DNA of 64,000 bases from a virus, in the IMG/VR virus record IMGVR_UViG_3300032286_001614, positions 1 through 64,000 of that record; one strand, written 5' to 3'. The notes under the pieces are model-generated. The model had not been told where the DNA came from and did no database searches. It saw only the letters and a list, made by a program, of their open reading frames with translations. Every line of letters starts with the position of its first letter. Within the stretch, counting starts at the first letter, position 1. Below, piece by piece: positions 1 through 64,000 of this stretch. Both the position numbers and the translations under genes were made by a program.

Positions 1-123
1 ATACATTCTTGGAACTGAAGCTATTTCATTTGTAACACTTCCACCCATTGCATACATTCTTGGAACTGAAGCTATTTCATTTGTAACACTTCCACCCATT
101 GCATACATTCTTGGAACTGAAGC
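1..123 (-). repeat. 51-nt in-frame tandem repeat at the tape-measure C-terminal side
   Basis: Two identical 51-nt units plus a partial third encode a 17-residue repeat containing YAMGGSVTNEIASVPRM. The array continues past the left edge, so copy number is unknown. Exact nucleotide identity implies recent duplication. Confidence 0.9.
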
Positions 124-3100
124 AAAAGATAAAGCACTTGGTTTGCTACTATAGAATGAATTCATTGGAGTTTTACTTAAAGCTGCTTTAGACCCTAATG
201 ATCCACTAATAGGTGAAGCTAATGATATACCAGCAGAAACATCTCCACCCATTGCATATCTATTTCTTGCAGAAGCTAATGATATTTCCCCAGAAACATC
301 TCCACCCATTGCATATCTTCTTGTCGCTGGAGTTCCACCATATCCAGCGAGACTATATCCACCTTGAGGATTTTCTACTAGAAATGCAAATTCTCCATCT
401 TTCATTTCAGATTGACTTCTTACTTTAGGACCAGTTGGAATAGATGTTTTTGATTTTTTATCACCAGCAAAAGCTTTAGCACCAATACCAAGCGCACCAG
501 CTAATCCTAAACTAACAAGTGCAGAAGTAAGACTCATGCTAGACCCTGAAGCTCCAGCAACACCACCAGAAAGACCAAATGCTGGATTTGCACTAAAATC
601 ACCAACACCACCACCTATACTAATTGGACCTGTTGCACCAGAACCAAAAGTATTAAGAGTTGATGAATTTTGAAAAGCTGGAGAGCTATTGAAATCAGAA
701 AAGTTATTGAAATTTGAAGATGAAGATGTCGTGCCTGGACCAACACCAACTGCCTGAGAGCTGTTAGCACCTCCGGTATTAGCAGTTGCAGAAGAAGAAC
801 TTCCAGAACCAGAAGATCCATACATATATCCACCAATACCACCAGCTACACCACCAGCAATTGCACCAATTAAAGCCCCTTTTTTACCTCCAGTTGCATA
901 TCCAACACCACCACCAACAACTGCACCAACAGCAATGCCAGTTAATATTCCACCAATTAAGCGTTTTTGAACTTTTCCTTCTGCTAAATTGCTAATATAA
1001 TCTTTACCATATTTTTCAACAGCACTCTTTTTAATTACATATCCACCAGACTCAAGAGTAGCTGCAACATCGTCTTTTATCCCAGAACCATGATTTATAA
1101 TGAAGTTTGATTGTCCAATAACGCTACCACCCGAAGCGTATTTTTTCATTGATCCACTATTAATTGCATCAAGAGTATCCCTACCTATTCTATCGGCTGA
1201 TTTTGGCGAAACATAATATTCACCTTTTGTTAATAAAGCTTGAACTGGACCACCCGAAGCGTATTTTTGAACAGAACCACCTGAAGCAAATCCAGTTGGA
1301 ATTACTGAATTAAGACCGATAGTAATTAATTGCTGAACACCTTTAGATGCAAATGCTCTTGCTGTATCTTGTAATATTCCAGAAACGAAGTCTCTAAAAG
1401 CATCTTTTGCACTTTTTGCTCCAACGACGAAGTCACCAAAAGCATTACCAGCTCTTGATTGAAGTGAATCATAAACAGAGTTAGCTACATCCGAGAAATC
1501 ATTTAAGCTTTGAAGATCAGCCTGAAGTCTGTCTCTTATTGTCAAAGAGAATGTTTTTGCAGAATCTTCTTGTAATCTAGCTTGGACAAGTTGTTCTTGT
1601 GTAATTTTTTGCTCTATGCCTAAAACAGTTTTTCTACTTTCTCCATTTATTTTAGCCTTAGCCAATTGTCTAACTAGATATTGTTCATTTGCTTTTGATA
1701 TTTCTACTTCTGCTTCTGAATCATTTCTTGCCTTATTTCTAATATCTCTTATCTGCTCTTCTAGAGTTTTCTTTTCTTTTTCGCGAGATAGTTCTCTTTC
1801 TGATTCATTACTTTCAGTTGAGTAATTTGGTGTTCCAGAAGCTTTTGATGCTAAAGAATCTGATGTTCCATTAGGATTTGATAATAGACTATCAATAAAA
1901 CCTTGTCTATCAAAGTTTAATTTATTTAATCCAAATTTACCAGCATCAAAAGAAGATATATTTCTAAAAGGAGGTTTAAGAGAATTTTGTTGACTAGATA
2001 CATTTTTTAACTCTTGTTCTAATTTTGCTATATTAGCTTCTTTTTCTGCTTTTAGTCTTTGTTGTTCTTCGGTTAAAGGATTCGTATATTTTAATATAAT
2101 TGATTTTATATCATCATAACTTAAAAAAATACCATCTATTGGCATATTTCTATTTTTATCTTTTAAAGAGTTAAGAAATTCTAATGGATTTTTACCAGAA
2201 CTTTGAACTTCTTGAAGAACGCTACGTTCTTTGGTTAGTTTATCTCTTTTTTGTTTTTCTTCGGGTGTTAGAACTTCTGGAGGAACATATCCTGCACCCA
2301 TAGGAGTTGGTAATTGTAGATTCTTTTTTATTAATTTTTGATCTATCTCATTAATATTTGATTGGAAATCAGCAAATTTTAATCTAGTATCATCAAATTG
2401 ACTTGATAAAGATGCTTTTTGTTCATTAATTTGTCTTCTTAAAAGCACTTCTCTTTCTCTTAGTTCTTTTTCTTTATCTATTGGTGCTCCCTGAGAAGCT
2501 AGTGAAAATAATTGATTAGTATCTAATCCATTTCTATTTGTAAAAAATTTAGCAATAGTCGCTATATTTTCATTTATAGTTTTAAGAGGATCAAGCTTAG
2601 TTGCTAATGTAGATGTATCGAAAGATATTAATCCTTTTGCAAAAAGATCTTCAGTATTAATTTTTCCAGAGGATATATTTGCTAATTCTTTTTCTGGATT
2701 AGTATTTATCAAATCAAGACCTTTTATTATTCTTGATGCTGTATCTTTATTAAATACATCAAATGATGAACCAGAAATAATTTTATTAGCAGCTTCTCTA
2801 ATAGAAGATTCATCTACTTTTACTTGCTCACCAATAATAGAAGAAAGAATTTCAGAATAAGTATCTTTTGCAGATGAACTTCTTAATATATCTCTTATTA
2901 AACTAGTTTTATCAGTTTCTGGTAAACCTAAAGAATCACCTATTGAAACATTTGATAATAAAGAAGCAGAGGCATTTGAATTTTTTGTTCTTCCTAAGAT
3001 TGCAGATTGAATAAATGATTGAATTGTGTCAGCATTAAATACAGATCCAGACAAAACTCTATTTTTTTGCTCTGCTCTTGACTGAGCAATCATAATCTTT

Positions 3101-6100
3101 GTCTGAATTTGATCTTCGCTTAAACTAGCATCAGTTGTTGCATTATTAATTTCTAATTGAAGAGAAGCAGTTGATAATAAATCTTCAATTTCTTTATTAC
3201 CTTTTGCAATTGTTTTAATTAAGTTATCTATATCTTTTGTAGATGAAATATTTTCAATAACTTTTTTTGGAATTGTTGGTAATTTTTCTACTAAACTAGC
3301 TTGAAGATCTTTAATTATAGAATTATTTTTTATAGCACTTTCTTCTCTTATTGACCTTTGATTAATGTCAGATGTTCTTTTTATTTTATTTTCTTCAGTT
3401 ATTCCAGACATTAATCCTAAAGAAGCTAGTGCGATATTTTTTCTTGAATTAATACCTGAAGATGAATATATTGATGATAAAACAGACTCTCTTCTTAATT
3501 GATTTGATAAATCTTTTTTTATCTTACTTAAATTTATTTGAGAAATTGTTTGTATTTTTTTGCCTGAATCCTCTAACTCTTTATTAAATAAATCAACATT
3601 TTTAATATATGTTTTAAAAATAAAACTTAATTCATCTGGACTATCCTTTAATTTATTAATTATTTGATTTATCTGAGAAGATGTTAATCCTAAATCTGAA
3701 GCAAATTCTTTAAATGATCCAAGTGGATCTTGTTCAAATGTTTTTCTAAACTTATCGAATCCATCTTTTACTTCTTTTACTGATAAATCAGTAGCTGCCG
3801 CTAATGCATCAGCAGCATTAGAAATTGTTTCTGGATTAAAGTTTTTAGAAAGAAAACTATCACCTCTTGCGCTAACAAGACTTGAAATTACATTACCAGC
3901 AAGGGCAGTTTTTGAAGCACTTTCAGATAATGGTCTTAGACCAGTTAAGATTTTATTAACATCAGATCCACCTTCTAGCAATGCTTTTCTTGTAGCTGGA
4001 TCGCTTATATTTCTTAAAGATCTAAATTGTTCTTTTTGAAGATTTTTAATATCATTAGCACTTGCACCAGATTCAATAGCATCATTTATTTTTTGTTGTA
4101 ATTGAACATAACCATTTGCGGCTTCAATTTGTCTTGCGAAAATGGCATTGTTATCTTCAATTTGTCTTGCAAATTCTTCAAAACTTGCATTCAATTTCCC
4201 TATAGTTCCGATTACACCACCAACCACAGCACCAATAGCAAGACCACCTAAAGTCCCTATTCCGGGTACTGCCGATCCGATTAACGCACCAGTTCCAGCA
4301 AAACTTAAAGCTCCGGTTGCAGCACCGCCCGCAATTCCACCAGCAGTTCCACCTCTTCCTTCTGGAACGAATCCAGAAAGCAATGGAAGAGCTACTGAAG
4401 CTCCAAATCCAATGTTAGATATTCTATCAGCACGTAAAGATTGTAATCCTTTAGCGCGAGATCTTATGGCAGCTTGGGCTTTTCTTGAAAGATTTGGATT
4501 ACTTGCTATGTATTTCTCTGCTTTTTTAATTTCATTTCCAAAACTAAAAAATCCAGTATTTTTTTGACGTTCAACAGAATAATCGTCGCCAATCTTATCG
4601 GCTATTGCTTGATCTGCATCTTGTCTTAATTTTTTATATTTTTCCGCAGTAGCTCTAGTGATTTGTTTTTGAGCTTCTTTATCATTAGCTAAGACTTGTG
4701 GATCAAAGCCAGGAAATAACTCTTGAGATACACCCTCTCTTAAAGATGCAAAATAACTCGCTCCTTCTTTTTTTGTAAGACCAGATAGACCAACTTTATC
4801 AACTCTTGTGGATAATTGTTGATTTTGAATTTGTTTTGAAAGTGAAGCTTTTTGTGCTGTTATTTCTTTTTCAAAATCAACTAATGAGTAGGCATAATTA
4901 AGTTGCGCTCTTTGAAGTTGAGAGTTAGATCCGCCAGCATCAATTAAATCATTAGAGGCTATTTCATATGCTTTCTCTAAAGATTTGCCTTTTAAAATGA
5001 GATTTTTGACAGTTTGATTAAAATCAGTAGCTAGAGTTCCTGATTTTGCCAAACCAACAACTAATCCACTTAAATTATTATTAACAAGACCTGTACTTGA
5101 GTCATAAGAACGTCCAGTTAGTCCACCTCTTATCTGATTAATATCACCAACTCTACTTCCTGTTCCTCCACCAGTCATATTTGCTAATTGGGCATCAGAC
5201 AATCCAGTAACTTGCTTCTTTAGAAATATTTCTCTAAAAGTAGGGTCTAATAACTGAACAGCAGCATTTTGTTTTGATGCAAGAGCCGCTTGTTGAGCAT
5301 TTACAGCGTTTACATTAGCTTGTTGTTGTGGAGTTAATGGGAAACTAGCTGCGGTTTGTTGAGGAGCAGAGGGATTTTGAGGAATAACAGGAACACCATT
5401 TCTATAAATTATAGGAACTTGTTTTGGGCCAATTGGAGATGAATATGCGGTTCTTCCCGCTATTAATGCCGCCCTAGCAGCAATTGATTCTGGATCGTTT
5501 TCAAATTTATCAGATAATGCTTTCCCACGGGGAGTGGATAATAAAGTTCCCTTATCCCCTAAAGCTTCTAGAACTTCTTTATTTGTAATATTTGGTGCTT
5601 TTGTTACTGCATTAGAAGTTTCTATAGCAGCAAACATTTGCTCTTTTTGTTTTGCAATTTCTTGCGGAGTTAAAGATTGTATTTTTTGAATTTGCTTATT
5701 TCTAGCAATCTCCATACTGCTTGGACCTGATATTGCAGTTTGTGGAAGTTCTTTTTTAGCTTGAGCAAATTGTTGGGCTAGTATTTTACTTCTAGCTTGT
5801 TGAGCGGCTTGTTCAGCTAAATATTTAGCTTGATCTTCGTCTGCTTGTTTAAGTTCTGCTGTTCTAGTAGCACCAGCAACAGCAAGATTTTTTACAAGTA
5901 TTTTCCCAGCAGAACCAATCTTTTGATTTATTTCCTCAAGAGAGTTACCAGTTATTTTAAATGAAGCTGTAAAATCTATAATCTCGCTAGATAATTTAGT
6001 AAATGATTCAACTGATTTTGTGCCTTCTTGTCTTAAAGCTCTAAATAAACTTCTTAGAATCTTAGAACTCTCTCCACCGATTTGCTCAGTTTCTCCAAAA

Positions 6101-9100
6101 CTTGTCACATTACCAAATACATCTTTTACTTTTTTACCTACAAGATATTCTGGAACTTTAGCTGTTAATTTATCAAACTCAGCAAAATTAGGAATAAAAC
6201 CATTTGCTGCACCATAAGTTTTTGGATCAACTCCTTCTTTTAATGCGCGTGAAACACCTTGGGAACCATCGAATGGCTCGTCGCGGCGATTCGCAACTAG
6301 TAGACCCATTGGGTTAGAAGAGCTTTTGACTCTATTATCCTTATCAATATAAATATCTTTTAAACTTACACCAGCAGCTACTTCGCGAGAAATAGCAGAC
6401 TGAATAGGATTTGCAAAATTAGGAACATAACCATTAGCAAATACATCATAAGTATTTCCATTCGCTCTAACACGACTTATATTACTTAGCAAAAATCTTC
6501 TCATTTTAGCCTCGCCTTCCCCTTCTTTAAGCGAATTTAGAACGAGGCTATTTGTTTTTTCATCAAAATCAGTCCAATTTTCATATCCTTTTGGTGCATC
6601 TGCTCCAACAAGTTGATCGCGATTCACTCTCCATTGAGTAGCGTTATAAGTTGCAGATTCTCCATTTTTCTTTGTATAATCAATGCTTTGGAATTTTTTA
6701 GATTTAAGCAAAGCTGCTAACTGAGCGCGAGGAAGGCGCATATTAGCGAAATTAGGAATATGACCTCCAGCCATACCTTTTGGACGTAAATAACCAGCAT
6801 CTAAAACTCTTAACCCTTCATCAAAAGCATATCCTGCTCTTCTTAATTCATATGGACCAGGTGTTCCGGTAGTTTCGCCCAATTCAGCTAAAATATCGGT
6901 AACAGCACCTAAATCTCCTGATTTCGTAACTCCTAAATTATCAATTCTTAAATCTCCAGCATATTGGCCAATAAAACCTGAATTTCTATATCCCTTTAAC
7001 TGTGGTTTTAAGTAAGTAGCTAAAACTTTTGATAAATTAGATTGAACGGAAACCGCATTTCTATGTGGAAGCATTCTTTCTATTTTTGCATAATCAATGG
7101 TTTGTAATCTTTCGATTAATGCGGCTTCTTTCTTTCTACCCCCAATAGTAACTTGACCTCTATCAAATATTTGTGGGGCAAACATTCCTGATGTGTTTAA
7201 TGCTTGTAATTTATCAAAGTCTTTATTTTTTCTTTGTAAAACGGATAAGACTAAATCTCTTGGGTCAACACCCCTTACTAAACCTGCGTCACTAAATTTA
7301 TCTTGAAATAAATCTCCCTGCACACTTTTTGGTGCCCCAACATTGAAAACGCTTTTATAGGAACCAGATCCCATCATATTCAACATTTCAAATTGAGATT
7401 CAAAAGGTGTCTTTTTCGCAAAATTAGGAACGTAACCATTGGCAAGTCCATAAGTAGTTAATTCATTAAAACCTAAACCAGAAAGATTACTTAAAAAAGC
7501 ATCTCTAGGAACTTTATTTACTTTTTCTTCTAATTCTCTAAAATCTTTAAATGATGGGTCTTTGAATCCTGCTCCATATACTCTCCCATAGTTTTTCGCA
7601 TTAGGAACATCGCGATATCTAATTTGTGGATAAACTCTTTTAAGTATATCAAAATTACTTCCTGAAAAATCTGTTGTTCTTTGATCTACTAAACCAAAAC
7701 TCTTAATAGGTAATCCCGTACGCTTAGAGCGTTTAAGTAATTCCTGAAATAAAGCATAAGCATCTCCCTTTTTAACACTTTGAACAAAGTCAACTGTATA
7801 TCCATCTGTTTTATCTCCACCATATTTCAAATAAGATCCCGTATCTGTTCTTAGCTCTCTAGTAGATGGGATTGTTTTGGATTTAGAAGCAAATATTTTA
7901 GCGAAATTAGGAATAAATCCAGATGCTATAGAAATACCACCAGAGGAATTTTTGTTTTGCGGAAAAATATTTCCTTTTGGACTATAAAAATTTGCTTTAT
8001 CACTTAATGAATTAAATAAAGAAACTTCTCTTTCATTAGAATAAGTCTTTATATTATCTGACATATCTGTATCTCCTATATTCTTAAAGTATCTTACTAG
8101 CAAGTCTGAACTTACTCCAATTTTACCTCCAGAAGCTACTTGCATAAACTTTTCTGAACCTAATCTATTAAATAGCTTTTCTAATTTCCGTGGACTAGTA
8201 TAAATTCTATCAGATCTTATCTGATCTACCATAATAGCTGAACTAAGTCCTGTTACATCAGAACCAATTTTATCTCCAAAATTTAATTTACTAAATTTTC
8301 CAAAATTTCTTTTGTCTATATTTTCAAAACCTGCAAATCTTAAACCTTGTTTAAAACTTGTTGTAGTTGGAACTATTCCTGGTTTCGTATTGTTTCTTGA
8401 GGCAGCAAGATAACGCATCAAATCATTAAAATTATGAATTCCTCCTATGTCTTCCCAACTTCCAGCATACGCAGCTGATTTAAATTTTGACGAATCTTCC
8501 ATCCCGTATTTTGAAGACATACCACGGTAAAGAGTGGTCATTTTTGGTGCAAAATTAGGAATAAATCCACCCGCCGCATTAATTTTTCTTGCGCCTGATG
8601 GAAGACCCATTTGCTTAACCATGTTTCTATTAAACACAGCAGTTCCACCGAATGCATAATTTGGAACTACATATTCATCTGTATTTACAACAGCTGTTCC
8701 CCTTTTGCCGTTACCAAAATTAAAATTAGGCATTACGACTGGTCTAGCAGATGATGAAGCTCCGCCAATACCTTTTCTTATTGCGGACATTTCTTCTTGA
8801 ATAGGAGAGTAACCACCAGCAAAAATACCAGTTTTACCTAATGATCTTAATTGATTTAATGCCGTTGGAGAAACTTTTCCTAATGAAGAAATTTCATTTG
8901 TTCTCTGAACATTTTGCGCAGCACGTAATGCATTTTGTTTTGCTAAAATTTCTAAAATAATTTTTTCTTTTTCTACTATACCAGTAACTAAAGAAAGACG
9001 AACTTTATCTTCGGATGAAGCAGAAGCTAATAACGTATTTAATCCACGAATTGCATCAAGTTCTTTTGCGCGACCAGGAAATAATCCAACTACGTCATCT

Positions 9101-10458
9101 TTTACTACTGAAAATGTTCTTTTTAAAACAGTATTTAATAAAGCTCCAATAGCAACTATACCTGGTCCACTTAATACATTACCAAGTCCTTTTAAAAATC
9201 CACCAGCGATAGATTCTCCAAAGTTTTGAATTTCAGGATCTTTCCCTGCTCCACGCAATGAATCAAGAAAAACATTTATAACTTTATTTCCTGATAATAT
9301 TTCTCGAAGTAATGGAGCTATTGTAATTTTACCAATCGAATCACCTATTTCTGTGGAGCTTGTTTTGAAATTTTGAATTAAACTATCAAGAGATTTATTT
9401 AAAGCATCATTTCTTTTTTGCGCTTCTACAGTAGCACTAGAAGCCGCATATGTTGCTTGTTCAACAACATTATAAGATTTAGCTAAATCAGTAACGATTG
9501 CCCTAAATTGATTGACTTGATAAATACCCGCAGAAATTTCTGCAACAACTTGCTGCTGACTTTTTGTTAATGAATCAAATCTTCCACCTAAATTAGCTAA
9601 AATCTTATCAGCCGATAAAGCTTCACCACTTAAATCTCTTACAGCAATACCAAATGATTCAAGCTGATCTAATACTTCTGGACGTTGTATTCTAGTAAAA
9701 ATAGTTTTAAAAGCATTACCAATTACAGCACCACCTCTAGCAGTAATTTGCTGTGCAGAAGTTATAATACCTAATAATTTGTTAAAAGTTACACCAGAGT
9801 CCTGAGCAGTAGAACCTACGCGAGAAATAGCTTCAGCTAAGTCTTTTGTAGATATAGCAAACTTAGTATCAACTGCAACTAACTTATTAATTACTTGACT
9901 TGCTGTTAGACTTTCTTTAGAAAAACCATTAATCGCACTGGTTAAAGAATCAACAGAATTTGCTGCATCTAATCCAGATAATCTTGATAAAATGAGAGCT
10001 GAATTTACTCTTTTTAGCGTTTCTTCAGCACCAAGACCTTGACGAGAGAACTCAAGCGCAGCTTTTGCCGCTACATCAAAAGGCTGTGATGCATTTCTAG
10101 CAACATCAAAAAGATCTTTCTTAAATGAAGATAATTGTTTTGAAGATAAAGACAGAACTGAATTAATATCTAAAAGAGATTTTTCTACACTTATTGTAGA
10201 AGATACTATTTGATTAAAAATTCTAACTGTTCCACCTAAAGCTAATGCTGAAGCTCCGAATGTTAAAACACGTTGATTCGCAGCATCTAATGAACTTCCA
10301 ATCTGATCAATACCAGTTCTAATTCTTCCCAATGGAGCAAGTGAAGCTCTTTCATTGAATTGAAAATTTAATTTCTGTGTTTTTTCAAGTTCTCTAATCT
10401 GCCTCAAAATTGGAGCAGTTTCGATTCTTGCCGATAGTGTGACCGATGAAGTTGCCAT
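1..10458 (-). CDS. Giant tail tape-measure protein with embedded enzyme-like domains (partial, runs off left edge)
   Basis: One open frame starts at the ATG at 10458 and stays open to base 1, so at least 3486 residues are visible and the C-terminus lies outside the window. The ribosome site AAAGGTAAG precedes the ATG. Residues about 90-300 resemble the TP901-type tape-measure core (SRQGLGAEETL, VGSTAQDSGV). Six copies of A(N/G/S)G(F/Y/H)(I/V)PNFA lie at about residues 628-637, 847-853, 1007-1014, 1230-1238, 1341-1349 and 1418-1426. The intervals hold an ADP-ribosyltransferase-like, a possible GNAT-like, a kinase-like and an SH3-like segment. A long coiled-coil middle follows, then glycine-rich membrane-type stretches (about 2040-2085 and 3180-3215) and YASGG/YAMGG repeats at the visible end. 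The family sets tail length, fills the tube and enters the host envelope. Being last in the late block next to chaperone candidates fits this role. Tape-measure identity is secure; the cargo reading is inference. Confidence 0.9.
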   Translation of the reverse strand, partial: MATSSVTLSARIETAPILRQIRELEKTQKLNFQFNERASLAPLGRIRTGIDQIGSSLDAANQRVLTFGASALALGGTVRIFNQIVSSTISVEKSLLDINSVLSLSSKQLSSFKKDLFDVARNASQPFDVAAKAALEFSRQGLGAEETLKRVNSALILSRLSGLDAANSVDSLTSAINGFSKESLTASQVINKLVAVDTKFAISTKDLAEAISRVGSTAQDSGVTFNKLLGIITSAQQITARGGAVIGNAFKTIFTRIQRPEVLDQLESFGIAVRDLSGEALSADKILANLGGRFDSLTKSQQQVVAEISAGIYQVNQFRAIVTDLAKSYNVVEQATYAASSATVEAQKRNDALNKSLDSLIQNFKTSSTEIGDSIGKITIAPLLREILSGNKVINVFLDSLRGAGKDPEIQNFGESIAGGFLKGLGNVLSGPGIVAIGALLNTVLKRTFSVVKDDVVGLFPGRAKELDAIRGLNTLLASASSEDKVRLSLVTGIVEKEKIILEILAKQNALRAAQNVQRTNEISSLGKVSPTALNQLRSLGKTGIFAGGYSPIQEEMSAIRKGIGGASSSARPVVMPNFNFGNGKRGTAVVNTDEYVVPNYAFGGTAVFNRNMVKQMGLPSGARKINAAGGFIPNFAPKMTTLYRGMSSKYGMEDSSKFKSAAYAGSWEDIGGIHNFNDLMRYLAASRNNTKPGIVPTTTSFKQGLRFAGFENIDKRNFGKFSKLNFGDKIGSDVTGLSSAIMVDQIRSDRIYTSPRKLEKLFNRLGSEKFMQVASGGKIGVSSDLLVRYFKNIGDTDMSDNIKTYSNEREVSLFNSLSDKANFYSPKGNIFPQNKNSSGGISIASGFIPNFAKIFASKSKTIPSTRELRTDTGSYLKYGGDKTDGYTVDFVQSVKKGDAYALFQELLKRSKRTGLPIKSFGLVDQRTTDFSGSNFDILKRVYPQIRYRDVPNAKNYGRVYGAGFKDPSFKDFRELEEKVNKVPRDAFLSNLSGLGFNELTTYGLANGYVPNFAKKTPFESQFEMLNMMGSGSYKSVFNVGAPKSVQGDLFQDKFSDAGLVRGVDPRDLVLSVLQRKNKDFDKLQALNTSGMFAPQIFDRGQVTIGGRKKEAALIERLQTIDYAKIERMLPHRNAVSVQSNLSKVLATYLKPQLKGYRNSGFIGQYAGDLRIDNLGVTKSGDLGAVTDILAELGETTGTPGPYELRRAGYAFDEGLRVLDAGYLRPKGMAGGHIPNFANMRLPRAQLAALLKSKKFQSIDYTKKNGESATYNATQWRVNRDQLVGADAPKGYENWTDFDEKTNSLVLNSLKEGEGEAKMRRFLLSNISRVRANGNTYDVFANGYVPNFANPIQSAISREVAAGVSLKDIYIDKDNRVKSSSNPMGLLVANRRDEPFDGSQGVSRALKEGVDPKTYGAANGFIPNFAEFDKLTAKVPEYLVGKKVKDVFGNVTSFGETEQIGGESSKILRSLFRALRQEGTKSVESFTKLSSEIIDFTASFKITGNSLEEINQKIGSAGKILVKNLAVAGATRTAELKQADEDQAKYLAEQAAQQARSKILAQQFAQAKKELPQTAISGPSSMEIARNKQIQKIQSLTPQEIAKQKEQMFAAIETSNAVTKAPNITNKEVLEALGDKGTLLSTPRGKALSDKFENDPESIAARAALIAGRTAYSSPIGPKQVPIIYRNGVPVIPQNPSAPQQTAASFPLTPQQQANVNAVNAQQAALASKQNAAVQLLDPTFREIFLKKQVTGLSDAQLANMTGGGTGSRVGDINQIRGGLTGRSYDSSTGLVNNNLSGLVVGLAKSGTLATDFNQTVKNLILKGKSLEKAYEIASNDLIDAGGSNSQLQRAQLNYAYSLVDFEKEITAQKASLSKQIQNQQLSTRVDKVGLSGLTKKEGASYFASLREGVSQELFPGFDPQVLANDKEAQKQITRATAEKYKKLRQDADQAIADKIGDDYSVERQKNTGFFSFGNEIKKAEKYIASNPNLSRKAQAAIRSRAKGLQSLRADRISNIGFGASVALPLLSGFVPEGRGGTAGGIAGGAATGALSFAGTGALIGSAVPGIGTLGGLAIGAVVGGVIGTIGKLNASFEEFARQIEDNNAIFARQIEAANGYVQLQQKINDAIESGASANDIKNLQKEQFRSLRNISDPATRKALLEGGSDVNKILTGLRPLSESASKTALAGNVISSLVSARGDSFLSKNFNPETISNAADALAAATDLSVKEVKDGFDKFRKTFEQDPLGSFKEFASDLGLTSSQINQIINKLKDSPDELSFIFKTYIKNVDLFNKELEDSGKKIQTISQINLSKIKKDLSNQLRRESVLSSIYSSSGINSRKNIALASLGLMSGITEENKIKRTSDINQRSIREESAIKNNSIIKDLQASLVEKLPTIPKKVIENISSTKDIDNLIKTIAKGNKEIEDLLSTASLQLEINNATTDASLSEDQIQTKIMIAQSRAEQKNRVLSGSVFNADTIQSFIQSAILGRTKNSNASASLLSNVSIGDSLGLPETDKTSLIRDILRSSSAKDTYSEILSSIIGEQVKVDESSIREAANKIISGSSFDVFNKDTASRIIKGLDLINTNPEKELANISSGKINTEDLFAKGLISFDTSTLATKLDPLKTINENIATIAKFFTNRNGLDTNQLFSLASQGAPIDKEKELREREVLLRRQINEQKASLSSQFDDTRLKFADFQSNINEIDQKLIKKNLQLPTPMGAGYVPPEVLTPEEKQKRDKLTKERSVLQEVQSSGKNPLEFLNSLKDKNRNMPIDGIFLSYDDIKSIILKYTNPLTEEQQRLKAEKEANIAKLEQELKNVSSQQNSLKPPFRNISSFDAGKFGLNKLNFDRQGFIDSLLSNPNGTSDSLASKASGTPNYSTESNESERELSREKEKKTLEEQIRDIRNKARNDSEAEVEISKANEQYLVRQLAKAKINGESRKTVLGIEQKITQEQLVQARLQEDSAKTFSLTIRDRLQADLQSLNDFSDVANSVYDSLQSRAGNAFGDFVVGAKSAKDAFRDFVSGILQDTARAFASKGVQQLITIGLNSVIPTGFASGGSVQKYASGGPVQALLTKGEYYVSPKSADRIGRDTLDAINSGSMKKYASGGSVIGQSNFIINHGSGIKDDVAATLESGGYVIKKSAVEKYGKDYISNLAEGKVQKRLIGGILTGIAVGAVVGGGVGYATGGKKGALIGAIAGGVAGGIGGYMYGSSGSGSSSSATANTGGANSSQAVGVGPGTTSSSSNFNNFSDFNSSPAFQNSSTLNTFGSGATGPISIGGGVGDFSANPAFGLSGGVAGASGSSMSLTSALVSLGLAGALGIGAKAFAGDKKSKTSIPTGPKVRSQSEMKDGEFAFLVENPQGGYSLAGYGGTPATRRYAMGGDVSGEISLASARNRYAMGGDVSAGISLASPISGSLGSKAALSKTPMNSFYSSKPSALSFASVPRMYAMGGSVTNEIASVPRMYAMGGSVTNEIASVPRMY
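215..320 (-). repeat. Degenerate repeat encoding RYAMGGDVS units
   Basis: Two near-identical units of about 45 nt encode RYAMGGDVSGEISLAS and RYAMGGDVSAGISLAS. They are diverged relatives of the 51-nt repeat at 1-123 and of the YASGG segments near 1140 and 1260, a motif common at tape-measure C-termini. Confidence 0.75.
6439..6744 (-). other. Small SH3-like (DUF2693-type) domain inside the tape measure
   Basis: Residues about 1239-1340, between the fourth and fifth PNFA repeats. The pattern is FQSIDYTKKNGESATYNAT, then a variable middle, then RRFLLSNISRVRANGNTYDV. It resembles small phage proteins of the DUF2693 type, a compact beta fold. Function unknown. Confidence 0.35.
6859..7386 (-). 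other. Kinase-like domain inside the tape measure
   Basis: Residues about 1025-1200, between the third and fourth PNFA repeats. A glycine-rich loop GSGSYKSVFNVG starts at residue 1030. A catalytic-loop-like GDLRIDNLGV places D1169 and N1174 five residues apart, as in HRDxxxxN. A candidate metal-binding Asp lies at 1188 in AVTDI. Spacing and order fit a protein-kinase or aminoglycoside-phosphotransferase-like fold. Substrate unknown. Confidence 0.5.
7441..7899 (-). other. Possible GNAT-like domain inside the tape measure
   Basis: Residues about 854-1006, between the second and third PNFA repeats. A strand (YTVDFVQS) is followed by KKGDAYALFQELLKRS, which resembles the acetyl-CoA-binding loop and helix of GNAT acetyltransferases. 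A later TTDFSGSNFDILKRVYPQ resembles the family's Asn/Tyr motif. The match is weak and could be a different alpha/beta fold. Confidence 0.3.
8014..8541 (-). other. ADP-ribosyltransferase-like domain inside the tape measure
   Basis: Residues about 640-815 of the tape measure. The R-S-E class signature can be read in order: LYRG with R645, a TTTSF strand with S701 followed by GLRFA, and the ExE motif in NEREVSLF with E809 and E811. The segment is bounded on both sides by PNFA repeats, which suggests a self-contained module. ART domains are known cargo of phage polyvalent proteins. No structure prediction was run, so activity is inferred from motifs only. Confidence 0.6.
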
Positions 10459-10501
10459 GTCTTACCTTTATTTTAATGATACACGAAATGATTTTAATTT
10501 A

Positions 10502-11458
10502 TTATTCATTTTGCATTTTAAACATTTCCATCATTGACATTGGTTTATTTAATAAGCCTTTTTTCCCATCTCCATCTATTATCTTTAAATCTTCTTTTGT
10601 AGCACCAATAATAGCTACATTTGAGTGATCGTTATTATTAACTAAATCTTTTGCATTCTTAGATGAATTTAGATAATTTACTAATTGTTCTGGATCTTTT
10701 GATATATTAGCCGGAAGATTTTTAATATCAATTTCCTGTAAAATGCCCTTAAAATATCTAGCGTAATTAGATAATTTAACCTGATTATAAGTAAAATTTA
10801 TTATTGGTTTGCCAAAAAAAATACTTGCATTATCTTCAGATAGATTATAATAAGCAGTAAAAAAATCTTGTATAGCTAATTTTTTTAAATTCAAATCAGA
10901 GCAACTATCTAATAATTTACTATATATATTTAATAAATCATTAAAAAAAATATCATCTATTTCATCAAATTCTTCTTTTGAAAATAATGGATTTTTAAAA
11001 TTTTCATCCTTAAAAAATGATCTAACTATATAGTAATCATTAACTACTTTATCTGCATATCCTTCAGCAGTAATTCCAATTAAGTTATTTTTTTCTTTTT
11101 CTAATAACTTTAATTCATTTTCTTGTTTTTCTGTTTCTTCTATCTGTTTTTTTAATATAGATGGAAGTTTTATTAATTTTTGAGATTCTTTTAATCTATT
11201 TACATAATCTCTCTTAGAAATAATATCACTTTCTTTTTTTTCAGACCAAATATTATTTTTTATTAAAAAATCTATTTTTTCTTTTTCTTTTAATATTCCA
11301 TTTGCGCAAGCTTCATTAATAAATTTTTCATAAAGTTCATCTAGATGCAAATGCTCCTTATGTGACAAATGCCGAATATAAAGAGTTACCCCATTATATT
11401 CGGCACAAGAATAGCCATTACAAACGTCAATAAACGCCTGTCTTAACTCTTTACTCAC
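10502..11458 (-). CDS. Tape-measure chaperone candidate, 318 aa
   Basis: Unrecognised protein, charged and largely helical by composition, with a Lys/Glu-rich segment around residues 95-125. It starts at a GTG that overlaps the stop of the upstream gene by 8 bases, implying translational coupling. Its place immediately before the tape measure and after the tube-like genes is where tape-measure chaperones sit in other tailed phages. Nothing in the sequence itself proves that role. No -1 slippery site links it to the upstream gene. Confidence 0.6.
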   Translation of the reverse strand: MSKELRQAFIDVCNGYSCAEYNGVTLYIRHLSHKEHLHLDELYEKFINEACANGILKEKEKIDFLIKNNIWSEKKESDIISKRDYVNRLKESQKLIKLPSILKKQIEETEKQENELKLLEKEKNNLIGITAEGYADKVVNDYYIVRSFFKDENFKNPLFSKEEFDEIDDIFFNDLLNIYSKLLDSCSDLNLKKLAIQDFFTAYYNLSEDNASIFFGKPIINFTYNQVKLSNYARYFKGILQEIDIKNLPANISKDPEQLVNYLNSSKNAKDLVNNNDHSNVAIIGATKEDLKIIDGDGKKGLLNKPMSMMEMFKMQNE

Positions 11459-12185
11459 TCAAAAATTCTTTTTCGACTTGTTCAAACTCTTCTGGAGTAG
11501 AGATACGACCAGCTGAATATAGTCCCCAGAATAAAGCTAATTTACTTTTGGCTGCAATATAAACTGGATCTGATTTTTCTTCTAAGTCAAAATAATAATT
11601 TTCTTTTTCTTCAAAACTATTGCCCTTGAAAAATTGTTCATATTTACCATCTTTTTCAATATAAGTTTGATAAAATATTAACCATAGATTTCCCCTCTCC
11701 TGTGCATATGACTCAGCAGTATTTTGGAAAATAGCTTGATTTGATGTTTCAATAGCTTGAAGTTCTCTCTGTATATCAACCAAGATTGATAGTGAATCAG
11801 ATTGCTTTTTTTTCTTTTCGTCACTTTCATTCTCTACAGAGCCAAGTTCAATTAGTTCATTCCTAATTTTTTCTGCTTCAATAGTTAAAGAAGCAATTCT
11901 CTTTGCTGTTTCTTGAGATAAAAGAGCACCAGCACCATCAATATGTTTATTAACTAAAACAGATTTGCTAATTAATCCAGCATCAATAGCTCGTTTAATT
12001 TGAGAGCCATAAAACAAACGAAACTTATCATTTTCACCCCTAGCTGGCTGTTTTAAGAAAATATTATAAAAAACTGGTTCTTTAACCTTTGTTTTTACAG
12101 TAATTTCTTGTTCGTTTTCATTTTTTACCTCGGTTTTTTCAACTTCGGTTTCAATTGATATTTTGAATTCGTGTAATTTTTTCAT
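11451..12185 (-). CDS. Tail assembly chaperone candidate, 244 aa
   Basis: No recognised family. The N-terminal third is beta-like (an EFKISIETEV strand, a KPRGENDKF-type basic loop); residues about 95-160 are helical. AGGAAAAAG lies seven bases before the ATG and acts as a ribosome site. Position between the tube-like genes and the tape measure, with overlap into the next gene, suggests a tail assembly role. Confidence 0.6.
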   Translation of the reverse strand: MKKLHEFKISIETEVEKTEVKNENEQEITVKTKVKEPVFYNIFLKQPARGENDKFRLFYGSQIKRAIDAGLISKSVLVNKHIDGAGALLSQETAKRIASLTIEAEKIRNELIELGSVENESDEKKKKQSDSLSILVDIQRELQAIETSNQAIFQNTAESYAQERGNLWLIFYQTYIEKDGKYEQFFKGNSFEEKENYYFDLEEKSDPVYIAAKSKLALFWGLYSAGRISTPEEFEQVEKEFLSE

Positions 12186-12211
12186 GCCTTTTTCCTATTA
12201 TATGTTTTTTT

Positions 12212-12502
12212 TTAAAAAAAATCAATTTTAAAGTTTTTAGATTGTTCCTCTATTGAACGATAACAATCATTTCCAGAACCTAATATTTTTTTTCTTATTC
12301 TATCCATTTCTTGTTCTGTAAAATGATTAGCTAGAATTACTTTACTTTTTTGATCATTAGGAAGAGCATCGATCAATTTACCCATAGCATCATCATGCTG
12401 ATCTTTTAAGTTTTCTATAACAAATAGAAACTCTTTAAATAGGTTTGTAATATTTCTTTTTGTAGAAAATAAAAATATTTTTTCTGCTTGATTTTGTTGC
12501 AT
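12212..12502 (-). CDS. Hypothetical protein, 96 aa
   Basis: Small helical, charged protein of unknown function. AGGAATAAGGAAG precedes the ATG as a ribosome site. A TGTGTA late-type element lies 24-29 bases upstream, and the preceding gene ends at a terminator, so this is probably the first gene of the chaperone/tape-measure transcript. Confidence 0.65.
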   Translation of the reverse strand: MQQNQAEKIFLFSTKRNITNLFKEFLFVIENLKDQHDDAMGKLIDALPNDQKSKVILANHFTEQEMDRIRKKILGSGNDCYRSIEEQSKNFKIDFF

Positions 12503-12525
12503 ACTTCCTTATTCCTAAATATAAA

Positions 12526-12531
12526 TACACA
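12526..12531 (-). promoter_or_regulatory. Late-type element TGTGTA
   Basis: Minus-strand TGTGTA after a T-run, 24 bases upstream of the gene starting at 12502 and just beyond a terminator. Variant of the recurrent AGTGTA motif. Confidence 0.45.
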
Positions 12532-12536
12532 AAAAA

Positions 12537-12556
12537 ACCTCGGTTTTATCCGAGGT
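12537..12556 (-). terminator. Terminator after tube-like gene 12585-13703
   Basis: Perfect hairpin ACCTCGG / CCGAGGT with a short A/T loop, followed on the minus strand by seven Ts. Confidence 0.85.
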
Positions 12557-12584
12557 TTTTTATTTTTATTTATTTTGCTTTTAA

Positions 12585-13703
12585 TTAAAAAGCATTTTTA
12601 CCACTAACGAATATGCCATTTATAAGGTCTTGTGGTCCACCAACTGTGCAGCTATAGCTTAGACTTACAGTTGCAGCATTTTGACCAACAGCATTACTTT
12701 GACTTTGACTTTCTAATTTAGCACGACGAATATCGAATCTCATCGCTACTGCACCAGTTCCTTGACAGTCTGGTTCGCGACATACGAGCGAGAAGTTTGT
12801 AAAATTATCATTACAAAGAACATTACTTAGTGAGCTTGATTTTAATTCAGTTTGTAGAACTTCAATCTGAACAGTAGGAGTAATCGGATAAGTTTCTACT
12901 TTAGCATAGCTAAATAGAGTTCCTAAACGATTTAGATTTTCTCTTGCTATTGGAAGACTAATATTAACACTTTGAACAGGAACAGCATTTGAACCACTCA
13001 TGAAAATACCAAGCGCAGTAGCATCAGTATTGTCAATTTCTAGAGTTACATCACCGGGTTTAATTGCTGAAATTATATTTGTTCCAGAGTAAGTTTGAGC
13101 TACAGGAATACTAAAATTATATCCAGTAATTGGGCGTCCATTGCTTAGATTTACAGCAGGTGAATTTAAGTTCTGAGTTCCAGTATCATATTTAACATTT
13201 AGAGCTTCAAATGTAACATCGCAAGTAGGAATAGAACCAACAGCAAAGTTCCAAGTTAAGTTTGATACAGAGGCATTACCAAGGGAAATAACTCCATTAG
13301 TAGAACCAGTATCTGTATTACCTACAGCATCAGAACCTTCTGAAGTTACTACGCAAAATAGATTTTTTGGATCTGTGGTTTTAGCAAGAATACCACTTAA
13401 ACAAGAAATACCACCTTTTGAATATAGACCTAAAGCTGATTCAGCATATCCATCTAGAGGATAATATTGAAGTGAAGCATTTACAGTAGGAGCCTCTGTA
13501 ATAATTTGGTCAATTCTTGATAGTTGGCCTAATTGATTTACATTTTGACGATTGATCGTGAAATCATGAGAAAATGATTGAGCGCGAGGAATTTGTAAAA
13601 GTAAATTCTGTCCAGAGTTTCCGCTAGTAAAAGCAAAACTAGTTGCAGTTCCGCTTGAAATAAAAACGGCTTGAGATTGATAAAGGATGCGATTTCTTCC
13701 CAT
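12585..13703 (-). CDS. Tail tube-like structural protein A, 372 aa
   Basis: Beta-rich protein with QAVFISSG near the N-terminus and an IPRAQSF...NRQNVNQLGQL segment shared with the next gene (IPRVDVSQLGRF) and more weakly with 19456-20622. The shared start, length and position before the tape measure point to a tail-tube (major tail protein) family with three paralogues. It has its own AGTGTA element and a strong terminator, as expected for an abundant virion protein. Assignment rests on context and paralogy. Confidence 0.65.
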   Translation of the reverse strand: MGRNRILYQSQAVFISSGTATSFAFTSGNSGQNLLLQIPRAQSFSHDFTINRQNVNQLGQLSRIDQIITEAPTVNASLQYYPLDGYAESALGLYSKGGISCLSGILAKTTDPKNLFCVVTSEGSDAVGNTDTGSTNGVISLGNASVSNLTWNFAVGSIPTCDVTFEALNVKYDTGTQNLNSPAVNLSNGRPITGYNFSIPVAQTYSGTNIISAIKPGDVTLEIDNTDATALGIFMSGSNAVPVQSVNISLPIARENLNRLGTLFSYAKVETYPITPTVQIEVLQTELKSSSLSNVLCNDNFTNFSLVCREPDCQGTGAVAMRFDIRRAKLESQSQSNAVGQNAATVSLSYSCTVGGPQDLINGIFVSGKNAF

Positions 13704-13733
13704 AATATTATAAGTTTATTAGTTTTGTTTGTT

Positions 13734-13739
13734 TACACT
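13734..13739 (-). promoter_or_regulatory. Late-type element AGTGTA
   Basis: AGTGTA after an A-run, about 30 bases upstream of the ATG at 13703. Confidence 0.6.
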
Positions 13740-13758
13740 TTTTTTTATATGATTTATA

Positions 13759-14712
13759 TTAGCTAATAATTATATTAGAACCATCTGCTGCTTCTGAAGC
13801 AAGAACACTAATTGGTAATGACATACCTATCTCAACTGATGTATAAGAACCAACCGAAGCACCAAGATTAAATGAATCAATATATGGATTTGTTATTTTA
13901 TAAGTGGTTGCAGGACCAGCACCAGAACATGAAGGAACTAAAGTAAGAAAAATACTTCCAGTAAGAGAAGTTCCACAATCAAATCCAGAAAGTCCACCAA
14001 CTGGATTAACACCTTCTAAAAATCCATTCATAGAAAGTGAAGCAGATACTCCGTTAACTTGTCTTGAAGGAAATTTTTGACCAAATTGATTAATAGCTTG
14101 TCTTGAGAAATTAATTCCAAGATTAAAGCTTTGTGGGGTAAATCCAGTTAGACCAGCTCCACTGAATTGAATTCCAGAAATAGATATATCTTGACTACGA
14201 ACTAAGCTACTTGATACTAAAGTATTTTCTTTTGCATTACTAAAGCTTTCTACTTTTAAATCTAAACCTTCACCATTTATAGAAACTTTTGCAAAATCAC
14301 CAACATTAGCACTCACTGAATAAGAATTAATACAACCACTTAAAACAGTAAATTTATTATCATAATTTGCAGAATTAGACTGAGAATTAATAAACTCTAA
14401 ATTTCTGGCTGAATATCCAGATATTGTATTTCCATTTCCATTTCCAACTAATATACCAACTCCAGTTGAATTTATTAAACCAAAATTTAATTCTATTTCT
14501 TTAGAGCTTTTTATTGCTTCTATAGAAAAAGATACTGGTGTATAATTTACAACTGGTCTTTCTTTTAATTGAGCAAATCTTCCAAGTTGACTAACATCAA
14601 CTCTTGGAATTTGATATCCAACAGTTGCGCTTTGAACACGTTCTATTGTTTGAAAAGTAGTCCCAGCTTCGCCTGAAGACATTTTTACTTGTGCTGATTG
14701 ATAATATGGCAT
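13759..14712 (-). CDS. Tail tube-like structural protein B, 317 aa
   Basis: Paralogue of 12585-13703. Both share a QSAQVKMSSG-type start, IPR followed by QLGRF, and an alternating hydrophobic beta-sandwich pattern ending in repeated strand-turn units. Own AGTGTT element upstream. Likely tail tube or tube-related; which paralogue is the main tube cannot be told from sequence. Confidence 0.6.
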   Translation of the reverse strand: MPYYQSAQVKMSSGEAGTTFQTIERVQSATVGYQIPRVDVSQLGRFAQLKERPVVNYTPVSFSIEAIKSSKEIELNFGLINSTGVGILVGNGNGNTISGYSARNLEFINSQSNSANYDNKFTVLSGCINSYSVSANVGDFAKVSINGEGLDLKVESFSNAKENTLVSSSLVRSQDISISGIQFSGAGLTGFTPQSFNLGINFSRQAINQFGQKFPSRQVNGVSASLSMNGFLEGVNPVGGLSGFDCGTSLTGSIFLTLVPSCSGAGPATTYKITNPYIDSFNLGASVGSYTSVEIGMSLPISVLASEAADGSNIIIS

Positions 14713-14739
14713 ATTTTATTCTTTCTTTATTTATTATAT

Positions 14740-14745
14740 AACACT
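14740..14745 (-). promoter_or_regulatory. Late-type element AGTGTT
   Basis: Minus-strand AAAAAAGTGTTATATAA, 28 bases upstream of the ATG at 14712; one-base variant of AGTGTA. Confidence 0.45.
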
Positions 14746-14749
14746 TTTT

Positions 14750-15601
14750 TTATACAAATCTTTCTTTAGAAAGCTGAAAATCTATAATTCCAACGAAATT
14801 ATCCTCATTTGTATCAAATGAATCACTTAGTTTTGATCCTCTTACTGATTCGATATATAAGAAATCTTTATTATTTTGTGCAGTCGCAGTCATTTCTTTA
14901 TAACTATATCCACTTGGATACATTCCAGTTTTAATATCTCCGAATGGATTTACTGGATCAAGATTTTTACTTATAAATGGAATCCATTTATTTTTTTTAT
15001 CAACATAAAAAGATATAACTTCATCAATACCATCCATTGTTTCACCGAAAACAATCATAGATAATGAAATTTTTGTTTGTTTTTGTCCACCAAGAGCATA
15101 TGGAATATTTTCATTTGATACTGAATTTATAAAAATTGCTGGAGTAACAAATGAATATGGATCTATTGCACCTGTTGGCTGTTGATTAAATCTTGAGTTT
15201 AGATAGAATTTTGATGTAGTTAAAAGAGCTTCTTCCGTTTCGTTAGATAAATAAAAATTATATTCTTTAAAAGAATAACTTCCAGATAAATTAAGTCCAG
15301 TTCCATATCCAGATGGGACTAATATTCGACCATTATCATAATCTATTTTTATACCACTCTGCTTATTTAAAAAAATATTTGATGAATATACGCCCGAACA
15401 AATATTCGCTCCAGAAACACTTTTATCATAAACCCATTGCTTGAATGGGGAAGAGTATGATTGATATCCATAAAATGTCGAATCTTTATTATAAAATAAT
15501 TTAGATGAATAATTTATATAGGCAGATGCTTCATTTAATAATGAATTTTCAGCCCAAAAGAAAAATGATGCTTTTACATCTGATAAAAATTGATTTTTCA
15601 T
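14750..15601 (-). CDS. Structural protein, neck/tail region, 283 aa
   Basis: No family recognised. Rich in Tyr, Ser and Asn with many short strands, typical of virion proteins. Overlaps the upstream gene by 4 bases, so translationally coupled. Lies between connector candidates and tube genes. Confidence 0.6.
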   Translation of the reverse strand: MKNQFLSDVKASFFFWAENSLLNEASAYINYSSKLFYNKDSTFYGYQSYSSPFKQWVYDKSVSGANICSGVYSSNIFLNKQSGIKIDYDNGRILVPSGYGTGLNLSGSYSFKEYNFYLSNETEEALLTTSKFYLNSRFNQQPTGAIDPYSFVTPAIFINSVSNENIPYALGGQKQTKISLSMIVFGETMDGIDEVISFYVDKKNKWIPFISKNLDPVNPFGDIKTGMYPSGYSYKEMTATAQNNKDFLYIESVRGSKLSDSFDTNEDNFVGIIDFQLSKERFV

Positions 15602-16218
15602 ACACTATTTGATTTTTTTATATTACTTAAAAATCTTGAAAAAATCCCACTTAAATAAGAAGTATTTTGAAACCTCGCTCCTCTTCTTAATGGACTTTTA
15701 GTTTGAATACCACCACCAGATCTACTCTTAATTCCAAGTTTTGATAAAAAACTTCCTATGCCCGGAATTCCTTTTTCTATTCTATCCGCCCAAGATATTC
15801 CTCCAGCCCAAGGCATTGGAGTTGCATCATAAATAGCTTGTATGTCAGGCGGCTGAAATGTAAAATCAAATACTAAATTATCAATTTGCGATCCTCTAAT
15901 ATATTTCATTTTTGGGCCATTTGGATTTCCTTCTCTTAAAAAATCATAAATTGGTTCAATTGGATCGCTGCCTTCTTCAAATCCAATAAAAGAAAATAAG
16001 TTTGCTGTTTCTCCATTTACTCCAGCTATTGTATTACTAATATTTTCTGCCGATACTCCATCTTTTATTTCTTGGGTAATAGGATGACTTTCAAAATCTT
16101 CTTGCATTAGTTCTATTGCTGGCTCAAAAATAGTTTCCCTTACTTTAGCGGTTGCCTCCCTTACTAAAATACGTCCAGCTTGAGAACTTATTTCTTTTAA
16201 TATTTGCTTTTCGTTCAT
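15598..16218 (-). CDS. Tail-completion/neck protein candidate, 206 aa
   Basis: The N-terminal helix (residues 1-45) resembles HK97 gp10-type neck proteins in character. The C-terminus is basic and glycine-rich (RSGGG, RRGARF). Coupled by 4-base overlaps to both neighbours, forming a three-gene neck cluster. Assignment by context. Confidence 0.45.
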   Translation of the reverse strand: MNEKQILKEISSQAGRILVREATAKVRETIFEPAIELMQEDFESHPITQEIKDGVSAENISNTIAGVNGETANLFSFIGFEEGSDPIEPIYDFLREGNPNGPKMKYIRGSQIDNLVFDFTFQPPDIQAIYDATPMPWAGGISWADRIEKGIPGIGSFLSKLGIKSRSGGGIQTKSPLRRGARFQNTSYLSGIFSRFLSNIKKSNSV

Positions 16219-16685
16219 TTTAGTATTCTTAGATAAAATGTATAATAATCAACGTCAAATAATCCATGTGGTCTTCCAAGTCCTTCTATATTAAATCTAA
16301 ATCCATCTAGATCAAACTGTTTTGCATCACTAAAAATTTCATAAAATTCTTTTCTTATTTTAACTCTAACAATACCATCTACATTTTTTAACTTTAATTG
16401 CGAATCATCTGTTCCTGCACTAGAATATGGAGTTAAAAATGCATCTTTTAATTTTGGATCATATAAAATTCTTCCTTTTATCACATATCTTAAAAAATTA
16501 TTCTGTGGATTTGTTAATAAATTAAAATTATTTTTAGAAAATCTATTAAAAGATTCTTCATTTGAAAATGCAACTACTTCAGATGGAGATTTATAAACTA
16601 TAATATCTCTGTCCCAAGTATCTGCTATATCACTTATAAGTGATGCTAAATTAGTTTTTTCTTGATCTGTAAATAATGAGGACAT
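16215..16685 (-). CDS. Head-tail closure protein candidate, 156 aa
   Basis: Contains an IVYKSPSEV strand, a beta barrel-like centre and a C-terminal YYTFYLRILK strand; the size fits head-closure adaptors. Four-base overlap with the next gene. Homology not confirmed. Confidence 0.45.
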   Translation of the reverse strand: MSSLFTDQEKTNLASLISDIADTWDRDIIVYKSPSEVVAFSNEESFNRFSKNNFNLLTNPQNNFLRYVIKGRILYDPKLKDAFLTPYSSAGTDDSQLKLKNVDGIVRVKIRKEFYEIFSDAKQFDLDGFRFNIEGLGRPHGLFDVDYYTFYLRILK

Positions 16686-16689
16686 ATAA

Positions 16690-17493
16690 TTAAGCGTATT
16701 TTTCTATTAAAATTCCATGAATCCTTATTCTATTTGAAATAAAAGGATTTGATATATAAAAAGCATCTGGTATTGGCGATGGGATTCCACTACTTGTTAA
16801 ATTAGATGTAAAATAACCAGTATCAAAAGAAGGAAAATCCGCATTTGATAAAAATTTTCTCATTTGCTCTAAAGATGGAAATTGAGTTGAATATACAGGA
16901 AGACTATAATCATTTGCAATATCTCTGTCATGATTTTCTATAGCAAAATAATAACTTTGATTTGGCCTACCTTTATCTTTTATTTTTATTTTTAAGAAAA
17001 AAAGATTACAAAAATATAAACCTGATCCACTTTGATAAAATTCATCTGGTAAAAGAATATCTTGATTATATGTTGAGGATGGAACATTTGCACTTCCACT
17101 TGGCATAATAATTGGAAATGTATTTGTAATATTTACATATGCACCAGTATTAACTTGTATATTAATATTGTATCCATAACTACTGTAGTATGGACCCATT
17201 TCTGAGTAACTTCCAATTCCAATATAAGAACATTTTTGTGAGTTTGGATAAAATTCATTATTTGATTTTATTCCAATATATAAATTTTTAATATAATCAT
17301 ATCTATTTATATCACTAATAGTCTCATTTTGTATTGCTCCATTTAACTGATATGAATTAGTTAAAGATAATGCTACAGCTACTCTTATCTCTTCCCAATC
17401 AGAAATATTAAAAGGGTAAACTAAAGATTCCCCAGATTCTAAAATTAAACACCTTTGTCCACTTGCTGGAACTTTTTCAAAAATTATTGCCAT
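16690..17493 (-). CDS. Virion-associated protein, tandem paralogue 1, 267 aa
   Basis: About half identical to the next gene over its whole length: IIFEKVPASGQRCLIL, SLTNSYQLNG, NNEFYP and the end RIRIHGILIEKYA. The start is fixed by that alignment. No family recognised. Beta-rich composition and location among neck and tail genes suggest a virion or receptor-interacting protein. Confidence 0.65.
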   Translation of the reverse strand: MAIIFEKVPASGQRCLILESGESLVYPFNISDWEEIRVAVALSLTNSYQLNGAIQNETISDINRYDYIKNLYIGIKSNNEFYPNSQKCSYIGIGSYSEMGPYYSSYGYNINIQVNTGAYVNITNTFPIIMPSGSANVPSSTYNQDILLPDEFYQSGSGLYFCNLFFLKIKIKDKGRPNQSYYFAIENHDRDIANDYSLPVYSTQFPSLEQMRKFLSNADFPSFDTGYFTSNLTSSGIPSPIPDAFYISNPFISNRIRIHGILIEKYA

Positions 17494-17511
17494 ATTAATA
17501 AGTTATTTTAA

Positions 17512-18321
17512 TTATTCATACTTTTCTATTAAAATACCATGAATTCTCAATCTATTAGATAAAAATGGATTTGATATAAAAAAGGCATCTGGTATTGGTG
17601 ATGGAGTTCCACTGTTATTAAATGTCGATGTAAAATAACCAGTATCTGGAGATGAATTAAATACAATATTAGCCAAAATTTTTCTCATTTGGCTTAAAGA
17701 TGGAAAATTTATGGCATAAGCAGGAGCACCATTTATCTGAGATTCATAATCATTTATGTTAGACTCCATAATAATAGAATAAGACTGATTTGATGTTCCC
17801 TTATTTTTTATTTTAATTTCCAAACAAAACATATTACAGAAATAAGAATTTAGTCCGCTTTGATTAAAAGTAAAAGGAAGTCGTATTATTTTATAATTGC
17901 TATATGGAACTTGATCATTAAAATTTCCACTGGGCATTATAACCGGAACTGTATAATAAATATCGCATGTTTGAGAATCATTATTTATATCTAATCTAAA
18001 ATCATTTTGAGAATAGTATGGAAAAGCTAAATTTTCACTTCCAACTCCTATATACGAACATTTATTTGGATCAGGATAAAATTCATTATTTGTTTTTATT
18101 CCAAAATGAAAACTTTTTGTATAATCATATCTCTGTAGATCTTTAATTGATTCTTTTTCTAATCCTCCATTTAATTGTGATGAATTGGTTAAAGAAAGCG
18201 CAACTCCAATTCTTATTCTTTCCCAATTTCCAAGATCAAATGGATATAAAAGAAATTCTTTTGAGTCTAAAACCAAACATTTTTCTCCACTTGTCGGAAC
18301 TCTTTCAAAAATTGTTGCCAT
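17512..18321 (-). CDS. Virion-associated protein, tandem paralogue 2, 269 aa
   Basis: Tandem duplicate of 16690-17493, with conserved TIFERVPTSGEKCLVL, SLTNSSQLNG, NNEFYP and RLRIHGILIEKYE. The loop between about residues 100 and 130 is the most different part. Function unknown. Confidence 0.65.
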   Translation of the reverse strand: MATIFERVPTSGEKCLVLDSKEFLLYPFDLGNWERIRIGVALSLTNSSQLNGGLEKESIKDLQRYDYTKSFHFGIKTNNEFYPDPNKCSYIGVGSENLAFPYYSQNDFRLDINNDSQTCDIYYTVPVIMPSGNFNDQVPYSNYKIIRLPFTFNQSGLNSYFCNMFCLEIKIKNKGTSNQSYSIIMESNINDYESQINGAPAYAINFPSLSQMRKILANIVFNSSPDTGYFTSTFNNSGTPSPIPDAFFISNPFLSNRLRIHGILIEKYE

Positions 18322-18322
18322 A

Positions 18323-19483
18323 TTAATAAAAATCTATATAATTAAAATCTAAGAAACTAAAGTCACCAGTGCTAAAACCTTCTCCTGTTGAATACACTTT
18401 AATTACATAACCAATAGTGCTACCTGAAAAAATATCATAACCAGAAACATTTGTTCCATTATTAAAATAATTTTTTATAGAAAAAAAACCAATTGAATTT
18501 CCAGAAATATAACCAGAACTAAAAGATGATTGACCAGTTAGTAATCCTGTCTGATATAAATTTATACTATCATTAAAATAAAAAGTATTATTTTTTGTAT
18601 ATCCAGGAACTTGTTTTAAGTAATAAATATCTTTTGTTTTTCCAATACCGCTATCAAAAGATATTTTATTTCCAGTATTATATATGTTAAAGTCTTCTGA
18701 AAAGAAGTTAAAATATTTTTTTGTAGAAGTAACTTTTATTGTTTGCCCATCACTAGATGAAGAAAGCATTAACAATTGAGCTGGAGGTCTTTGTTGAGAT
18801 TGTTGATTAGATAACCAAAAACTAGATTTAGTAATAAAATCTAGATTATCAAAAGATTCTCCACTAACAACTATTTCATTACTCCATTTTTGAGATCCAT
18901 ATCTTTTCGTTAAAGTATTATTTTTTTTATAAAAGCATGTAAATTGTCCAGTTGCAAAATCAAGATTTCTCCCAGTTACATAATTATAATTATTTAAATT
19001 TACTGAATTTACTAAAGTAGGACATTCACCTTTCCATCCAGTTTGATATACTAATCCACTAATTAAAGAAAAAACTTTAATTTCTGGCTTTCCAACAAAG
19101 CCAACATTAGTATCTCCATTATCTTGAAATGCAATAACTGGATTTCCAGAATTATCAAAACACATTGAAAAATTTCTAAATCTATTTTTATCAGAAGAAA
19201 TTAGTGCATTTCCAAACCAATTTAATTTTGTTCCAGTAAAATTTTTAGTTGGAAATTCATTATTTTGAAGTTTCCTTATTTTAATTTCGTTATTTTGAAA
19301 ATATCCACCCCAAAATCCAGTAAAAAATTGACCACTAGGCAGTGGCACTCCAGTTTGATTTGGTCCAAACGAAACGAAATCATAACCATACGCATTCTCA
19401 AATTTGCCCCAATATTCATAGGGCAAATATTCTTTACCTGTTGGAATATAAGTAATCAAAGTTGAATCCTCTTGTAAAAACAC
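18323..19483 (-). CDS. Fibre-like structural protein, 386 aa
   Basis: Asn/Ser/Gly/Tyr-rich beta protein with many SG and TG turns, like minor tail or fibre proteins. The GTG start overlaps the end of the upstream tube-like gene by 28 bases. No domain recognised. Confidence 0.55.
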   Translation of the reverse strand: MFLQEDSTLITYIPTGKEYLPYEYWGKFENAYGYDFVSFGPNQTGVPLPSGQFFTGFWGGYFQNNEIKIRKLQNNEFPTKNFTGTKLNWFGNALISSDKNRFRNFSMCFDNSGNPVIAFQDNGDTNVGFVGKPEIKVFSLISGLVYQTGWKGECPTLVNSVNLNNYNYVTGRNLDFATGQFTCFYKKNNTLTKRYGSQKWSNEIVVSGESFDNLDFITKSSFWLSNQQSQQRPPAQLLMLSSSSDGQTIKVTSTKKYFNFFSEDFNIYNTGNKISFDSGIGKTKDIYYLKQVPGYTKNNTFYFNDSINLYQTGLLTGQSSFSSGYISGNSIGFFSIKNYFNNGTNVSGYDIFSGSTIGYVIKVYSTGEGFSTGDFSFLDFNYIDFY

Positions 19484-20622
19484 TCTTCTGAAATAAACTG
19501 TTCTCCAAATTCATTTAATCCAGTTACAGATTGACAATAATCAAGAACATATGAATAAGGAGAATTACCATTAAATGCTTCCGTTATATATAAATTATTT
19601 TCTTTAGAGTTAAAATCACTTATATAACCCTTCCATGTAAAAGATCCTAATAATCTATTTGAAATACTAGATGAAAATGAACTTGTAGTTAGTTTCAATC
19701 CTTTTATGAAGTATTCTATAGCTAATAAATCAGTGCATGGTTTTTTTATAATTATTTTTATATCTTTTGCTTTATCAGAACAATCTCTTTTTAATGAATC
19801 AGCTTGTAATTTTGTTAAAATAACATCGGCAGAAAGTTCTACTGCAATAGGCATTTTCATCTGTCTATTAGGAGAATATTTTCCAATAATATAATTTTCA
19901 TCACGTTGAAAATTAATTCTTAATGTAAAATTTTGAATAAGACATGAATTAGATCCAGACATATCTGTAGCAAAACCAAAATCAATTGGAAGTTCCATCA
20001 TTACATCTCCATGAGTAAGTGCGGAAATTTGCTCTGAGAAATCTCCATTATCTTTAAAAAAAGAATTTCCAGAGTATATAGAGAATTTATTATTATAAAA
20101 TTCTCCATCTTGATTTAATGCTGGACTATTTAAATTTATTGGAAGTCCTGTATAAGAATTAACATTTAATGCTTGACCATTTATATTGGAGACTACAAAA
20201 CGTCCAACTTCAGCAGATACTAAGTATTCATTAATAAGACAATTTCCAAGCCCAAAGATATTACAATTATCAAAATTTGAGTAATTTACTTCTTTATTAT
20301 TTTCAGATGCTACAAAATAAACATTTTTTTCTATATTAAGATTTTTGAATATAGAATCACCAGTTCCTTTTAATAAAAAACCAATCTTTTTTTCATTATC
20401 ACCATTTGTAACTAAATAATTATAATTAAAATTTACTATTGGTGGTTTATTTCTTATATCATTAAATGATAAATCTGTATATTGAACTAGATCTCTATTC
20501 ATATCTATAGAAAAATCGCAAGATTGAATTCTTGAGAGTTGTTCTATATCTTTAAATCCAGTTTGAGTAGAAAAACAATCTCCAGAGGAAACAAATAAAG
20601 CTACATTGTAAAAATTATACAC
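19456..20622 (-). CDS. Tail tube-like structural protein C, 388 aa
   Basis: Third, most divergent tube-like protein. The first residues (NVALFVSSG) line up with QAVFISSG and QVKMSSG of the other two, which supports the GTG start at 20622. That GTG sits inside a TGTGTA late-type element, so the element may be fortuitous here or serve the downstream gene. Many Cys residues. Function inferred from paralogy only. Confidence 0.5.
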   Translation of the reverse strand: MYNFYNVALFVSSGDCFSTQTGFKDIEQLSRIQSCDFSIDMNRDLVQYTDLSFNDIRNKPPIVNFNYNYLVTNGDNEKKIGFLLKGTGDSIFKNLNIEKNVYFVASENNKEVNYSNFDNCNIFGLGNCLINEYLVSAEVGRFVVSNINGQALNVNSYTGLPINLNSPALNQDGEFYNNKFSIYSGNSFFKDNGDFSEQISALTHGDVMMELPIDFGFATDMSGSNSCLIQNFTLRINFQRDENYIIGKYSPNRQMKMPIAVELSADVILTKLQADSLKRDCSDKAKDIKIIIKKPCTDLLAIEYFIKGLKLTTSSFSSSISNRLLGSFTWKGYISDFNSKENNLYITEAFNGNSPYSYVLDYCQSVTGLNEFGEQFISEECFYKRIQL

Positions 20623-20625
20623 AAT

Positions 20626-21132
20626 TTATTGCCTTCCAATCTGAGGACCATATTGGTTTTGAGAATTATTAGCAGAAGTGTATTGATCTATTGTATAAAA
20701 TTGAACTTGTCTTGCAACAGATAAACCACGATTATATAAATCAGCAGCTTCTTTAGCCTGTGTTGTATAATCTTTAGCTAAATCTTTTATTAATTTAGCT
20801 TCTGTTGCGCTATTAGAAAGAGATATTGAACTATCGCCTTCTCTTACGCTTAAAACTCTTTTTACACCAGCAGCACCAAGATAGTTTGAAACTTGTTTTT
20901 TATAATAATCTCCAATATATAATAAAAATGAGATTGCTTGTTCTCCAGCATCAAGAGCTGGTTCTATACATCCACTCTCATTAACATAACATTTATATGT
21001 TAATCCGCCAAGTTGACCTAAAAATGAATTACTTACTAGTTTTCCACTAATAAAAGAAATACTCGTAGAAGATGGCGATCCAATTTCTTCGTAAATATCA
21101 TTCGCTAATCCTGAAATATAATTGCAGCTCAT
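20626..21132 (-). CDS. Head-tail connector candidate, 168 aa
   Basis: Helical protein with a Cys-containing N-terminus (SCNYISGLANDIYEEIG), a central EPALDAGEQAISFLLYIGDYY helix pair and a Gln/Asn-rich end. Lies two genes downstream of the capsid protein, where connectors are found. A TGTGTA element lies 10-15 bases upstream. Confidence 0.5.
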   Translation of the reverse strand: MSCNYISGLANDIYEEIGSPSSTSISFISGKLVSNSFLGQLGGLTYKCYVNESGCIEPALDAGEQAISFLLYIGDYYKKQVSNYLGAAGVKRVLSVREGDSSISLSNSATEAKLIKDLAKDYTTQAKEAADLYNRGLSVARQVQFYTIDQYTSANNSQNQYGPQIGRQ

Positions 21133-21141
21133 TTTGAATGA

Positions 21142-21147
21142 TACACA
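21142..21147 (-). promoter_or_regulatory. Late-type element TGTGTA
   Basis: TGTGTA following a T-run, 10 bases before the ATG at 21132. Confidence 0.4.
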
Positions 21148-21160
21148 AAAAGTAGTTAAA

Positions 21161-21520
21161 TTAACGTCCGCGAGCTAATAAATTACTAATATCTTCTTCG
21201 TCTTGTTTTTTTAGTTTTGCTGTTACTGGATTTGAATCTTTTATTTCAACAAAAGCAAATTTTGTTTTTAAAAATTTAGTAATTAATCTATCTGTTAAAA
21301 CAGCTCTTGAAACAGCATTTGGAATTATGCCGTGTTGAACAGCATGACGCTGAAGATCAGCCATATTCATTTCTCTAATAAAAGACTCATATTCTGATTG
21401 AGTATTTTGTTTGTATGGAAATTGATTATATCCTACTAATGAATATATAGAATCCTCTGGACCTTGTATCTTCATATTTCCTGTTGCAACTTTAGACGGA
21501 ATTTTTTTTGTATTTGCCAT
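21161..21520 (-). CDS. Hypothetical head-region protein, 119 aa
   Basis: Begins with a basic segment (NTKKIPSKVATGNMK). Residues about 48-85 (EMNMADLQRHAVQHGI, SRAVLTDRLITKFLK) resemble a SAP/HeH helix-extension-helix nucleic-acid-binding motif. Strong ribosome site AAAGGAAAAAGGAAAT. Own AGTGTA element and placed beyond the capsid terminator. Function unknown. Confidence 0.6.
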   Translation of the reverse strand: MANTKKIPSKVATGNMKIQGPEDSIYSLVGYNQFPYKQNTQSEYESFIREMNMADLQRHAVQHGIIPNAVSRAVLTDRLITKFLKTKFAFVEIKDSNPVTAKLKKQDEEDISNLLARGR

Positions 21521-21560
21521 ATTTCCTTTTTCCTTTATAATTAGAGTTAGTATTGGAATT

Positions 21561-21566
21561 ACACTA
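21561..21566 (-). promoter_or_regulatory. Late-type element AGTGTA
   Basis: AGTGTA after TTTTT, about 40 bases upstream of the ATG at 21520 and downstream of the capsid terminator, so it can restart late transcription. Confidence 0.6.
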
Positions 21567-21615
21567 AAAATTATAGATATTATATTTTAATTTTAATAAA
21601 AATAAAAAATAAAAA

Positions 21616-21638
21616 ATCTCCACCTTTTGAGTGGAGAT
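21616..21638 (-). terminator. Terminator after major capsid gene
   Basis: Perfect 8-bp hairpin ATCTCCAC / GTGGAGAT followed by a T-rich run on the minus strand. Confidence 0.85.
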
Positions 21639-21663
21639 AATTTATCTTTAATTATTTAATAGA

Positions 21664-22803
21664 TTAGGTGATTAAACCAACTAAGCCACGGCTATCAAGA
21701 ACAGCGCGACCTTCGCGAGTTGAACCATAGAAACCAATAGTATCTTGACGATTTAGGAACTGATCGTCTGGTGATAGGTTAAAGGTTTGACCTTCCGCAC
21801 CAGCTTCGCTAAGTTTAACGAGAGGATTAGTTCCAGCAAGGTTAAGACCTACAATAATCTGTTCACTAGCTTGAGTGAAGGCGGAACCAGCATAGCTAGT
21901 GGAGCCAGCATATTTAGCAAACACTTTATTGTATCTACGATTTTTACCCATTTCATAGGCGACAACTAATTCAACGCCGAAGAAGCTTGGGGTTCCAGCG
22001 AGATTCCAAACACCGTTACGAACGGCATCGGTAGCAGGAAGAACGGTAGATTCATCAGTATTTGGAACAGCTTTGGTATTAACAGGGTTATAGGCAATAG
22101 CGCGAATACTTTCAACCATTTCTGGGGAGAGTATAAGGTGAGTGATTCCCTGTGAACCACCAACAGGAGTGCCACCGAACCAAGAAGGTTTAGTGCGGGC
22201 AGCTAGGGTAAAGAGACGATTGATATCATCCATACCGAATGAACCAGCAGTAGCAGCACGGAGAACCTGACGAGTATCAATAACTCCATCATCATCAGTG
22301 TCATACTGAGCATCAGCAATAGCTTTTAGAAGAATGTTGGCTGCATTGATTTCTTGTTTAACAAGAACTTCTTGAGCAACACGATTCATAGTAGCAGCTA
22401 CTACATTAACGCGAGCTTCGCGAGCATATTTTTTCTTCATTGATACAGCAGTATCAAGAGAGTAAGTAGTTAAGAATAGCTCATCAAGACCACGAACTTC
22501 AGAAGTAGCAAGACCACCAGCGATTGATTGAGTCCAAACATTGATAAAGTTACGATCTTTTACATCATAATAAACATCAAGTGGAATAGATGGAGCACTA
22601 CCTTCTGCATAGGTATCAGCAGCATAAAGATTACCAATGATAGGAGCCTGTTCGATAACTTGCTGAATTACTGGCCCCATAAAAGCGGCGAACGCTTCTT
22701 GTGCAGCGATAGATTCAGTTTTATTACGTGAACCGAGTTGAGCGATGAGTTTAGCAGCGTCAGAACCGGCTTTGATAGAAATTTTTCCGTATTGTTCTTT
22801 CAT
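21664..22803 (-). CDS. Major capsid protein, HK97-like, 379 aa
   Basis: Identified by composition and position: Ala-rich, no Cys, higher G+C than its neighbours as in highly expressed genes, with a charged N-arm (IKAGSDAAKLIAQL), an E-loop-like region and A-domain segments (ITHLILSPEMVESI; GVELVVAYEMG). It follows protease-scaffold and a small head gene and is followed by a strong terminator, the usual order in HK97-type heads. Residues before about 30 could be removed by the prohead protease; no cleavage site is proven. No Shine-Dalgarno is visible before the ATG. Confidence 0.85.
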   Translation of the reverse strand: MKEQYGKISIKAGSDAAKLIAQLGSRNKTESIAAQEAFAAFMGPVIQQVIEQAPIIGNLYAADTYAEGSAPSIPLDVYYDVKDRNFINVWTQSIAGGLATSEVRGLDELFLTTYSLDTAVSMKKKYAREARVNVVAATMNRVAQEVLVKQEINAANILLKAIADAQYDTDDDGVIDTRQVLRAATAGSFGMDDINRLFTLAARTKPSWFGGTPVGGSQGITHLILSPEMVESIRAIAYNPVNTKAVPNTDESTVLPATDAVRNGVWNLAGTPSFFGVELVVAYEMGKNRRYNKVFAKYAGSTSYAGSAFTQASEQIIVGLNLAGTNPLVKLSEAGAEGQTFNLSPDDQFLNRQDTIGFYGSTREGRAVLDSRGLVGLIT

Positions 22804-22831
22804 TTTAATAAATTATTTTTCTTATTATTGA

Positions 22832-23434
22832 TTATAAAGTGAATTTTATTTGGACATATCCACCGAAGGCAGAACCAGAGGTAGAAAGCACTTTGCAGAC
22901 ATCTAGACCAGAGCCAATATAGGAAGCAGCATTAGCGGCTGGAATAAAGGCGATTTGACCAACAGAACCAGTAATGATACCAATAGAACCGGGAACTGGT
23001 GTTCCAACATAAGCAGCTTGTTTTAGAGTATAAATACCATCAGTTGCAACTGGAATAGTTTCACCAGAAGCTACGATTTGTTTTTCTGATTTTACGGCTG
23101 GGTCGAGTAGAACTACTTTTCTGCCTTGCTCGTCGAACTCAACAGTTCCATTTAGAGCTAGACCAAGAACAGCATATTTGTTATCGCCAGCAGCAGCATA
23201 ACGAACTTTACGAGGTTGCTCATAGCGTAAGCTAACGGTTCCATCAAAGGAAGCGCCAGGACCGATAGAAGCAAAATCACCAGCAGAAAGTGCAGGATCT
23301 TGATTACCAGTTACAATGGAGACGAATCGACCACCGACACCAGTGGTGTTTAAAGAGTAGAAGTTAACAACACCCCAAGGATTTTCTTGCTTGAAGGGAA
23401 GGATGTCTACGTAAGTATTATTTAGTTGTGACAT
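22832..23434 (-). CDS. Capsid decoration or head-stabilising protein, 200 aa
   Basis: Small, glycine- and alanine-rich beta protein immediately upstream of the capsid gene with only 28 bases between them, so probably co-transcribed. Higher G+C than the surroundings, like the capsid gene, suggesting high expression. Position and size fit a decoration protein. An AGTGTA element lies about 36 bases upstream. Confidence 0.55.
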   Translation of the reverse strand: MSQLNNTYVDILPFKQENPWGVVNFYSLNTTGVGGRFVSIVTGNQDPALSAGDFASIGPGASFDGTVSLRYEQPRKVRYAAAGDNKYAVLGLALNGTVEFDEQGRKVVLLDPAVKSEKQIVASGETIPVATDGIYTLKQAAYVGTPVPGSIGIITGSVGQIAFIPAANAASYIGSGLDVCKVLSTSGSAFGGYVQIKFTL

Positions 23435-23469
23435 ATTATTTTATATCCAGTTATTGGTTTGAAAGTTGA

Positions 23470-23475
23470 TACACT
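23470..23475 (-). promoter_or_regulatory. Late-type element AGTGTA for the head operon
   Basis: AGTGTA after an A/T run, 36 bases upstream of the ATG at 23434; probable source of decoration-capsid transcripts. Confidence 0.6.
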
Positions 23476-23511
23476 ATTTTTTATTATTTTATAGTAATAT
23501 TAAGTTTTTTT

Positions 23512-25260
23512 TTATTTTTTTATACCAGCTACAGAAATTCCTTCTGAGAAAGCTTTTAATGTTTTCTCACGTAGATCTTCTGTTATAATGGGAGTATTTG
23601 GAACTTGAATATTGGAAGAATTTGCTGTTACTGATGCAATAACTTCTTTTAGATCTAATGTTTTTTCATCAAGTTCTACAGTAATTCCAGCTTTAGCCAT
23701 TTTATCTTTCATATATTTAGCTTTTTCAGCTTTATATGTTTTAGTTTTTTCTTTCATTAATTTCTTTTTCTTTTCCATCCAAGATGCGAAAGATTCATCC
23801 GATTGGATTTCTTTTACTTCATCAACAAGAAGAGCGCGATCTTCATCTTCTAGATCAAAAGTTTCATCTAAAGAAGCCATACGTTCATTGAATTTTTGTT
23901 CAGCAGCAGCAGAAGCTTGTTTTTGCTCAATCTCGGCTAGTTTAGTTTGAAGCTCTTCAACGGCTTTTCCAAGATTAGCAGCTCTTGATTCAAGTTCAGC
24001 TTTAAGTTTTTCAGTAGCAGCAGCAGCTTCTTCTTTTTCTTTTAGTTCAGCAGCATGTTTTTCTGAAAGTTCTTTAACTTTTTCTTCCATGAAGCCTTGA
24101 ATTGAGGCAACAGCAGTTTTAGCTTCTAATTTAGTAAAGTCCGAATAGTGGGACTCTAGTTCTTGTAATGATTTAATGACCATAGGAATTTTTAATTTAA
24201 GTTTATTTTCCGTTACACTTGAATTGGTTTCTTTTATAAAATTTTTAACTTTTAATATAGCACGAATCATTTTTGCTGGAACATCTTTACAATAAGAGCA
24301 GTTATAAATTGGCACGTTATTTAAAATAGAACCATCTTCCATTTCTAAATCGCAAATATGAACACCCATTTGTGTTTCTGCTTGTTTTGACAAATAACCT
24401 TTAAGCTCTTGTTTTAATTGATTAGCTTGTGAATCACATGGACAATCCATATTATCCATTTCTTCGGTATCTTCTACATCAATTACTGAATTTTCATTTA
24501 CAACTGCGATTCCTTTTATTCCAGAGGCAGGATTTTTTACAATCCCGGCACCGACTGGAAGTATTTCATCTTTTAGAACACGAAAAATAAGCATTCCACC
24601 ATCTTGTCCAGAACCACCATTAGTTTTTAGTTTACTATCAAAATTACTCCATTCAGGATTTTCTTTAGTAATAAAACGTGCATTTGGATTTAATGCATTT
24701 TTATCTGGACTAATACAAATCCAATAATCATTAAAAAGTAATTCAAAAGATGTAGATACTGCTAGGTAATTATCACTTTTTTCATTTGAAGCTTCTTCTA
24801 TAAGATTACATAAATCAGGATCAACTACGCGCCATAAATATCCTCCAATAACTAATTGAACTGGATTAGATTGATTTTGTATTTCTTCTTCTTCAATAAT
24901 TTCATTACTTGGATAAACAGACCAACCAACTTCATCAATTACTCCACGAACCAAATCTCTATTATGTTCTGAATTTACTTGTTTATATTCAAACTTTTCA
25001 GCAATTTGTATTAAATCTTCAAAAAGAACACAATCATCATTTTTATTAGCATAATTAGCTAAAATTAAATTACTTGCAAACACAAGTAAATCAGGATTTT
25101 CAATAATTTTATCTTTTATTTCTTGATTAAATATATTTACTAATGAATTAAGAGATGCTATTGCTAATTTTTGTTTTTCTTTTGGTTGTGCCGGAATACT
25201 TTTAGCATGTGTTTCTAAAAAAGTGCGATAAGCATAATCTTTTCCATTAAAATGATACAT
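23512..25260 (-). CDS. Prohead protease fused to scaffold protein, 582 aa
   Basis: Residues about 85-265 look like a prohead serine protease of the assemblin type: VNSEHNRDLVRGVIDEV with candidate His99, and LAVSTSFELLF with candidate Ser169 or Ser171. Residues about 380-470 are a long Ala/Glu/Lys coiled coil (scaffold). A basic tail follows. Two Cys pairs (CPC near 273; CSYC near 320) are unusual. One gene thus supplies scaffold and its own protease, which would be digested from within. An AGTGTA element lies 12-17 bases before the ATG. Confidence 0.7.
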   Translation of the reverse strand: MYHFNGKDYAYRTFLETHAKSIPAQPKEKQKLAIASLNSLVNIFNQEIKDKIIENPDLLVFASNLILANYANKNDDCVLFEDLIQIAEKFEYKQVNSEHNRDLVRGVIDEVGWSVYPSNEIIEEEEIQNQSNPVQLVIGGYLWRVVDPDLCNLIEEASNEKSDNYLAVSTSFELLFNDYWICISPDKNALNPNARFITKENPEWSNFDSKLKTNGGSGQDGGMLIFRVLKDEILPVGAGIVKNPASGIKGIAVVNENSVIDVEDTEEMDNMDCPCDSQANQLKQELKGYLSKQAETQMGVHICDLEMEDGSILNNVPIYNCSYCKDVPAKMIRAILKVKNFIKETNSSVTENKLKLKIPMVIKSLQELESHYSDFTKLEAKTAVASIQGFMEEKVKELSEKHAAELKEKEEAAAATEKLKAELESRAANLGKAVEELQTKLAEIEQKQASAAAEQKFNERMASLDETFDLEDEDRALLVDEVKEIQSDESFASWMEKKKKLMKEKTKTYKAEKAKYMKDKMAKAGITVELDEKTLDLKEVIASVTANSSNIQVPNTPIITEDLREKTLKAFSEGISVAGIKK

Positions 25261-25271
25261 AATAAATTTAT

Positions 25272-25277
25272 TACACT
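25272..25277 (-). promoter_or_regulatory. Late-type element AGTGTA
   Basis: AGTGTA after AAAAAT, 12 bases upstream of the protease-scaffold ATG at 25260. Confidence 0.6.
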
Positions 25278-25292
25278 ATTTTTCTAAATGTT

Positions 25293-25700
25293 TTAATCTT
25301 TATATTGCTGAAGAAGTAAAGAAAATTGTTCATTAGTTAAATTTAAATAATTTTTAAAAATAACTGATTGAGAAGAAAAAAGAGGATCGTCACTTCTTAT
25401 AGAAATTGCATCATCCCAATCTTTTCTAGCTTGTGGAATAGAGTCTAATAAAGCATCAAATTGTTCTTCTTTTCCGAATTCACGTAATTTACGTCTAATA
25501 AATAATTTAGATAACTCTTTTGTCACTACTTTCGATGATTTTTTATCTAATAAAATTAAATTATCTAGTGAATCATAAAAAATTACATTTTCACCTTCGA
25601 CCACTTTGTTTATAACGTCTATTACTTTAAAAAATTCATTATTTAAATTTTTATGAGTAGCATTTTTTTCTTTAGATGGAATTATGATATATTTATTCAT
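25293..25700 (-). CDS. Hypothetical protein between portal and scaffold, 135 aa
   Basis: ATG at 25700 is preferred to the upstream TTG at 25712 because it follows the preceding stop by one base in TAAAATG, a junction also seen at 41442. Helical, charged C-terminal half (RRKLREFGKEEQFDALLDSI). No family recognised. Confidence 0.6.
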   Translation of the reverse strand: MNKYIIIPSKEKNATHKNLNNEFFKVIDVINKVVEGENVIFYDSLDNLILLDKKSSKVVTKELSKLFIRRKLREFGKEEQFDALLDSIPQARKDWDDAISIRSDDPLFSSQSVIFKNYLNLTNEQFSLLLQQYKD

Positions 25701-25701
25701 T

Positions 25702-26451
25702 TTATAATACAAGTGTCCAGTTTTTTGCTACTAGAGTAGCTCTAGCTGCTGCGCTTCCAGTAGTTACAGATCCAGTAGATTGAGAAGTATCTATAGTGCC
25801 ATTTCTTGTTGATATGCAATTAGCAAGCGTTATGTAAATATTATCTTTATTTATTTCGCTAGAAAAATTAGTATCGAAATAAACACTGTTAAGTAATGGA
25901 AAACCACCGCTAGGTTCTAAAATAAAAGAGTTAAGATTGCAACTTGGAGTATTAATAGATATATTTATTAATTTTTTGCAATTACTAATATAAAAATCTA
26001 TGCTATGATTATTATGTGGATTATAAAGATTTAAATCTGTTAAATTATCAAAATCGTTTATTTCAAGATAACTATTTGTTGATGTCTCAATATCTAAATT
26101 AATAACATCAGAAGATACGTAATAATCCATAAAATTTGATGAAGTTCTTAAATTAAAACATATTGGAACACCAGCATCAATTCTTGTAGAGCCTAAAATC
26201 ACACCTTGTGTAGATAAAAAACCTTTTAGTTGAGGTTGTATTCCATATGGAGCAGATAGCTCCGTCAAAAGAGCTTTTTCTGTTCCAGATGAGTTTTTTG
26301 TTTTAAGAACGGTGTCACCGTTTCCATCATCTTCTGCGTATAAAAATGTTTTATCAGCAGGAGGATTTCCTAAAGAATCAGGGTCGAATTCGGATAGAAC
26401 AACGACTCCGTCTATGATTTTTTGATTTGATGCGGAAGGATTAAAGGTCAT
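25702..26451 (-). CDS. Fibre-like protein, 249 aa
   Basis: The N-terminal segment (IIDGVVVLSEFDPDS, FLYAEDDGNGD) resembles the start of phage tail-fibre or head-decoration proteins. The middle has regularly spaced strands (NLTDLNLYNPHNN, ISNCKKLINISINTP) like a beta-helix or leucine-rich repeat. Unexpected within the portal-scaffold interval; could be a head fibre. Confidence 0.5.
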   Translation of the reverse strand: MTFNPSASNQKIIDGVVVLSEFDPDSLGNPPADKTFLYAEDDGNGDTVLKTKNSSGTEKALLTELSAPYGIQPQLKGFLSTQGVILGSTRIDAGVPICFNLRTSSNFMDYYVSSDVINLDIETSTNSYLEINDFDNLTDLNLYNPHNNHSIDFYISNCKKLINISINTPSCNLNSFILEPSGGFPLLNSVYFDTNFSSEINKDNIYITLANCISTRNGTIDTSQSTGSVTTGSAAARATLVAKNWTLVL

Positions 26452-26465
26452 ATGAAAAATATAAT

Positions 26466-28397
26466 TTAGTTAATTGCGCTTTTGGAAAGAATGATTGCGT
26501 CAAATTCTGTTAGTTCATATTTAATAGCAATTTCATCAACAACTTTTGCAACAGCTTGGTTTACTGGTCTAGAATTATTTATATAATCTTTTATATTTGC
26601 ATCGTTCCATTTTTCATAATCTTCGTGAACCATAATTTGCTTGGTTAAGGTATCAGCAACGCTAATTTGAGCTTCATTAAGATTACCTTTGACTTTAAAT
26701 TCTTTCTTTAATTCATTGATAACATTATTTTTTAGCTTATCCGCCATTAAAGATAACGAAGCAACTTTTGTCATTGAATATTTCTCTTCGTTTGCTTTTG
26801 TGCCGATAGGAGAAATCTTTTTTGAAGATTGCTTAGTATTGATTCCGGTTGGTCTGCCATTGCCACCATCTTGTGGTTTAGAACCCCCAAGCATTGGTAA
26901 ATATAAACCATCATCTCTTTGTTTTTTATAAAGTTCTTGTCTGACTAAATTACTTTCTATATCTGGTAAAATTCCGCTTTCCATCGCAGTAAATAATTCT
27001 TCTGGGCTTAATATCCCTAATTCAGCAAGTCTCAAATAAGTTCTTGCCGCTACATTTGGATCTTCTAATCTTATTTCTTCAAATTCTATATCAGGAACAT
27101 TTTTAAAATTCATCGCCTGACAAATACGTTGAATTTCTGGAATTAGAAATTGAGTTAAAAATATTTTTTGCGCTTCTTTCATTCTTTCTATAAAAACTTT
27201 TGTTTTTATTTGAGCGTTCGCAAATTTTTCTCCATCGCCAGTTAAAATTGATTGCAATCCTTCTCTAATATCTTTTTCTACTTGAATATATTTTTCTGGA
27301 CCAAGGATAGAACCAATGTCAGGAATAAGCCATTCGCCTTTAGTTGTATAATCAGCAACAAGAACACGCCCTAAAGTTTGATTTTTGAACATGTTCTGTA
27401 GATTAGATAAATTTTGTGGATTTATTCCGCCACCATACTGATCTTTCTTTTCACCAGTAGTAATCATTAAGATTACTTGCTCTATGGTTCTAGAAAGACT
27501 CATGTCCATCTTTTTTAATTCTAGTTTCCACTCAATATCATTTAATACTGGGAAAATCATCGGAATTGCCATTGGTTCGTAGTCTTGTTTTTTATAAAAA
27601 ACGTAACTTAAATTCTTTGGATCTAATGGAATTAAAATTTCATTATAACCAGCACCAGCTTTTATTGATTTTTTTACATCAGCTGGAAGACTATTAAAGA
27701 CTTGTTGATCTTCTTTAGTTTCAGATTTTTTTAATCTTTCTATCTCAAATGTAGAAAGAACTTTCACCCAATTTTGATCATGTCCCAATCCACCATTCAA
27801 ATAAACTTGAGCTGGATTTAATATTGTATATTTAATTGGTAAATTATTTTCTTTTGCGCCAAAAACACTTTGCATTTTACCATATTGGTCTTGAGACATT
27901 TTTCCATTAAATTTATAAATAAAAACATTTCCAGAACGATAATATTCACGCATAAACTGTTGCGTAAAAAAATAAATACCAACTTTATTAAACCATTCTG
28001 TAAAAAAATCTTTAACAGTTTTATTAGATGTTTTTATATGTAGCTGACTACAAGAAAATTCTACACTTGCCTCCGTCGCATTTCTAACTATAGAAACATT
28101 AGAATATGCACGTTGACAAGTTTCAATAATTGAGCGCATACCAATTAAACCATTTCTATTTTCCCAAGGAAGAATACCAGCGTTAATATTTTTATAACGA
28201 TCTAGTGGAGAAATAGAAGCAGAAAATGAATTTCTTGAACCAGAGCCATCTGTGCCACAAACTGCTATTGCAGAATAGTGTGGTTGATCATCAAAAGATG
28301 CTAAAGCAACTGGAAATTCATTAGATGAATTGGAGTTTTGTTTTTTAGTCAAATTATTCCAATAGTCAGAATTCTTTTTTCTATAAACGCGTTTCAT
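26466..28397 (-). CDS. Portal protein, 643 aa
   Basis: Large helical protein directly downstream of TerL and upstream of protease-scaffold and capsid, the canonical portal position. Portal-like features are the MRSIIETCQRAYSN region, a wing/stem order ending in a basic, Ser-rich tail, and DLRLAE-like helices (TYLRLAELGILSPEELF). Length is normal for portals of large phages. It forms the dodecameric DNA channel and docks the terminase. Confidence 0.8.
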   Translation of the reverse strand: MKRVYRKKNSDYWNNLTKKQNSNSSNEFPVALASFDDQPHYSAIAVCGTDGSGSRNSFSASISPLDRYKNINAGILPWENRNGLIGMRSIIETCQRAYSNVSIVRNATEASVEFSCSQLHIKTSNKTVKDFFTEWFNKVGIYFFTQQFMREYYRSGNVFIYKFNGKMSQDQYGKMQSVFGAKENNLPIKYTILNPAQVYLNGGLGHDQNWVKVLSTFEIERLKKSETKEDQQVFNSLPADVKKSIKAGAGYNEILIPLDPKNLSYVFYKKQDYEPMAIPMIFPVLNDIEWKLELKKMDMSLSRTIEQVILMITTGEKKDQYGGGINPQNLSNLQNMFKNQTLGRVLVADYTTKGEWLIPDIGSILGPEKYIQVEKDIREGLQSILTGDGEKFANAQIKTKVFIERMKEAQKIFLTQFLIPEIQRICQAMNFKNVPDIEFEEIRLEDPNVAARTYLRLAELGILSPEELFTAMESGILPDIESNLVRQELYKKQRDDGLYLPMLGGSKPQDGGNGRPTGINTKQSSKKISPIGTKANEEKYSMTKVASLSLMADKLKNNVINELKKEFKVKGNLNEAQISVADTLTKQIMVHEDYEKWNDANIKDYINNSRPVNQAVAKVVDEIAIKYELTEFDAIILSKSAIN

Positions 28398-28407
28398 TCA
28401 TAGGTAA

Positions 28408-28413
28408 TACACT
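28408..28413 (-). promoter_or_regulatory. Late-type element AGTGTA before the portal gene
   Basis: AGTGTA preceded by TTTTA, 11 bases upstream of the portal ATG at 28397. Confidence 0.6.
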
Positions 28414-28444
28414 TAAAAGTTAAAAAATTTCTAACTTTCTCACT

Positions 28445-31400
28445 TTACCTAGCAAAGAAAAAAGTAAAAGTCTGAGAAGTATCTTCTTTTGGTAATGTTT
28501 GAGATTCTAAATAAATACGCAAACACCAATTAGCTAACATTAAAGATGAGAAATTATCTTTTTTCGCTCTAGTTTTAGAAGTGCTTCTTTTCATTGATGA
28601 CGGAAGATCAAATGATTGACTGCCACTTGGAGTAGAAGTCACTTCTATTAATGCACATTCTTTTTTAGTTAAATCTATTAAGAAATCTTGATGCTCAATA
28701 AAAGAATATACACTCTCTGAATTTCCATTAGAATCTTTAAAATATGGATGAGTGTCTAATATGTTTGGTTTAAATTTAGACATTTCATCCGCTAATCCAT
28801 CAACGGCACCAGCTTTTCCTGCGAATAATATGTTTTTGTAATCTATACATGCTTGCAAATACTCAGCCGCCATTCTTTGCCAAGAACTTGAAAAGCCTTG
28901 TTTATGAACGATTCTTCTAGCTTGTAAATTATAACTCTTGGCTACTTGTTTAGATATATCAGTTTGATCGTTCTTATTGAATTCAGCATCAATATCCCTA
29001 AGTTCTATACCAGAATCTTTAAATAATTTAGTTTCATTAGCTTGTGCCGTAAATTCATTATCGCCTTGGCTGGCATCAACACCAATATAGACAATATTAA
29101 AATTTGTTAATATATAATGCAAGTAAGCAACGTGGTCTTTATGTGCTCCCCCAGCTACAGCATACGAGTGAACTAACATACCTATTTTTCTATCACCTTT
29201 ATCTACAATTTTTAGAACAGACATTGCAAAATCATCAGAAGCCTCTCCGCTTGATAAAGAAATATCTATACCTAAAACATATTCAGTACCTTTTTCACCA
29301 ACAATCTCAATACAAGGTCTCTGACCGTCTGGAACTGTGCATTCAGCCATTTTAGATGCTTTAAAATATCCAGAACTGTCAGATACGAATATTGCACCAT
29401 ATTCTCTATCAACAACATTTTGTGAAATATCTCCACTTTCCACATCTTTAATTATACCTGGATCTAACAAATCTTTTGGAATAGCTTTGTAACTAACTTG
29501 AGTAACGCTATATGTTGCAACTTTAAGGTCTTTTTCCTCGAAAGTTTCAATATTTTTAAGATATTGTTTATAAACCTTAAATAAATCCTCCCATTGATAA
29601 GAAGCTGAACTTAACAAAATCATTTTAGAAGTAGAGGCGAAAATTTCCCTATCCTCTTCTCTCATGAATCCACGCGAAATCAATTTATCTTCTAATTCAC
29701 GTAGTTGAAGCTTTTCTTTGATGTTACCACCACTTACTAAGAATGGTTTAAGAATGGTTTCTATGATACCAAGACTTAATAATAAAGCTTCGTCAATGAT
29801 TAGTCTTGAGCAGCGTAAACCTCTTAACCCTTCGCCACCAGATAATGGAACAGCTGTAATTGTCGAACCATTAATAAAGGTATATTTAAATATATCATTT
29901 CTACGAGAAAGATCACCTTCAAGACATTGTTTGAAAAGAACACCTTCTGGAGAATTAGATAATTTCTCTAAATTTTCAAGTATTCGACGACTAGAACGAA
30001 AATTTTGACTTACAATAAGAGTATGAGTTCCGGGATTAAAAATGCAATCCAATACAGCCCATAATCCAACTAATGTGCTATTATGGTTTATAAATCCATT
30101 AGACCAATACATTTCACCGTTTGGAACATTAAAGTCTAAGCAATCATGATCAAAATCCTCTATCTCCACAACTTCATCAAAAAAGAAATTTTCTTTTTGA
30201 ATTTCAAGTAGATTTTCATATTTTTTTTCATCAAATCCAGCTTTTTTAGCAAATTCTAAATAATTAGCTAAAGTACTGTAAGACAAATGTTTTTGATTTT
30301 TTGTGCGCCTGATATTATTACGCCATTCGTCAGAAAGAGCTTTGGGTAATCTTTGTCCTGCTTTAATTTCTCGTTGGAAAAATTCTTTTGCACCGGGAAT
30401 AACATCAATATTAGTGTTACGTTTTTTTTCTATATTTGCTCTTGATTGTTTTCTGCTTAAACGAAAACCAATTTTTTTATTAAATATATCTACATTTTCT
30501 CCAGATATATCTATATACCAAGCTTTTCCAAAATTAGATAGTGTTTTTCTTTTATAAAATCTTGAAATAATTCCAAACGATAATAGACTTAAATGAATTT
30601 GCTTTACTAATTCTTCAGAAGTTGAGCAATAACTAATGCCCCCTGTTTTATAACATGTTCCATCCGTATCAAAAAGCCCCATTAAATAAAACTTTAAAGA
30701 CTTCCTACATGCAAGAATTTTTTGCGGAATAACCTTATCGTAAGAAGTTGTTCTTTTTATGTTGTATTTATCAAATAACGGTTTAATTAATTTTGTCGAA
30801 AATTTTATATCAATTGCTTCAGATTTTTTCTTTTTTGTATAACTCATAATCTCCCAATTATTATATACCCAATCAATAATCTCTTGGTCTATAGTTGTTA
30901 AACATGCGCCCGAAGATTTAGAAGTATAAGAACCGTCTCCAGCTAACAATCCTAGAAAATAAGATTCTCTTTCTGAAAAATCACTAAAAGAATAGTTAAT
31001 TTCGTTTCTTGAAATACATACTCTATCTCCATCTTTTATTTCCGAGAATTTTTTCCAAACTATAGAACAAGTTTGGAAGTCTAATACTTTGATTAGGTGA
31101 TTAGTAGAGCCCTCAAGGAAATAACCATTGTTTGTTGTTACCCTTCTACATTTCTTTTTAGGCTGAATATATATTTTATCTGTTTTTTGCCAATCATTTC
31201 CATTCCATAAATAAATAGGATCAATATCTTTCCATCCCTCTATTTCAAAGGATAAATTTGGAAGCAAATCAGTTATTGTAATAATGCCAATATCTTTTGC
31301 AAGTAGTTTAGTGTTATTATGATAACTGAGCGTTTTGCCGCTACCCCTCCCCCAAACAGCTAAATTATAATTGCAATGAAACCAACTTTTTAGCAAGATA

Positions 31401-31582
31401 GCCTGACGAGGATGAAGTTTTACGCCGAATAAAATCTCAATCGTAAACTGAATATTATACATTAAGAATTGTCCAAGCCAATACTTTGCTTTTTCTTCAT
31501 CAAGTTCTCCCTTGAATAAAGCTAATTCTTTATTTATATCTACTATTCCACCTTTATCCCATTGAGGTTCAATCCAAGCCAT
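28445..31582 (-). CDS. terL: Terminase large subunit interrupted by an intein (1045 aa; 627 after splicing)
   Basis: Packaging motor ATPase and nuclease. The Walker A motif is split: WGRGSGK ends at residue 83 and STLVGL resumes at 502, so removal of 418 residues restores GRGSGKSTLVG. Walker B is RLIIDEA. The RuvC-like nuclease starts with LGIDIS and continues with IYIGVDASQGD and a DGLADEMSKF segment. The mature length fits the family. It ends 48 bases before the portal gene and follows the ERCC4-nuclease gene. No separate promoter is visible. Confidence 0.92.
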   Translation of the reverse strand: MAWIEPQWDKGGIVDINKELALFKGELDEEKAKYWLGQFLMYNIQFTIEILFGVKLHPRQAILLKSWFHCNYNLAVWGRGSGKTLSYHNNTKLLAKDIGIITITDLLPNLSFEIEGWKDIDPIYLWNGNDWQKTDKIYIQPKKKCRRVTTNNGYFLEGSTNHLIKVLDFQTCSIVWKKFSEIKDGDRVCISRNEINYSFSDFSERESYFLGLLAGDGSYTSKSSGACLTTIDQEIIDWVYNNWEIMSYTKKKKSEAIDIKFSTKLIKPLFDKYNIKRTTSYDKVIPQKILACRKSLKFYLMGLFDTDGTCYKTGGISYCSTSEELVKQIHLSLLSFGIISRFYKRKTLSNFGKAWYIDISGENVDIFNKKIGFRLSRKQSRANIEKKRNTNIDVIPGAKEFFQREIKAGQRLPKALSDEWRNNIRRTKNQKHLSYSTLANYLEFAKKAGFDEKKYENLLEIQKENFFFDEVVEIEDFDHDCLDFNVPNGEMYWSNGFINHNSTLVGLWAVLDCIFNPGTHTLIVSQNFRSSRRILENLEKLSNSPEGVLFKQCLEGDLSRRNDIFKYTFINGSTITAVPLSGGEGLRGLRCSRLIIDEALLLSLGIIETILKPFLVSGGNIKEKLQLRELEDKLISRGFMREEDREIFASTSKMILLSSASYQWEDLFKVYKQYLKNIETFEEKDLKVATYSVTQVSYKAIPKDLLDPGIIKDVESGDISQNVVDREYGAIFVSDSSGYFKASKMAECTVPDGQRPCIEIVGEKGTEYVLGIDISLSSGEASDDFAMSVLKIVDKGDRKIGMLVHSYAVAGGAHKDHVAYLHYILTNFNIVYIGVDASQGDNEFTAQANETKLFKDSGIELRDIDAEFNKNDQTDISKQVAKSYNLQARRIVHKQGFSSSWQRMAAEYLQACIDYKNILFAGKAGAVDGLADEMSKFKPNILDTHPYFKDSNGNSESVYSFIEHQDFLIDLTKKECALIEVTSTPSGSQSFDLPSSMKRSTSKTRAKKDNFSSLMLANWCLRIYLESQTLPKEDTSQTFTFFFAR
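30080..31333 (-). other. Intein with LAGLIDADG endonuclease in TerL
   Basis: Residues 84-501 of TerL. Block A is TLSYHNNTKLL, aligning with the CLSYDTEIL start of classical inteins but with Thr in place of Cys/Ser. Block B is GSTNHLIKV. LAGLIDADG motifs are LGLLAGDGS (about 210) and LMGLFDTDGT (about 300). The end is GFINHN followed by Ser+1. Insertion at the P-loop means an unspliced TerL would be inactive. Whether Thr1 supports splicing is open; a class 3-like route is another possibility. Confidence 0.9.
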
Positions 31583-31598
31583 ATTTTTTTATTTTAAA

Positions 31599-32510
31599 TT
31601 ATAATTTACCAATCTCATAGAAGTATTGCAAATCAACGGTCTTAACTTCATCTCCCATTTCAAATAGTTTAATTAAAATACGAGAGGCTTCTTTACGACC
31701 ATCGACAAATAAAAACTGTATGTTATCAAATTCCTTTATACAATCTCTTATATTTTTAAATACATGGTCTGGGCTAACTTTTGCAAATCTTGTCTCATAT
31801 TGATAATCAAAAGATAATGATTTATTTATATCTTTTTCTATTAAAATAATTAAATAAGCATTGGCTTCTTTAGCTCTAGCCATTTCTTTTTTAAGTCTTT
31901 CTATGTCTTTCCCAAATGAACCTACTAAATCATTCAAAGATTTTCTTTCGATTCTTATTCCTTTATCTAAATCTCCTGCCAAAGCATAGTCACCAAACTT
32001 CAATGTATCTACATAAGAATTTTTAAGAGATAAAGCCGCTTGCTCTCTAGTGTCGATTATAATCTTATAATCTTTTGGCAATTGAGTTGTGATTATCTCT
32101 TTTTTATAGTCAAATTTTATATCAAATCCAATACTTTTGCAGATTTCAGCGTAATCTGAATATTTTTCAAAATATCGAATATTGGGTGAATATAAACTTC
32201 TTAATTCAATATGATGTGGCGCACGAACAAGTTTTTTTTCTTCTTTTCTATATTTGAGATAATTTTTACCCCATTCAATACCTTTATCTGGATAAAGATT
32301 GCACCATTTATTTAGATTTTTTTTATCAATAAAATCTGATATGATATAAGTTTTATAATTCTTATATTCTATTTTTTCGCCTGTAAGTAAATCAAATCTT
32401 GGAAAATATTTTTCCCAATAGTCTTTTTGCGATATTTTTAATTTGCGCAAATGACCATGTAAATAATTTACATCTTCATGCTCAGTATTATCTATCGCAC
32501 ACTTAACCAT
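31599..32510 (-). CDS. ERCC4-family nuclease with MucR-like N-terminus, 303 aa
   Basis: Residues about 148-240 carry the XPF/ERCC4 nuclease signature: IIIDTREQ (D153), FGDYALAG, and IERKSLNDLVGSF (E188, R189, K190). The family cuts branched or structured DNA using metal ions. Residues about 1-37 (C4, GHLRKLKISQKDYWEKYF) resemble a degenerate MucR-type zinc finger lacking the second Cys. Lies just before terL and overlaps the preceding gene by 8 bases, so it may resolve branched DNA before packaging. That role is inference. Confidence 0.8.
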   Translation of the reverse strand: MVKCAIDNTEHEDVNYLHGHLRKLKISQKDYWEKYFPRFDLLTGEKIEYKNYKTYIISDFIDKKNLNKWCNLYPDKGIEWGKNYLKYRKEEKKLVRAPHHIELRSLYSPNIRYFEKYSDYAEICKSIGFDIKFDYKKEIITTQLPKDYKIIIDTREQAALSLKNSYVDTLKFGDYALAGDLDKGIRIERKSLNDLVGSFGKDIERLKKEMARAKEANAYLIILIEKDINKSLSFDYQYETRFAKVSPDHVFKNIRDCIKEFDNIQFLFVDGRKEASRILIKLFEMGDEVKTVDLQYFYEIGKL

Positions 32511-33624
32511 ATTTAGCTCTTTCTTTTGTTATTCCACCTATGAGTGCAATTACTGATTCCATGTTAGATAACTCATCAACTTCAGTAGCTTCAAGCATTT
32601 TTTGTTTTTCTGCTAATTTGAGTAACTGAATTCTTTTTTCTTCTTGTTTAACGGCATCAATAAGATTAATAATAGTTGCACTTTGTTGTATTCTATCTTT
32701 AATTCTTTTCGATCTATCACCAACAAGTTTCTCTAAAAGACTTTGATATGTTTTTTTTGATTGATTTAATTTATCTCTTTGATTATTAATCGACTCATTA
32801 AAGGTCATTGTTAAGGCTTTCTTTTCAACTCCTTCTCCTTTTAATGCTTCTTCTAACTGATTATCCATCAACTGAATAATTCTTTCTATTTGAGTAATTG
32901 TAACTATCTCAGAGCAAAGTGCAATATAATTATCAACTTCTTCTTCTAGAAGATCTGGTTTATCATAGCAATATCTAATAAATGATGATTCATAAAGATT
33001 TCTATCTGATTCTCTTGTATATTTAGATGCTTGCTGAATAAATCTTTCAGTATACATATATCCTAAAAGAGCTTGTAAATTTTTTATATCAATCGATCTT
33101 AAATCATTTTTATCTAAAACTTTACTTTTATCTCCGTTGAATTTAAAACGATATTTATTTACTCTGGTTACTAATCTATCAATCGAAGTTGGAGGTTGAT
33201 AATCATCCCCATCACTTAATTTTTCATCATCAGGGATTTTATCTGGATCTATTTCCATACAGTAATTATACATAGCCTTAGATTCTGTATGTAATCTAGT
33301 TAATCTCTGATTATTAAAAGCAACTCTGGCTAATTCAAGCCAACTCATAGAACCTAAATTATTCCTAGCAAGTAATTTTTGCTCTGGTGTTAATTCTATT
33401 AAATTATCACCCTTTTCATACTTTGTAGTCTTAATTTTCGCATCAGGATTCATTTGCGAAATATAAGCCTTTATCGCTCTACCTTCTCTTGTAAGACCTG
33501 TAAGATTAATATTATTAAAAGCTCTTTTTGTTAATTCTTTTAAATTTATCTTATCCCAATTTTCATCAAGAAATTTTTTTTGCTCATCTGTTAAAATTAT
33601 TTCTTCTTTTTCAGAATCACTCAT
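32503..33624 (-). CDS. Terminase small subunit candidate, 373 aa
   Basis: The N-terminal region contains two copies of a roughly 45-residue helical unit: LTDEQKKFLDENWDKINLKE...TREGRAIKAYI (about 11-57) and LTPEQKLLARNNLGSMSWLE...HTESKAMYNYC (about 78-122). They look like paired HTH DNA-binding repeats. A long coiled coil follows (about 245-345). DNA-binding repeats plus an oligomerising helix region next to terL fit a small terminase, but no homology was tested. Overlaps both neighbours. Confidence 0.45.
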   Translation of the reverse strand: MSDSEKEEIILTDEQKKFLDENWDKINLKELTKRAFNNINLTGLTREGRAIKAYISQMNPDAKIKTTKYEKGDNLIELTPEQKLLARNNLGSMSWLELARVAFNNQRLTRLHTESKAMYNYCMEIDPDKIPDDEKLSDGDDYQPPTSIDRLVTRVNKYRFKFNGDKSKVLDKNDLRSIDIKNLQALLGYMYTERFIQQASKYTRESDRNLYESSFIRYCYDKPDLLEEEVDNYIALCSEIVTITQIERIIQLMDNQLEEALKGEGVEKKALTMTFNESINNQRDKLNQSKKTYQSLLEKLVGDRSKRIKDRIQQSATIINLIDAVKQEEKRIQLLKLAEKQKMLEATEVDELSNMESVIALIGGITKERAKYG

Positions 33625-34298
33625 TGTATATTTCCTTCTTCAAAAATAATTATTTTAGCAGCTTCAACTATTTTTTTTCTAGTTTTATTTATAGTTTGAT
33701 AACCATAAATATTTGAATTTGTAGCTTGTTTAAATTTTAAAATTTTACCAACTTCTTCCATTGATTTATGCTCAGTAAAAAGCAACTTATATATTTTTAA
33801 CTCTTGTAAAGTTAAATAATTTGGCATTTTTTCATCTAGAAGTTTTTTATAATCATCTATATCTATAAAATCATTTTGTATATTATTAACTTCCTGAATA
33901 TGAGCATCTAAAGACAATCCTTGTTTTATATTATATTCTGATTCTTTTTTTCTTTTCCATTTTTTGAAAAGAGGGCACTCTTCACATTGTTTCCCGCTTC
34001 TAGTAAATCCGCAATAACTATCACCTAAATTAAATTGACAACCTTGAACACATGGCCGTGCAAATTTTTGTAAATTATCACGTAAAATATTTATTATTGT
34101 ATTACTTATAAGTCTATTTACCCAGTGTGTAAATTCCCCTTTTTCTGGATTAAAAGTTTTATATTTATTAAATATTCTAATCAATAACATCTGAGAAACA
34201 TCTTCAAATGCAAGAGATGATAATGTCCAATTTGATTTTCGTTTATTTATTTCCACCATTATTGATGGAATCATTTCTTCAAAAATGGGTTTCTTCAT
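33621..34298 (-). CDS. Phage sigma-like transcription factor with Cys cluster, 225 aa
   Basis: Residues about 30-75 match sigma70 region 2 (FEDVSQMLLIRIFNKYKTFN, FTHWVNRLISNTIINILRD). Residues about 165-215 are region-4-like (LTLQELKIYKLLFTEHKSMEEVGKIL). Between them lies a cysteine cluster (C83, C87, C96, C105, C108) likely to bind zinc. Sigma-like factors of this size direct late transcription in T4-type phages. It is the natural candidate for recognising the AGTGTA elements of this late block; that link is inference. Confidence 0.75.
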   Translation of the reverse strand: MKKPIFEEMIPSIMVEINKRKSNWTLSSLAFEDVSQMLLIRIFNKYKTFNPEKGEFTHWVNRLISNTIINILRDNLQKFARPCVQGCQFNLGDSYCGFTRSGKQCEECPLFKKWKRKKESEYNIKQGLSLDAHIQEVNNIQNDFIDIDDYKKLLDEKMPNYLTLQELKIYKLLFTEHKSMEEVGKILKFKQATNSNIYGYQTINKTRKKIVEAAKIIIFEEGNIQ

Positions 34299-34304
34299 TA
34301 AGAA

Positions 34305-34682
34305 TTAATCTAGTTTTTCTTGATGGAAATAAGCCTTTGAAGATACTTCTATATCCGATGGAAGTTGCTCATTAAAACTAATATTAGGAATTTTTGCGCC
34401 ATCTCTAAGAGATCCAATTGTAAATTTTTTTTGATTTTCTATAACTATATCCGAAGATGAAGGATGAATTATTTCTCCGTTAAATTCCTCATCATCTTCA
34501 TATACTATCTTAGTTTTAGTAACAGGACGCTTTTTCTTTACAATTAAAACCTCTTCTTCTACTTCATTTGAAAATGTTTTTAATGCAGAACTTAATGGTT
34601 TTTCACATTTTGAACAAACTTTATTTTCCCTCTGATTAGGAGTTCCGCAATGTGAACAATAGCGTTTATTTATAAGATTCAT
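34305..34682 (-). CDS. Zinc-ribbon protein, 125 aa
   Basis: An N-terminal zinc ribbon, C9xxC12 and C23xxC26, is followed by a disordered acidic/basic middle (KKKRPVTKTK, EDDEEFNGE). Six bases before the sigma-like gene, so co-transcribed. Could be a transcription accessory factor, a guess from context. AGTGTA lies 3 bases before the ATG. Confidence 0.65.
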   Translation of the reverse strand: MNLINKRYCSHCGTPNQRENKVCSKCEKPLSSALKTFSNEVEEEVLIVKKKRPVTKTKIVYEDDEEFNGEIIHPSSSDIVIENQKKFTIGSLRDGAKIPNISFNEQLPSDIEVSSKAYFHQEKLD

Positions 34683-34684
34683 AT

Positions 34685-34690
34685 TACACT
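34685..34690 (-). promoter_or_regulatory. Late-type element AGTGTA
   Basis: AGTGTA ending two bases before the ATG at 34682. A start site downstream of this element would give a near-leaderless mRNA or lie within the gene. Confidence 0.5.
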
Positions 34691-34764
34691 AATAATACAT
34701 AAAATCATATCAAAATGTCAAATTTAATCACCTAGAAGTTAAAGTATTTATTTATACTAAGTAA

Positions 34765-36660
34765 TTAAGATGAAATTTCCTGAAGAATTGAATTAGATAA
34801 GCGTTTATTAAAATAAAAAATACGAGCTATAGTTCCATATAATCCATAACCATTAACTGGGGCTGCACCTAATCTCATTATAACTGGAGATGGAAGTGCT
34901 CCAAGATTATCTGTGCTTACAGCAGAACCCGAACAAGAAAAAGAAAAGTCATCAGTTTTTATAGCTAAAGCTGCTTTTACTGAAGTGCTTGATAAGTTTG
35001 TTAGATTTGCAACATTTGATCCGCCAACTGCAACAACTGCACGGGATGCAGAACCAGATTCAAGTTGAATATAAATACGATTATTCAGGCTATTATCATC
35101 TATTGTTAAAATAGTTGCAACTGAAGTATTAGCAGCAAATGCTTCTATATAAATAGTTCCTTCATCTTGTCTATAAAAATTATATAAATTTTTAGTATTT
35201 ACATTAACGATATCTGTAGATCTTGTAGCAGATGCTCCTACAGTTGGAATATAAGAACTAGCAAATGCACCAAGTTCAATCTGAACTTTATCTATTGTTA
35301 TATCTAAAACCGATCCATTAGTATGAAATCTAAAACTAGCAAAACTACTTGAAGATGCAACGAAAGTAGTTGATAAACGAACCCAAGAACCAACTGGCAT
35401 ATTAGTAGTATCAAATTGACATACATTTGATCCGGTTCCATCAACCGCAATAAATATAGAGCCAGATGCACTTGTGTTTCTCTTAAACCAAGCTGATATT
35501 GAATAAGTGCTACCAGATATAAATACGGTTGATGCGTTAGCTCCTAATGCACCATTTGGATTAGACGAAGCCGCTGTTGTTCTAGCGGCAGTATATTTTC
35601 CATTAACTCCTATATCTGATGCCCAGACAGATCCAGTATTTGCTATCCATCCTACGGGTGCAGAAGGAGAACCAGTCCAACCAGTAAACTCGGAATAAGT
35701 TATCAAGTTAGTTCGCGATTCCTCAATTAGTAGACCAAGTGGATTTTTAGTAATTGTATCATAAGTAAATCTTGGTCCATAATAAGATGAAGATGTTGTT
35801 ATTAAATAAGATCTTGCCGAAGAATATCTTTCTAATTGCGCACCCCAAACATAAATACTGCTTAATCCATCACCATCATATATTGCACTATACCCACTAT
35901 CTAGCATTTGTATTTTTACATTCTGACTTGTTCCAGCTCCTCTTATAGCAGTTAAACTAATTCTATACCATCCATTAGGCAATGCGTTTATACTAGCTGA
36001 TGATGAAGTCCATGATCCTGCTTGTGATGTTGATACTATCTGTCCTGATGTTAAATCAAAATCTGCATAAACATCTGCAGTAGTTAGATCTGTCATGTCT
36101 AACCTAACGCCAAATCTTTCTTTCGCTTTAACATATACAGAAAAAGTATGGACCCCCAAAGCAGTAGAAACAGTTTGATTTATCTCATGCGTTGAACCAA
36201 CACTACTATCTTCTACTAATTGAGTCGCAGAATATGTTTGAATAGGTGATTTTATATTAATAGGACTATCTGACATTAAATATGGACTTGCTCGACTACT
36301 TGTCCAGCTAACATTGAATGCTTCACTTCTTAATAATAAATTCTCAGGCCCATATGCAGGTAAACCATTGTTATCAATTTGAATTGCTGCACTTGCTCTT
36401 GAAAAATTTATAACTTGACCATCAATAGGATTTAAATCTGGACATAATATAAAATCTCTATAAAATAATAAATTTTTAAAAATATCATTCTTTTTGTTAA
36501 ATTCAATTAATTTATTTGAATTTAAAATTTGCCCCATAAAAGGAGTTGCATATAAATCTCTTGCTTTTTTAACAAGAAATTTTAGTTCTCTATTTATTTT
36601 AAAAAAAGATTGTGGATCTTTATTATTTTTATTTTTTGAAAATTTTTTTTGATAAGGCAT
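34765..36660 (-). CDS. Tail fibre/spike protein with lectin-like domains, 631 aa
   Basis: After a helical N-terminus (about 1-65) comes VINFSRASAAIQID and ENLLLRSEAFN, then tandem concanavalin/LamG- or CBM-like beta-sandwich domains, each ending in a GLLIEESRTNLITYSEF-type motif, and a C-terminal sandwich (RIFYFNKRLS). The same arrangement occurs in 37448-40153. Such proteins bind surface sugars of the host. Nearly all Ser/Thr/Ala beta structure. Confidence 0.7.
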   Translation of the reverse strand: MPYQKKFSKNKNNKDPQSFFKINRELKFLVKKARDLYATPFMGQILNSNKLIEFNKKNDIFKNLLFYRDFILCPDLNPIDGQVINFSRASAAIQIDNNGLPAYGPENLLLRSEAFNVSWTSSRASPYLMSDSPINIKSPIQTYSATQLVEDSSVGSTHEINQTVSTALGVHTFSVYVKAKERFGVRLDMTDLTTADVYADFDLTSGQIVSTSQAGSWTSSSASINALPNGWYRISLTAIRGAGTSQNVKIQMLDSGYSAIYDGDGLSSIYVWGAQLERYSSARSYLITTSSSYYGPRFTYDTITKNPLGLLIEESRTNLITYSEFTGWTGSPSAPVGWIANTGSVWASDIGVNGKYTAARTTAASSNPNGALGANASTVFISGSTYSISAWFKRNTSASGSIFIAVDGTGSNVCQFDTTNMPVGSWVRLSTTFVASSSSFASFRFHTNGSVLDITIDKVQIELGAFASSYIPTVGASATRSTDIVNVNTKNLYNFYRQDEGTIYIEAFAANTSVATILTIDDNSLNNRIYIQLESGSASRAVVAVGGSNVANLTNLSSTSVKAALAIKTDDFSFSCSGSAVSTDNLGALPSPVIMRLGAAPVNGYGLYGTIARIFYFNKRLSNSILQEISS

Positions 36661-36664
36661 AATT

Positions 36665-36931
36665 TTACAGAAAAACTCTTATAGGATTTAATGGAGCCTC
36701 TATACGAAACTCTTCAAGCCCAGAAGGAATAACAAACGAATCAGAAAGAACTCTTAAATTCCAATGATAAAAATCTTCATCTTCTTTTATTTTTCCAATA
36801 ACGTCTATCGCATAATCATTTGCAAATTGATTAAAAATTAATTCATTTTCTCCACTAACAATAAAACCAGCATCTAATGCTGATTGATATGCTACTCCAG
36901 AATTCGTAAATTTATAATATATAGTATCCAT
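36665..36931 (-). CDS. Small fibre-associated protein, 88 aa
   Basis: Acidic protein with IIYYKF-like start and ending PLNPIRVFL. Lies 4 bases upstream of the fibre gene 34765-36660 and is likely co-translated. Could be a fibre chaperone or a small tail part; no family recognised. Confidence 0.55.
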   Translation of the reverse strand: MDTIYYKFTNSGVAYQSALDAGFIVSGENELIFNQFANDYAIDVIGKIKEDEDFYHWNLRVLSDSFVIPSGLEEFRIEAPLNPIRVFL

Positions 36932-36948
36932 AGTTTATATTTTTTAGA

Positions 36949-37425
36949 TTATTTATTATTTATAGGAAAAAGTGCAATATTTGATACATGACCAATATAG
37001 TTATATGGTGTTACAAATCCGATACCACCATCTTCAGATCTATCCTTATCATGATTATTAATTCCAAAAGCAATAAATCCACGATCATCTTGTTCGCCAA
37101 GTCGATGAATAATTTTTTTTCCATATCTTGAATAAATTACAACATAACCAGATTTTAATTCTGAATATGGCATTTTATCTAATCCAGCGTATGCAACAAT
37201 AATTTTGCTACCAAGTGGATGAATAGGTATTAAAGGAGCCATACTACCAGTTCCTGATACTGGAATTATAATTAATTCAAGTTTTTTTAATGAATCTTGA
37301 GCCTTTTCTGATGATTCAAATGTTCTAGCAATAGGAAGAGGTTCTAATTTAGGACCACATCCATAAAAAAATATTGATAAAAATAAAGCAATATATATTA
37401 TTTTTATTTTTTTTATTTTATTCAT
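36949..37425 (-). CDS. S26 signal-peptidase-like lipoprotein, 158 aa
   Basis: The ATG at 37425 is chosen over one at 37470 that would overlap the preceding gene and spoil the signal peptide. The start is a basic segment, hydrophobic core and lipobox ending FFYGC, a typical lipoprotein signal. The mature part carries GTGSMAPLIP (nucleophile-Ser motif), VVIYSRYGKKIIHRLG (candidate Lys and the HR motif) and GINNHDKDRSEDGG, the order seen in signal peptidase I and LexA/S24-S26 proteases. Unusual as cargo between two fibre genes. It may process a fibre or a host envelope protein; unproven. Confidence 0.65.
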   Translation of the reverse strand: MNKIKKIKIIYIALFLSIFFYGCGPKLEPLPIARTFESSEKAQDSLKKLELIIIPVSGTGSMAPLIPIHPLGSKIIVAYAGLDKMPYSELKSGYVVIYSRYGKKIIHRLGEQDDRGFIAFGINNHDKDRSEDGGIGFVTPYNYIGHVSNIALFPINNK

Positions 37426-37447
37426 GATTTTAATAATTAGTATTAAA

Positions 37448-40153
37448 TTAAAAAGTATATCCAAGCGCAACTAATAGTGTTTGTAAACGATCACGCAACG
37501 ATTGAGCTTCAGATTGTGTTAGCTTAGTTCCTTGTATATATGCGGCAATTCTTGCCGATGAGTATGTTCCAGTATCTATACCACCAGCAATACTTTTTGA
37601 TGCAAAAAGGCAAGGAACATAAGTTGGTGTATAAACTATCCTATTTGTACCTCTTGAATTTATTGTTGGGTTTGTGTCATACTGACTCCAATAATACACC
37701 GCTGCTGAGTTTGAAGCTGAACATACACCAATAGAAAAGCCTGTAGGGTCAGCGGGTAATGTTGAGCTGTAAGTACTACTATTCCTACCATAAGCAAAAC
37801 CAAAACGCACATCTGTTGATTTATAACGAATTGCTATGCTATTTGAGTTAAGATCGATAGAATTTGCTCCTATTAAACAATCATTACTATTAGAAGTAAG
37901 AGATTCAATTAAATATACACCATACGATAAGTTAGCGGTGCTACCAAAAGAACTTATTGGAGTTAAATTATCTAAATATTTAGAAGATCCATCTCCTTTT
38001 AATCCAATACTTGCACCTGTGCTATTGTAATCAGAACTTGTAAAGTTATTATTAGATAAAGTTCCGTTACCTTTTAATTTTACAAATATATTATTAAAAT
38101 TACTCTGACCAGCAAAAAGTCCATGATCTACTATTTTGTCCCATATACCATCGGCTTTAAGGCCAATAATATAATTAGCAATTGCTGTTTGTCCATTAAA
38201 ATTATAGGATGTATTTGAAAGATATTTCATTACATCTATATCATAATATTCATCAGCATAAGTCGTTGATAATCTTAAATTATAATCAGACAACTGTTTT
38301 CCATAATAAATGAAACTGGCAATAGTTCCATTAAAAAAATTATTTGAACTCAGATTTCCTACAGCTCCAAGAGTTAATCTATCAACAGATGGAATTGCTA
38401 CTGATAAATCTGAAGAAGTGCTACTACCATCATTTGATATAGATACATAATCTTTTGAATATGAAATTGCAAATTTATATGGATTGATTCCAAATAATTT
38501 ATTTGTTGAAAATTGCATATATTGGCCACCTGCCACAGTATTACCAATAGCATATATTATATTTTGCGAAGAAGTACTTGTGATAAATGCGCCAAAAGAT
38601 TCAGTAGCAGCTGAATTACTAATCTGAAATGGAAATAAGAATGCAGATGATGGTAAAATTTGTAATTGGCTTGCTTCTAAAAGTATAGTTCCTTGAGTTT
38701 GATTATACCAAGATGAAAAATTATTTCCAGTTACCTGAATTACATCTGCTGCGCGAGTTGTTGTTGCATTAATAGTTGGAATATATGAAGTAATAAATGA
38801 TCCTGCTTCAAGTTGCATTCCCCAATATAATGCACTAATTGATACCCCTGTATTAATTGATAAATCTGATACATTACTCACATGAAACTTTAATCCACTT
38901 CCACTTCCAGCCGAAGTAAATAAAGCAGAGATCCTATACCATCCATTACCATATGAAGTAATTACTGGACTACTAAACTCAGTTCCAGTTATAGATCCAA
39001 TTGTTCCATTTAGAATATCAAATGAAATCTGCTGTGTTGATGTAACATAATGACCAAATCCAACATATCTTGCACTTTCATATTTAACAAATGCGCTCAC
39101 TACATAAGCGACAGAGTTTGAAAACTGCGATGTTTCAGCTCTAGCTTGACTTCCTAATACAGATGTCATTCTTGTGGCATTATTTGTGCCATCTGGTGAT
39201 ATTCCCTGATTTGTAGATAAAGTTACATTTTGTAGATTCAGGTTAGTTCCGTCTGGGATACTTGGATAAATTAAATTTGTTCGTGATCCCTCTATTAATA
39301 AACCTAGTGATGAGTTAGTTAATGGATTATGTGTAAAACGAGGAGCACTTGCTGCTACATTTGTTGTTTTAACATATTGATTAGCAACCGAACCTGATTC
39401 GACCTGCACACGATCTATTGTCATTGTGGTTGCTCCAGATGCAGAACCATAAGTATCAAAATAAATAGCTATCCAACTTTGACTTCCAGTAGCTCCTGAT
39501 GTGACTGTGCGTGAAACACGTTTCCAACCATTCCCTAAATCTGTAATTGAGGCATTAGTATCTCCAGTTATAGATCCTGTAGTTATATCAAATGTTGTTT
39601 GAGTGATCGTTCCGTTATTACTAAATTCAAAAATAATTTTAGAAGTTGTTCCAGCTTTAACTATTGCCCATCTAGTTGTTATTGTGTTATTTGTAACAGA
39701 AACTGCATTTGATAAATAACTACCAACACCTGCTTGACAAGTAAAAAGACAAGCATTATTAGGTAATCCATTAAACCCTACTTGATTTTTAACACATGTA
39801 GATGTTCCAGATTTGGACCAATTTGCTGTATCAAAATCTTCACTGTATGTTTGAAGATTTGAAGGGATTAACTCAATTAATCCAGAACTGTTTACTTGAG
39901 TTCCACCACTACCTCTTGAAAAAGAAATTTGAGGTCCATTTTTATCTGGATTTAAAGTTTTTAAATTAGCAAAATTTCTATAAAAAGATATATTTTTCCA
40001 TATACCTAATCTTTTTTGTATTGTTATATTTCTATGAATATCAAATAATTGATTTAATGTAACTACTTGTCCATTATTCATGGATTGAGTTACTAATCTT
40101 TTTGCATCATTATCTATTCCATGCGCACGATAGCGAGGAGAAAGACGACTCAT
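37448..40153 (-). CDS. Large tail fibre/spike protein with lectin-like domains, 901 aa
   Basis: Same plan as 34765-36660: helical start, then ISFSRGSGGTQVNSSG, YSEDFDTANW and repeated beta-sandwich domains with GLLIEGSRTNLIYP, the terminal part including RIAAYIQGTKLT and LQTLLVALGY. The two fibres are paralogous in their first 300 residues. Probable adsorption protein. No AGTGTA element; probably read from the transcript starting near 41022. Confidence 0.7.
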   Translation of the reverse strand: MSRLSPRYRAHGIDNDAKRLVTQSMNNGQVVTLNQLFDIHRNITIQKRLGIWKNISFYRNFANLKTLNPDKNGPQISFSRGSGGTQVNSSGLIELIPSNLQTYSEDFDTANWSKSGTSTCVKNQVGFNGLPNNACLFTCQAGVGSYLSNAVSVTNNTITTRWAIVKAGTTSKIIFEFSNNGTITQTTFDITTGSITGDTNASITDLGNGWKRVSRTVTSGATGSQSWIAIYFDTYGSASGATTMTIDRVQVESGSVANQYVKTTNVAASAPRFTHNPLTNSSLGLLIEGSRTNLIYPSIPDGTNLNLQNVTLSTNQGISPDGTNNATRMTSVLGSQARAETSQFSNSVAYVVSAFVKYESARYVGFGHYVTSTQQISFDILNGTIGSITGTEFSSPVITSYGNGWYRISALFTSAGSGSGLKFHVSNVSDLSINTGVSISALYWGMQLEAGSFITSYIPTINATTTRAADVIQVTGNNFSSWYNQTQGTILLEASQLQILPSSAFLFPFQISNSAATESFGAFITSTSSQNIIYAIGNTVAGGQYMQFSTNKLFGINPYKFAISYSKDYVSISNDGSSTSSDLSVAIPSVDRLTLGAVGNLSSNNFFNGTIASFIYYGKQLSDYNLRLSTTYADEYYDIDVMKYLSNTSYNFNGQTAIANYIIGLKADGIWDKIVDHGLFAGQSNFNNIFVKLKGNGTLSNNNFTSSDYNSTGASIGLKGDGSSKYLDNLTPISSFGSTANLSYGVYLIESLTSNSNDCLIGANSIDLNSNSIAIRYKSTDVRFGFAYGRNSSTYSSTLPADPTGFSIGVCSASNSAAVYYWSQYDTNPTINSRGTNRIVYTPTYVPCLFASKSIAGGIDTGTYSSARIAAYIQGTKLTQSEAQSLRDRLQTLLVALGYTF

Positions 40154-40166
40154 ATCAAAAGAATAA

Positions 40167-40982
40167 TTAAGTTAACTCCCAGATGATAAGAGAAGTTCCG
40201 CTTACTGAAACATCCCCTAAATAACGATCATCGCTAAAACTTTGACCACCTTGACCAGTAACAGAACTTTGATTTAATATAAAATTAAAAGATCCAGTAG
40301 ATGCGGGAGAAGAAGAAAGTCTTACATATAATGGATTGCTTGGAGAAGTATTTTGAACATACCAAAATTTTCTTGCATTATTTGCATAAAGAGCAATTCC
40401 AGTTTGTAATGCAGAAGATCCAAAAGATCCAGAAATAGAAGAATTACTAACTAATGTTCCCTGTGGATTATAAGCTGTAACTGTATCATATTGATAATTT
40501 AAGTCAGTGCCTTCAGTAAGAACTGCTCCATTAACTTTATCAATATTTAAAATAGAACTTGCTCCACTGCCATAAGTTGGATTAAAACCACTTAAAACAT
40601 CAACAGCTCTTCCACCAATTGCCATGAAGTTGGTTGGAGAATAACCACTTGCATTATCAATACGAATTCCAGTAACACCAATAAAACTATTTATTAATCT
40701 ACCACTAATTGATGCTAAAAATAAAGTTCCACTTGTGTTAATTGATTCAAGTTGATCGGTATTTAAATTTATCCCAGAAAGATTTACAGAATCAATACTA
40801 ATATCGCTAGTCAAAGCTACTTTTAACGAGCCATCTGGATTAATTTGTAATGAAGACCATGCACCAGTTTGAGGATTTTGCGCTCCTGTGATTACAGCGG
40901 TTTGATCCCATCCATAAAGTGCCGATACGTTTTTAACTCCTTCTGGGGGAGCGGAATAATCTCTATTTCTTGAAGTGGCCAT
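40167..40982 (-). CDS. Structural protein, fibre/baseplate type, 271 aa
   Basis: Ser/Gly/Asn-rich beta protein with the phage-typical LQINPDGSLKVAL near the start and a terminal beta segment (GTSLIIWEL). First gene of the fibre transcript with its own AGTGTA element. Specific role unknown. Confidence 0.55.
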   Translation of the reverse strand: MATSRNRDYSAPPEGVKNVSALYGWDQTAVITGAQNPQTGAWSSLQINPDGSLKVALTSDISIDSVNLSGINLNTDQLESINTSGTLFLASISGRLINSFIGVTGIRIDNASGYSPTNFMAIGGRAVDVLSGFNPTYGSGASSILNIDKVNGAVLTEGTDLNYQYDTVTAYNPQGTLVSNSSISGSFGSSALQTGIALYANNARKFWYVQNTSPSNPLYVRLSSSPASTGSFNFILNQSSVTGQGGQSFSDDRYLGDVSVSGTSLIIWELT

Positions 40983-41021
40983 TGTAAAATAATTATAAGG
41001 TTAGTAAAGCTAAACAAATAT

Positions 41022-41027
41022 TACACT
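41022..41027 (-). promoter_or_regulatory. Late-type element AGTGTA before the fibre genes
   Basis: AGTGTAAT after seven As, 40 bases upstream of the ATG at 40982. Confidence 0.6.
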
Positions 41028-41031
41028 TTTT

Positions 41032-41442
41032 TTATGTGAAATAATATTTTTTCCAAAATTCAATACTTTCATTAAAACCTTCATCAGTAAGCTCTCTTGG
41101 AGAATATTTAATACCCCACATTTTTAATAATTTAAGAGAGTTTTTTATTGCACTCATTTCAGCTTCTATGATTAAATCTAAATCACTTTCTACTAAATGT
41201 TCTTCAAAAAATTTACGAAATTTACCATCTCTATAATCATTAAAATGTTGAAGTTCATGACATAAAACAGCACATCCATGATAAGTATATTTTATATCTT
41301 TATTTATTGTTATGATTATTTTTTTACAATCAAATAATCCATCGGCTCCATTATTCATTTCTCTATGATAAACTTTTATTCCTTTGCTTTTTATATGACA
41401 AAGGATTGCGTTATAAGGAGCCTTTGGATTTAACCATCCCAT
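41032..41442 (-). CDS. Zincin-type metallopeptidase-like protein, 136 aa
   Basis: The HExxH motif is HELQH in VLCHELQHFNDYRDG, with a possible third ligand in the following helix (IIEAEMSAIKN). Short, like M78/minigluzincin proteins. ATG at 41442 follows the PhoH stop by one base (TAAAATG) and is preferred to a TTG at 41451. Target unknown. Confidence 0.55.
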   Translation of the reverse strand: MGWLNPKAPYNAILCHIKSKGIKVYHREMNNGADGLFDCKKIIITINKDIKYTYHGCAVLCHELQHFNDYRDGKFRKFFEEHLVESDLDLIIEAEMSAIKNSLKLLKMWGIKYSPRELTDEGFNESIEFWKKYYFT

Positions 41443-41443
41443 T

Positions 41444-42214
41444 TTATTCAATTGATGGATCGTATACGCCTTCTATTCTATCTAGAATATAGCCAAGAAT
41501 AGGACTTCTAACGATATCTTTTCTAGTAAAAGAAAGCGCATAAATTCCATAATTCATACTCTCTTGATTATTAAATAAATCAAAATATCTTATAAATTCA
41601 ACTGGACCTCTAATATCAGCCTGAGATTCATCAGCTAAAAATATTAACTTTCCATATTTTCCTAAGCGACTAATGATTACTTTCATTTCGACTGGACCTA
41701 GATTTTGAGCTTCATCAACAATAACGAAACGAGCATTCCAATTTTGTCCACGAAGAAAGTTTGGGACTGTTCCGGCTATTCTATTTTCTTTAAGAAGCAT
41801 TTCAGCTTCATTTTTTGGTAATAATTCTTCAATTTTATCATAAAGAGGTGCTAAATAAGCATTTGTTTTTTCTGCTTCAGTGCCGGGTAAGTGACCTATA
41901 CTTTTGCCTACTTCAATTGGTGCTCTAATATATAAAATATCTGATTGTTGTTTATTACTAAGAGCAATTAAAGCAGCGTAAACAGCTAAAAATGTTTTAG
42001 AGCTACCTGCTGGACCTTTAAGGAAAACAACATTCGTTTTTTTATCTAAAATTACATCAAGAAATTTTTTTTGCTTCTCTGTAATATCTTCTCTATGATA
42101 TATAGATAATTCTTGTTTTAATTTATCTCTTTGTGGTATTTTTTGAGATCTATCTTTTTTTACTACTTCCGAATCTGTGAATACTTCTTCTTTGATTTGT
42201 TTTTTCTTAGACAT
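41444..42214 (-). CDS. phoH: PhoH-like ATPase, 256 aa
   Basis: Walker A is LKGPAGSSKTFLA and Walker B FVIVDEAQNLGPVEMKV, followed by IFLADESQADIR, the standard PhoH order. PhoH-like NTPases are common in phages, some fused to RNases. Start at the ATG 42214; the upstream TTG is less likely. Divergent from the ClpP gene, sharing the 42215-42363 interval. Confidence 0.85.
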   Translation of the reverse strand: MSKKKQIKEEVFTDSEVVKKDRSQKIPQRDKLKQELSIYHREDITEKQKKFLDVILDKKTNVVFLKGPAGSSKTFLAVYAALIALSNKQQSDILYIRAPIEVGKSIGHLPGTEAEKTNAYLAPLYDKIEELLPKNEAEMLLKENRIAGTVPNFLRGQNWNARFVIVDEAQNLGPVEMKVIISRLGKYGKLIFLADESQADIRGPVEFIRYFDLFNNQESMNYGIYALSFTRKDIVRSPILGYILDRIEGVYDPSIE

Positions 42215-42324
42215 AAGTTTTATCAACGAAAAATACCCTTAATAAGATTGATTATTTTAATTATTTTTTCTTTTTTAAAAGCCTATTTAATATGGTGTAA
42301 TTACTTTGTCTAAAAAAAACTTGA

Positions 42325-42354
42325 CTTGAATGCATTAAAATTTGTATTATTATA
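42325..42354 (+). promoter_or_regulatory. Sigma70-like promoter for the ClpP gene
   Basis: TTGACT, 18-bp spacer, TATTAT, ending about 10 bases before the ATG at 42364. Start site would fall very close to the gene. Confidence 0.6.
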
Positions 42355-42363
42355 TATACTATT

Positions 42364-43023
42364 ATGATAATCACAGCAAATGCTCCAGAAAATATTATCG
42401 AACATCCTGAAGATGGTCCAGCTAGATTTGCTAGACCAAAATACATAACAGTTCAAGAATTCGATGAATCAACAGCGACAAGATTTACAGAAGGATTTAA
42501 CTATTTGCTTAATCAACATCAATCTGTAATACCAATCTACATTTCATCACCAGGTGGCGCAATATTTAGTTTAATGGGTATTCGTGACTTAATTGCTTGC
42601 TCACCAAAGCCAGTTATCACATTTACTGCTTCAATGGCAGCTAGTTGTGGTGCGCTATTATTAGCTCTTGGAACTAAAGGATATAGATATGCTTCACCAA
42701 ACGCAATGATTCTTGTCCATGAAGCAAGCACAGCCTCAGAAGGCAAAACATCTGAAATTATCAATGAAGCTTTATATATTAAAAAGTTAAATGATGAATT
42801 ACTAGAATTATTAGCTCAAAATTCTAATAAATCAAAAGATTTCTATCAAAAACTTATTAAGAAAAATAATAATGCGGATTTATTCATTACTCCCACTCAA
42901 GCTAAAGAATGGGGAATCATAGATCATATTGCTGTTCCTAATATAGAAATGAATATCAGTGTGGACTATAAAGTAAAACCTCTTTATCCAAATAAGATAG
43001 AAAAAATAAAAAAAGTAAGATAA
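42364..43023 (+). CDS. clpP: ClpP-like serine protease, 219 aa
   Basis: Full ClpP core: IYISSPGGAIFSLMGI, TASMAASCGALLLALG with nucleophile Ser94, AMILVHEAS with His119, and ADLFITPTQAKEWGIID with candidate Asp172. ClpP forms a self-compartmentalised protease driven by a Clp ATPase; none is encoded here, so it would use a host ATPase or act alone. First gene of the plus-strand segment. Confidence 0.88.
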   Translation: MIITANAPENIIEHPEDGPARFARPKYITVQEFDESTATRFTEGFNYLLNQHQSVIPIYISSPGGAIFSLMGIRDLIACSPKPVITFTASMAASCGALLLALGTKGYRYASPNAMILVHEASTASEGKTSEIINEALYIKKLNDELLELLAQNSNKSKDFYQKLIKKNNNADLFITPTQAKEWGIIDHIAVPNIEMNISVDYKVKPLYPNKIEKIKKVR

Positions 43024-43171
43024 TATAGTGACATTATGGCACAAAAATAATCGCTAAATATTTTATTGATTATTTATTTATATTTATGTAAACTATTACA
43101 ATCAAATAATTTACATAAATTAAAATAGCCAAAATTATCGCTGGTATATAAATAGCTAAAATATTTTTACT

Positions 43172-43573
43172 ATGTATAATAATATATTACAAGAAAATAA
43201 CTGCAAAAACGAAAATTCAATAATCAACAATGATTTTAATTCTTTTGATGATTTTTTTAATAAAAGTTTTGAAAAATTAAATTATTCATATTCATCACGT
43301 TTAAAATTAAAGGAAATAGATTCTAATTATGAATTTGCAATTGATCTTCCTGGCTATTGTAATAAAGATATTGAAACATCAATTGATAATTATATTTTAA
43401 CTATTATTGCAAAAAATGAAAAACGTGGCGAAATAAAAAGAAATGTTTCTATTTCATCTATAAAAGATAATATTGATATAGAAAAAATTTCTGGAAAAAT
43501 AGAAAATGGTGTTTTGACTATTAAATTAGGCAAAATAGATAAGGAAAAATCTAAAAAAATAAAAATTGATTAA
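43172..43573 (+). CDS. Small heat-shock protein Hsp20, 133 aa
   Basis: Alpha-crystallin domain: YEFAIDLPGYCNKDIETSI, ILTIIAKNEK, a KRNVSISS strand and GKIENGVLTIKLGK. N-terminal arm is Asn-rich and short; the C-terminal IxI-like tail is reduced. Holdase chaperone also found in some T4-like phages, possibly protecting assembly. Followed by a terminator. Confidence 0.88.
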   Translation: MYNNILQENNCKNENSIINNDFNSFDDFFNKSFEKLNYSYSSRLKLKEIDSNYEFAIDLPGYCNKDIETSIDNYILTIIAKNEKRGEIKRNVSISSIKDNIDIEKISGKIENGVLTIKLGKIDKEKSKKIKID

Positions 43574-43577
43574 ATAA

Positions 43578-43599
43578 ATCCTAGTCAAAAAACTGGGAT
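43578..43599 (+). terminator. Terminator after hsp20
   Basis: Hairpin ATCCTAGT / ACTGGGAT with one G-U pair, followed by TTTTTT. Confidence 0.8.
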
Positions 43600-43623
43600 T
43601 TTTTATAAAATTTATAAAAAAAT

Positions 43624-43651
43624 TGACATATTATCTGTAAAATATATATAT
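43624..43651 (+). promoter_or_regulatory. Sigma70-like promoter
   Basis: TTGACA at 43624-43629, 16-bp spacer, TATATA at about 43646-43651, upstream of the ATG at 43660. Confidence 0.6.
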
Positions 43652-43659
43652 CATATGAT

Positions 43660-43959
43660 ATGGATTCAAAAAAATCTTGGCGTGAAAGAGATAAATGGTT
43701 AGAAATGGTTGGAGTATCTACTGATGATTTACTAAATGGATCTTATTATATAGAAAAACTTAAATATCCACCTTGGGATAAAAGAAATAATGGAAAATCA
43801 GATCAGGATACTGAGTTAAATAACAAAATTGGATATGGGAAATATGCACAAAAAAGTTATGAATGGGTAAAGAAAAATGATTCGCGCTACTTTGATTGGA
43901 TGTGTGAAAATATAAATAAATTTAGAATTGAAGCAGAAAAATTACAACTAATAGATTAA
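43660..43959 (+). CDS. Small protein with ExoX-C-like motif, 99 aa
   Basis: Residues about 58-90, GYGKYAQKSYEWVKKNDSRYF and DWMCENI, match the short domain found at the C-terminus of exodeoxyribonuclease X and in stand-alone phage proteins (KYKGKSFEEV...DPSYLRWM). Its role is unclear; probably nucleic-acid related. Confidence 0.65.
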   Translation: MDSKKSWRERDKWLEMVGVSTDDLLNGSYYIEKLKYPPWDKRNNGKSDQDTELNNKIGYGKYAQKSYEWVKKNDSRYFDWMCENINKFRIEAEKLQLID

Positions 43960-43973
43960 TTTAATATAAAAAA

Positions 43974-44402
43974 ATGAAAAATGAAAATAAAGAAAGTGTC
44001 CAACGTGAACCAGAAGAATTGGTAAGTTCATCAAAATACTTACTTGAATTAATCCAGATGGATTTAAATTTTGGGCGTAATGATACTATTGCTGCGCGAG
44101 CAAAAGCAGCTTTTGAATTAATCTATGAATTAGCTAATTTATATCAAGAAAAATCAAAAAAAGAAATAAATGCAGAAGATGCTATAGATTATTATCAGCA
44201 AAATGGATTTTCTTTTGAAAAACCAAGATCAGTAGGGCTTTATTCTTTTGTTTGCAAAGATTTTGATTGGGAACAAACGCTCGTAGCTATAACAAAAAAT
44301 GATTATCAAATTTTAAATGTTCACTGTGCTAAAATAGGCGAAAAATCTGTTGATCAATATTCAAATGATGTTAAATTTCCAATGTGGAAAAAATTAGCTT
44401 GA
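43974..44402 (+). CDS. Hypothetical protein, 142 aa
   Basis: Helical N-terminal half (ELVSSSKYLLELIQMDLNF, ARAKAAFELIYELANLY) and a beta C-terminal half ending FPMWKKLA. Converges with the next gene, overlapping it by 9 bases tail to tail. Family unknown. Confidence 0.65.
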   Translation: MKNENKESVQREPEELVSSSKYLLELIQMDLNFGRNDTIAARAKAAFELIYELANLYQEKSKKEINAEDAIDYYQQNGFSFEKPRSVGLYSFVCKDFDWEQTLVAITKNDYQILNVHCAKIGEKSVDQYSNDVKFPMWKKLA

Positions 44403-44807
44403 TTTAACATGATTGGAAAATTCGTAACCTGATTGTTGCGCCATAAAAAGAATAAAATCATGAATTGTTTTACATTTAGCCATTACTCCTACATTATTAA
44501 AATCTTCTTCGGTTAAATCAAATCCTTCCAGTATCATCCATTTTATTCTTCCGAAATCTTTTACTAAAAAGAATATTGAATTTGTATGTAAATCACGACC
44601 AACAAATCCAATTAGCCCACATTTTTTATTTTTAATTGTATAATAATAACTTTTTTTAATTTTTATTTCTAAAATTTCTAAAAATTTTAATAAATTATAA
44701 GTATTAATAAGACTAAGTTGCAAAGTTCTAATTTGATCATAAAGTTCTTTATCTTCAAATTCAGATTTTAAGATTAGGCCATGTATTTCTGTTGGTTTTT
44801 TTGCCAC
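44394..44807 (-). CDS. Hypothetical protein, 137 aa
   Basis: GTG start at 44807. Contains a helical segment (TLQLSLINTYNLLKFLEIL) and a beta part with IGFVGRDLHTNSIFFLVKDFG. No family recognised. An AGTGTA element ends 10 bases upstream. Confidence 0.6.
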   Translation of the reverse strand: MAKKPTEIHGLILKSEFEDKELYDQIRTLQLSLINTYNLLKFLEILEIKIKKSYYYTIKNKKCGLIGFVGRDLHTNSIFFLVKDFGRIKWMILEGFDLTEEDFNNVGVMAKCKTIHDFILFMAQQSGYEFSNHVKSS

Positions 44808-44815
44808 ATTTGATT

Positions 44816-44985
44816 TTACACTTTACGTGGACGCTTTATTAAAAAAAGCATTATTAAAAATATTCCCATAATTAAGCCATAACAAGAAGATTCGGGCATA
44901 ACTTGAAAAGGTGGACATTTTTTTGATTAAAATCAAACGGCTCACCAGAATATTCTATAACTATATTTTCTTTTTGTTCTTCCAT
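44816..44985 (-). CDS. PEP-CTERM-like mini-protein, possibly made by -1 frameshift
   Basis: A 37-residue frame starts at the ATG at 44985 and stops at 44872. A second frame (from 44899 to 44816) encodes MPESSCYGLIMGIFLIMLFL followed by IKRPRKV: a Pro-Glu motif, a membrane helix and a basic end, the layout of PEP-CTERM sorting signals. Seven As in CAAAAAAATG lie where a -1 slip would join the frames into about 56 residues (MEEQKENIVIEYSGE...NQKKCPPFQV). The second frame may instead be a separate 27-residue peptide. Treat as tentative. Confidence 0.35.
44817..44822 (-). promoter_or_regulatory. Late-type element AGTGTA
   Basis: AGTGTAAAATC, 10 bases upstream of the GTG at 44807; overlaps the stop of the mini-ORF 44816-44899. 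Confidence 0.5.
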
Positions 44986-45041
44986 AATACAATATACTAT
45001 ATTAAAGCTTATTTGAGTTAAATGCAAGAAAAATAATTAAT

Positions 45042-46100
45042 TTATTTTCTTTGATAATCTTTTAATATTTCATCTATATGTTTTATAACGGATAAATCAT
45101 CTACTTTTGTTCCATCTTTTTGATATTTTGTATTCCATTCAGAAAGAACTGGTTTTAATTCATTATATAAATCGGGCTTATCGTCTTTAATATCTTGCAA
45201 AGCATTTATTAAATTTTCATTAGTTTTATTACTAACCGTATGTCTTATTATTATTAAATAAGCAACATAAGCAAGACCGCATAAGAGAATAATATTAATA
45301 TGAAGCGGCTGAATAAAAGGGATTGCTAAAGCAATTGCCCCAGTAATTGCGCTAAAATACCCAGACTCTTTTCTAAAGAGCGGTAAATATATTGCGACTA
45401 ATAATCCAGCAAGAGAACAAATGCCAAGGGTAGTCATTATTAATTTTTTATTTGATTCAATATATTTTTTATCTTCAGCATTTGATTTTTCTTTATCAAT
45501 TAATTTATCATTAATATTATTTAATTCTTGTTGTTTATTGAATAATTTTTCATTCCCCGCACGTTCTATTTCTGATTTTTCCGCCTCAATTTTTTTGACA
45601 AGCTCTTCCTTCTCTTTGCTCGCGGCTACAAGTTCGGCATTTTTCTTGATAATTTTATCATTAGTTTTCTTTAAATCATCTAAAGAGGTAACTTTTTCAT
45701 CCAATTCCCTAGTTAAGCGAATATTTTCTTGATTAACTGCCTCTAAAGTCGGGCCGAGACCCAAAGACGCGAGTGCTTCCTTAACTCTATTGTTAACTAT
45801 AATATCTAATCTAGTAGGGATTTTATAAAACTTAAATGCATTATCTGCCGCCCAAACACTATTCGCGGCTGACTGTAACTGATTATTCTTATTAAGGATA
45901 ACATTGTTAAGACTTTCTTTAATCTCAATTTCCTTTTTATCAAGCGCAATTTTATTATTTGCTTGTATTTTATTTATTTCCTCTTGAATAACATCCTTCT
46001 TAACATAGCCCACTTTATTCAAAAAAGATTGACACCCCCCGGTTAAGATTACGAATGATAAAAATATTATGGAATATAATATGCGTTTGTTAGTATTCAT
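45042..46100 (-). CDS. Lipoprotein with coiled coil and membrane segments, 352 aa
   Basis: Signal peptide with lipobox LTGGC (Cys23). Residues about 30-210 are a Lys/Glu/Asn-rich coiled coil. Two or three hydrophobic segments follow around 222-290 (GICSLAGLLVAIYLPLF; AITGAIALAIPFI; IILLCGLAYVAYLIII). The tail is charged. A lipid anchor plus inner-membrane helices could link the two membranes, like a spanin-holin hybrid, but no family is recognised. An AGTGTA element lies 12-18 bases upstream, so likely late. Confidence 0.6.
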   Translation of the reverse strand: MNTNKRILYSIIFLSFVILTGGCQSFLNKVGYVKKDVIQEEINKIQANNKIALDKKEIEIKESLNNVILNKNNQLQSAANSVWAADNAFKFYKIPTRLDIIVNNRVKEALASLGLGPTLEAVNQENIRLTRELDEKVTSLDDLKKTNDKIIKKNAELVAASKEKEELVKKIEAEKSEIERAGNEKLFNKQQELNNINDKLIDKEKSNAEDKKYIESNKKLIMTTLGICSLAGLLVAIYLPLFRKESGYFSAITGAIALAIPFIQPLHINIILLCGLAYVAYLIIIRHTVSNKTNENLINALQDIKDDKPDLYNELKPVLSEWNTKYQKDGTKVDDLSVIKHIDEILKDYQRK

Positions 46101-46112
46101 TTAACTTTAAGT

Positions 46113-46118
46113 TACACT
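46113..46118 (-). promoter_or_regulatory. Late-type element AGTGTA
   Basis: TATAAGTGTAACTT, 13 bases upstream of the lipoprotein ATG at 46100; rightmost copy of the motif. Confidence 0.55.
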
Positions 46119-46343
46119 TATATATGTATATTGATTGTTCGATAAAGGTTTAATTTAAAATTCAACCGGGGATTTTTTCAAATCTACTTTATTAACAGAT
46201 ACCTGTTAATGATTAGATTTTACAAAAAGGGGTATCCCCCTTTTAAGATATGTATAGGGTATATAGAACATTTATTGAGGGAGAATAATAAAGCAAAAAC
46301 TCATCCTGAAGTTGATTAAAGCTTTTTTTCATTAAAAACTTAA

Positions 46344-46418
46344 AATAGTTGAATAAACGGATTTTTCCGTTACATATTGAGAATAGTTCAATAAACACGT
46401 TTTTTTAGTAGAAATTGA
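46344..46418. repeat. Two 37-38-bp tandem repeats (iteron-like)
   Basis: Units at 46344-46381 and 46382-46418 share AATAGTT(G/C)AATAAAC, a run of Ts and an ATTGAG end. They lie beside the TACGTA cluster in a non-coding interval. Confidence 0.65.
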
Positions 46419-46449
46419 GAATAAGGCCCGCCCGCTGGTTTGTCCGCCC

Positions 46450-46743
46450 TACGTAGTTCTACGTATTCAAAAACGGGGTATGGGTAGAAATACGTATCCC
46501 AAACCTTATACGTAGTGATACGTAGCTATTTTGGGTGTCGGACTACGTATTTACACCCACTTTTTTACACCTGTAAATGAATTGTAAAAAATTGATTCTA
46601 TGGGGTTTTTAGACGTTTTTAAGGGTGAACCTATACGAAGGCATACCCCGCAAAAGAAAACGCCTTAAAACGCAAGGAAAGGCCATTTGCTGCGATTTGC
46701 AATTTTATGGCGAAAAGGCCATTTTTCTAGGTGTTTCTACGTA
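46450..46743. repeat. Cluster of seven TACGTA palindromes
   Basis: TACGTA at 46450, 46460, 46491, 46509, 46519, 46544 and 46738 (start positions). Two pairs are 10 bp apart, one helical turn. Far above chance in A+T-rich DNA. Candidate binding sites or origin. Confidence 0.7.
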
Positions 46744-46761
46744 TTGGGAGGACATGAAAAA

Positions 46762-46787
46762 CCCCGCCCTATTTAATAGAGCGGGAC
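46762..46787 (-). terminator. Terminator of 46848-47336
   Basis: CCCGC(CCTAT)...AGAGCGGG hairpin with A/T loop; T-run on the minus-strand side is short. Same hairpin family as 48430 and 48852. Confidence 0.6.
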
Positions 46788-46847
46788 TTGTTTTTTATAT
46801 TTGCCTAGTTATTAAACACCCAATCAATATTAATATTATTATTAATA

Positions 46848-47336
46848 TCATTTGCGAGCGGGAAAAAGAGTTTCGTTTTCCTTTACAAACGAATATAATG
46901 TTTGATAAGAATAAAAGTTTAACTCTTTTTCAATCTCCGAAACTTGTTTACCCGCTTTATATAAAGCTTGCGCTTGTTTGATAAAATTTTGCGCTTTCAC
47001 GTTTTCTTTATCATTCAAATCACCTTTGGTAAACTTTACCTTTGAAGATTCTACCTCTTCATTATTCATTCTCCGGCAAATTATTGCGAGGTTTTCAATC
47101 CCGCCTAAAGCGGGTGCAATCTCGCAAAGGATAATGCGGGAAAATTTTTCCTCGTTATTGCCATGAGTTTCCTCATGCTTTCGTTTGGATTCTTCCAAGG
47201 CGGATTCTATAAACTTTTCTGGCAATCCCGCTTCGACAAAAGCTTTTCGCAAACCTTCACCATTGAAAACCGGAGAAGCGGGAATGCTTTTCAAAGCTTT
47301 CATGGCATTAGACAAGGCATTAATAATATCTTTCAT
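46848..47336 (-). CDS. Putative HTH DNA-binding protein, paralogue 1, 162 aa
   Basis: Paralogue of 53907-54398 along its whole length: IINALSNAMKALKSIPASPVF, GLPEKFIESALEE, VKFTKGDLND, ELNFYSYQTLYSFVKEN. The C-terminal part (QVSEIEKELNFYSYQTLYSF) looks like a helix-turn-helix. Residues 85-100 include CEIAPALGGIE. Its stop faces the TACGTA cluster, and its leader is highly structured. A regulator or initiator that binds nearby repeats is a reasonable guess. Confidence 0.65.
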   Translation of the reverse strand: MKDIINALSNAMKALKSIPASPVFNGEGLRKAFVEAGLPEKFIESALEESKRKHEETHGNNEEKFSRIILCEIAPALGGIENLAIICRRMNNEEVESSKVKFTKGDLNDKENVKAQNFIKQAQALYKAGKQVSEIEKELNFYSYQTLYSFVKENETLFPARK

Positions 47337-47361
47337 GATAATAATCTTTCAATAATAAAAA

Positions 47362-47477
47362 ACCTTTCAACGCGAAAGGTAGCGTTTCGTTTTTCAACGC
47401 ACAAACGAACAAAGCGGAAAACTCTCAAAGAACGTGTTGGAATCACTTCCAACAAATAAGAGGAAAAACTTTTCCGC
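47362..47477 (-). promoter_or_regulatory. Structured leader of 46848-47336
   Basis: Inverted pairs ACCTTTC/GAAAGGT (47362-47380), GCGGAAAA/TTTTCCGC (47414-47421 with 47470-47477) and, nested within the latter, GTTGGAA/TTCCAAC (47436-47453). Looks like an RNA leader or complex operator. Bases 47480-47790 further right are A+T-rich with no gene seen. Confidence 0.5.
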
Positions 47478-47794
47478 CGAAAGCTCAAGATCTTTTTCAA
47501 AAAACTTTTATGCGTAGAAACACGTATCTTTTCGCGTGAAAGGAAAACCGGTTGGAAGGCAAATCTTTTCCTAAAAAAAGAAAAGCCATAAGATATTCTA
47601 ATAGTGAATTAAGGATAAATAATATGTAAAGTTACGATTACTATATATACAAGTTACTATTTATTTATTTGTATTTCGTATTTATTTATTCCTATTTATT
47701 ATTTTGTTATTTTGTTATTTGTATTTAGTATTTCTTTATTAATATTTCATATTTGATATTTATTTTTTATTAATATTTATTTGGACACAAAAAA

Positions 47795-47820
47795 AAGCGA
47801 CTCCTTTTTTGGAGCCGCTT
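47795..47820 (-). terminator. Terminator of 47837-48040
   Basis: AAGCGACTCC / GGAGCCGCTT hairpin with T-only loop; minus strand continues with eight Ts. Confidence 0.8.
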
Positions 47821-47836
47821 GTTATTTAATGATCTG

Positions 47837-48040
47837 TTAGAACAAATTGATCGATATATTCTGACGGTCATCCGATGTTAAACATACGAAATCAAAAAAG
47901 TTTTTTTGAGAAAAAGTCCTCTTTTTTTCTCCAAACTTTTCCGTTATTTTCTTTATTAACGGGAACTTTCCATTTATTACCAAACGATTGGTAACTTTTT
48001 TTCCGGTTGCACCAGCTGATTTTACGATCTTGATTTTCAT
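47837..48040 (-). CDS. Hypothetical early protein, 67 aa
   Basis: The ATG at 48040 is used; an apparent earlier start at 48091 lies downstream of the promoter but within the conserved leader and encodes only leader sequence. Basic protein (KIKIVKSAGATGKKVTNR) with an FDFVCLTSDD end. Own promoter and terminator. Family unknown. Confidence 0.55.
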   Translation of the reverse strand: MKIKIVKSAGATGKKVTNRLVINGKFPLIKKITEKFGEKKRTFSQKNFFDFVCLTSDDRQNISINLF

Positions 48041-48079
48041 TTTGTTTTTTGGTTTTGATAGGTTGGGTTGACGAATAAG

Positions 48080-48107
48080 AACATACATCATTTACGGGTT
48101 AAAACAA
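48080..48107 (-). promoter_or_regulatory. Early promoter TTGTTT-16-TATGTT
   Basis: -35 TTGTTT at 48107-48102, 16-bp spacer, -10 TATGTT at 48085-48080, preceded by an A-tract. Drives 47837-48040; leader contains CAACCCAACC. Confidence 0.65.
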
Positions 48108-48160
48108 GCTTTTTTTTTATTTTTTTAAGTATTATTTTTTTATTTTTTTTAAAAAAATGC

Positions 48161-48322
48161 TTGTTTTTTCCGATGGATATGCTATCTTATTATTCTAGTT
48201 AGGACTTATTCTCCTAGCGTGTGACGGATAAAACCGAACGATTGGGGGACCGGAGGCTGGACTAATTCCTCAAATTGCGGGCACGTTTGGAAAATTATAA
48301 CATATTTTCCTTTTAAAGTCAA
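48161..48322 (+). ncRNA. Structured RNA element, copy 1, with convergent promoters
   Basis: Plus promoter TTGTTT (48161) - 16 bp - TATCTT (48183). RNA from about 48194: P1 TCTAGTT/GGCTGGA, P2 AGGA/TCCT around CTTATTC, P3 CGG/CCG around ATAAAA, then the conserved core AACGATTGGGGGACCGGAGG. U-G pairs in P1 and compensating changes against copy 2 support the plus strand. A minus promoter TTGACT-17-TATAAT (48322 leftward) reads back through the element. Not a family I recognise. Confidence 0.65.
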
Positions 48323-48429
48323 GCTTTTTTTAAAAAAAATTAATTATTTTTTTATTGAAAAATAGTTTTTTATTTAAAGTCAAGCTTTTTTTAAGAAAAA
48401 TATTTAGGGAAAAATTAACGCAAAAAAAA

Positions 48430-48455
48430 TCCCACCCTAAATTAATAGAGCGGGA
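48430..48455 (-). terminator. Terminator of 48473-48748
   Basis: Imperfect hairpin TCCCACCCT / AGAGCGGGA followed on the minus strand by eight Ts. Confidence 0.6.
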
Positions 48456-48472
48456 CTTGTTATTTTATTTTT

Positions 48473-48748
48473 TTAACAAAACTTTGCTTGAGCGGTCCGA
48501 CCCGCAGGAATCCATTTTCCGTTATTTTTATTTAGGATAAAGATTCTTGGAATTCCCTGCTTTATTGCGGGAATAACTTTAACTTTTCCGAGAAAAGATT
48601 CTAGCGTGGAATATATTCCGGTAGGAATAAGAACTTCTTTTCCTTCCAAGTTAAAATCCTTTGGAAGTTTATTCTTATTCCCAGAAAGGATATAACGCAA
48701 ATCTTTCATCCGAACCGGATATTTTGTGAAGGTTTTATAGTTTTTCAT
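48473..48748 (-). CDS. Hypothetical early protein, 91 aa
   Basis: Basic protein (NYKTFTKYPVRMKDLRYILS) with a possible small beta fold (KEVLIPTGIYSTLESFLGKV). Promoter TTGTTT-18-TATTAT and a terminator frame it. Family unknown. Confidence 0.6.
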   Translation of the reverse strand: MKNYKTFTKYPVRMKDLRYILSGNKNKLPKDFNLEGKEVLIPTGIYSTLESFLGKVKVIPAIKQGIPRIFILNKNNGKWIPAGRTAQAKFC

Positions 48749-48792
48749 ATATTTTTGTGTTTTGGTTTTTGTTAGTGGTTAACTGACAATAT

Positions 48793-48822
48793 ATAATATG
48801 CTTTATTTTCAGGAAAAAACAA
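48793..48822 (-). promoter_or_regulatory. Early promoter TTGTTT-18-TATTAT
   Basis: -35 at 48822-48817 and -10 at 48798-48793, upstream of 48473-48748. Confidence 0.5.
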
Positions 48823-48851
48823 GCTTTTTTTTAAAAAAAAATAAAAAAAAA

Positions 48852-48877
48852 TCCCACCCTAAATTAATAGAGCGGGA
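48852..48877 (-). terminator. Terminator of 48888-49232
   Basis: Same hairpin as at 48430 (TCCCACCCT / AGAGCGGGA), followed by a T-run on the minus strand. Confidence 0.6.
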
Positions 48878-48887
48878 CTTAGATTTT

Positions 48888-49232
48888 TTAACAATCAGAA
48901 GAAGATAATGCGCATACTATCAAACTATCTGTATTTTGTTTATAAAGTTTCCTAGCAAACTGCAACGCATCATAAGATTCGTATTTATTGAAACATTGAA
49001 CTTTATATTTATAGTCAAAATATTCGTTATCGAAATAAATCTCAACCGAAAATCCAGTAAGGGAATAATCTCCGATTGCGCGAACTTGAATAGTAAACTT
49101 ATTCCAAACGTAAACTTCGCTATAATGATAATTTGAAGAATCAGAAACTTTATTTACCGAAAACATTTTATTGAATTCGGAAATAAAATCCGTAACGATT
49201 TTTTTATCTTCTTTCGTGAACTGAGGAATCAT
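48888..49232 (-). CDS. Hypothetical early protein, 114 aa
   Basis: Alternating strands (FTIQVRAIGDYSLTGFSVEI, DYKYKVQCF) after an N-terminal helix; ends in SSSDC. Own promoter-like A-tract with TTGTTT (49314-49309) and own terminator. Family unknown. Confidence 0.6.
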   Translation of the reverse strand: MIPQFTKEDKKIVTDFISEFNKMFSVNKVSDSSNYHYSEVYVWNKFTIQVRAIGDYSLTGFSVEIYFDNEYFDYKYKVQCFNKYESYDALQFARKLYKQNTDSLIVCALSSSDC

Positions 49233-49340
49233 AATTTTTATCGGGCTAGGGTTAATTTTGCTAGTTGGTTTTACTTAACGATAAATAATTTACCATATTT
49301 CTGGTAAAAAACAAGCTTTTTTTTAAAAAAATAAAATAAA

Positions 49341-49370
49341 AAAGGCGACTCTTTTTAGAGAATCGCCTTT
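49341..49370 (-). terminator. Terminator of 49380-49571
   Basis: AAAGGCGACTCT / AGAGAATCGCCTTT hairpin; strong and A/T flanked. Confidence 0.75.
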
Positions 49371-49379
49371 TTGTTTTAT

Positions 49380-49571
49380 TTAAACTATAGTTTTCATTCG
49401 TAATTCACGAAGCTTATTTATCATTTCCGCCGCCGACACCCAATTATTTTCTTCTCCGTGAAATTTACTTGAATTCAAATAAATGCAAATATTCGTAAGA
49501 TCCTCTTGAATATCGTGCAATTTATTTTTTAGCTCTTCATTTTCTTTATTTAGGCGGGTGATATAGTTCAT
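49380..49571 (-). CDS. Small coiled-coil protein, 63 aa
   Basis: N-terminal heptads (ITRLNKENEELKNKLHDIQEDL) form a short coiled coil. Promoter TTGATT-16-TATCTT and its own terminator indicate a real gene. Function unknown. Confidence 0.6.
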   Translation of the reverse strand: MNYITRLNKENEELKNKLHDIQEDLTNICIYLNSSKFHGEENNWVSAAEMINKLRELRMKTIV

Positions 49572-49597
49572 GGTGGTTTTGTTGGTTAACGATAAAT

Positions 49598-49625
49598 AAG
49601 ATAACAGATACGTTACCTAAATCAA
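49598..49625 (-). promoter_or_regulatory. Early promoter TTGATT-16-TATCTT
   Basis: -35 at 49625-49620, -10 at 49603-49598; leader GTTAACCAACAAAACCACC precedes the ATG at 49571. Confidence 0.65.
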
Positions 49626-49653
49626 GCATTATTTTAAAAAAATAAAATAAAAA

Positions 49654-49679
49654 ATCCGCTCCTTTTTATAGAAGCGGAT
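49654..49679 (-). terminator. Terminator of 49687-49938
   Basis: ATCCGCTCC / GAAGCGGAT hairpin with A/T loop; minus strand continues T-rich. Confidence 0.7.
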
Positions 49680-49686
49680 ATTTTAA

Positions 49687-49938
49687 TTAAACAAAAAATT
49701 CAAATTTTTTACCCATATAAGGGATTTGGTGAATAGCCCAACTCCACCCTCTTTTATTTAAAAGACAAGTGGACGTTCTAGATAAAACAACTCCATCCAT
49801 TATTTTGTTATCAGCTAATTTTATTTTTTGATATGTCAATTCATATCCACGCTTTGGTAGATTTTTATTTATTTTTCCAGCAGCTTTATCTGAAATAGTA
49901 TAAAAGCCAGAGTCTAAATATTTTGCGGTGAATTTCAT
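49687..49938 (-). CDS. Hypothetical early protein, 83 aa
   Basis: The ATG at 49938 is chosen; the frame extends to 49980 but that part is promoter and leader. Contains GVVLSRTSTCLLNKRGWSWA and an aromatic end. Divergent from RNA element copy 2, as 47837-48040 is from copy 1. Confidence 0.55.
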   Translation of the reverse strand: MKFTAKYLDSGFYTISDKAAGKINKNLPKRGYELTYQKIKLADNKIMDGVVLSRTSTCLLNKRGWSWAIHQIPYMGKKFEFFV

Positions 49939-49968
49939 TTTTATAGGTGGTTTGGGTTGACGAATAAA

Positions 49969-49996
49969 ACCATATATCATTTGCAGGCTAAATCAA
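49969..49996 (-). promoter_or_regulatory. Early promoter TTGATT-16-TATGGT
   Basis: -35 at 49996-49991, -10 at 49974-49969; leader has CAACCCAAACCACC. Confidence 0.6.
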
Positions 49997-50047
49997 GCTT
50001 TTTTTTAATTATTTTAATTATTTTTTTTATTTTTTTTAAAAAAACAC

Positions 50048-50212
50048 TTGTTTTTTTCTATTAGTGTGCTATTCTATTTTTCTAGTCAAGGTTTATTCCC
50101 TTGGCGTGTGACCGATAAAACGGAACGATTGGGGGACCGGAGGCTAGACTTTTTTTTTAAAATAAAAAATAGTTTGGAAAATTATAACATATTTTTTATT
50201 TTAAATCAAGTA
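50048..50212 (+). ncRNA. Structured RNA element, copy 2, with convergent promoters
   Basis: Plus promoter TTGTTT (50048) - 16 - TATTCT (50070). P1 TCTAGTC/GGCTAGA (50081-50087 with 50142-50148), P2 AAGG/CCTT, P3 CCG/CGG around ATAAAA, core GGAACGATTGGGGGACCGG. P2 and P3 differ from copy 1 at both sides of pairs, keeping pairing. Minus promoter TTGATT-17-TATAAT at the right end reads back. Confidence 0.65.
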
Positions 50213-50237
50213 TTTTTTTTATTTTATTTAAAAAATT

Positions 50238-50263
50238 TTCCCCAACAAATTAATGTCGGGGAA
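50238..50263 (-). terminator. Terminator of 50279-50431
   Basis: TTCCCC / CGGGGAA hairpin followed by Ts on the minus strand. Confidence 0.7.
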
Positions 50264-50278
50264 TCGTTTTTTTAAGAA

Positions 50279-50696
<418 letters not shown>

Positions 50697-50705
50697 GACG
50701 CTATA

Positions 50706-50733
50706 AATCTAGCAAATACGGCAGGTAAATCAA
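50706..50733 (-). promoter_or_regulatory. Early promoter TTGATT-16-TAGATT
   Basis: -35 at 50733-50728 and -10 at 50711-50706, close to the ATG at 50696. Confidence 0.5.
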
Positions 50734-50772
50734 GCTTTTTTTAATTATTTTAATTATTTTTTTTAAAAAAAT

Positions 50773-51030
50773 TTAAATTAATTCAATCTTTCTATATTCC
50801 AATTTAAACTGTTTAATTCCCTTATACTTTTCTTTTAACTTGGGAATATAAGAATTCGCCTGTGCTTTTGTTTCAAATTCCGTGGCCAAACTCCATGCAA
50901 ATTCGCACATAGAAAAATTTTGAGTCGGCGAATTAATAAAATAAAGATTACGGCGGCAATTAATATCTGTTTTCCCAATGATTGCGAAAACATATTTAAA
51001 TTTTTTATTTCTATTTTTATTTTTACTCAT
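50773..51030 (-). CDS. Hypothetical early protein, 85 aa
   Basis: Basic start (KNKNRNKKFKYVFAIIGKTD), then FAWSLATEFETKAQANSYI and a charged C-terminus. Resembles other tiny phage proteins with a beta-beta-alpha outline. Promoter TTGTTT-16-TATCTT upstream. Unknown function. Confidence 0.6.
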   Translation of the reverse strand: MSKNKNRNKKFKYVFAIIGKTDINCRRNLYFINSPTQNFSMCEFAWSLATEFETKAQANSYIPKLKEKYKGIKQFKLEYRKIELI

Positions 51031-51063
51031 ATTTTTTTGCGGTTAATGGTTGGCTGAATCTAT

Positions 51064-51091
51064 AAGATAGCATAAACAACGAATTAAACAA
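51064..51091 (-). promoter_or_regulatory. Early promoter TTGTTT-16-TATCTT
   Basis: -35 at 51091-51086, -10 at 51069-51064. Lies just beyond the 3' end of the large RNA. Confidence 0.6.
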
Positions 51092-51114
51092 GCTTTTATT
51101 TATTTAATTTTAAT

Positions 51115-51758
51115 TAAAATTAATTTTGCTGCAATATCTGGGTTAACCTAAAACTTTTTAAGGCTGCTGCGTAGGAAATTAAATACAATTTCCCCCTTTA
51201 AATAAAAAGGGAGAAAAGTTATATTATTTACCTGAGTTAACCTTTTTTAAGGTGTGGTGAGGTTTCATTATATAGCAGGGCAACTTATGATTTTTAATCA
51301 TTCAATATTTTATTTATCGCTCAAAACTTACCTCTAAAGCGCGATTGATATTTTTAATTATCAAACGAAATATTGTCCTTATCCGTAGATAAAAGGTCGG
51401 GGGTCAGATATTTAAATTATTAATTTAAATTTTTGATTCATCCCTGCAATGGCATTTATTTATTATTAGCTACGCTAATTTAGTAAAAATAAAATAGTTT
51501 TTTAATTTTCCTAGAATTTGCATTTCGCAGGACTAGGGCACGAAGAAACTTAACTTCGCTGCATTATTTTAATGCCCTTGTAACTCTCCTTATCTTTTCA
51601 GCGCACCCGCTATCATCACGACATGAGGTTTAATTATTTCTAATTCGCTTACTTTCAGAAGTGCCTTCCAATTTTCATTGGATTGGACTTAATCTTTACA
51701 AGTAGATTGTTAAACAGTTAAATTAACCAAAAAGAACTAATTGATCCCGAGTATCAAT
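51115..51758 (-). ncRNA. Large structured non-coding RNA, about 640 nt
   Basis: No credible ORF on either strand. Promoter TTGACA-18-TATTAT (51795-51766) puts the start at about 51758, exactly where the first hairpin begins (51740-51758). Further hairpins read 5' to 3': 51668-51681 and 51632-51645 (both with GAAA loops), 51600-51611, 51541-51558 and 51561-51575, 51510-51537, 51466-51478, 51377-51396 (UACG loop in C-G closing), 51345-51364, 51287-51301, 51240-51253, 51194-51211, 51174-51193. GNRA and UNCG loops appear only on the minus strand. Two segments share GGTTAAC(T/C)CAG. Size and style recall the ornate phage RNAs GOLLD and ROOL, but I could not match either. The 3' end is estimated. 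Confidence 0.7.
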
Positions 51759-51765
51759 CATAAGT

Positions 51766-51795
51766 ATAATACACCTTATTCCTAATAAATGTCAA
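51766..51795 (-). promoter_or_regulatory. Strong sigma70-type promoter of the large RNA
   Basis: Consensus TTGACA at 51795-51790, 18-bp spacer, TATTAT at 51771-51766. Confidence 0.75.
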
Positions 51796-51802
51796 AGTTT
51801 TT

Positions 51803-52321
51803 TCAAATATTTTTAAGAATCTCTACATATTTTTTTCCCCTGCCTCCGGTTTGCTTATACCAGCGCGAATCTTTTAATTCCGCCGCCGCTTTATTATAAT
51901 CTTTCTTTTCAATTGCCGCAGTAAAATCTTTGAATTTTTTAATTCTATTTGGCCCCAGATTGTAAGCTAGGCTTATTAATATTATTTGAACATTTTGTGG
52001 TTGCGAATTGAAAGATTTAAACTGTTTATGCGCAATCTGTTCTGCGATTTTTACATCCTCTTTTAACCATTTATTAAGTAAACAATTATCAATATTTTGC
52101 CCAACCTTATACTTATCTTGTAAACCCTTAGATTCTAAATTTGTTCCGCCACCAACAGTTTTATGTCCAGTCGGGCAAATATATACTTTATTGCTCCATC
52201 CTTCGTATTTAATAATATGCGTTTTAATATTATCGAATGAAGGCGCGGCATTAATAATAGACGCGCCGCCAATAATAATACCGATTGAGATAAGTTTAAG
52301 ATTTTTATAGAATGTTTTCAT
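51803..52321 (-). CDS. Exported endolysin, GH24 lysozyme, 172 aa
   Basis: N-terminal hydrophobic segment (ISIGIIIGGASIINAAPS) is a signal peptide or signal-arrest-release anchor. The muramidase core has Glu40 in KYEGW, Cys49 and Thr55 in YICPTGHKTVGGGTN, the E-8-C/D-5-T triad of phage lysozymes, then SLAYNLGPNRIKKF. It cleaves peptidoglycan at lysis. Read into the large RNA's promoter region. No holin is next to it. Confidence 0.88.
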   Translation of the reverse strand: MKTFYKNLKLISIGIIIGGASIINAAPSFDNIKTHIIKYEGWSNKVYICPTGHKTVGGGTNLESKGLQDKYKVGQNIDNCLLNKWLKEDVKIAEQIAHKQFKSFNSQPQNVQIILISLAYNLGPNRIKKFKDFTAAIEKKDYNKAAAELKDSRWYKQTGGRGKKYVEILKNI

Positions 52322-52345
52322 ATAATTTATTTAATTTAACTTAAT

Positions 52346-52564
52346 TTATTCTGCGCGATAAATTTCCAAAGATTCCCACGATGGAATATCATAAGGGGAA
52401 CAAACTTCCTTATTCCTTTCCTTACGAAATTGCATTTCCTTATTATAACTTGCGCGACTAACAATAATATTTCCGCCGCCGCCATAAGGCAAAAGACGAA
52501 CTTCTTTAGAAACAACTCCGTAGTCATCAATAAAAGAATTGATGGTTGATTTAATATTTTGCAT
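52346..52564 (-). CDS. Hypothetical protein, 72 aa
   Basis: Contains LLPYGGGGNIIVSRASYNKEM and a charged end. Preferred over the overlapping frame at 52336-52530, which lacks its own start region. Lies 13 bases downstream of 52578-52778, so the two are probably one transcript leading to the endolysin. Confidence 0.55.
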   Translation of the reverse strand: MQNIKSTINSFIDDYGVVSKEVRLLPYGGGGNIIVSRASYNKEMQFRKERNKEVCSPYDIPSWESLEIYRAE

Positions 52565-52577
52565 ATGATTCGTTTTA

Positions 52578-52778
52578 TTAATTGGTGTGATTCAAGAAAA
52601 TTTTATATCCTTTATTATTAACAAGAATTTCCACTTCCTCACTCGTTACTTGCGAAATGCTCGCAAAGTTTCCAGCAAGTTTCCTAGAAAGATTCTCGGC
52701 GAGAATAATATCTTTAGAATTAATAACTTGAACAAAATTCCCGAAGGAATGATTTACTGCGAAGTAATAATTTTTCAT
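52578..52778 (-). CDS. Hypothetical protein, 66 aa
   Basis: Beta strands (NYYFAVNHSFGNFVQVI) then a helix (ILAENLSRKLAGNF), a pattern shared by several of the small early proteins. Promoter TTGAAT-17-TATTCT at 52838-52810. Unknown function. Confidence 0.6.
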   Translation of the reverse strand: MKNYYFAVNHSFGNFVQVINSKDIILAENLSRKLAGNFASISQVTSEEVEILVNNKGYKIFLNHTN

Positions 52779-52809
52779 AACGATGTGGTTTTAAGTTAAC
52801 TGAGCCAAT

Positions 52810-52838
52810 AGAATACGTTAAAATTAGGTATTATTCAA
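52810..52838 (-). promoter_or_regulatory. Early promoter TTGAAT-17-TATTCT
   Basis: -35 at 52838-52833, -10 at 52815-52810; leader contains GTTAACTTAAAACCAC. Confidence 0.5.
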
Positions 52839-52872
52839 GTAAATAATTAAAAAAAATTCATGCCTTAATATT

Positions 52873-52971
52873 GACTTACGTAATTTTGCAAATTAATTGC
52901 GTTTTAAAGTTTACCTATGAAAAAGTGTTTTTTTTCACTGGGTTTTAATAAAACCGAAAATTACGTAAGTC
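52873..52971. repeat. 15-bp inverted repeat enclosing two hairpins
   Basis: GACTTACGTAATTTT and its exact complement AAAATTACGTAAGTC, separated by about 70 bases that contain AGTG(T8)CACT and GGTTTTAATAAAACC hairpins. Each arm includes a TACGTA. Confidence 0.75.
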
Positions 52972-53006
52972 ATTTAGATTTTTTTTAATTTTCTTTAAAA
53001 AAAAGC

Positions 53007-53196
53007 TTGTTTTCTTCTTTGGATATGCTATCTTATTTCCATCGACAGGACTTGTAAGGGGCCAAATTAATGAAACCCCATCTCTCCTGAAAGATTTGAC
53101 CTTTAAAACGGAACGATTGGGGGACCGGAGGCTACGCAAATTTCTTGGGGCACAAGCCCGTTTGGAAATTTTACCACAAAAAAACTTTAATGTCAA
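53007..53196 (+). ncRNA. Structured RNA element, copy 3, with convergent promoters
   Basis: Plus promoter TTGTTT (53007) - 16 - TATCTT (53029). P2 AGGA/TCCT is lengthened by an inner GGGG/CCCC hairpin. The core GGAACGATTGGGGGACCGG is identical to copy 2. P1 is weak here. A GGGC-ACAA-GCCC hairpin follows (53147-53159). Minus promoter TTGACA-17-TAAAAT at the right end reads back. Confidence 0.6.
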
Positions 53197-53840
53197 GCTT
53201 TTTTTTAATTTTTTTTCTGAAATAAAAGAATACCCCTTCCCGCCCTTGGGAAAATATATTATTCCTAGAGCTTGTCAAGCCTATTTTTAAAAAAAATGAT
53301 ACGTATTAATACGTATTTTTAAATAAAAAAAATGCTTGACTTATTTATAATTAACTATATATGCGAATTTTCAAATAGTGATTTTTTAAAAAAAGTCAAG
53401 AATAAAATTAATTATTTTTTTAACCTAAAGATCAGCCCCAGCCCCACCCTGGAAAAATATACTATTTTGCGTAAATGTCAAGCATATTTTTTTATTATTT
53501 TTGCGCTTATATTTATTATTTTTATTAATGTCAAACATATTTTTTAAAAAAAATTTTGTTTATATTTATTATCTAAATTATTGTCAAGCATTTAATTAAA
53601 TTATTTTTTAAGAATTAAGTCCGCCCCAGCCCCACCCCGGAAGTAAATCATAAAACGGTTTGCTTGTCAAGCATATTTTTTATTTATTTTTTTTATTTTT
53701 TTAAAAATTATCTTGACATTATTATTATTTCTGTTATACGCAAATTTAATGAAATTGCGCATTTTAACACAAAATTTAATAAAAGTCAAGCAATTTTTAA
53801 ATTATTTTTTGCCTTATATATTATTATAAATTAATGTCAA
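53191..53840 (-). promoter_or_regulatory. Array of nine minus-strand promoters without a gene
   Basis: TTGAC(A/T) boxes at 53196, 53278, 53399, 53481, 53534, 53587, 53670, 53789 and 53840 (5' ends), each with an A/T-rich -10-like hexamer 16-17 bp on. Spacings are 82, 121, 82, 53, 53, 83, 119 and 51. The three 82-83-bp intervals each hold a G-rich block (53233-53250, 53433-53452, 53621-53640). No coding sequence is seen in the stretch. TACGTA occurs at 53300 and 53310. Confidence 0.55.
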
Positions 53841-53867
53841 ACAATTATTAAAAAAAATATATAATAA

Positions 53868-53898
53868 AAAGGCCCGACTTTTATTAAGTCGAGCCTTT
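53868..53898 (-). terminator. Terminator of 53907-54398
   Basis: AAAGGCCCGACTT / AAGTCGAGCCTTT hairpin with TTATT loop. Confidence 0.8.
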
Positions 53899-53906
53899 GT
53901 TTTTAA

Positions 53907-54398
53907 TTAATTACGCTTAGGAAAAATTTCTTTATTATCACGAATAAAACTATTCAGCGTCGCATAAGAATAGAAATTTAATTTTTCCACAATTTCACTA
54001 ACTTGCTGATTATTATCATTATAAAGAATCTTAACTTTATCTAAAAAGTTTTGGGATTCTTTATTATTTAAATCAGACAATTCTTTAATAGTGAATTTGA
54101 CCTTAGAATTTTCAATTTGCTCATTTTTAATTGTGCGAATTAAAGAAGAAAACTCTTCGATCCCACCCAGAACAGGAATAATTTCATTAAGAATAATACG
54201 AGCGATTTTCTGAGTATTATCGCCGTGAATTTCATTATGTTTATTACGCAATTCTTCAATTGCGCTATTAACAAACTTTTCTGGCAATCCCATTTTAGAA
54301 AATTCAGCTTTAATATTGCTATCGTCAAAAATTGGCGATGCAGGAATATTTTTAATATTCTTAACGGAGTTTTGCAGGGCATTAATAATTTCTTTCAT
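53907..54398 (-). CDS. Putative HTH DNA-binding protein, paralogue 2, 163 aa
   Basis: Paralogue of 46848-47336 (IINALQNSVKNIKNIPASPIF, GLPEKFVNSAIEEL, VKFTIKELSDL, KLNFYSYATLNSFIRDN). Same putative C-terminal HTH. As with paralogue 1, TACGTA sites lie on its 3' side. Leader has CCAATTT/AAATTGG (54441-54469) pairing. Duplicated regulator candidate. Confidence 0.65.
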   Translation of the reverse strand: MKEIINALQNSVKNIKNIPASPIFDDSNIKAEFSKMGLPEKFVNSAIEELRNKHNEIHGDNTQKIARIILNEIIPVLGGIEEFSSLIRTIKNEQIENSKVKFTIKELSDLNNKESQNFLDKVKILYNDNNQQVSEIVEKLNFYSYATLNSFIRDNKEIFPKRN

Positions 54399-54948
54399 AA
54401 CAATCTTTCTTTTTTTATATATAGGTTAATAATAACAAATCCAATTTTTTAAAAAATCGCACAAATTGGTTAAGCGGAAAAATAATAATAACAGGCGCAG
54501 GAATTTTTTAAACCCTATCCCAGCGCATTCGACTTTCAAAAAGCAAACCTAGCATGGATAACGAAGTAATTTTCCGCGTTATGGTCAATCTTTTTTTTAA
54601 AAAAAACATGGGTATTTCTACTTAGAAAAATATGTCATTTTACCTCTGAAAAAACATCATTTTAAGCATCATTTTTAATAGGGGAAATATGATAAAAAAA
54701 TATATAATATTATGTTTTAAAAAATGAGATAATAAATAGAAATGAATGCCATTACCCTCCCCCCTCTCAATCTTTATTTATTTATTTATTTGTCGTTTAT
54801 ATTTCATTAATATTCCATGAGTATTTTATCTATTCCCTATTGTTATTTCCCCCTATATATTTATCTCATTTGTTTTATTGTCTATATATAATATAATTGA
54901 ATAGAGTGATTTATTTGTTATTTTTATGTTGTAATAATTATGTTTTAA

Positions 54949-55010
54949 TTAAATCAAATAATTACATAAATCTCTTACAATAAGAGTTATATAGAAATTA
55001 TTTGATTTAA
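54949..55010. repeat. Nested inverted repeats
   Basis: Perfect 15-bp arms TTAAATCAAATAATT (54949-54963) and AATTATTTGATTTAA (54996-55010) enclose CTCTTA-CAA-TAAGAG (54972-54986). Confidence 0.8.
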
Positions 55011-55551
55011 TATTTTTGTTCAATTTTCCTTTGATTTATTTGCTCAAATTTTGAGCATATTATAGCATAAAAAATGAAGCACAAATGAGTAAAAAAAATG
55101 AATAAAAAAAACGACTAAAATTAAGTAAGAATTTGCCGTTCTAAATGTCCCATTTTATTAAGTGATAATTCCAAAATTATATTGTAAAATTAATATTTAT
55201 TTTTGATTTACGATAATAAAATTCATTATTTTAGTGTAAATGAAATCCGCTGATTATTTGCCATTTAATAATTTCAATAATAACCTTAATAGTTAATTTT
55301 GCAAATAATCTTATCGTTTATTAAACTTAGCTTTTTTTATTTATAAAATAGCCGATTTTTAGCCTTCTGAAAGTAGGGTCTGAAAATGGCAATTTTTGCC
55401 TCATTAAATGCCCGCAAATGGTGTTTTAACGCATTAAAAAGGTGCAAGGGTAGTCTGGACTAGGTTAAACGCTAGAAAACGCGCCAAAACGTAAGGAAAA
55501 TGCTTATTGAGAACGTGTCTCATCTAAGGGTAAAAAAATATATAAATAAAA

Positions 55552-55576
55552 AAATCCACCCGATTTATGGATGGAT
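55552..55576 (-). terminator. Terminator of 55603-55962
   Basis: AATCCA...TGGATT hairpin followed by Ts on the minus strand. Confidence 0.6.
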
Positions 55577-55602
55577 TGTTTTATGTTAAACTATTATCTT
55601 TT

Positions 55603-55962
55603 TTACTGCTTTAATGCAATTTTTATCTTTTTAAGAGTTTCTTCCTGAAGTAAATTATAATAAGAACTTTTATAAGATTCTGAACCTTGCATATAATATC
55701 TAACTCCCTCCGGCCAACCAATAACACGGTCAAAAAACATTTGATAAACACGCTCAGTAACTTTTCCAGTAACTTTAGAAACTTTATTCGCGCTATTTAG
55801 TATCTTATTGAATGCTTCGTAACCATTAAGATCGGGCTTTTCTAAACATTCAATCAGCCTAGCGATAACTTTTCTATCGGCTTTATTGATATATTCCGGC
55901 GTATCCCATATGGTTTTACGGCATTGCTTTTTGTAACAATAAAAAGAAGATGAAAGGCTCAT
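55603..55962 (-). CDS. Hypothetical protein, 119 aa
   Basis: Helical, basic protein with NKADRKVIARLIECLEKPDL and a C-terminal LLQEETLKKIKIALKQ. Follows the VWA gene by 22 bases and shares its terminator, so likely part of the same operon. Unknown. Confidence 0.6.
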   Translation of the reverse strand: MSLSSSFYCYKKQCRKTIWDTPEYINKADRKVIARLIECLEKPDLNGYEAFNKILNSANKVSKVTGKVTERVYQMFFDRVIGWPEGVRYYMQGSESYKSSYYNLLQEETLKKIKIALKQ

Positions 55963-55984
55963 TTTAAATAATAATTATATTAAA

Positions 55985-57304
<1,320 letters not shown>

Positions 57305-57378
57305 GGTTTTTTGATTGAGTCTATACTATAAAGGAAATAGCGGATAAGTAAAGAAAATAATGCTAATAATAAATAAAA

Positions 57379-57407
57379 ATGGGGCCAAGAATTAATCTTG
57401 ACCCCAT
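57379..57407 (-). terminator. Terminator of the MoxR gene
   Basis: ATGGGGCCAAGA / TCTTGACCCCAT hairpin around ATTAA. Confidence 0.85.
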
Positions 57408-57417
57408 TTTTTATTAA

Positions 57418-58428
57418 TTAAACTACAACGTCCTGATTTTCAACGTGCCACTTGATGTAAGTTGAAGTTTCCTTCATCTTTGGATTTTTCGTTACGATAA
57501 GTTTTACGGCGAAAGCCTCATATTCTTTTGGCAAACGCTTTAAATAAGTAACGATGGAATTGAAAGTTTTCTCATCCTTCGATTTATTGGCGAGAGCGGT
57601 CAAAACAAAATAAAGAACGTCCGGCTTGCTTGGAATATCTGCGCCAGACGGATTATTAATAATTTCCGTTGGAAGTTTTGCGATTGAAGTGCAAATTTTA
57701 TAAAAAGCCATGAATTCAGTAGCAAAAGATTCGCCAACTGAACCAGACCAAACTTCATGATTAATAACGCCATTATTAATCCAACGTCCGAGATTTGCAA
57801 TTGTGCGCGGGCAGGCGAAATTTTCGATATTCTTATTTTTAGAATCGAAAGTTGAAAGCATTGAAGGTTTTGCTTTGATATAAGCAATCAATTCATGCGG
57901 CATATTATTATTAATTGCCCAATTAATCCATGAATCACCGTCAATTTCAATTTTGAATATGCCAGCAAAACGTGAAAGAAGAGGAGTAATTAATCCAGAA
58001 ACACCAGCATTATCTGTTTTATCGTTTGTCGCGGCAATAAAACGAACCTTGTCAGAAATTTTCTTTCCGTTAATTTCACGGGCAAGAATAATTTGCATAA
58101 CAGAAGCTTGAACACTTTGAGGAGCTTGTCCTAAATCATCAAAAAAGACGACCAAATCTTTTTGAGCGGTCATCATTTTTTGTAAATCGCCGTAGGGAAT
58201 AAATTCTGCCGTCAATTCATTATTAACAACACCGGAAACAGGCAAACCCTTAAAATCAACAGGATTTGAAACAATAGGATGTTGAATCATTAATTCAAAT
58301 CCCATTTTGTTAATAACAATATCAGAAATAACATCTGATTTGCCGACGCCTGGCGCACCCTTTAATAATATATTCATATTATTTTTAATTGCGATAGGCA
58401 AAACATTATATAATTCAGTGATTTTCAT
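57418..58428 (-). CDS. MoxR-like AAA ATPase, 336 aa
   Basis: Walker A GAPGVGKS (24-31), Walker B LVVFFDDLG (D97, D98), sensor 1 IAATND (N135) and LLSRFAGIFKIEID with the arginine. The ATG at 58428 is chosen; the frame to 58464 lies in the leader. MoxR ATPases remodel partner proteins together with VWA proteins (next gene). Own promoter TTGATT-16-TATTGT and terminator. Confidence 0.85.
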   Translation of the reverse strand: MKITELYNVLPIAIKNNMNILLKGAPGVGKSDVISDIVINKMGFELMIQHPIVSNPVDFKGLPVSGVVNNELTAEFIPYGDLQKMMTAQKDLVVFFDDLGQAPQSVQASVMQIILAREINGKKISDKVRFIAATNDKTDNAGVSGLITPLLSRFAGIFKIEIDGDSWINWAINNNMPHELIAYIKAKPSMLSTFDSKNKNIENFACPRTIANLGRWINNGVINHEVWSGSVGESFATEFMAFYKICTSIAKLPTEIINNPSGADIPSKPDVLYFVLTALANKSKDEKTFNSIVTYLKRLPKEYEAFAVKLIVTKNPKMKETSTYIKWHVENQDVVV

Positions 58429-58452
58429 AGTTGGTTTTTGGGCTAGGTCAAA

Positions 58453-58480
58453 ACAATAACACAAATAGGGAGTGAATCAA
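58453..58480 (-). promoter_or_regulatory. Early promoter TTGATT-16-TATTGT
   Basis: -35 at 58480-58475, -10 at 58458-58453; leader GCCCAAAAACCAAC precedes the ATG at 58428. Confidence 0.65.
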
Positions 58481-58529
58481 GGTTTTTTTCTATTTTTTTT
58501 AAATAAAATATAATAAAATAAAATAAAAA

Positions 58530-58555
58530 GGGGCGGCTAAATTAATAACCACCCC
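58530..58555 (-). terminator. Terminator of 58568-59467
   Basis: GGGGCGG / CCACCCC hairpin with A/T loop. Confidence 0.7.
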
Positions 58556-58567
58556 GATTAAAACTAA

Positions 58568-59467
58568 TTAGAACGCGAAATCATCCATAACAGAAGAAAT
58601 CTTTTCAATCGCAGCCTTGGTTTTAATAATTGCATCTGCACGACCAGCGTCGGATTCACGAATATTTTCCGCATCCATGCCGCAAATATTCTTTTCAATA
58701 GAATCAAGAGTATCAGAAATCTTTTTATTGTCATTAATATTAAGTTCGCGAACCTCACGAATAATTTCGCAAACATTACTGACATTGGAAGTATGAAACT
58801 TAGAATCAAAATCCTGCAAACGATTAACTAGATGATTTAATTTATCATTAACACGATTCAAAACATCCATTTCCGCATTTTTAACAGCGGAATTGATATT
58901 ATCTTCAATTGATTTATTAATTTCTTCAATCTCTTCGTTTGAAAGAGCATTGCAACGGAAATCATTATCCTGAACAGGCGCAACATTTACTTTAGCATAA
59001 AAAGATTCTTTAAAAGAATTTATGCTAGGATAATCGGCGCGATTAAACATAACGCCGAGACTTTTACGTTCTACATAAAAATCATTATCAATAATTGACT
59101 GATATTCGTCGCAGGCTTGGTTTACAAGATCATAAAATTTACGAACATTATCTTCCAATTCCGATTTAACTTTAGCATAATTGGAAATTTTAATAATACG
59201 GTTGCCATCATTTCCCCATGCGGCAGTTTTGGAATAAAAATCCAAGCGCATCTTTTGAGAAAAAGAAACAACAGCGGCAGTTGCTTTATTGCGCAATAAA
59301 GATTTATTCACACGAATATAATCCGTTGAACCACCGACATTATTCGCAGTTTCCTGCGATTGTTTTTTATCTTTTTTATTAACAGAAAAAGTTCCGATAT
59401 TAATCGAAACTAGAATTGCTTTTTCAGCAAGTGATTTAACTTTAACAGTAGGATTATTGTTTTCCAT
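58568..59467 (-). CDS. DUF3150-like protein, 299 aa
   Basis: Resembles DUF3150 proteins that accompany MoxR-VWA genes: an N-terminal IGTFSVNKKDK strand, VNKSLLRNKATAAVVSFSQK helix, DFYSKTAAWGNDGNRII, then long helices with VKSELEDNVRKFYDLVNQAC. Assigned on pattern and neighbourhood; not searched. Own promoter and terminator, yet adjacent to the other two genes. Confidence 0.55.
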   Translation of the reverse strand: MENNNPTVKVKSLAEKAILVSINIGTFSVNKKDKKQSQETANNVGGSTDYIRVNKSLLRNKATAAVVSFSQKMRLDFYSKTAAWGNDGNRIIKISNYAKVKSELEDNVRKFYDLVNQACDEYQSIIDNDFYVERKSLGVMFNRADYPSINSFKESFYAKVNVAPVQDNDFRCNALSNEEIEEINKSIEDNINSAVKNAEMDVLNRVNDKLNHLVNRLQDFDSKFHTSNVSNVCEIIREVRELNINDNKKISDTLDSIEKNICGMDAENIRESDAGRADAIIKTKAAIEKISSVMDDFAF

Positions 59468-59491
59468 TATGGTTTTTGGGTTGAGGACAAT

Positions 59492-59519
59492 AGAATAGAC
59501 TAAGCAGGGTAAGAATCAA
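59492..59519 (-). promoter_or_regulatory. Early promoter TTGATT-16-TATTCT
   Basis: -35 at 59519-59514, -10 at 59497-59492; leader CAACCCAAAAACCATA precedes the ATG at 59467. Confidence 0.65.
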
Positions 59520-59566
59520 GTTTTTTTTTCGTTTTTTTAAAAAAAATTAACATCAATAATTATCAA

Positions 59567-60040
59567 TCATAAGCACAATTCTTTAATCATCTTATAATTA
59601 ATATTTTGAGAATCAAGGGCTATTTGCATATCTTCAAGGCATTCATTTAAAAATGCCCCGCTTAAATAAACTTCATCATTTTTTAATTCACGAATCCAAT
59701 CTTCTATAAGAACAGCTTCAGAATGATTACCACCATTAACAAAATTATTGGGTTCATTTTTTATATTTTCTTTATCCCATCCATAAGCATATTCATGATA
59801 ATCTGTTATAAAAGTTCCAATGTTAGGATATTCATTATAAAAATCATATTTTCCTTTAAAGCCATGACCATTTTTAAAAAACCAACTTGGCAATTCAAAA
59901 TTTGTCAGAATAACTTTATCGAATTTATTTGCTTCTAAATATTCGCCAAACTTATATTCTAATTTCCAGAATGAAGTTCCGGCATTTTTATAACCACGTT
60001 CCCAAATTCCCTCTAAATGATGAATGATGATTGTTTTCAT
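59567..60040 (-). CDS. Hypothetical protein, 157 aa
   Basis: The ATG at 60040 is chosen over a TTG at 60049, which falls in the promoter. Acidic and aromatic (WFFKNGHGFKGKYDFYNEYP). MKTIIIHHLEGIWERGY looks like the first strand and loop of an alpha/beta fold. Unknown. Confidence 0.6.
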   Translation of the reverse strand: MKTIIIHHLEGIWERGYKNAGTSFWKLEYKFGEYLEANKFDKVILTNFELPSWFFKNGHGFKGKYDFYNEYPNIGTFITDYHEYAYGWDKENIKNEPNNFVNGGNHSEAVLIEDWIRELKNDEVYLSGAFLNECLEDMQIALDSQNINYKMIKELCL

Positions 60041-60047
60041 TTCAATC

Positions 60048-60075
60048 AAGATAGATTAAATCTAGGATAAATCAA
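60048..60075 (-). promoter_or_regulatory. Early promoter TTGATT-16-TATCTT
   Basis: -35 at 60075-60070, -10 at 60053-60048, directly before the ATG at 60040, so the leader is very short. Confidence 0.6.
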
Positions 60076-60106
60076 GAAAATTATTATTTTTATTTAAAAT
60101 TATTTA

Positions 60107-60298
60107 TTATCGCATCATACGACCTAAATAAGAACCATAACAATTTCTGCGAGTTTTCTTTTCAATCATTTCCCTTTCTTCTTTTGTAACAAGTAAAATT
60201 TCCCCGCCAGTTTTATGTCCATAATGTTGAATTGCAAACATTTTTGGGCGTGGGCCATTAATAATATCGTTAAGAGAAGCAGCTTTTACGAGAGCCAT
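60107..60298 (-). CDS. Hypothetical protein, 63 aa
   Basis: Basic C-terminus (EREMIEKKTRRNCYGSYLGRMMR) and a MALVKAASLNDIINGPRPKM start. Follows 60325-60552 by 26 bases with no promoter of its own. Unknown. Confidence 0.55.
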   Translation of the reverse strand: MALVKAASLNDIINGPRPKMFAIQHYGHKTGGEILLVTKEEREMIEKKTRRNCYGSYLGRMMR

Positions 60299-60324
60299 TT
60301 TAATAAAATGATTTTAATTAATTA

Positions 60325-60552
60325 TTATTCTTGATTAGATCTCCAAAGTTTAGGCCCATAGCCTTCATATCCTTCTGTAACTAGAAAACGAATTTCTTTA
60401 TTTTCTTTAATCCAATATCCATTTACAGTCCATTTTTTCTTAATTTCGTCATAAACGGTATCATTAAGAGCGCGAAATTCATGATATTTTCCATTGCAAG
60501 ATTCATAGAATATTTCATCTTTTTTAATTTCTTTTATGTGAATGAAGCGCAT
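60325..60552 (-). CDS. Hypothetical protein, 75 aa
   Basis: The ATG at 60552 is chosen; a TTG at 60582 lies in the leader just after the -10. Mixed beta/charged protein (EIFYESCNGKYHEFRAL; KKWTVNGYWIKENKEIRFLV). Promoter TTGGCT-16-TATCAT at 60611-60584. Confidence 0.55.
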   Translation of the reverse strand: MRFIHIKEIKKDEIFYESCNGKYHEFRALNDTVYDEIKKKWTVNGYWIKENKEIRFLVTEGYEGYGPKLWRSNQE

Positions 60553-60583
60553 ATTTTTAGGTAGTTTGGGTTGATTCGCCAAA

Positions 60584-60611
60584 ATGATACTCTATTTGCA
60601 GAAAAAGCCAA
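60584..60611 (-). promoter_or_regulatory. Early promoter TTGGCT-16-TATCAT
   Basis: -35 at 60611-60606, -10 at 60589-60584; leader has CAACCCAAACTACC. Confidence 0.6.
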
Positions 60612-60625
60612 GCATTTTTTTAAAA

Positions 60626-60832
60626 TTATTTTAATTTAATTTCCCTATTTCCGGTTCTATCAAAAACAAAATCATATTCAACTCCGCCTGCTTTTGCCCA
60701 ATCAGGAATTATATGATTCTTAATTAATAAATCTACTTTTTCGGCAGAATATTCTCCAAAAAAATGGGTTGTATAAACAAGATTTGTTTTTTTAGAACAA
60801 TATTCTAAATAATGATATTGTGCAATATTCAT
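60626..60832 (-). CDS. Hypothetical protein, 68 aa
   Basis: Short alpha/beta-like protein (YHYLEYCSKKTNLVYTTHFF; AEKVDLLIKNHIIPDW). Overlaps the upstream gene by 4 bases, part of the four-gene run 60626-61725. Unknown. Confidence 0.6.
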   Translation of the reverse strand: MNIAQYHYLEYCSKKTNLVYTTHFFGEYSAEKVDLLIKNHIIPDWAKAGGVEYDFVFDRTGNREIKLK

Positions 60833-61023
60833 TCTACTTCGTCGCTTTGAATCTTTTGCTCAAGAATAATAAACTTATATGTATTCTTTTTAATTAACTC
60901 ATCTTTTATTTGCCGCGCAATCTCAATTTTATCTGTTTGCGCCCAAACATCAAAAGCCCAGCCTTTATTTCTGACTAAGCCGACTGAATATTTAGTATCG
61001 TTGCCATCAAATAGAATTTTCAT
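60829..61023 (-). CDS. Hypothetical protein, 64 aa
   Basis: The ATG at 61023 overlaps the previous stop as ATGA; this coupling favours it over a TTG at 61032. KILFDGNDTKYSVGLVRNKG then DKIEIARQIKDELIKK. Unknown. Confidence 0.6.
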   Translation of the reverse strand: MKILFDGNDTKYSVGLVRNKGWAFDVWAQTDKIEIARQIKDELIKKNTYKFIILEQKIQSDEVE

Positions 61024-61541
61024 GCGGCGCAAAGCTCATTTAATCTTTTTTCACAATGATTAATTTCTGATTGTAGTTGATATTGAGTATCATAATCTTT
61101 TGTGTTTAATAATTCTTTTTTAGAATTATCAATTATATTTTGATAATGACTTATTGAGAATCTGTGCTCCTCTTCTTTTGTATATCCTGCCATTTCCCCA
61201 CGATAACCAAGGGCGCGTAAATGCTCCTTAGACAAAATCAGAGGCTTGCCATATATTTTAATAAGATGATTAAATTCTTCTATATCAGAAATTACTGATT
61301 GTTCAAATCTTTCCAAATCAAAATCAATAGTTTGTGCTAGTGAGCATTCCCCATTTGAAATTTTTTGATAATATTTATGAAATAAACCATCAGACCAACC
61401 AAAAATTTTATCAGAATCTCCTCCAAGTGGGAAAGATTCGCGTGGATCAAAATAATTACCTTGCCAAGTGATTGTTTTAAAAGATAGGTCGAGACTGAGA
61501 TTATAAGCCTCATTCATTAAATCTTGCAATGATTTATTCAT
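61020..61541 (-). CDS. Hypothetical protein, 173 aa
   Basis: Helical protein with FDPRESFPLGGDSDKIFGWS and a C-terminal coiled coil (SHYQNIIDNSKKELLNTKDY; LQSEINHCEKRLNEL). Couples to its neighbours by 4-base overlap and a 1-base gap. No family recognised. Confidence 0.65.
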   Translation of the reverse strand: MNKSLQDLMNEAYNLSLDLSFKTITWQGNYFDPRESFPLGGDSDKIFGWSDGLFHKYYQKISNGECSLAQTIDFDLERFEQSVISDIEEFNHLIKIYGKPLILSKEHLRALGYRGEMAGYTKEEEHRFSISHYQNIIDNSKKELLNTKDYDTQYQLQSEINHCEKRLNELCAA

Positions 61542-61542
61542 A

Positions 61543-61725
61543 TTAATTATTAATAAAGATTTGTAAAAATTGTTTATCTCTTAGATATAATCCAGCATTA
61601 ATTTGACGATAAGATTTATTTGAATTTGATTTAATATAATTTTTCTGATAATTCCAATATCTAAGCACACGTTCACGCAATTTTTCTTCTGTCCAACCTA
61701 ACTCAATTAATTTAAATTTTGTCAT
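61543..61725 (-). CDS. Hypothetical protein, 60 aa
   Basis: Basic (RERVLRYWNYQKNYIKSNSN). First gene of the run ending at 60626, with promoter TTGACT-16-TATTAT at 61774-61747. Possibly nucleic-acid binding by charge only. Confidence 0.55.
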   Translation of the reverse strand: MTKFKLIELGWTEEKLRERVLRYWNYQKNYIKSNSNKSYRQINAGLYLRDKQFLQIFINN

Positions 61726-61746
61726 TGTAGTTTTGATTCACTCTCC

Positions 61747-61774
61747 ATAATAGATTAACAGAGGGTAAAGTCAA
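61747..61774 (-). promoter_or_regulatory. Early promoter TTGACT-16-TATTAT
   Basis: -35 at 61774-61769, -10 at 61752-61747, upstream of the four-gene run 60626-61725. Confidence 0.65.
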
Positions 61775-61780
61775 GCATTT

Positions 61781-61936
61781 TTATGGATTTTTCGGCGGAT
61801 TTATTCCAATAAAAACATTAGGTCTATCTGTTAAAAGATAATGTTTCCACCAAGTCATATTATAACCTGACTGAAAATAAATAAATCGCCCGCATTTTGA
61901 TTTAATATGAGGTAAACGCTGGATATTATATAACAT
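61781..61936 (-). CDS. Hypothetical protein, 51 aa
   Basis: The ATG at 61936 follows the preceding stop by one base. A longer frame to 62002 overlaps that gene and is rejected. SKCGRFIYFQSGYNMTWWKH and PNVFIGINPPKNP. Unknown. Confidence 0.5.
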   Translation of the reverse strand: MLYNIQRLPHIKSKCGRFIYFQSGYNMTWWKHYLLTDRPNVFIGINPPKNP

Positions 61937-61937
61937 T

Positions 61938-62192
61938 TTAATTAATTTCAAAATCTGAAATTTCAACATCTTCAAGTGCTTCTTGATAAACAACTTTACC
62001 AATCATTTGAAATGGGTCTAATTGAATAACTTTACCACAATCAGTATTTTCCGCACAATGGGAAATTGTGGTAGCATATTTTCCAGAATTCAAACCGTCG
62101 ATAAACTCTTCATCGGATATATCAATAAAAAGCTCAATATCTTGTAGGATATTTCCATTTATTTGCGCGAAGATAGATATGTTTTTGTTCAT
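61938..62192 (-). CDS. Hypothetical acidic protein, 84 aa
   Basis: Acidic protein (IELFIDISDEEFIDGLNSG; EALEDVEISDFEIN) that could mimic DNA or bind a basic partner by charge alone. Four bases after the next upstream gene. Unknown. Confidence 0.6.
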   Translation of the reverse strand: MNKNISIFAQINGNILQDIELFIDISDEEFIDGLNSGKYATTISHCAENTDCGKVIQLDPFQMIGKVVYQEALEDVEISDFEIN

Positions 62193-62196
62193 TTTA

Positions 62197-62493
62197 TTAT
62201 AGGAGTTTAAATGCTTTTTTGAGAGCGGTTTCTAGCGTAACATCATTTGTATTATCAGGATAAAGGGAAAAATGCCAATCAAAATCTAAAACTCGCTTTC
62301 TATTATTAAAACGTGGATGGGAATCATCAAAACGCTTTTCATCACAAATATGATGCCAAATTGTCCACATTTCAAATGTTTTAATATCGCCTTTCTTGTT
62401 TTTAATATCTTCTAATACAGAAGGAAAACGTGCGATAAGATAATTACGAATATTATCTACCATCATATTAAGAGTATCAGGTTTTACTTTCAT
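62197..62493 (-). CDS. Hypothetical protein, 98 aa
   Basis: Helical N-terminus (NMMVDNIRNYLIARFPSVLE) and FEMWTIWHHICDEKRF. Promoter TTGCAA-16-TAATTT at 62542-62515. First gene of the run 61781-62493. Unknown. Confidence 0.6.
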   Translation of the reverse strand: MKVKPDTLNMMVDNIRNYLIARFPSVLEDIKNKKGDIKTFEMWTIWHHICDEKRFDDSHPRFNNRKRVLDFDWHFSLYPDNTNDVTLETALKKAFKLL

Positions 62494-62514
62494 AGTGATT
62501 TTAATTTCGCTACT

Positions 62515-62542
62515 AAATTAGCACACTCAAAACAAATTGCAA
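62515..62542 (-). promoter_or_regulatory. Early promoter TTGCAA-16-TAATTT
   Basis: -35 at 62542-62537, -10 at 62520-62515, upstream of the ATG at 62493; weak boxes but the same spacing as the family. Confidence 0.45.
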
Positions 62543-62554
62543 GAAAATAATAAA

Positions 62555-62860
62555 TTAATTTGGCTCTATCCAACATTCATGACCATGATCATAATCATAA
62601 AAAATCTTATGACCTTTTAGAGTATGCTTCCCCACATATTCAAAAACACCAGCAATATATTGAACATCTTGATATTCTTTTATATCATAAAGACGTATTC
62701 CTCCGTAGTAATCAACACTTTTAAGTTTTCCTACGGTTATTTTTGTTTGTCCATATATTCCGACACAATGTTTAACTTTATATTCTTTATTTTCTACGAG
62801 TGGATTGCCATCTTTGTCAAGATAGGTATAAAACTCTCCGTTTGTGCTTTTAATTTTCAT
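62555..62860 (-). CDS. Hypothetical protein, 101 aa
   Basis: Beta-rich small protein (GEFYTYLDKDGNPL; YKVKHCVGIYGQTKITVGKL; GGIRLYDIKEY), plausibly a small barrel. One base from the upstream gene, so co-transcribed. Unknown. Confidence 0.6.
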   Translation of the reverse strand: MKIKSTNGEFYTYLDKDGNPLVENKEYKVKHCVGIYGQTKITVGKLKSVDYYGGIRLYDIKEYQDVQYIAGVFEYVGKHTLKGHKIFYDYDHGHECWIEPN

Positions 62861-62861
62861 A

Positions 62862-63215
62862 TTAAACTTCTAGTGGATCTTTTTGTTTATTTTTAGTAAA
62901 ATCGTGCAATATAACTGGTTGATTATGATTATCCTTAAAAACAATATATTTAACAGAACGTAGTTTTCCTTTGGATTTTTCAACCAAAATATCATTTACG
63001 CAAGCATTAACGAAAGAAACAACTTTTTCATTAGTTATCTGAGTAATGAAAGATTTTCTAAACCAACGCTGCATTTTATAATGCACCGATGATTTAGATT
63101 TAATTTTTTGATGCGCCAAACCCAAAACAAAAATTTGATAAGGGCGTGGATTTTTAAAATCCCAAGGCATATTTGGAATTGAATTATTATTTATTGGTAA
63201 ACGATTGTTTTTCAT
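62862..63215 (-). CDS. Hypothetical basic protein, 117 aa
   Basis: Asn/Pro-rich start (NRLPINNNSIPNMPWDF) then basic segments (QRWFRKSFITQI; KSKGKLRSVKYIVF). Promoter TTGATT-16-TAGTCT at 63265-63238. Unknown. Confidence 0.6.
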   Translation of the reverse strand: MKNNRLPINNNSIPNMPWDFKNPRPYQIFVLGLAHQKIKSKSSVHYKMQRWFRKSFITQITNEKVVSFVNACVNDILVEKSKGKLRSVKYIVFKDNHNQPVILHDFTKNKQKDPLEV

Positions 63216-63237
63216 GAATAGATTGATTCACGACAAA

Positions 63238-63265
63238 AGACTACCATAACCCACGCCCAAATCAA
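63238..63265 (-). promoter_or_regulatory. Early promoter TTGATT-16-TAGTCT
   Basis: -35 at 63265-63260, -10 at 63243-63238, upstream of 62862-63215. Confidence 0.55.
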
Positions 63266-63306
63266 GATAATTCTTCGATTTTTTTTATTTATTTGTCGAG
63301 TTATTA

Positions 63307-63681
63307 TTAATAGATAGCACCGTTTAAATTACAGATACAAAATTCTTTAGTATATTCTTTGTCTTCATAAATACTAAGTATAACAGATTTTGCATTCTGC
63401 ATAATTTCAATATATTTTGACGGCATTATCGCCATAATATTATTTTCTACTAGATTTTTTAAATCTTGTATATTTTTCAAATCCACGTAAAGAAAAAATG
63501 GTGATTCTAATTCTTCAAGACGAATTAATACATTTTTAGGATTTTCTGAAACAATATTTTCTTGTAATATTTTATCTATATCTTTTTTATTACCTTGATA
63601 AATATCACGATTATATGCTGTTATTAAATCTTTAATCTCTTCTATTGAAGCCTTAAATTCTATACATTTTTCTATTTTCAT
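63307..63681 (-). CDS. Hypothetical protein, 124 aa
   Basis: Alpha/beta protein (IEKCIEFKASIEEIKDLITA; NVLIRLEELESPFFLYVDL; KSVILSIYEDKEY). Starts 4 bases after the preceding small gene ends. Unknown. Confidence 0.6.
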   Translation of the reverse strand: MKIEKCIEFKASIEEIKDLITAYNRDIYQGNKKDIDKILQENIVSENPKNVLIRLEELESPFFLYVDLKNIQDLKNLVENNIMAIMPSKYIEIMQNAKSVILSIYEDKEYTKEFCICNLNGAIY

Positions 63682-63685
63682 ATTA

Positions 63686-63853
63686 TTACTTTTTATTTTG
63701 ATTTTTAATTAGTTGTTTTAGTCCGATAAGAGTGTCGGCACGAAATTTATTTCCAAAATCATCTTTTCCCATCCATTTGATATGGGCGATATTTTTAAAA
63801 ATAGTAAAATTAAAATATTTACTATGATAGATAGTTGAATAATCGTTAAACAT
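63686..63853 (-). CDS. Small hypothetical protein, 55 aa
   Basis: Starts at the ATG at 63853 and ends 4 bases before the next gene. Contains NIAHIKWMGKDDFGNKFRAD and a Lys/Asn-rich end. Promoter TTGACT-16-TACTTT at 63890-63863. Unknown. Confidence 0.55.
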   Translation of the reverse strand: MFNDYSTIYHSKYFNFTIFKNIAHIKWMGKDDFGNKFRADTLIGLKQLIKNQNKK

Positions 63854-63862
63854 AAAGATTTA

Positions 63863-63890
63863 AAAGTAGTATATCAGAATGAGAAGTCAA
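63863..63890 (-). promoter_or_regulatory. Early promoter TTGACT-16-TACTTT
   Basis: -35 at 63890-63885, -10 at 63868-63863, upstream of the ATG at 63853. Confidence 0.5.
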
Positions 63891-63897
63891 CTGATTT

Positions 63898-64000
63898 TTA
63901 ACTATTTTCAGGATATTTTTCAAAATATTTATAAGTCTTAAATTTACTTTTTACCAAACTCCAATACATTTTAAATGCAAACACACGCGAATAACACCAG
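63898..64000 (-). CDS. C-terminal end of a gene entering from the right (partial)
   Basis: Frame open from the right edge to the TAA at 63898. The end reads WSLVKSKFKTYKYFEKYPEN. An internal ATG near 63968 could alternatively start a tiny peptide. Confidence 0.4.
   Translation of the reverse strand, partial: WCYSRVFAFKMYWSLVKSKFKTYKYFEKYPENS

What the first reader, a model, noticed from the sequence alone, without database searches (positions are those of the whole stretch)
48161..53196. Three-copy structured RNA element with an invariant GC-rich core and convergent promoters
Copies at 48161-48322, 50048-50212 and 53007-53196 share a 16-bp-spacer plus promoter, P2 and P3 stems with compensating changes (AGGA/TCCT versus AAGG/CCTT; CGG/CCG versus CCG/CGG), U-G pairs supporting the plus strand and the core GGGGGACCGGAGG. 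A minus-strand TTGAC/T-17-TATAAT promoter at each right end would make an antisense RNA. Copies 1 and 2 are divergent from two small genes with matching leaders. I do not recognise the RNA; it could be a regulatory RNA, riboswitch-like sensor or sense/antisense control circuit.
Basis: partly seen in the sequence, partly recalled or inferred. Interest (0 to 1): 0.8.

Follow-up and report, generated by a model that had tools for sequence, protein, structure and literature searches.

The report
Self-opposed small RNA genes in phages
A large phage and a distant relative each carry two or three copies of a compact element that looks like a gene for a small folded RNA with a second promoter aimed straight back at it; what the RNA acts on is not known.

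Summary
Three copies (48161, 50048, 53007) share a plus promoter, hairpins P2 and P3, an invariant 23-nt core and a strong minus promoter. A sequence model built from these three alone picks out exactly two places in the 172-kb relative G001 (E 2e-9 and 6e-9), in a syntenic region. Sequence drifts while the plan is kept: P3 covaries, both promoters persist, and the distance from the core to the minus start is exactly 26 nt in 5 of 5 copies. The core is identical within a phage but differs in blocks between phages, as expected of a recognition segment matched to a phage- or host-specific partner. Rfam families, tRNA/tmRNA, a conserved reading frame and a riboswitch or leader role were tested and not supported. 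Best reading (inferred): a small non-coding RNA with a dedicated convergent antisense transcript, working like the E. coli SdsR/RyeA pair, acting in trans through its core. Against: only two phages, no transcript data, ordinary folding energy in 4 of 5 copies, no target found in either phage. A new phage RNA family of a known regulatory kind; function open.

The parts
48161..48188 (+). copy 1 plus promoter TTGTTT-16-TATCTT with TGC before the -10
   Evidence: read; listed
48199..48217 (+). copy 1 hairpin P2 (TTAGGA/TCCTAG, loop CTTATTC)
48225..48236 (+). copy 1 hairpin P3 (CGG/CCG)
48236..48258 (+). copy 1 invariant core, 23 nt
48259..48284 (+). copy 1 spacer of fixed length, 26 nt, between core and GTTTGGA
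48294..48322 (-). copy 1 minus promoter TTGACT-17-TATAAT, TG before the -10
50048..50075 (+). copy 2 plus promoter TTGTTT-16-TATTCT
   Evidence: read; listed
50085..50105 (+). copy 2 hairpin P2 (GTCAAGG/CCTTGGC, loop TTTATTC)
50112..50123 (+). copy 2 hairpin P3 (CCG/CGG)
50123..50145 (+). copy 2 invariant core
50146..50171 (+). copy 2 spacer, 26 nt
50181..50209 (-). copy 2 minus promoter TTGATT-17-TATAAT, TG before the -10
53007..53034 (+). copy 3 plus promoter TTGTTT-16-TATCTT
   Evidence: read; listed
53046..53089 (+). copy 3 hairpin P2 (CAGGA/TCCTG) with a 34-nt inner part
53100..53111 (+). copy 3 P3, only 2 pairs (CC/GG): the weakest P3 of the five
53111..53133 (+). copy 3 invariant core
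53134..53159 (+). copy 3 spacer, 26 nt
53168..53196 (-). copy 3 minus promoter TTGACA-17-TAAAAT, TG before the -10

Best explanation
Each copy is a stand-alone gene for a small structured non-coding RNA (about 70-125 nt, ends not known). It is read from a promoter of the phage's early type, on the strand opposite to the surrounding genes, and is paired with a dedicated antisense promoter that starts about 90-120 bp away and runs back over the whole RNA. The sense RNA would act in trans through its phage-specific core, most likely by base pairing, otherwise by binding a protein. The antisense transcript would limit it by duplex formation and decay and by colliding RNA polymerases, as in the E. 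coli SdsR/RyeA pair. Shown here: sequence anatomy, conservation of both promoters, covariation of P3, fixed core-to-antisense spacing, core identity within but not between phages. Inferred: transcription, trans action, antisense damping. Unknown: the target.
For: A model from the three window copies finds exactly the two elements of G001 in 172,181 bases, E 2.3e-9 and 6.2e-9, in a syntenic region. P3 is recovered with both-side changes on an unguided alignment; P2 forms in all five copies with different sequences and 3 G-U, 0 A-C on the plus strand. Both promoters are kept in 5 of 5 copies. The core-to-antisense spacer is 26 nt in 5 of 5 although its sequence diverges. The core is 19/19 within a phage and 12/17 between phages. 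The layout matches SdsR/RyeA (PMC6610125, passages). No reading frame is shared, and no Rfam match.
Against: No transcript data. Only two phages. Four of five copies do not fold better than shuffles. Promoter-like sites are as frequent as chance in the region as a whole. The CCAAAY-ending minus motif was defined from these copies. No complementary target in either phage above shuffled cores. No clear intrinsic terminator for the sense RNA in all copies. The hand alignment was fitted to the structure.
Confidence: 0.45

Rival explanations
1. RNA decoy or mimic: the core imitates or sequesters a host RNA or RNA-binding protein, for example a defence component, as RNA anti-CRISPRs imitate CRISPR repeats. 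Several copies raise dosage, and the core differs because the hosts differ.
For: Core identical in all copies of one phage, different between phages; stand-alone promoter; several copies. Solitary repeat units in viral genomes often sit just downstream of a promoter (PMC10651486, passages).
Against: An exact 19-nt core occurs only twice in 84,980 species genomes, one match each, no array (my chance estimate is about two). A decoy does not need an antisense promoter at fixed distance.
Confidence: 0.2
2. A cis-acting DNA or transcription device: two opposed promoters at fixed distance from a core that acts as a protein site, RNA polymerase roadblock, or R-loop primer for replication; the RNA itself is a by-product.
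For: Exact 26-nt spacing with poor sequence conservation suits DNA geometry; G-rich core; a dense array of further promoter-like sites next to copy 3.
Against: Covarying P3 speaks for an RNA; no GC-skew turning point at the elements.
Confidence: 0.17
3. put-like cis antiterminator RNA acting on the RNA polymerase that made it.
For: Two hairpins directly downstream of a promoter, as putL in HK022 (PMC9378689, passages).
Against: No convincing gene follows on the plus strand to be antiterminated; read as minus RNA, the G-U pairs of P2 would become A-C mismatches.
Confidence: 0.08
4. A small peptide gene: a plus frame reads MT(D/F)KTERLGDRRL across the core of the three window copies.
For: Three differences next to the core (ACG/ACC, ACC/ACG, CTG/CTA) are synonymous in that frame (read).
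Against: The frame stops after 14 codons in copy 1 but stays open in copies 2 and 3; the same core frame is stopped in copy B and not alike in copy A; no shared start codon; third positions inside the core never vary. Two of the three changes are explained by P3 pairing.
Confidence: 0.04

Closest known systems
SdsR/RyeA, mutually cis-encoded small RNAs of E. coli (PMC6610125, passages read)
   Same: A short trans-acting small RNA wholly covered by a convergent antisense small RNA from a sigma-70 type promoter; no protein encoded.
   Different: One chromosomal copy there, two or three copies here; no shared sequence known to me; here the distance from a fixed core to the antisense start is constant; expression and targets untested here.
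Phage and plasmid antisense RNA controls such as ColE1 RNA I/RNA II and P1 c4 RNA (recalled, apart from a c4 passage in PMC12197685)
   Same: Overlapping or complementary structured RNAs control each other.
   Different: No replication origin, immunity gene or target site identified near the elements; both partners here appear to be non-coding.
HK022 put RNA (PMC9378689, passages read)
   Same: About 70 nt, two hairpins just downstream of an early phage promoter, more than one copy per phage.
   Different: No gene follows on the same strand; a conserved opposed promoter is present.
RNA anti-CRISPRs, Racr (PMC10651486, passages read)
   Same: Small phage non-coding RNA with its own promoter and a host-matched segment.
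   Different: No CRISPR-repeat match found; folded shell and antisense promoter are conserved.

Membership tests
SdsR/RyeA-type mutually antisense small RNA pair | Two opposed promoters so placed that one RNA is wholly covered by the other | tested here: met
   Both promoter sequences in 5 of 5 copies, opposed, about 90-120 bp between predicted starts; sequence only
SdsR/RyeA-type mutually antisense small RNA pair | Both RNAs are made and lower each other | not testable with these tools
   needs RNA-seq and promoter mutants
SdsR/RyeA-type mutually antisense small RNA pair | Sense RNA regulates other RNAs in trans | tested here: inconclusive
   no complementary site above shuffled cores in G000 or G001; host unknown
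Any Rfam 15 family | Match to a curated covariance model | tested here: not met
   0 at gathering scores in the window; no relaxed match overlaps a copy
tRNA or tmRNA | ARAGORN prediction | tested here: not met
   none in the window; in G001 bases 1-20000 only a tRNA-Leu away from the elements
HK022 put RNA | Two hairpins close downstream of a phage promoter | tested here: met
   P2 and P3
HK022 put RNA | Lies ahead of genes read on the same strand | tested here: not met
   convincing genes around the copies are on the minus strand
RNA anti-CRISPR (Racr) | Similarity to a CRISPR repeat of a host | tested here: not met
   core 19-mer: two single matches in 84,980 species genomes, no array; exact matches only, host not identified
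Riboswitch or mRNA leader | Upstream of a gene on the same strand | tested here: not met
Small peptide gene | One reading frame open and alike in all copies | tested here: not met

The most novel reading that the evidence does not exclude
A new class of phage RNA device: a self-antagonised small RNA module with a conserved shell (two opposed promoters, P2/P3 with a possible switch to a P2-core helix, and a fixed 26-nt distance to the antisense start) and a replaceable recognition core that is kept identical in all copies of one phage and is re-targeted between phages of different hosts.
Probability: 0.25. Interest if true: 0.75.

Novelty: new variant of a known kind. Interest (0 to 1): 0.5.

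Why it matters
If transcribed, these would be phage small RNAs that come with a built-in antisense promoter and in several copies per genome. The split between a drifting shell and a phage-specific core gives a concrete way to look for the target: whatever is complementary to, or bound by, the core in each host. It also gives a small RNA family of large aquatic phages that Rfam lacks.

Tried and rejected
Exact core in IMG/VR: 21-mer 0 hits, 17-mer 0 hits. G001 core pattern: only G001, 2 sites. Promoter-pair pattern in IMG/VR: 40 stretches, one being G001; the other 39 were printed and read by eye, lack the core and the second promoter, and look like chance. Portal relatives: 80 records searched with the five-copy model, 50 and 30; besides G001 two weak hits (G038, E 7e-4; G042, E 0.016) overlap predicted genes and lack the features, so they were dropped. 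A minus-start pattern in the same 50 records hit 14 of 50; only the two places in G001 look like the element. Named phage records by blastn: copy 1, best E 0.6; copy A, one 31-nt match at E 0.04; neither followed. MoxR alignment search: four distant ATPases, no new carrier. Genome collection: two single core matches, taken as chance without looking at their surroundings. Trans target in either phage: none above shuffles. A CRISPR-spacer reading of the fixed 26-nt spacer was dropped because copies 3 and A are alike there and copy 2 is low-complexity. A closing stem P1 can be drawn in copies 1 and 2 and a different one in copy A; not shared by all, so not claimed. A loop-loop contact between P2 and P3 can be drawn in copies 1, 2 and B only; not claimed. 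GC skew shows no turning point at the elements.

Full report
What was checked. The window is bases 1-64000 of a 71,745-base IMG/VR phage record, G000. A DNA search of the whole record with copy 1 returns copy 2 at 77% identity and only the plus promoter and the core of copy 3. The core pattern is found 3 times and never in 100 shuffles.

A second phage has the element. A search with a MoxR-like ATPase of the window found one relative, a 172,181-base contig G001, 85% identical in that protein. Comparing ORFs of both records gives 23-85% identity along the genomes, about 40% for portal, terminase and capsid-like proteins. G001 carries two elements, A at 9485-9658 and B at 10328-10490. The independent test is a sequence-only model built from the three window copies (R2): over all of G001 it returns exactly B (E 2.3e-9) and A (E 6.2e-9) and nothing else up to E 10. 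E-values of such models are rough. In both phages a related coiled-coil gene (37%) lies between two of the elements, and a phage lysozyme gene lies beyond the second one; G001 has two lysozyme genes and the one beside B is the weaker match, 38%. The five-copy model finds no further copy in G000 or G001.

Anatomy. From left to right: a plus promoter TTGTNN-16-TAYYYT with TGC before the -10; 51-80 nt holding hairpins P2 and P3; the core; a spacer of exactly 26 nt in all five copies; RTTTGGA; then an opposed promoter with a 17-nt spacer and TG before its -10. The plus promoters resemble those in front of many minus-strand genes. The opposed promoter motif ending in CCAAAY occurs exactly five times in the two genomes, once per element, but I wrote the motif from these copies.

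Structure. In a hand alignment P2 has 5-7 pairs and P3 has 2-4 pairs per copy, with different sequences; wobble pairs in P2 are G-U three times and A-C never, as read on the plus strand. That favours the plus strand, on few events. Column shuffles of this alignment never reach its RNAalifold score, for either strand (0 of 300 each), but the alignment was fitted to the structure, so this is weak. On an unguided MAFFT alignment of all five copies RNAalifold recovers P3, two of its pairs with changes on both sides in 2 and 3 sequences, and also an alternative helix between the 3' strand of P2 and the G-run of the core, again with both-side changes; it does not recover P2 there. A 5-6 pair version of the alternative helix can be written in all five copies. 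P2 and this helix exclude each other, so the RNA may switch; that is inference. Against a very stable RNA: only copy A folds better than shuffles (z -3.15); copies 1, 2, 3 and B have z -0.07, -1.36, +0.59 and 0.00.

Core versus shell. Within each phage the 19-nt aligned core is identical, between phages 12 of 17 aligned letters agree. Without gaps, GATTGGGGGACCGGAGGCTACGC of copy 3 and GAGGTAGGGATTCGACCCTACGC of copy A differ in four short blocks. The 26-nt spacer of copy 3 matches copy A of the other phage (18 of 26, z 5.8) better than copies 1 or 2 of its own phage; in the 5' part, by contrast, A and B are closest to each other (z 6.4), as are copies 1 and 2 (z 10.5). So the shell is not ortholog-like throughout. 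The simplest reading is that the core is held to one sequence per phage by a partner shared by all copies; gene conversion is the alternative.

What it is not. Rfam gives nothing at gathering scores, and no relaxed match overlaps a copy. ARAGORN finds no tRNA or tmRNA here. No reading frame is shared by all copies. No convincing gene follows on the plus strand. The core is not an exact 19-nt match to any recurrent sequence in 84,980 species genomes: two single hits, about what I estimate for chance. Complementary sites in G000 or G001 do not exceed those of shuffled cores.

Mechanism. The closest working model I read is the SdsR/RyeA pair of E. coli: a 104-nt trans-acting small RNA wholly covered by a convergent sigma-70 antisense RNA, each leading to degradation of the other, plus transcriptional interference (PMC6610125, passages). 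I propose the same logic: the plus RNA is the effector with the core as recognition segment, and the minus RNA, from the better promoter, limits it. The constant 26-nt distance between core and antisense start fits either a fixed 5' part of the antisense RNA or fixed DNA geometry, which keeps the cis-device rival alive. Shown: anatomy and conservation. Inferred: expression, trans action, damping.

Reach and limits. Of 80 portal relatives searched (50, 30) only G001 has the element; most records are fragments of a few to some tens of kilobases, so absence says little. IMG/VR scans found no third carrier. Literature listings and passages of a 2025 review of phage-derived small RNAs (PMC12197685) and of a cyanophage with several non-coding RNA genes (PMC9964418) show nothing that I recognise as this element; the library holds open-licence papers only.

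Verdict. A sense/antisense RNA locus is the best-supported reading; a riboswitch is not supported. It is a new family with an unusual layout within a known kind of regulation. Interest 0.5.

Noticed in passing
53190-53850, minus strand: A gene-free stretch with about nine TTGAC-type promoter-like starts 50-80 bp apart on the minus strand, two followed by GGGGTGGGGCTGGGGC-like G-rich sequence and one by CCCAAGGGCGGGAAGGGG.
   Followed up: partly
53713-53789 and 53336-53399: Two further opposed promoter-like pairs placed so close that their predicted starts nearly meet.
   Followed up: no
51090-51800, minus strand: About 700 bases without a convincing ORF just downstream of the lysozyme gene, headed by TTGACA-18-TATTAT at 51795 (11 of 12), with local minus-strand fold z of -2.7 and -3.5; possibly a longer non-coding RNA. 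No convincing likeness to the matching gap of G001.
   Followed up: partly
28445-31582, minus strand: Terminase-like protein interrupted by an intein with a LAGLIDADG_3 domain; the G001 counterpart is shorter (627 aa).
   Followed up: partly
33621-34298, minus strand: A protein with a Sigma70_r2 domain, perhaps a late sigma factor of the T4 gp55 kind (recalled).
   Followed up: no
46848-47336 and 53907-54398, minus strand: Two look-alike genes of unknown family (no Pfam or PHROGs match) flank the element region; a 72% relative lies in L005.
   Followed up: no
50279-50482, minus strand: Small ORF with a run of 13 asparagines made by a trinucleotide repeat.
   Followed up: no
47800-51030, leaders of small minus-strand genes: Many small genes have their own promoter and a leader like GTTAACCAAC with no evident Shine-Dalgarno sequence (read), a hint about the host.
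   Followed up: no

What the first reader, a model, noticed from the sequence alone, without database searches (positions are those of the whole stretch)
51115..51795. Large ornate non-coding RNA of about 640 nt upstream of the endolysin stop
Seen: no ORF, a consensus promoter (TTGACA-18-TATTAT) whose start coincides with the first hairpin, and about a dozen hairpins with GAAA and C(UACG)G loops on the minus strand only. Known: GOLLD and ROOL are phage-borne RNAs of similar size that form large assemblies. Inference: this is a member of such a class or a new one, perhaps highly expressed.
Basis: partly seen in the sequence, partly recalled or inferred. Interest (0 to 1): 0.85.

Follow-up and report, generated by a model that had tools for sequence, protein, structure and literature searches.

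The report
Orphan candidate phage noncoding RNA gene
Next to the lysis-enzyme gene of an uncultured, probably marine, virus of bacteria lies a stretch of about 650 bases that makes no protein but has its own start signal and looks like a gene for a large folded RNA; no relative of it could be found, so its fold and function remain unproven.

Summary
On the minus strand, just 3' of a phage lysozyme/endolysin gene, 51,759-51,110 has no ORF of 40 aa or more on either strand, stop codons at chance density and no protein-family match. It has an 11/12 sigma70-type promoter (TTGACA-18-TATTAT) 8 bases after the endolysin stop, and the next gene has its own promoter at its end. Three perfect GAAA/UACG-capped hairpins lie on the minus strand and none on the plus; no other 650-base tile of the window, on either strand, reaches three.

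The inference of an 'ornate' RNA is not established. Total folding energy is no better than several coding stretches, long-range helices are as frequent in shuffles, and the plus strand folds equally well. Rfam (GOLLD and ROOL included) gives nothing. Searches of viral and bacterial collections found no homologue, and the only close relative contig ends 3.3 kb short, so covariation could not be tested.

Best reading: an independently transcribed phage lncRNA, analogous in size and setting to phage K lnc001, of unknown class (about 0.55). Rivals: UTR or unconserved spacer.

Better supported in passing: a covarying hairpin leader in front of a paralogous gene family.

The parts
51803..52321 (-). 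endolysin/lysozyme-like gene (172 aa), immediately upstream of the RNA on the same strand
   Evidence: PHROG endolysin/lysozyme families, best E 3.7e-16; 78 viral loci encode relatives, mostly 26-34% identity
51766..51795 (-). promoter TTGACA-N18-TATTAT, preceded by AAAACT; expected start about 51,759
   Evidence: 11/12 consensus; AACTTTGAC, similar to the AAGCTTG(A/T) promoter heads of neighbouring genes
51110..51759 (-). candidate non-coding RNA, about 650 nt; 3' end not defined (no T-rich terminator)
   Evidence: no ORF, stop density at chance, no protein families, unique in the record
51739..51759 (-). first hairpin, 7 bp (GATTGAT / ATCAATT), P=0.91
51141..51728 (-). predicted closing helix, 10 bp: 51728-51719 with 51150-51141, P=0.85 (prediction only; such long helices also arise in shuffles)
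   Evidence: caution
51667..51682 (-). GAAA-capped hairpin TCCAAT-GAAA-ATTGGA, P=0.98
51632..51645 (-). GAAA-capped hairpin AATTA-GAAA-TAATT
51451..51576 (-). predicted multibranch domain closed by GGCATT/AATGCC (P=0.78), with hairpins CGAAG...CTTCG (P=1.00), CCTAG...CTAGG (0.96), ATTAGC-GTA-GCTAAT (0.93)
   Evidence: model R1 (51,502-51,634) finds no homologue in 160 loci or 50 whole records/genomes
51275..51447 (-). predicted multibranch domain closed by GCAGGG/CCCTGC (P=0.74), containing the C(UACG)G hairpin near 51,394-51,377 and CAATATTT/AAATATTG (0.88)
   Evidence: model R2 finds no homologue in 81 sources or 28 whole records/genomes
51189..51216 (-). strong 11-bp hairpin TTTCTCCCTTT-TTATTT-AAAGGGGGAAA; flagged terminator-like but with a poor T tail (TTGTATTTAA)
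51064..51091 (-). separate promoter of the next gene: TTGTTT-N16-TATCTT, preceded by AAAAGC
   Evidence: site starting 51,095
50773..51030 (-). next gene (85 aa, unknown function), with its own promoter; rival owner of the region as a 5' leader

Best explanation
The region is a stand-alone phage gene for a long non-coding RNA of about 650 nt, transcribed on the minus strand from its own promoter just after the endolysin gene and ending before the next gene's promoter (anatomy shown; transcription inferred). The RNA probably folds into several hairpin domains, perhaps closed by a terminal helix (predicted, not proven), and acts in trans as a structural or binding RNA: a scaffold or sponge made during infection, like the abundant phage lncRNAs near lysis or tRNA regions of other phages (inference by analogy). 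It is not a member of any Rfam family.
For: Empty of ORFs on both strands with chance stop density. 11/12 promoter directly after the endolysin stop and a separate promoter for the following gene, in a neighbourhood of small genes that often carry their own promoter and hairpin terminator. Strand-specific excess of perfect GAAA/UACG hairpins: 3 on minus, 0 on plus, about 0.001 of shuffles, not reached by any other tile of the window. G+C 31%, against 23-25% in most other ORF-free stretches nearby. Precedent: phage K lnc001, a 635-nt intergenic RNA reported with the highest read count (PMC9241854), lies outside Rfam and has a similarly modest folding z of -1.8, so weak energy does not speak against it.
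Against: No homologue, so no conservation or covariation. Global folding energy is not exceptional and not strand-specific; coding stretches of this phage reach z = -2.2 to -3.3. Long-range helices are as common in shuffles. No good terminator at the 3' end. Promoter consensus matches are frequent in this AT-rich DNA (47 found against 42 expected at 9/12). One other ORF-free stretch (46,101-46,624) has equal G+C.
Confidence: 0.55

Rival explanations
1. Unselected intergenic spacer or fully decayed gene: hairpins are what AT-rich DNA gives by chance, and the promoter-like site is incidental or serves something else.
For: Folding energy in the range of coding windows; long-range helices as in shuffles; stop density at chance; promoter-like sites near chance number in the region; no conservation found.
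Against: 650 bp of spacer is long for a compact phage; the best-type promoter sits exactly at its 5' edge; tetraloop excess on one strand; no family match in any frame to suggest a decayed gene.
Confidence: 0.25
2. Cis-acting untranslated region: the long 3' UTR of the endolysin mRNA and/or a long 5' leader regulating the downstream 85-aa gene (50,773-51,030).
For: Same strand and directly between the two genes; no good terminator between the region and the next gene; this phage does have long structured leaders before other genes (47,337-47,480 and 54,399-54,540).
Against: Its own promoter after the endolysin stop and a separate promoter for the 85-aa gene; other small genes in this region have short leaders.
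Confidence: 0.15
3. Divergent member of the GOLLD/ROOL class of RNA nanocages, too far from the Rfam models to score.
For: Similar size (ROOL model 574 positions), phage origin, lysis-gene neighbour; GOLLD and ROOL form RNA-only cages (PMC12286853).
Against: No Rfam match at E<=10 with relaxed filters; ROOL and GOLLD family searches of the whole record do not hit the region; no tRNA genes in the window; no pseudoknot or covariation evidence.
Confidence: 0.05

Closest known systems
Phage K lnc001 (Kayvirus, 635 nt, minus strand; PMC9241854)
   Same: Length about 635-650 nt, phage intergenic, no ORF annotated there, outside Rfam, modest folding energy (z -1.8).
   Different: lnc001 adjoins a tRNA-Met gene and is known from RNA-seq to be abundant; it has none of the strict GAAA/UACG 5-bp hairpins. 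Our region has no tRNA nearby and no expression data. Model R2 run on the whole phage K record gives no match.
ROOL RNA (RF03087)
   Same: Large phage-borne RNA of similar size with many hairpins.
   Different: No match to the model; ROOL is often near tRNA islands and forms an octameric cage (PMC12286853); neither feature is seen or tested here.
GOLLD RNA (RF02032)
   Same: Large phage RNA; GOLLD is upregulated at lysis (PMC12286853), and this RNA sits beside an endolysin gene.
   Different: No match at the region; best hit in the record is a 19-nt chance match at 44,206; GOLLD members often exceed 800 nt and have a conserved 3' region.
OLE and HEARO RNAs
   Same: Large ornate bacterial RNAs.
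   Different: No hit among all Rfam families at E<=10 other than noise from unrelated families.

Membership tests
ROOL (RF03087) | Match to the Rfam covariance model | tested here: not met
   all Rfam, E<=10; family search of whole record: no match; note that the 14 control genomes also gave none
ROOL (RF03087) | Location near phage tRNA genes (frequent, not universal) | tested here: not met
   no tRNA in the 64-kb window
ROOL (RF03087) | Homo-octameric RNA cage | not testable with these tools
   needs transcript and cryo-EM or native gel
GOLLD (RF02032) | Match to conserved 3' region model | tested here: not met
GOLLD (RF02032) | Raised expression during lysis | not testable with these tools
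   no RNA-seq
Phage long non-coding RNA (general kind) | Intergenic interval of hundreds of nt without ORF on either strand | tested here: met
Phage long non-coding RNA (general kind) | Own promoter | tested here: met
   (consensus match only)
Phage long non-coding RNA (general kind) | Transcript detected | not testable with these tools
   no RNA-seq available
Structured RNA family (any) | Covarying base pairs across homologues | not testable with these tools
   no homologue found:
Structured RNA (any) | Folding energy beyond shuffled sequence, specific to the strand | tested here: inconclusive
   z about -2 to -3 on both strands; coding windows +0.5 to -3.3

The most novel reading that the evidence does not exclude
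A new class of large, multidomain, independently transcribed phage RNA (about 650 nt), closed by a terminal helix and expressed with the lysis gene, that works as an RNA-only assembly or trans-acting scaffold, unrelated in sequence to GOLLD, ROOL or any Rfam family, in a phage of probable Bacteroidota hosts.
Probability: 0.15. Interest if true: 0.75.

Novelty: new member of a known kind. Interest (0 to 1): 0.4.

Why it matters
Large phage-encoded RNAs such as GOLLD and ROOL form RNA-only cages of unknown function. A further unrelated example in an uncultured, probably marine, phage would show that phages invented such RNAs several times. As it stands the evidence is for a candidate only: it tells experimenters and metatranscriptome miners where to look, and shows how little Rfam covers of phage lncRNAs (phage K lnc001 is not there either).

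Tried and rejected
Homologue searches that gave nothing usable: blastn of the region against 50,697 phage genomes (only 25-37 nt chance matches), against 50 whole viral records (short AT-rich chance matches) and 395 genomes of the class of a Flavobacteriales MAG (one 44-nt AT-rich chance match, L191, inspected). A 17-mer pattern in IMG/VR hit one place, inside a coding gene. Two stop-masked pseudo-protein scans of IMG/VR and one of GTDB genomes were used as degenerate DNA searches: no confirmed relative. Neighbour genes were used to find syntenic contigs: endolysin (relatives 26-34% identity, apart from two matches over about 48 residues), vWA/HNH gene (none), portal, paralog gene and a concatenate of small neighbours (none). 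Only IMGVR_UViG_3300017723_001475 and 3300017778_004702 are close, and neither covers the region. Covariance models R1 and R2 from the single sequence over loci and whole records/genomes: best non-self R1 hit, L088 4967-5087, lies in a gene. Rfam at E<=10: only eukaryotic, viral and other unrelated families at noise level. Decayed gene: rejected for lack of any family match. Extra sequence of the relative contig L160 (1,021-2,530) holds an unrelated 213-aa ORF, not this RNA. Long-range closing helices first looked impressive, but shuffles give as many. G+C: 31% against 23-25% in most spacers, but 46,101-46,624 is 32%, so not decisive.

Full report
WHAT IS THERE. The window is 64 kb of a 71,745-base IMG/VR virus record. 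Its genes include a terminase large subunit apparently carrying an inserted domain (inference from the 1,045-aa length and its PHROG matches), a portal-like protein whose closest named-phage match is only 18.6% identical, and a lysozyme/endolysin (51,803-52,321 minus). Between the endolysin stop and the next gene (50,773-51,030 minus) lie 772 bases without an ORF of 55 aa or more on either strand; at a 40-aa cut-off nothing overlaps 51,058-51,802. Stop codons occur at the density expected by chance in all six frames, with one minus frame above it, and stop-masked translations match no Pfam (all six frames) or PHROG family (three minus frames).

TRANSCRIPTION UNIT. An 11/12 sigma70-type promoter, TTGACA-18-TATTAT, starts 8 bases after the endolysin stop. 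The following gene has its own promoter, AAAAGCTTGTTT-N16-TATCTT, at 51,095-51,064. Several neighbouring small genes show the same arrangement: an AAGCTTG-headed promoter in front and, often, a hairpin terminator behind. The RNA interval lacks a good terminator; the 11-bp hairpin at 51,216-51,189 has a poor T tail. The transcript is therefore inferred to span about 51,759 to between 51,189 and 51,110.

STRUCTURE. Partition-function folding predicts about 20 helices of at least 4 bp, a 10-bp closing helix (51,728-51,719 with 51,150-51,141) and two internal multibranch domains. I tested this against shuffles. Total energy: z about -2 to -3 on both strands, not better than several coding windows of this phage. 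Confident helices: 15 against about 10 in shuffles; long-range helices: 3 against about 3. So the overall fold is not evidence by itself. What does stand out is the strand-specific set of perfect hairpins capped by GAAA, GAAA and UACG: 3 on the minus strand (0.29 expected, about 0.001 of shuffles), 0 on the plus strand, and no other 650-base tile of the 64 kb on either strand reaches 3.

RELATIVES. None was found. DNA searches of phage genomes, 50 whole viral records and 395 bacterial genomes, a 17-mer and two degenerate pattern scans of IMG/VR, a degenerate scan of GTDB genomes and two covariance models all gave chance matches only. The nearest relative phage (portal 92% identical) is known only from contigs that stop at window position about 47,770 or earlier.

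COMPARISON WITH KNOWN RNAs. No Rfam family matches the region above noise even at E=10; ROOL and GOLLD searches of the whole record do not hit it. No tRNA gene lies in the window, unlike the usual setting of GOLLD and ROOL (PMC12286853). The closest known object in kind is phage K lnc001, a 635-nt intergenic RNA reported as having the highest number of reads (PMC9241854); it too is outside Rfam and has an unremarkable folding energy (z -1.8), which shows that weak energy does not rule out a real phage lncRNA.

HOST. None of 24 inspected gene starts carries a Shine-Dalgarno sequence, and the promoters have the form TTG-N19-TAnnTT. Both are Bacteroidota-like (inference; PMC6847099 for the missing Shine-Dalgarno). 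Flavobacteriales bins carry 35-40% identical portal genes, but so do bins from other phyla.

VERDICT. An independently transcribed phage lncRNA is the best reading (0.55); spacer or decayed DNA (0.25), a UTR (0.15) and a divergent GOLLD/ROOL (0.05) are the rivals. The claim of an ornate, assembling RNA is possible (about 0.15) but unsupported by any comparative evidence.

A BETTER-SUPPORTED STRUCTURED RNA NEARBY. In front of two paralogous genes in the window (46,848-47,336 and 53,907-54,398 minus) and two genes of the relative contig L160 (424-924 and 1,663-2,304) lies a leader with the invariant frame TTCCGCTT-[arm]-GTGCG...-[arm']. The 7-8-bp arms are TTCGTTT/AAACGAA, CCAATTT/AAATTGG, GTTTGTTT/AAACAAGC and TCTCACTT/AAGTGAGA, that is, compensatory changes at several pairs among four sequences. 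The pattern is found only at these sites in the window (0 expected) and in one locus, L160, of 191. This is a plausible new cis-regulatory RNA and deserves its own examination.

Noticed in passing
window 47,337-47,480 (-), 54,399-54,540 (-); L160 290-433 (+), 1520-1662 (+): Conserved structured leader TTCCGCTT-[arm]-GTGCG..-[arm'] before paralogous genes, with fully compensated 7-8-bp arms in all four copies; in three copies a second hairpin with a GCGTT or TGCGCTT loop follows. Candidate autoregulatory or riboswitch-like element.
   Followed up: partly
window 48,112-48,274; 49,999-50,161; 52,981-53,145: Three 77-86% identical copies of an element of about 160 bp with a promoter at each end pointing inward (minus AAGCTTGACTTT..TATAAT, plus CTTGTTTT..TATCTT) around the core AACGATTGGGGGACCGGAGGCT; may encode overlapping sense/antisense small RNAs. 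No match to the 50,100-50,170 core region among phage genomes.
   Followed up: partly
window 53,150-53,900 (-): Cluster of about eight TTGAC(A/T) promoter-like sites in 700 bp, each preceded by GCTTG or similar, with G-rich CCAGGGTGGGGCTGGGGC motifs repeated between them; purpose unknown.
   Followed up: no
window 54,453-55,602: Second long stretch (1,150 bp, 25% G+C) free of ORFs of 55 aa or more; sampled part folds with z -2.4 (minus) and -3.3 (plus). Could be an origin or another RNA.
   Followed up: no
L160 1,663-2,304: The closest relative contig carries, between conserved genes, an extra more G+C-rich 213-aa ORF with the same leader motif as the paralog family.
   Followed up: partly
window 50,440-50,470: A run of TTA/AAT trinucleotide repeats links two overlapping minus-strand ORFs; one reads as a poly-Asn stretch, a possible phase-variable junction.
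   Followed up: no
window, 24 gene starts: No Shine-Dalgarno sequences and TTG-N19-TAnnTT promoters suggest a Bacteroidota host.
   Followed up: partly
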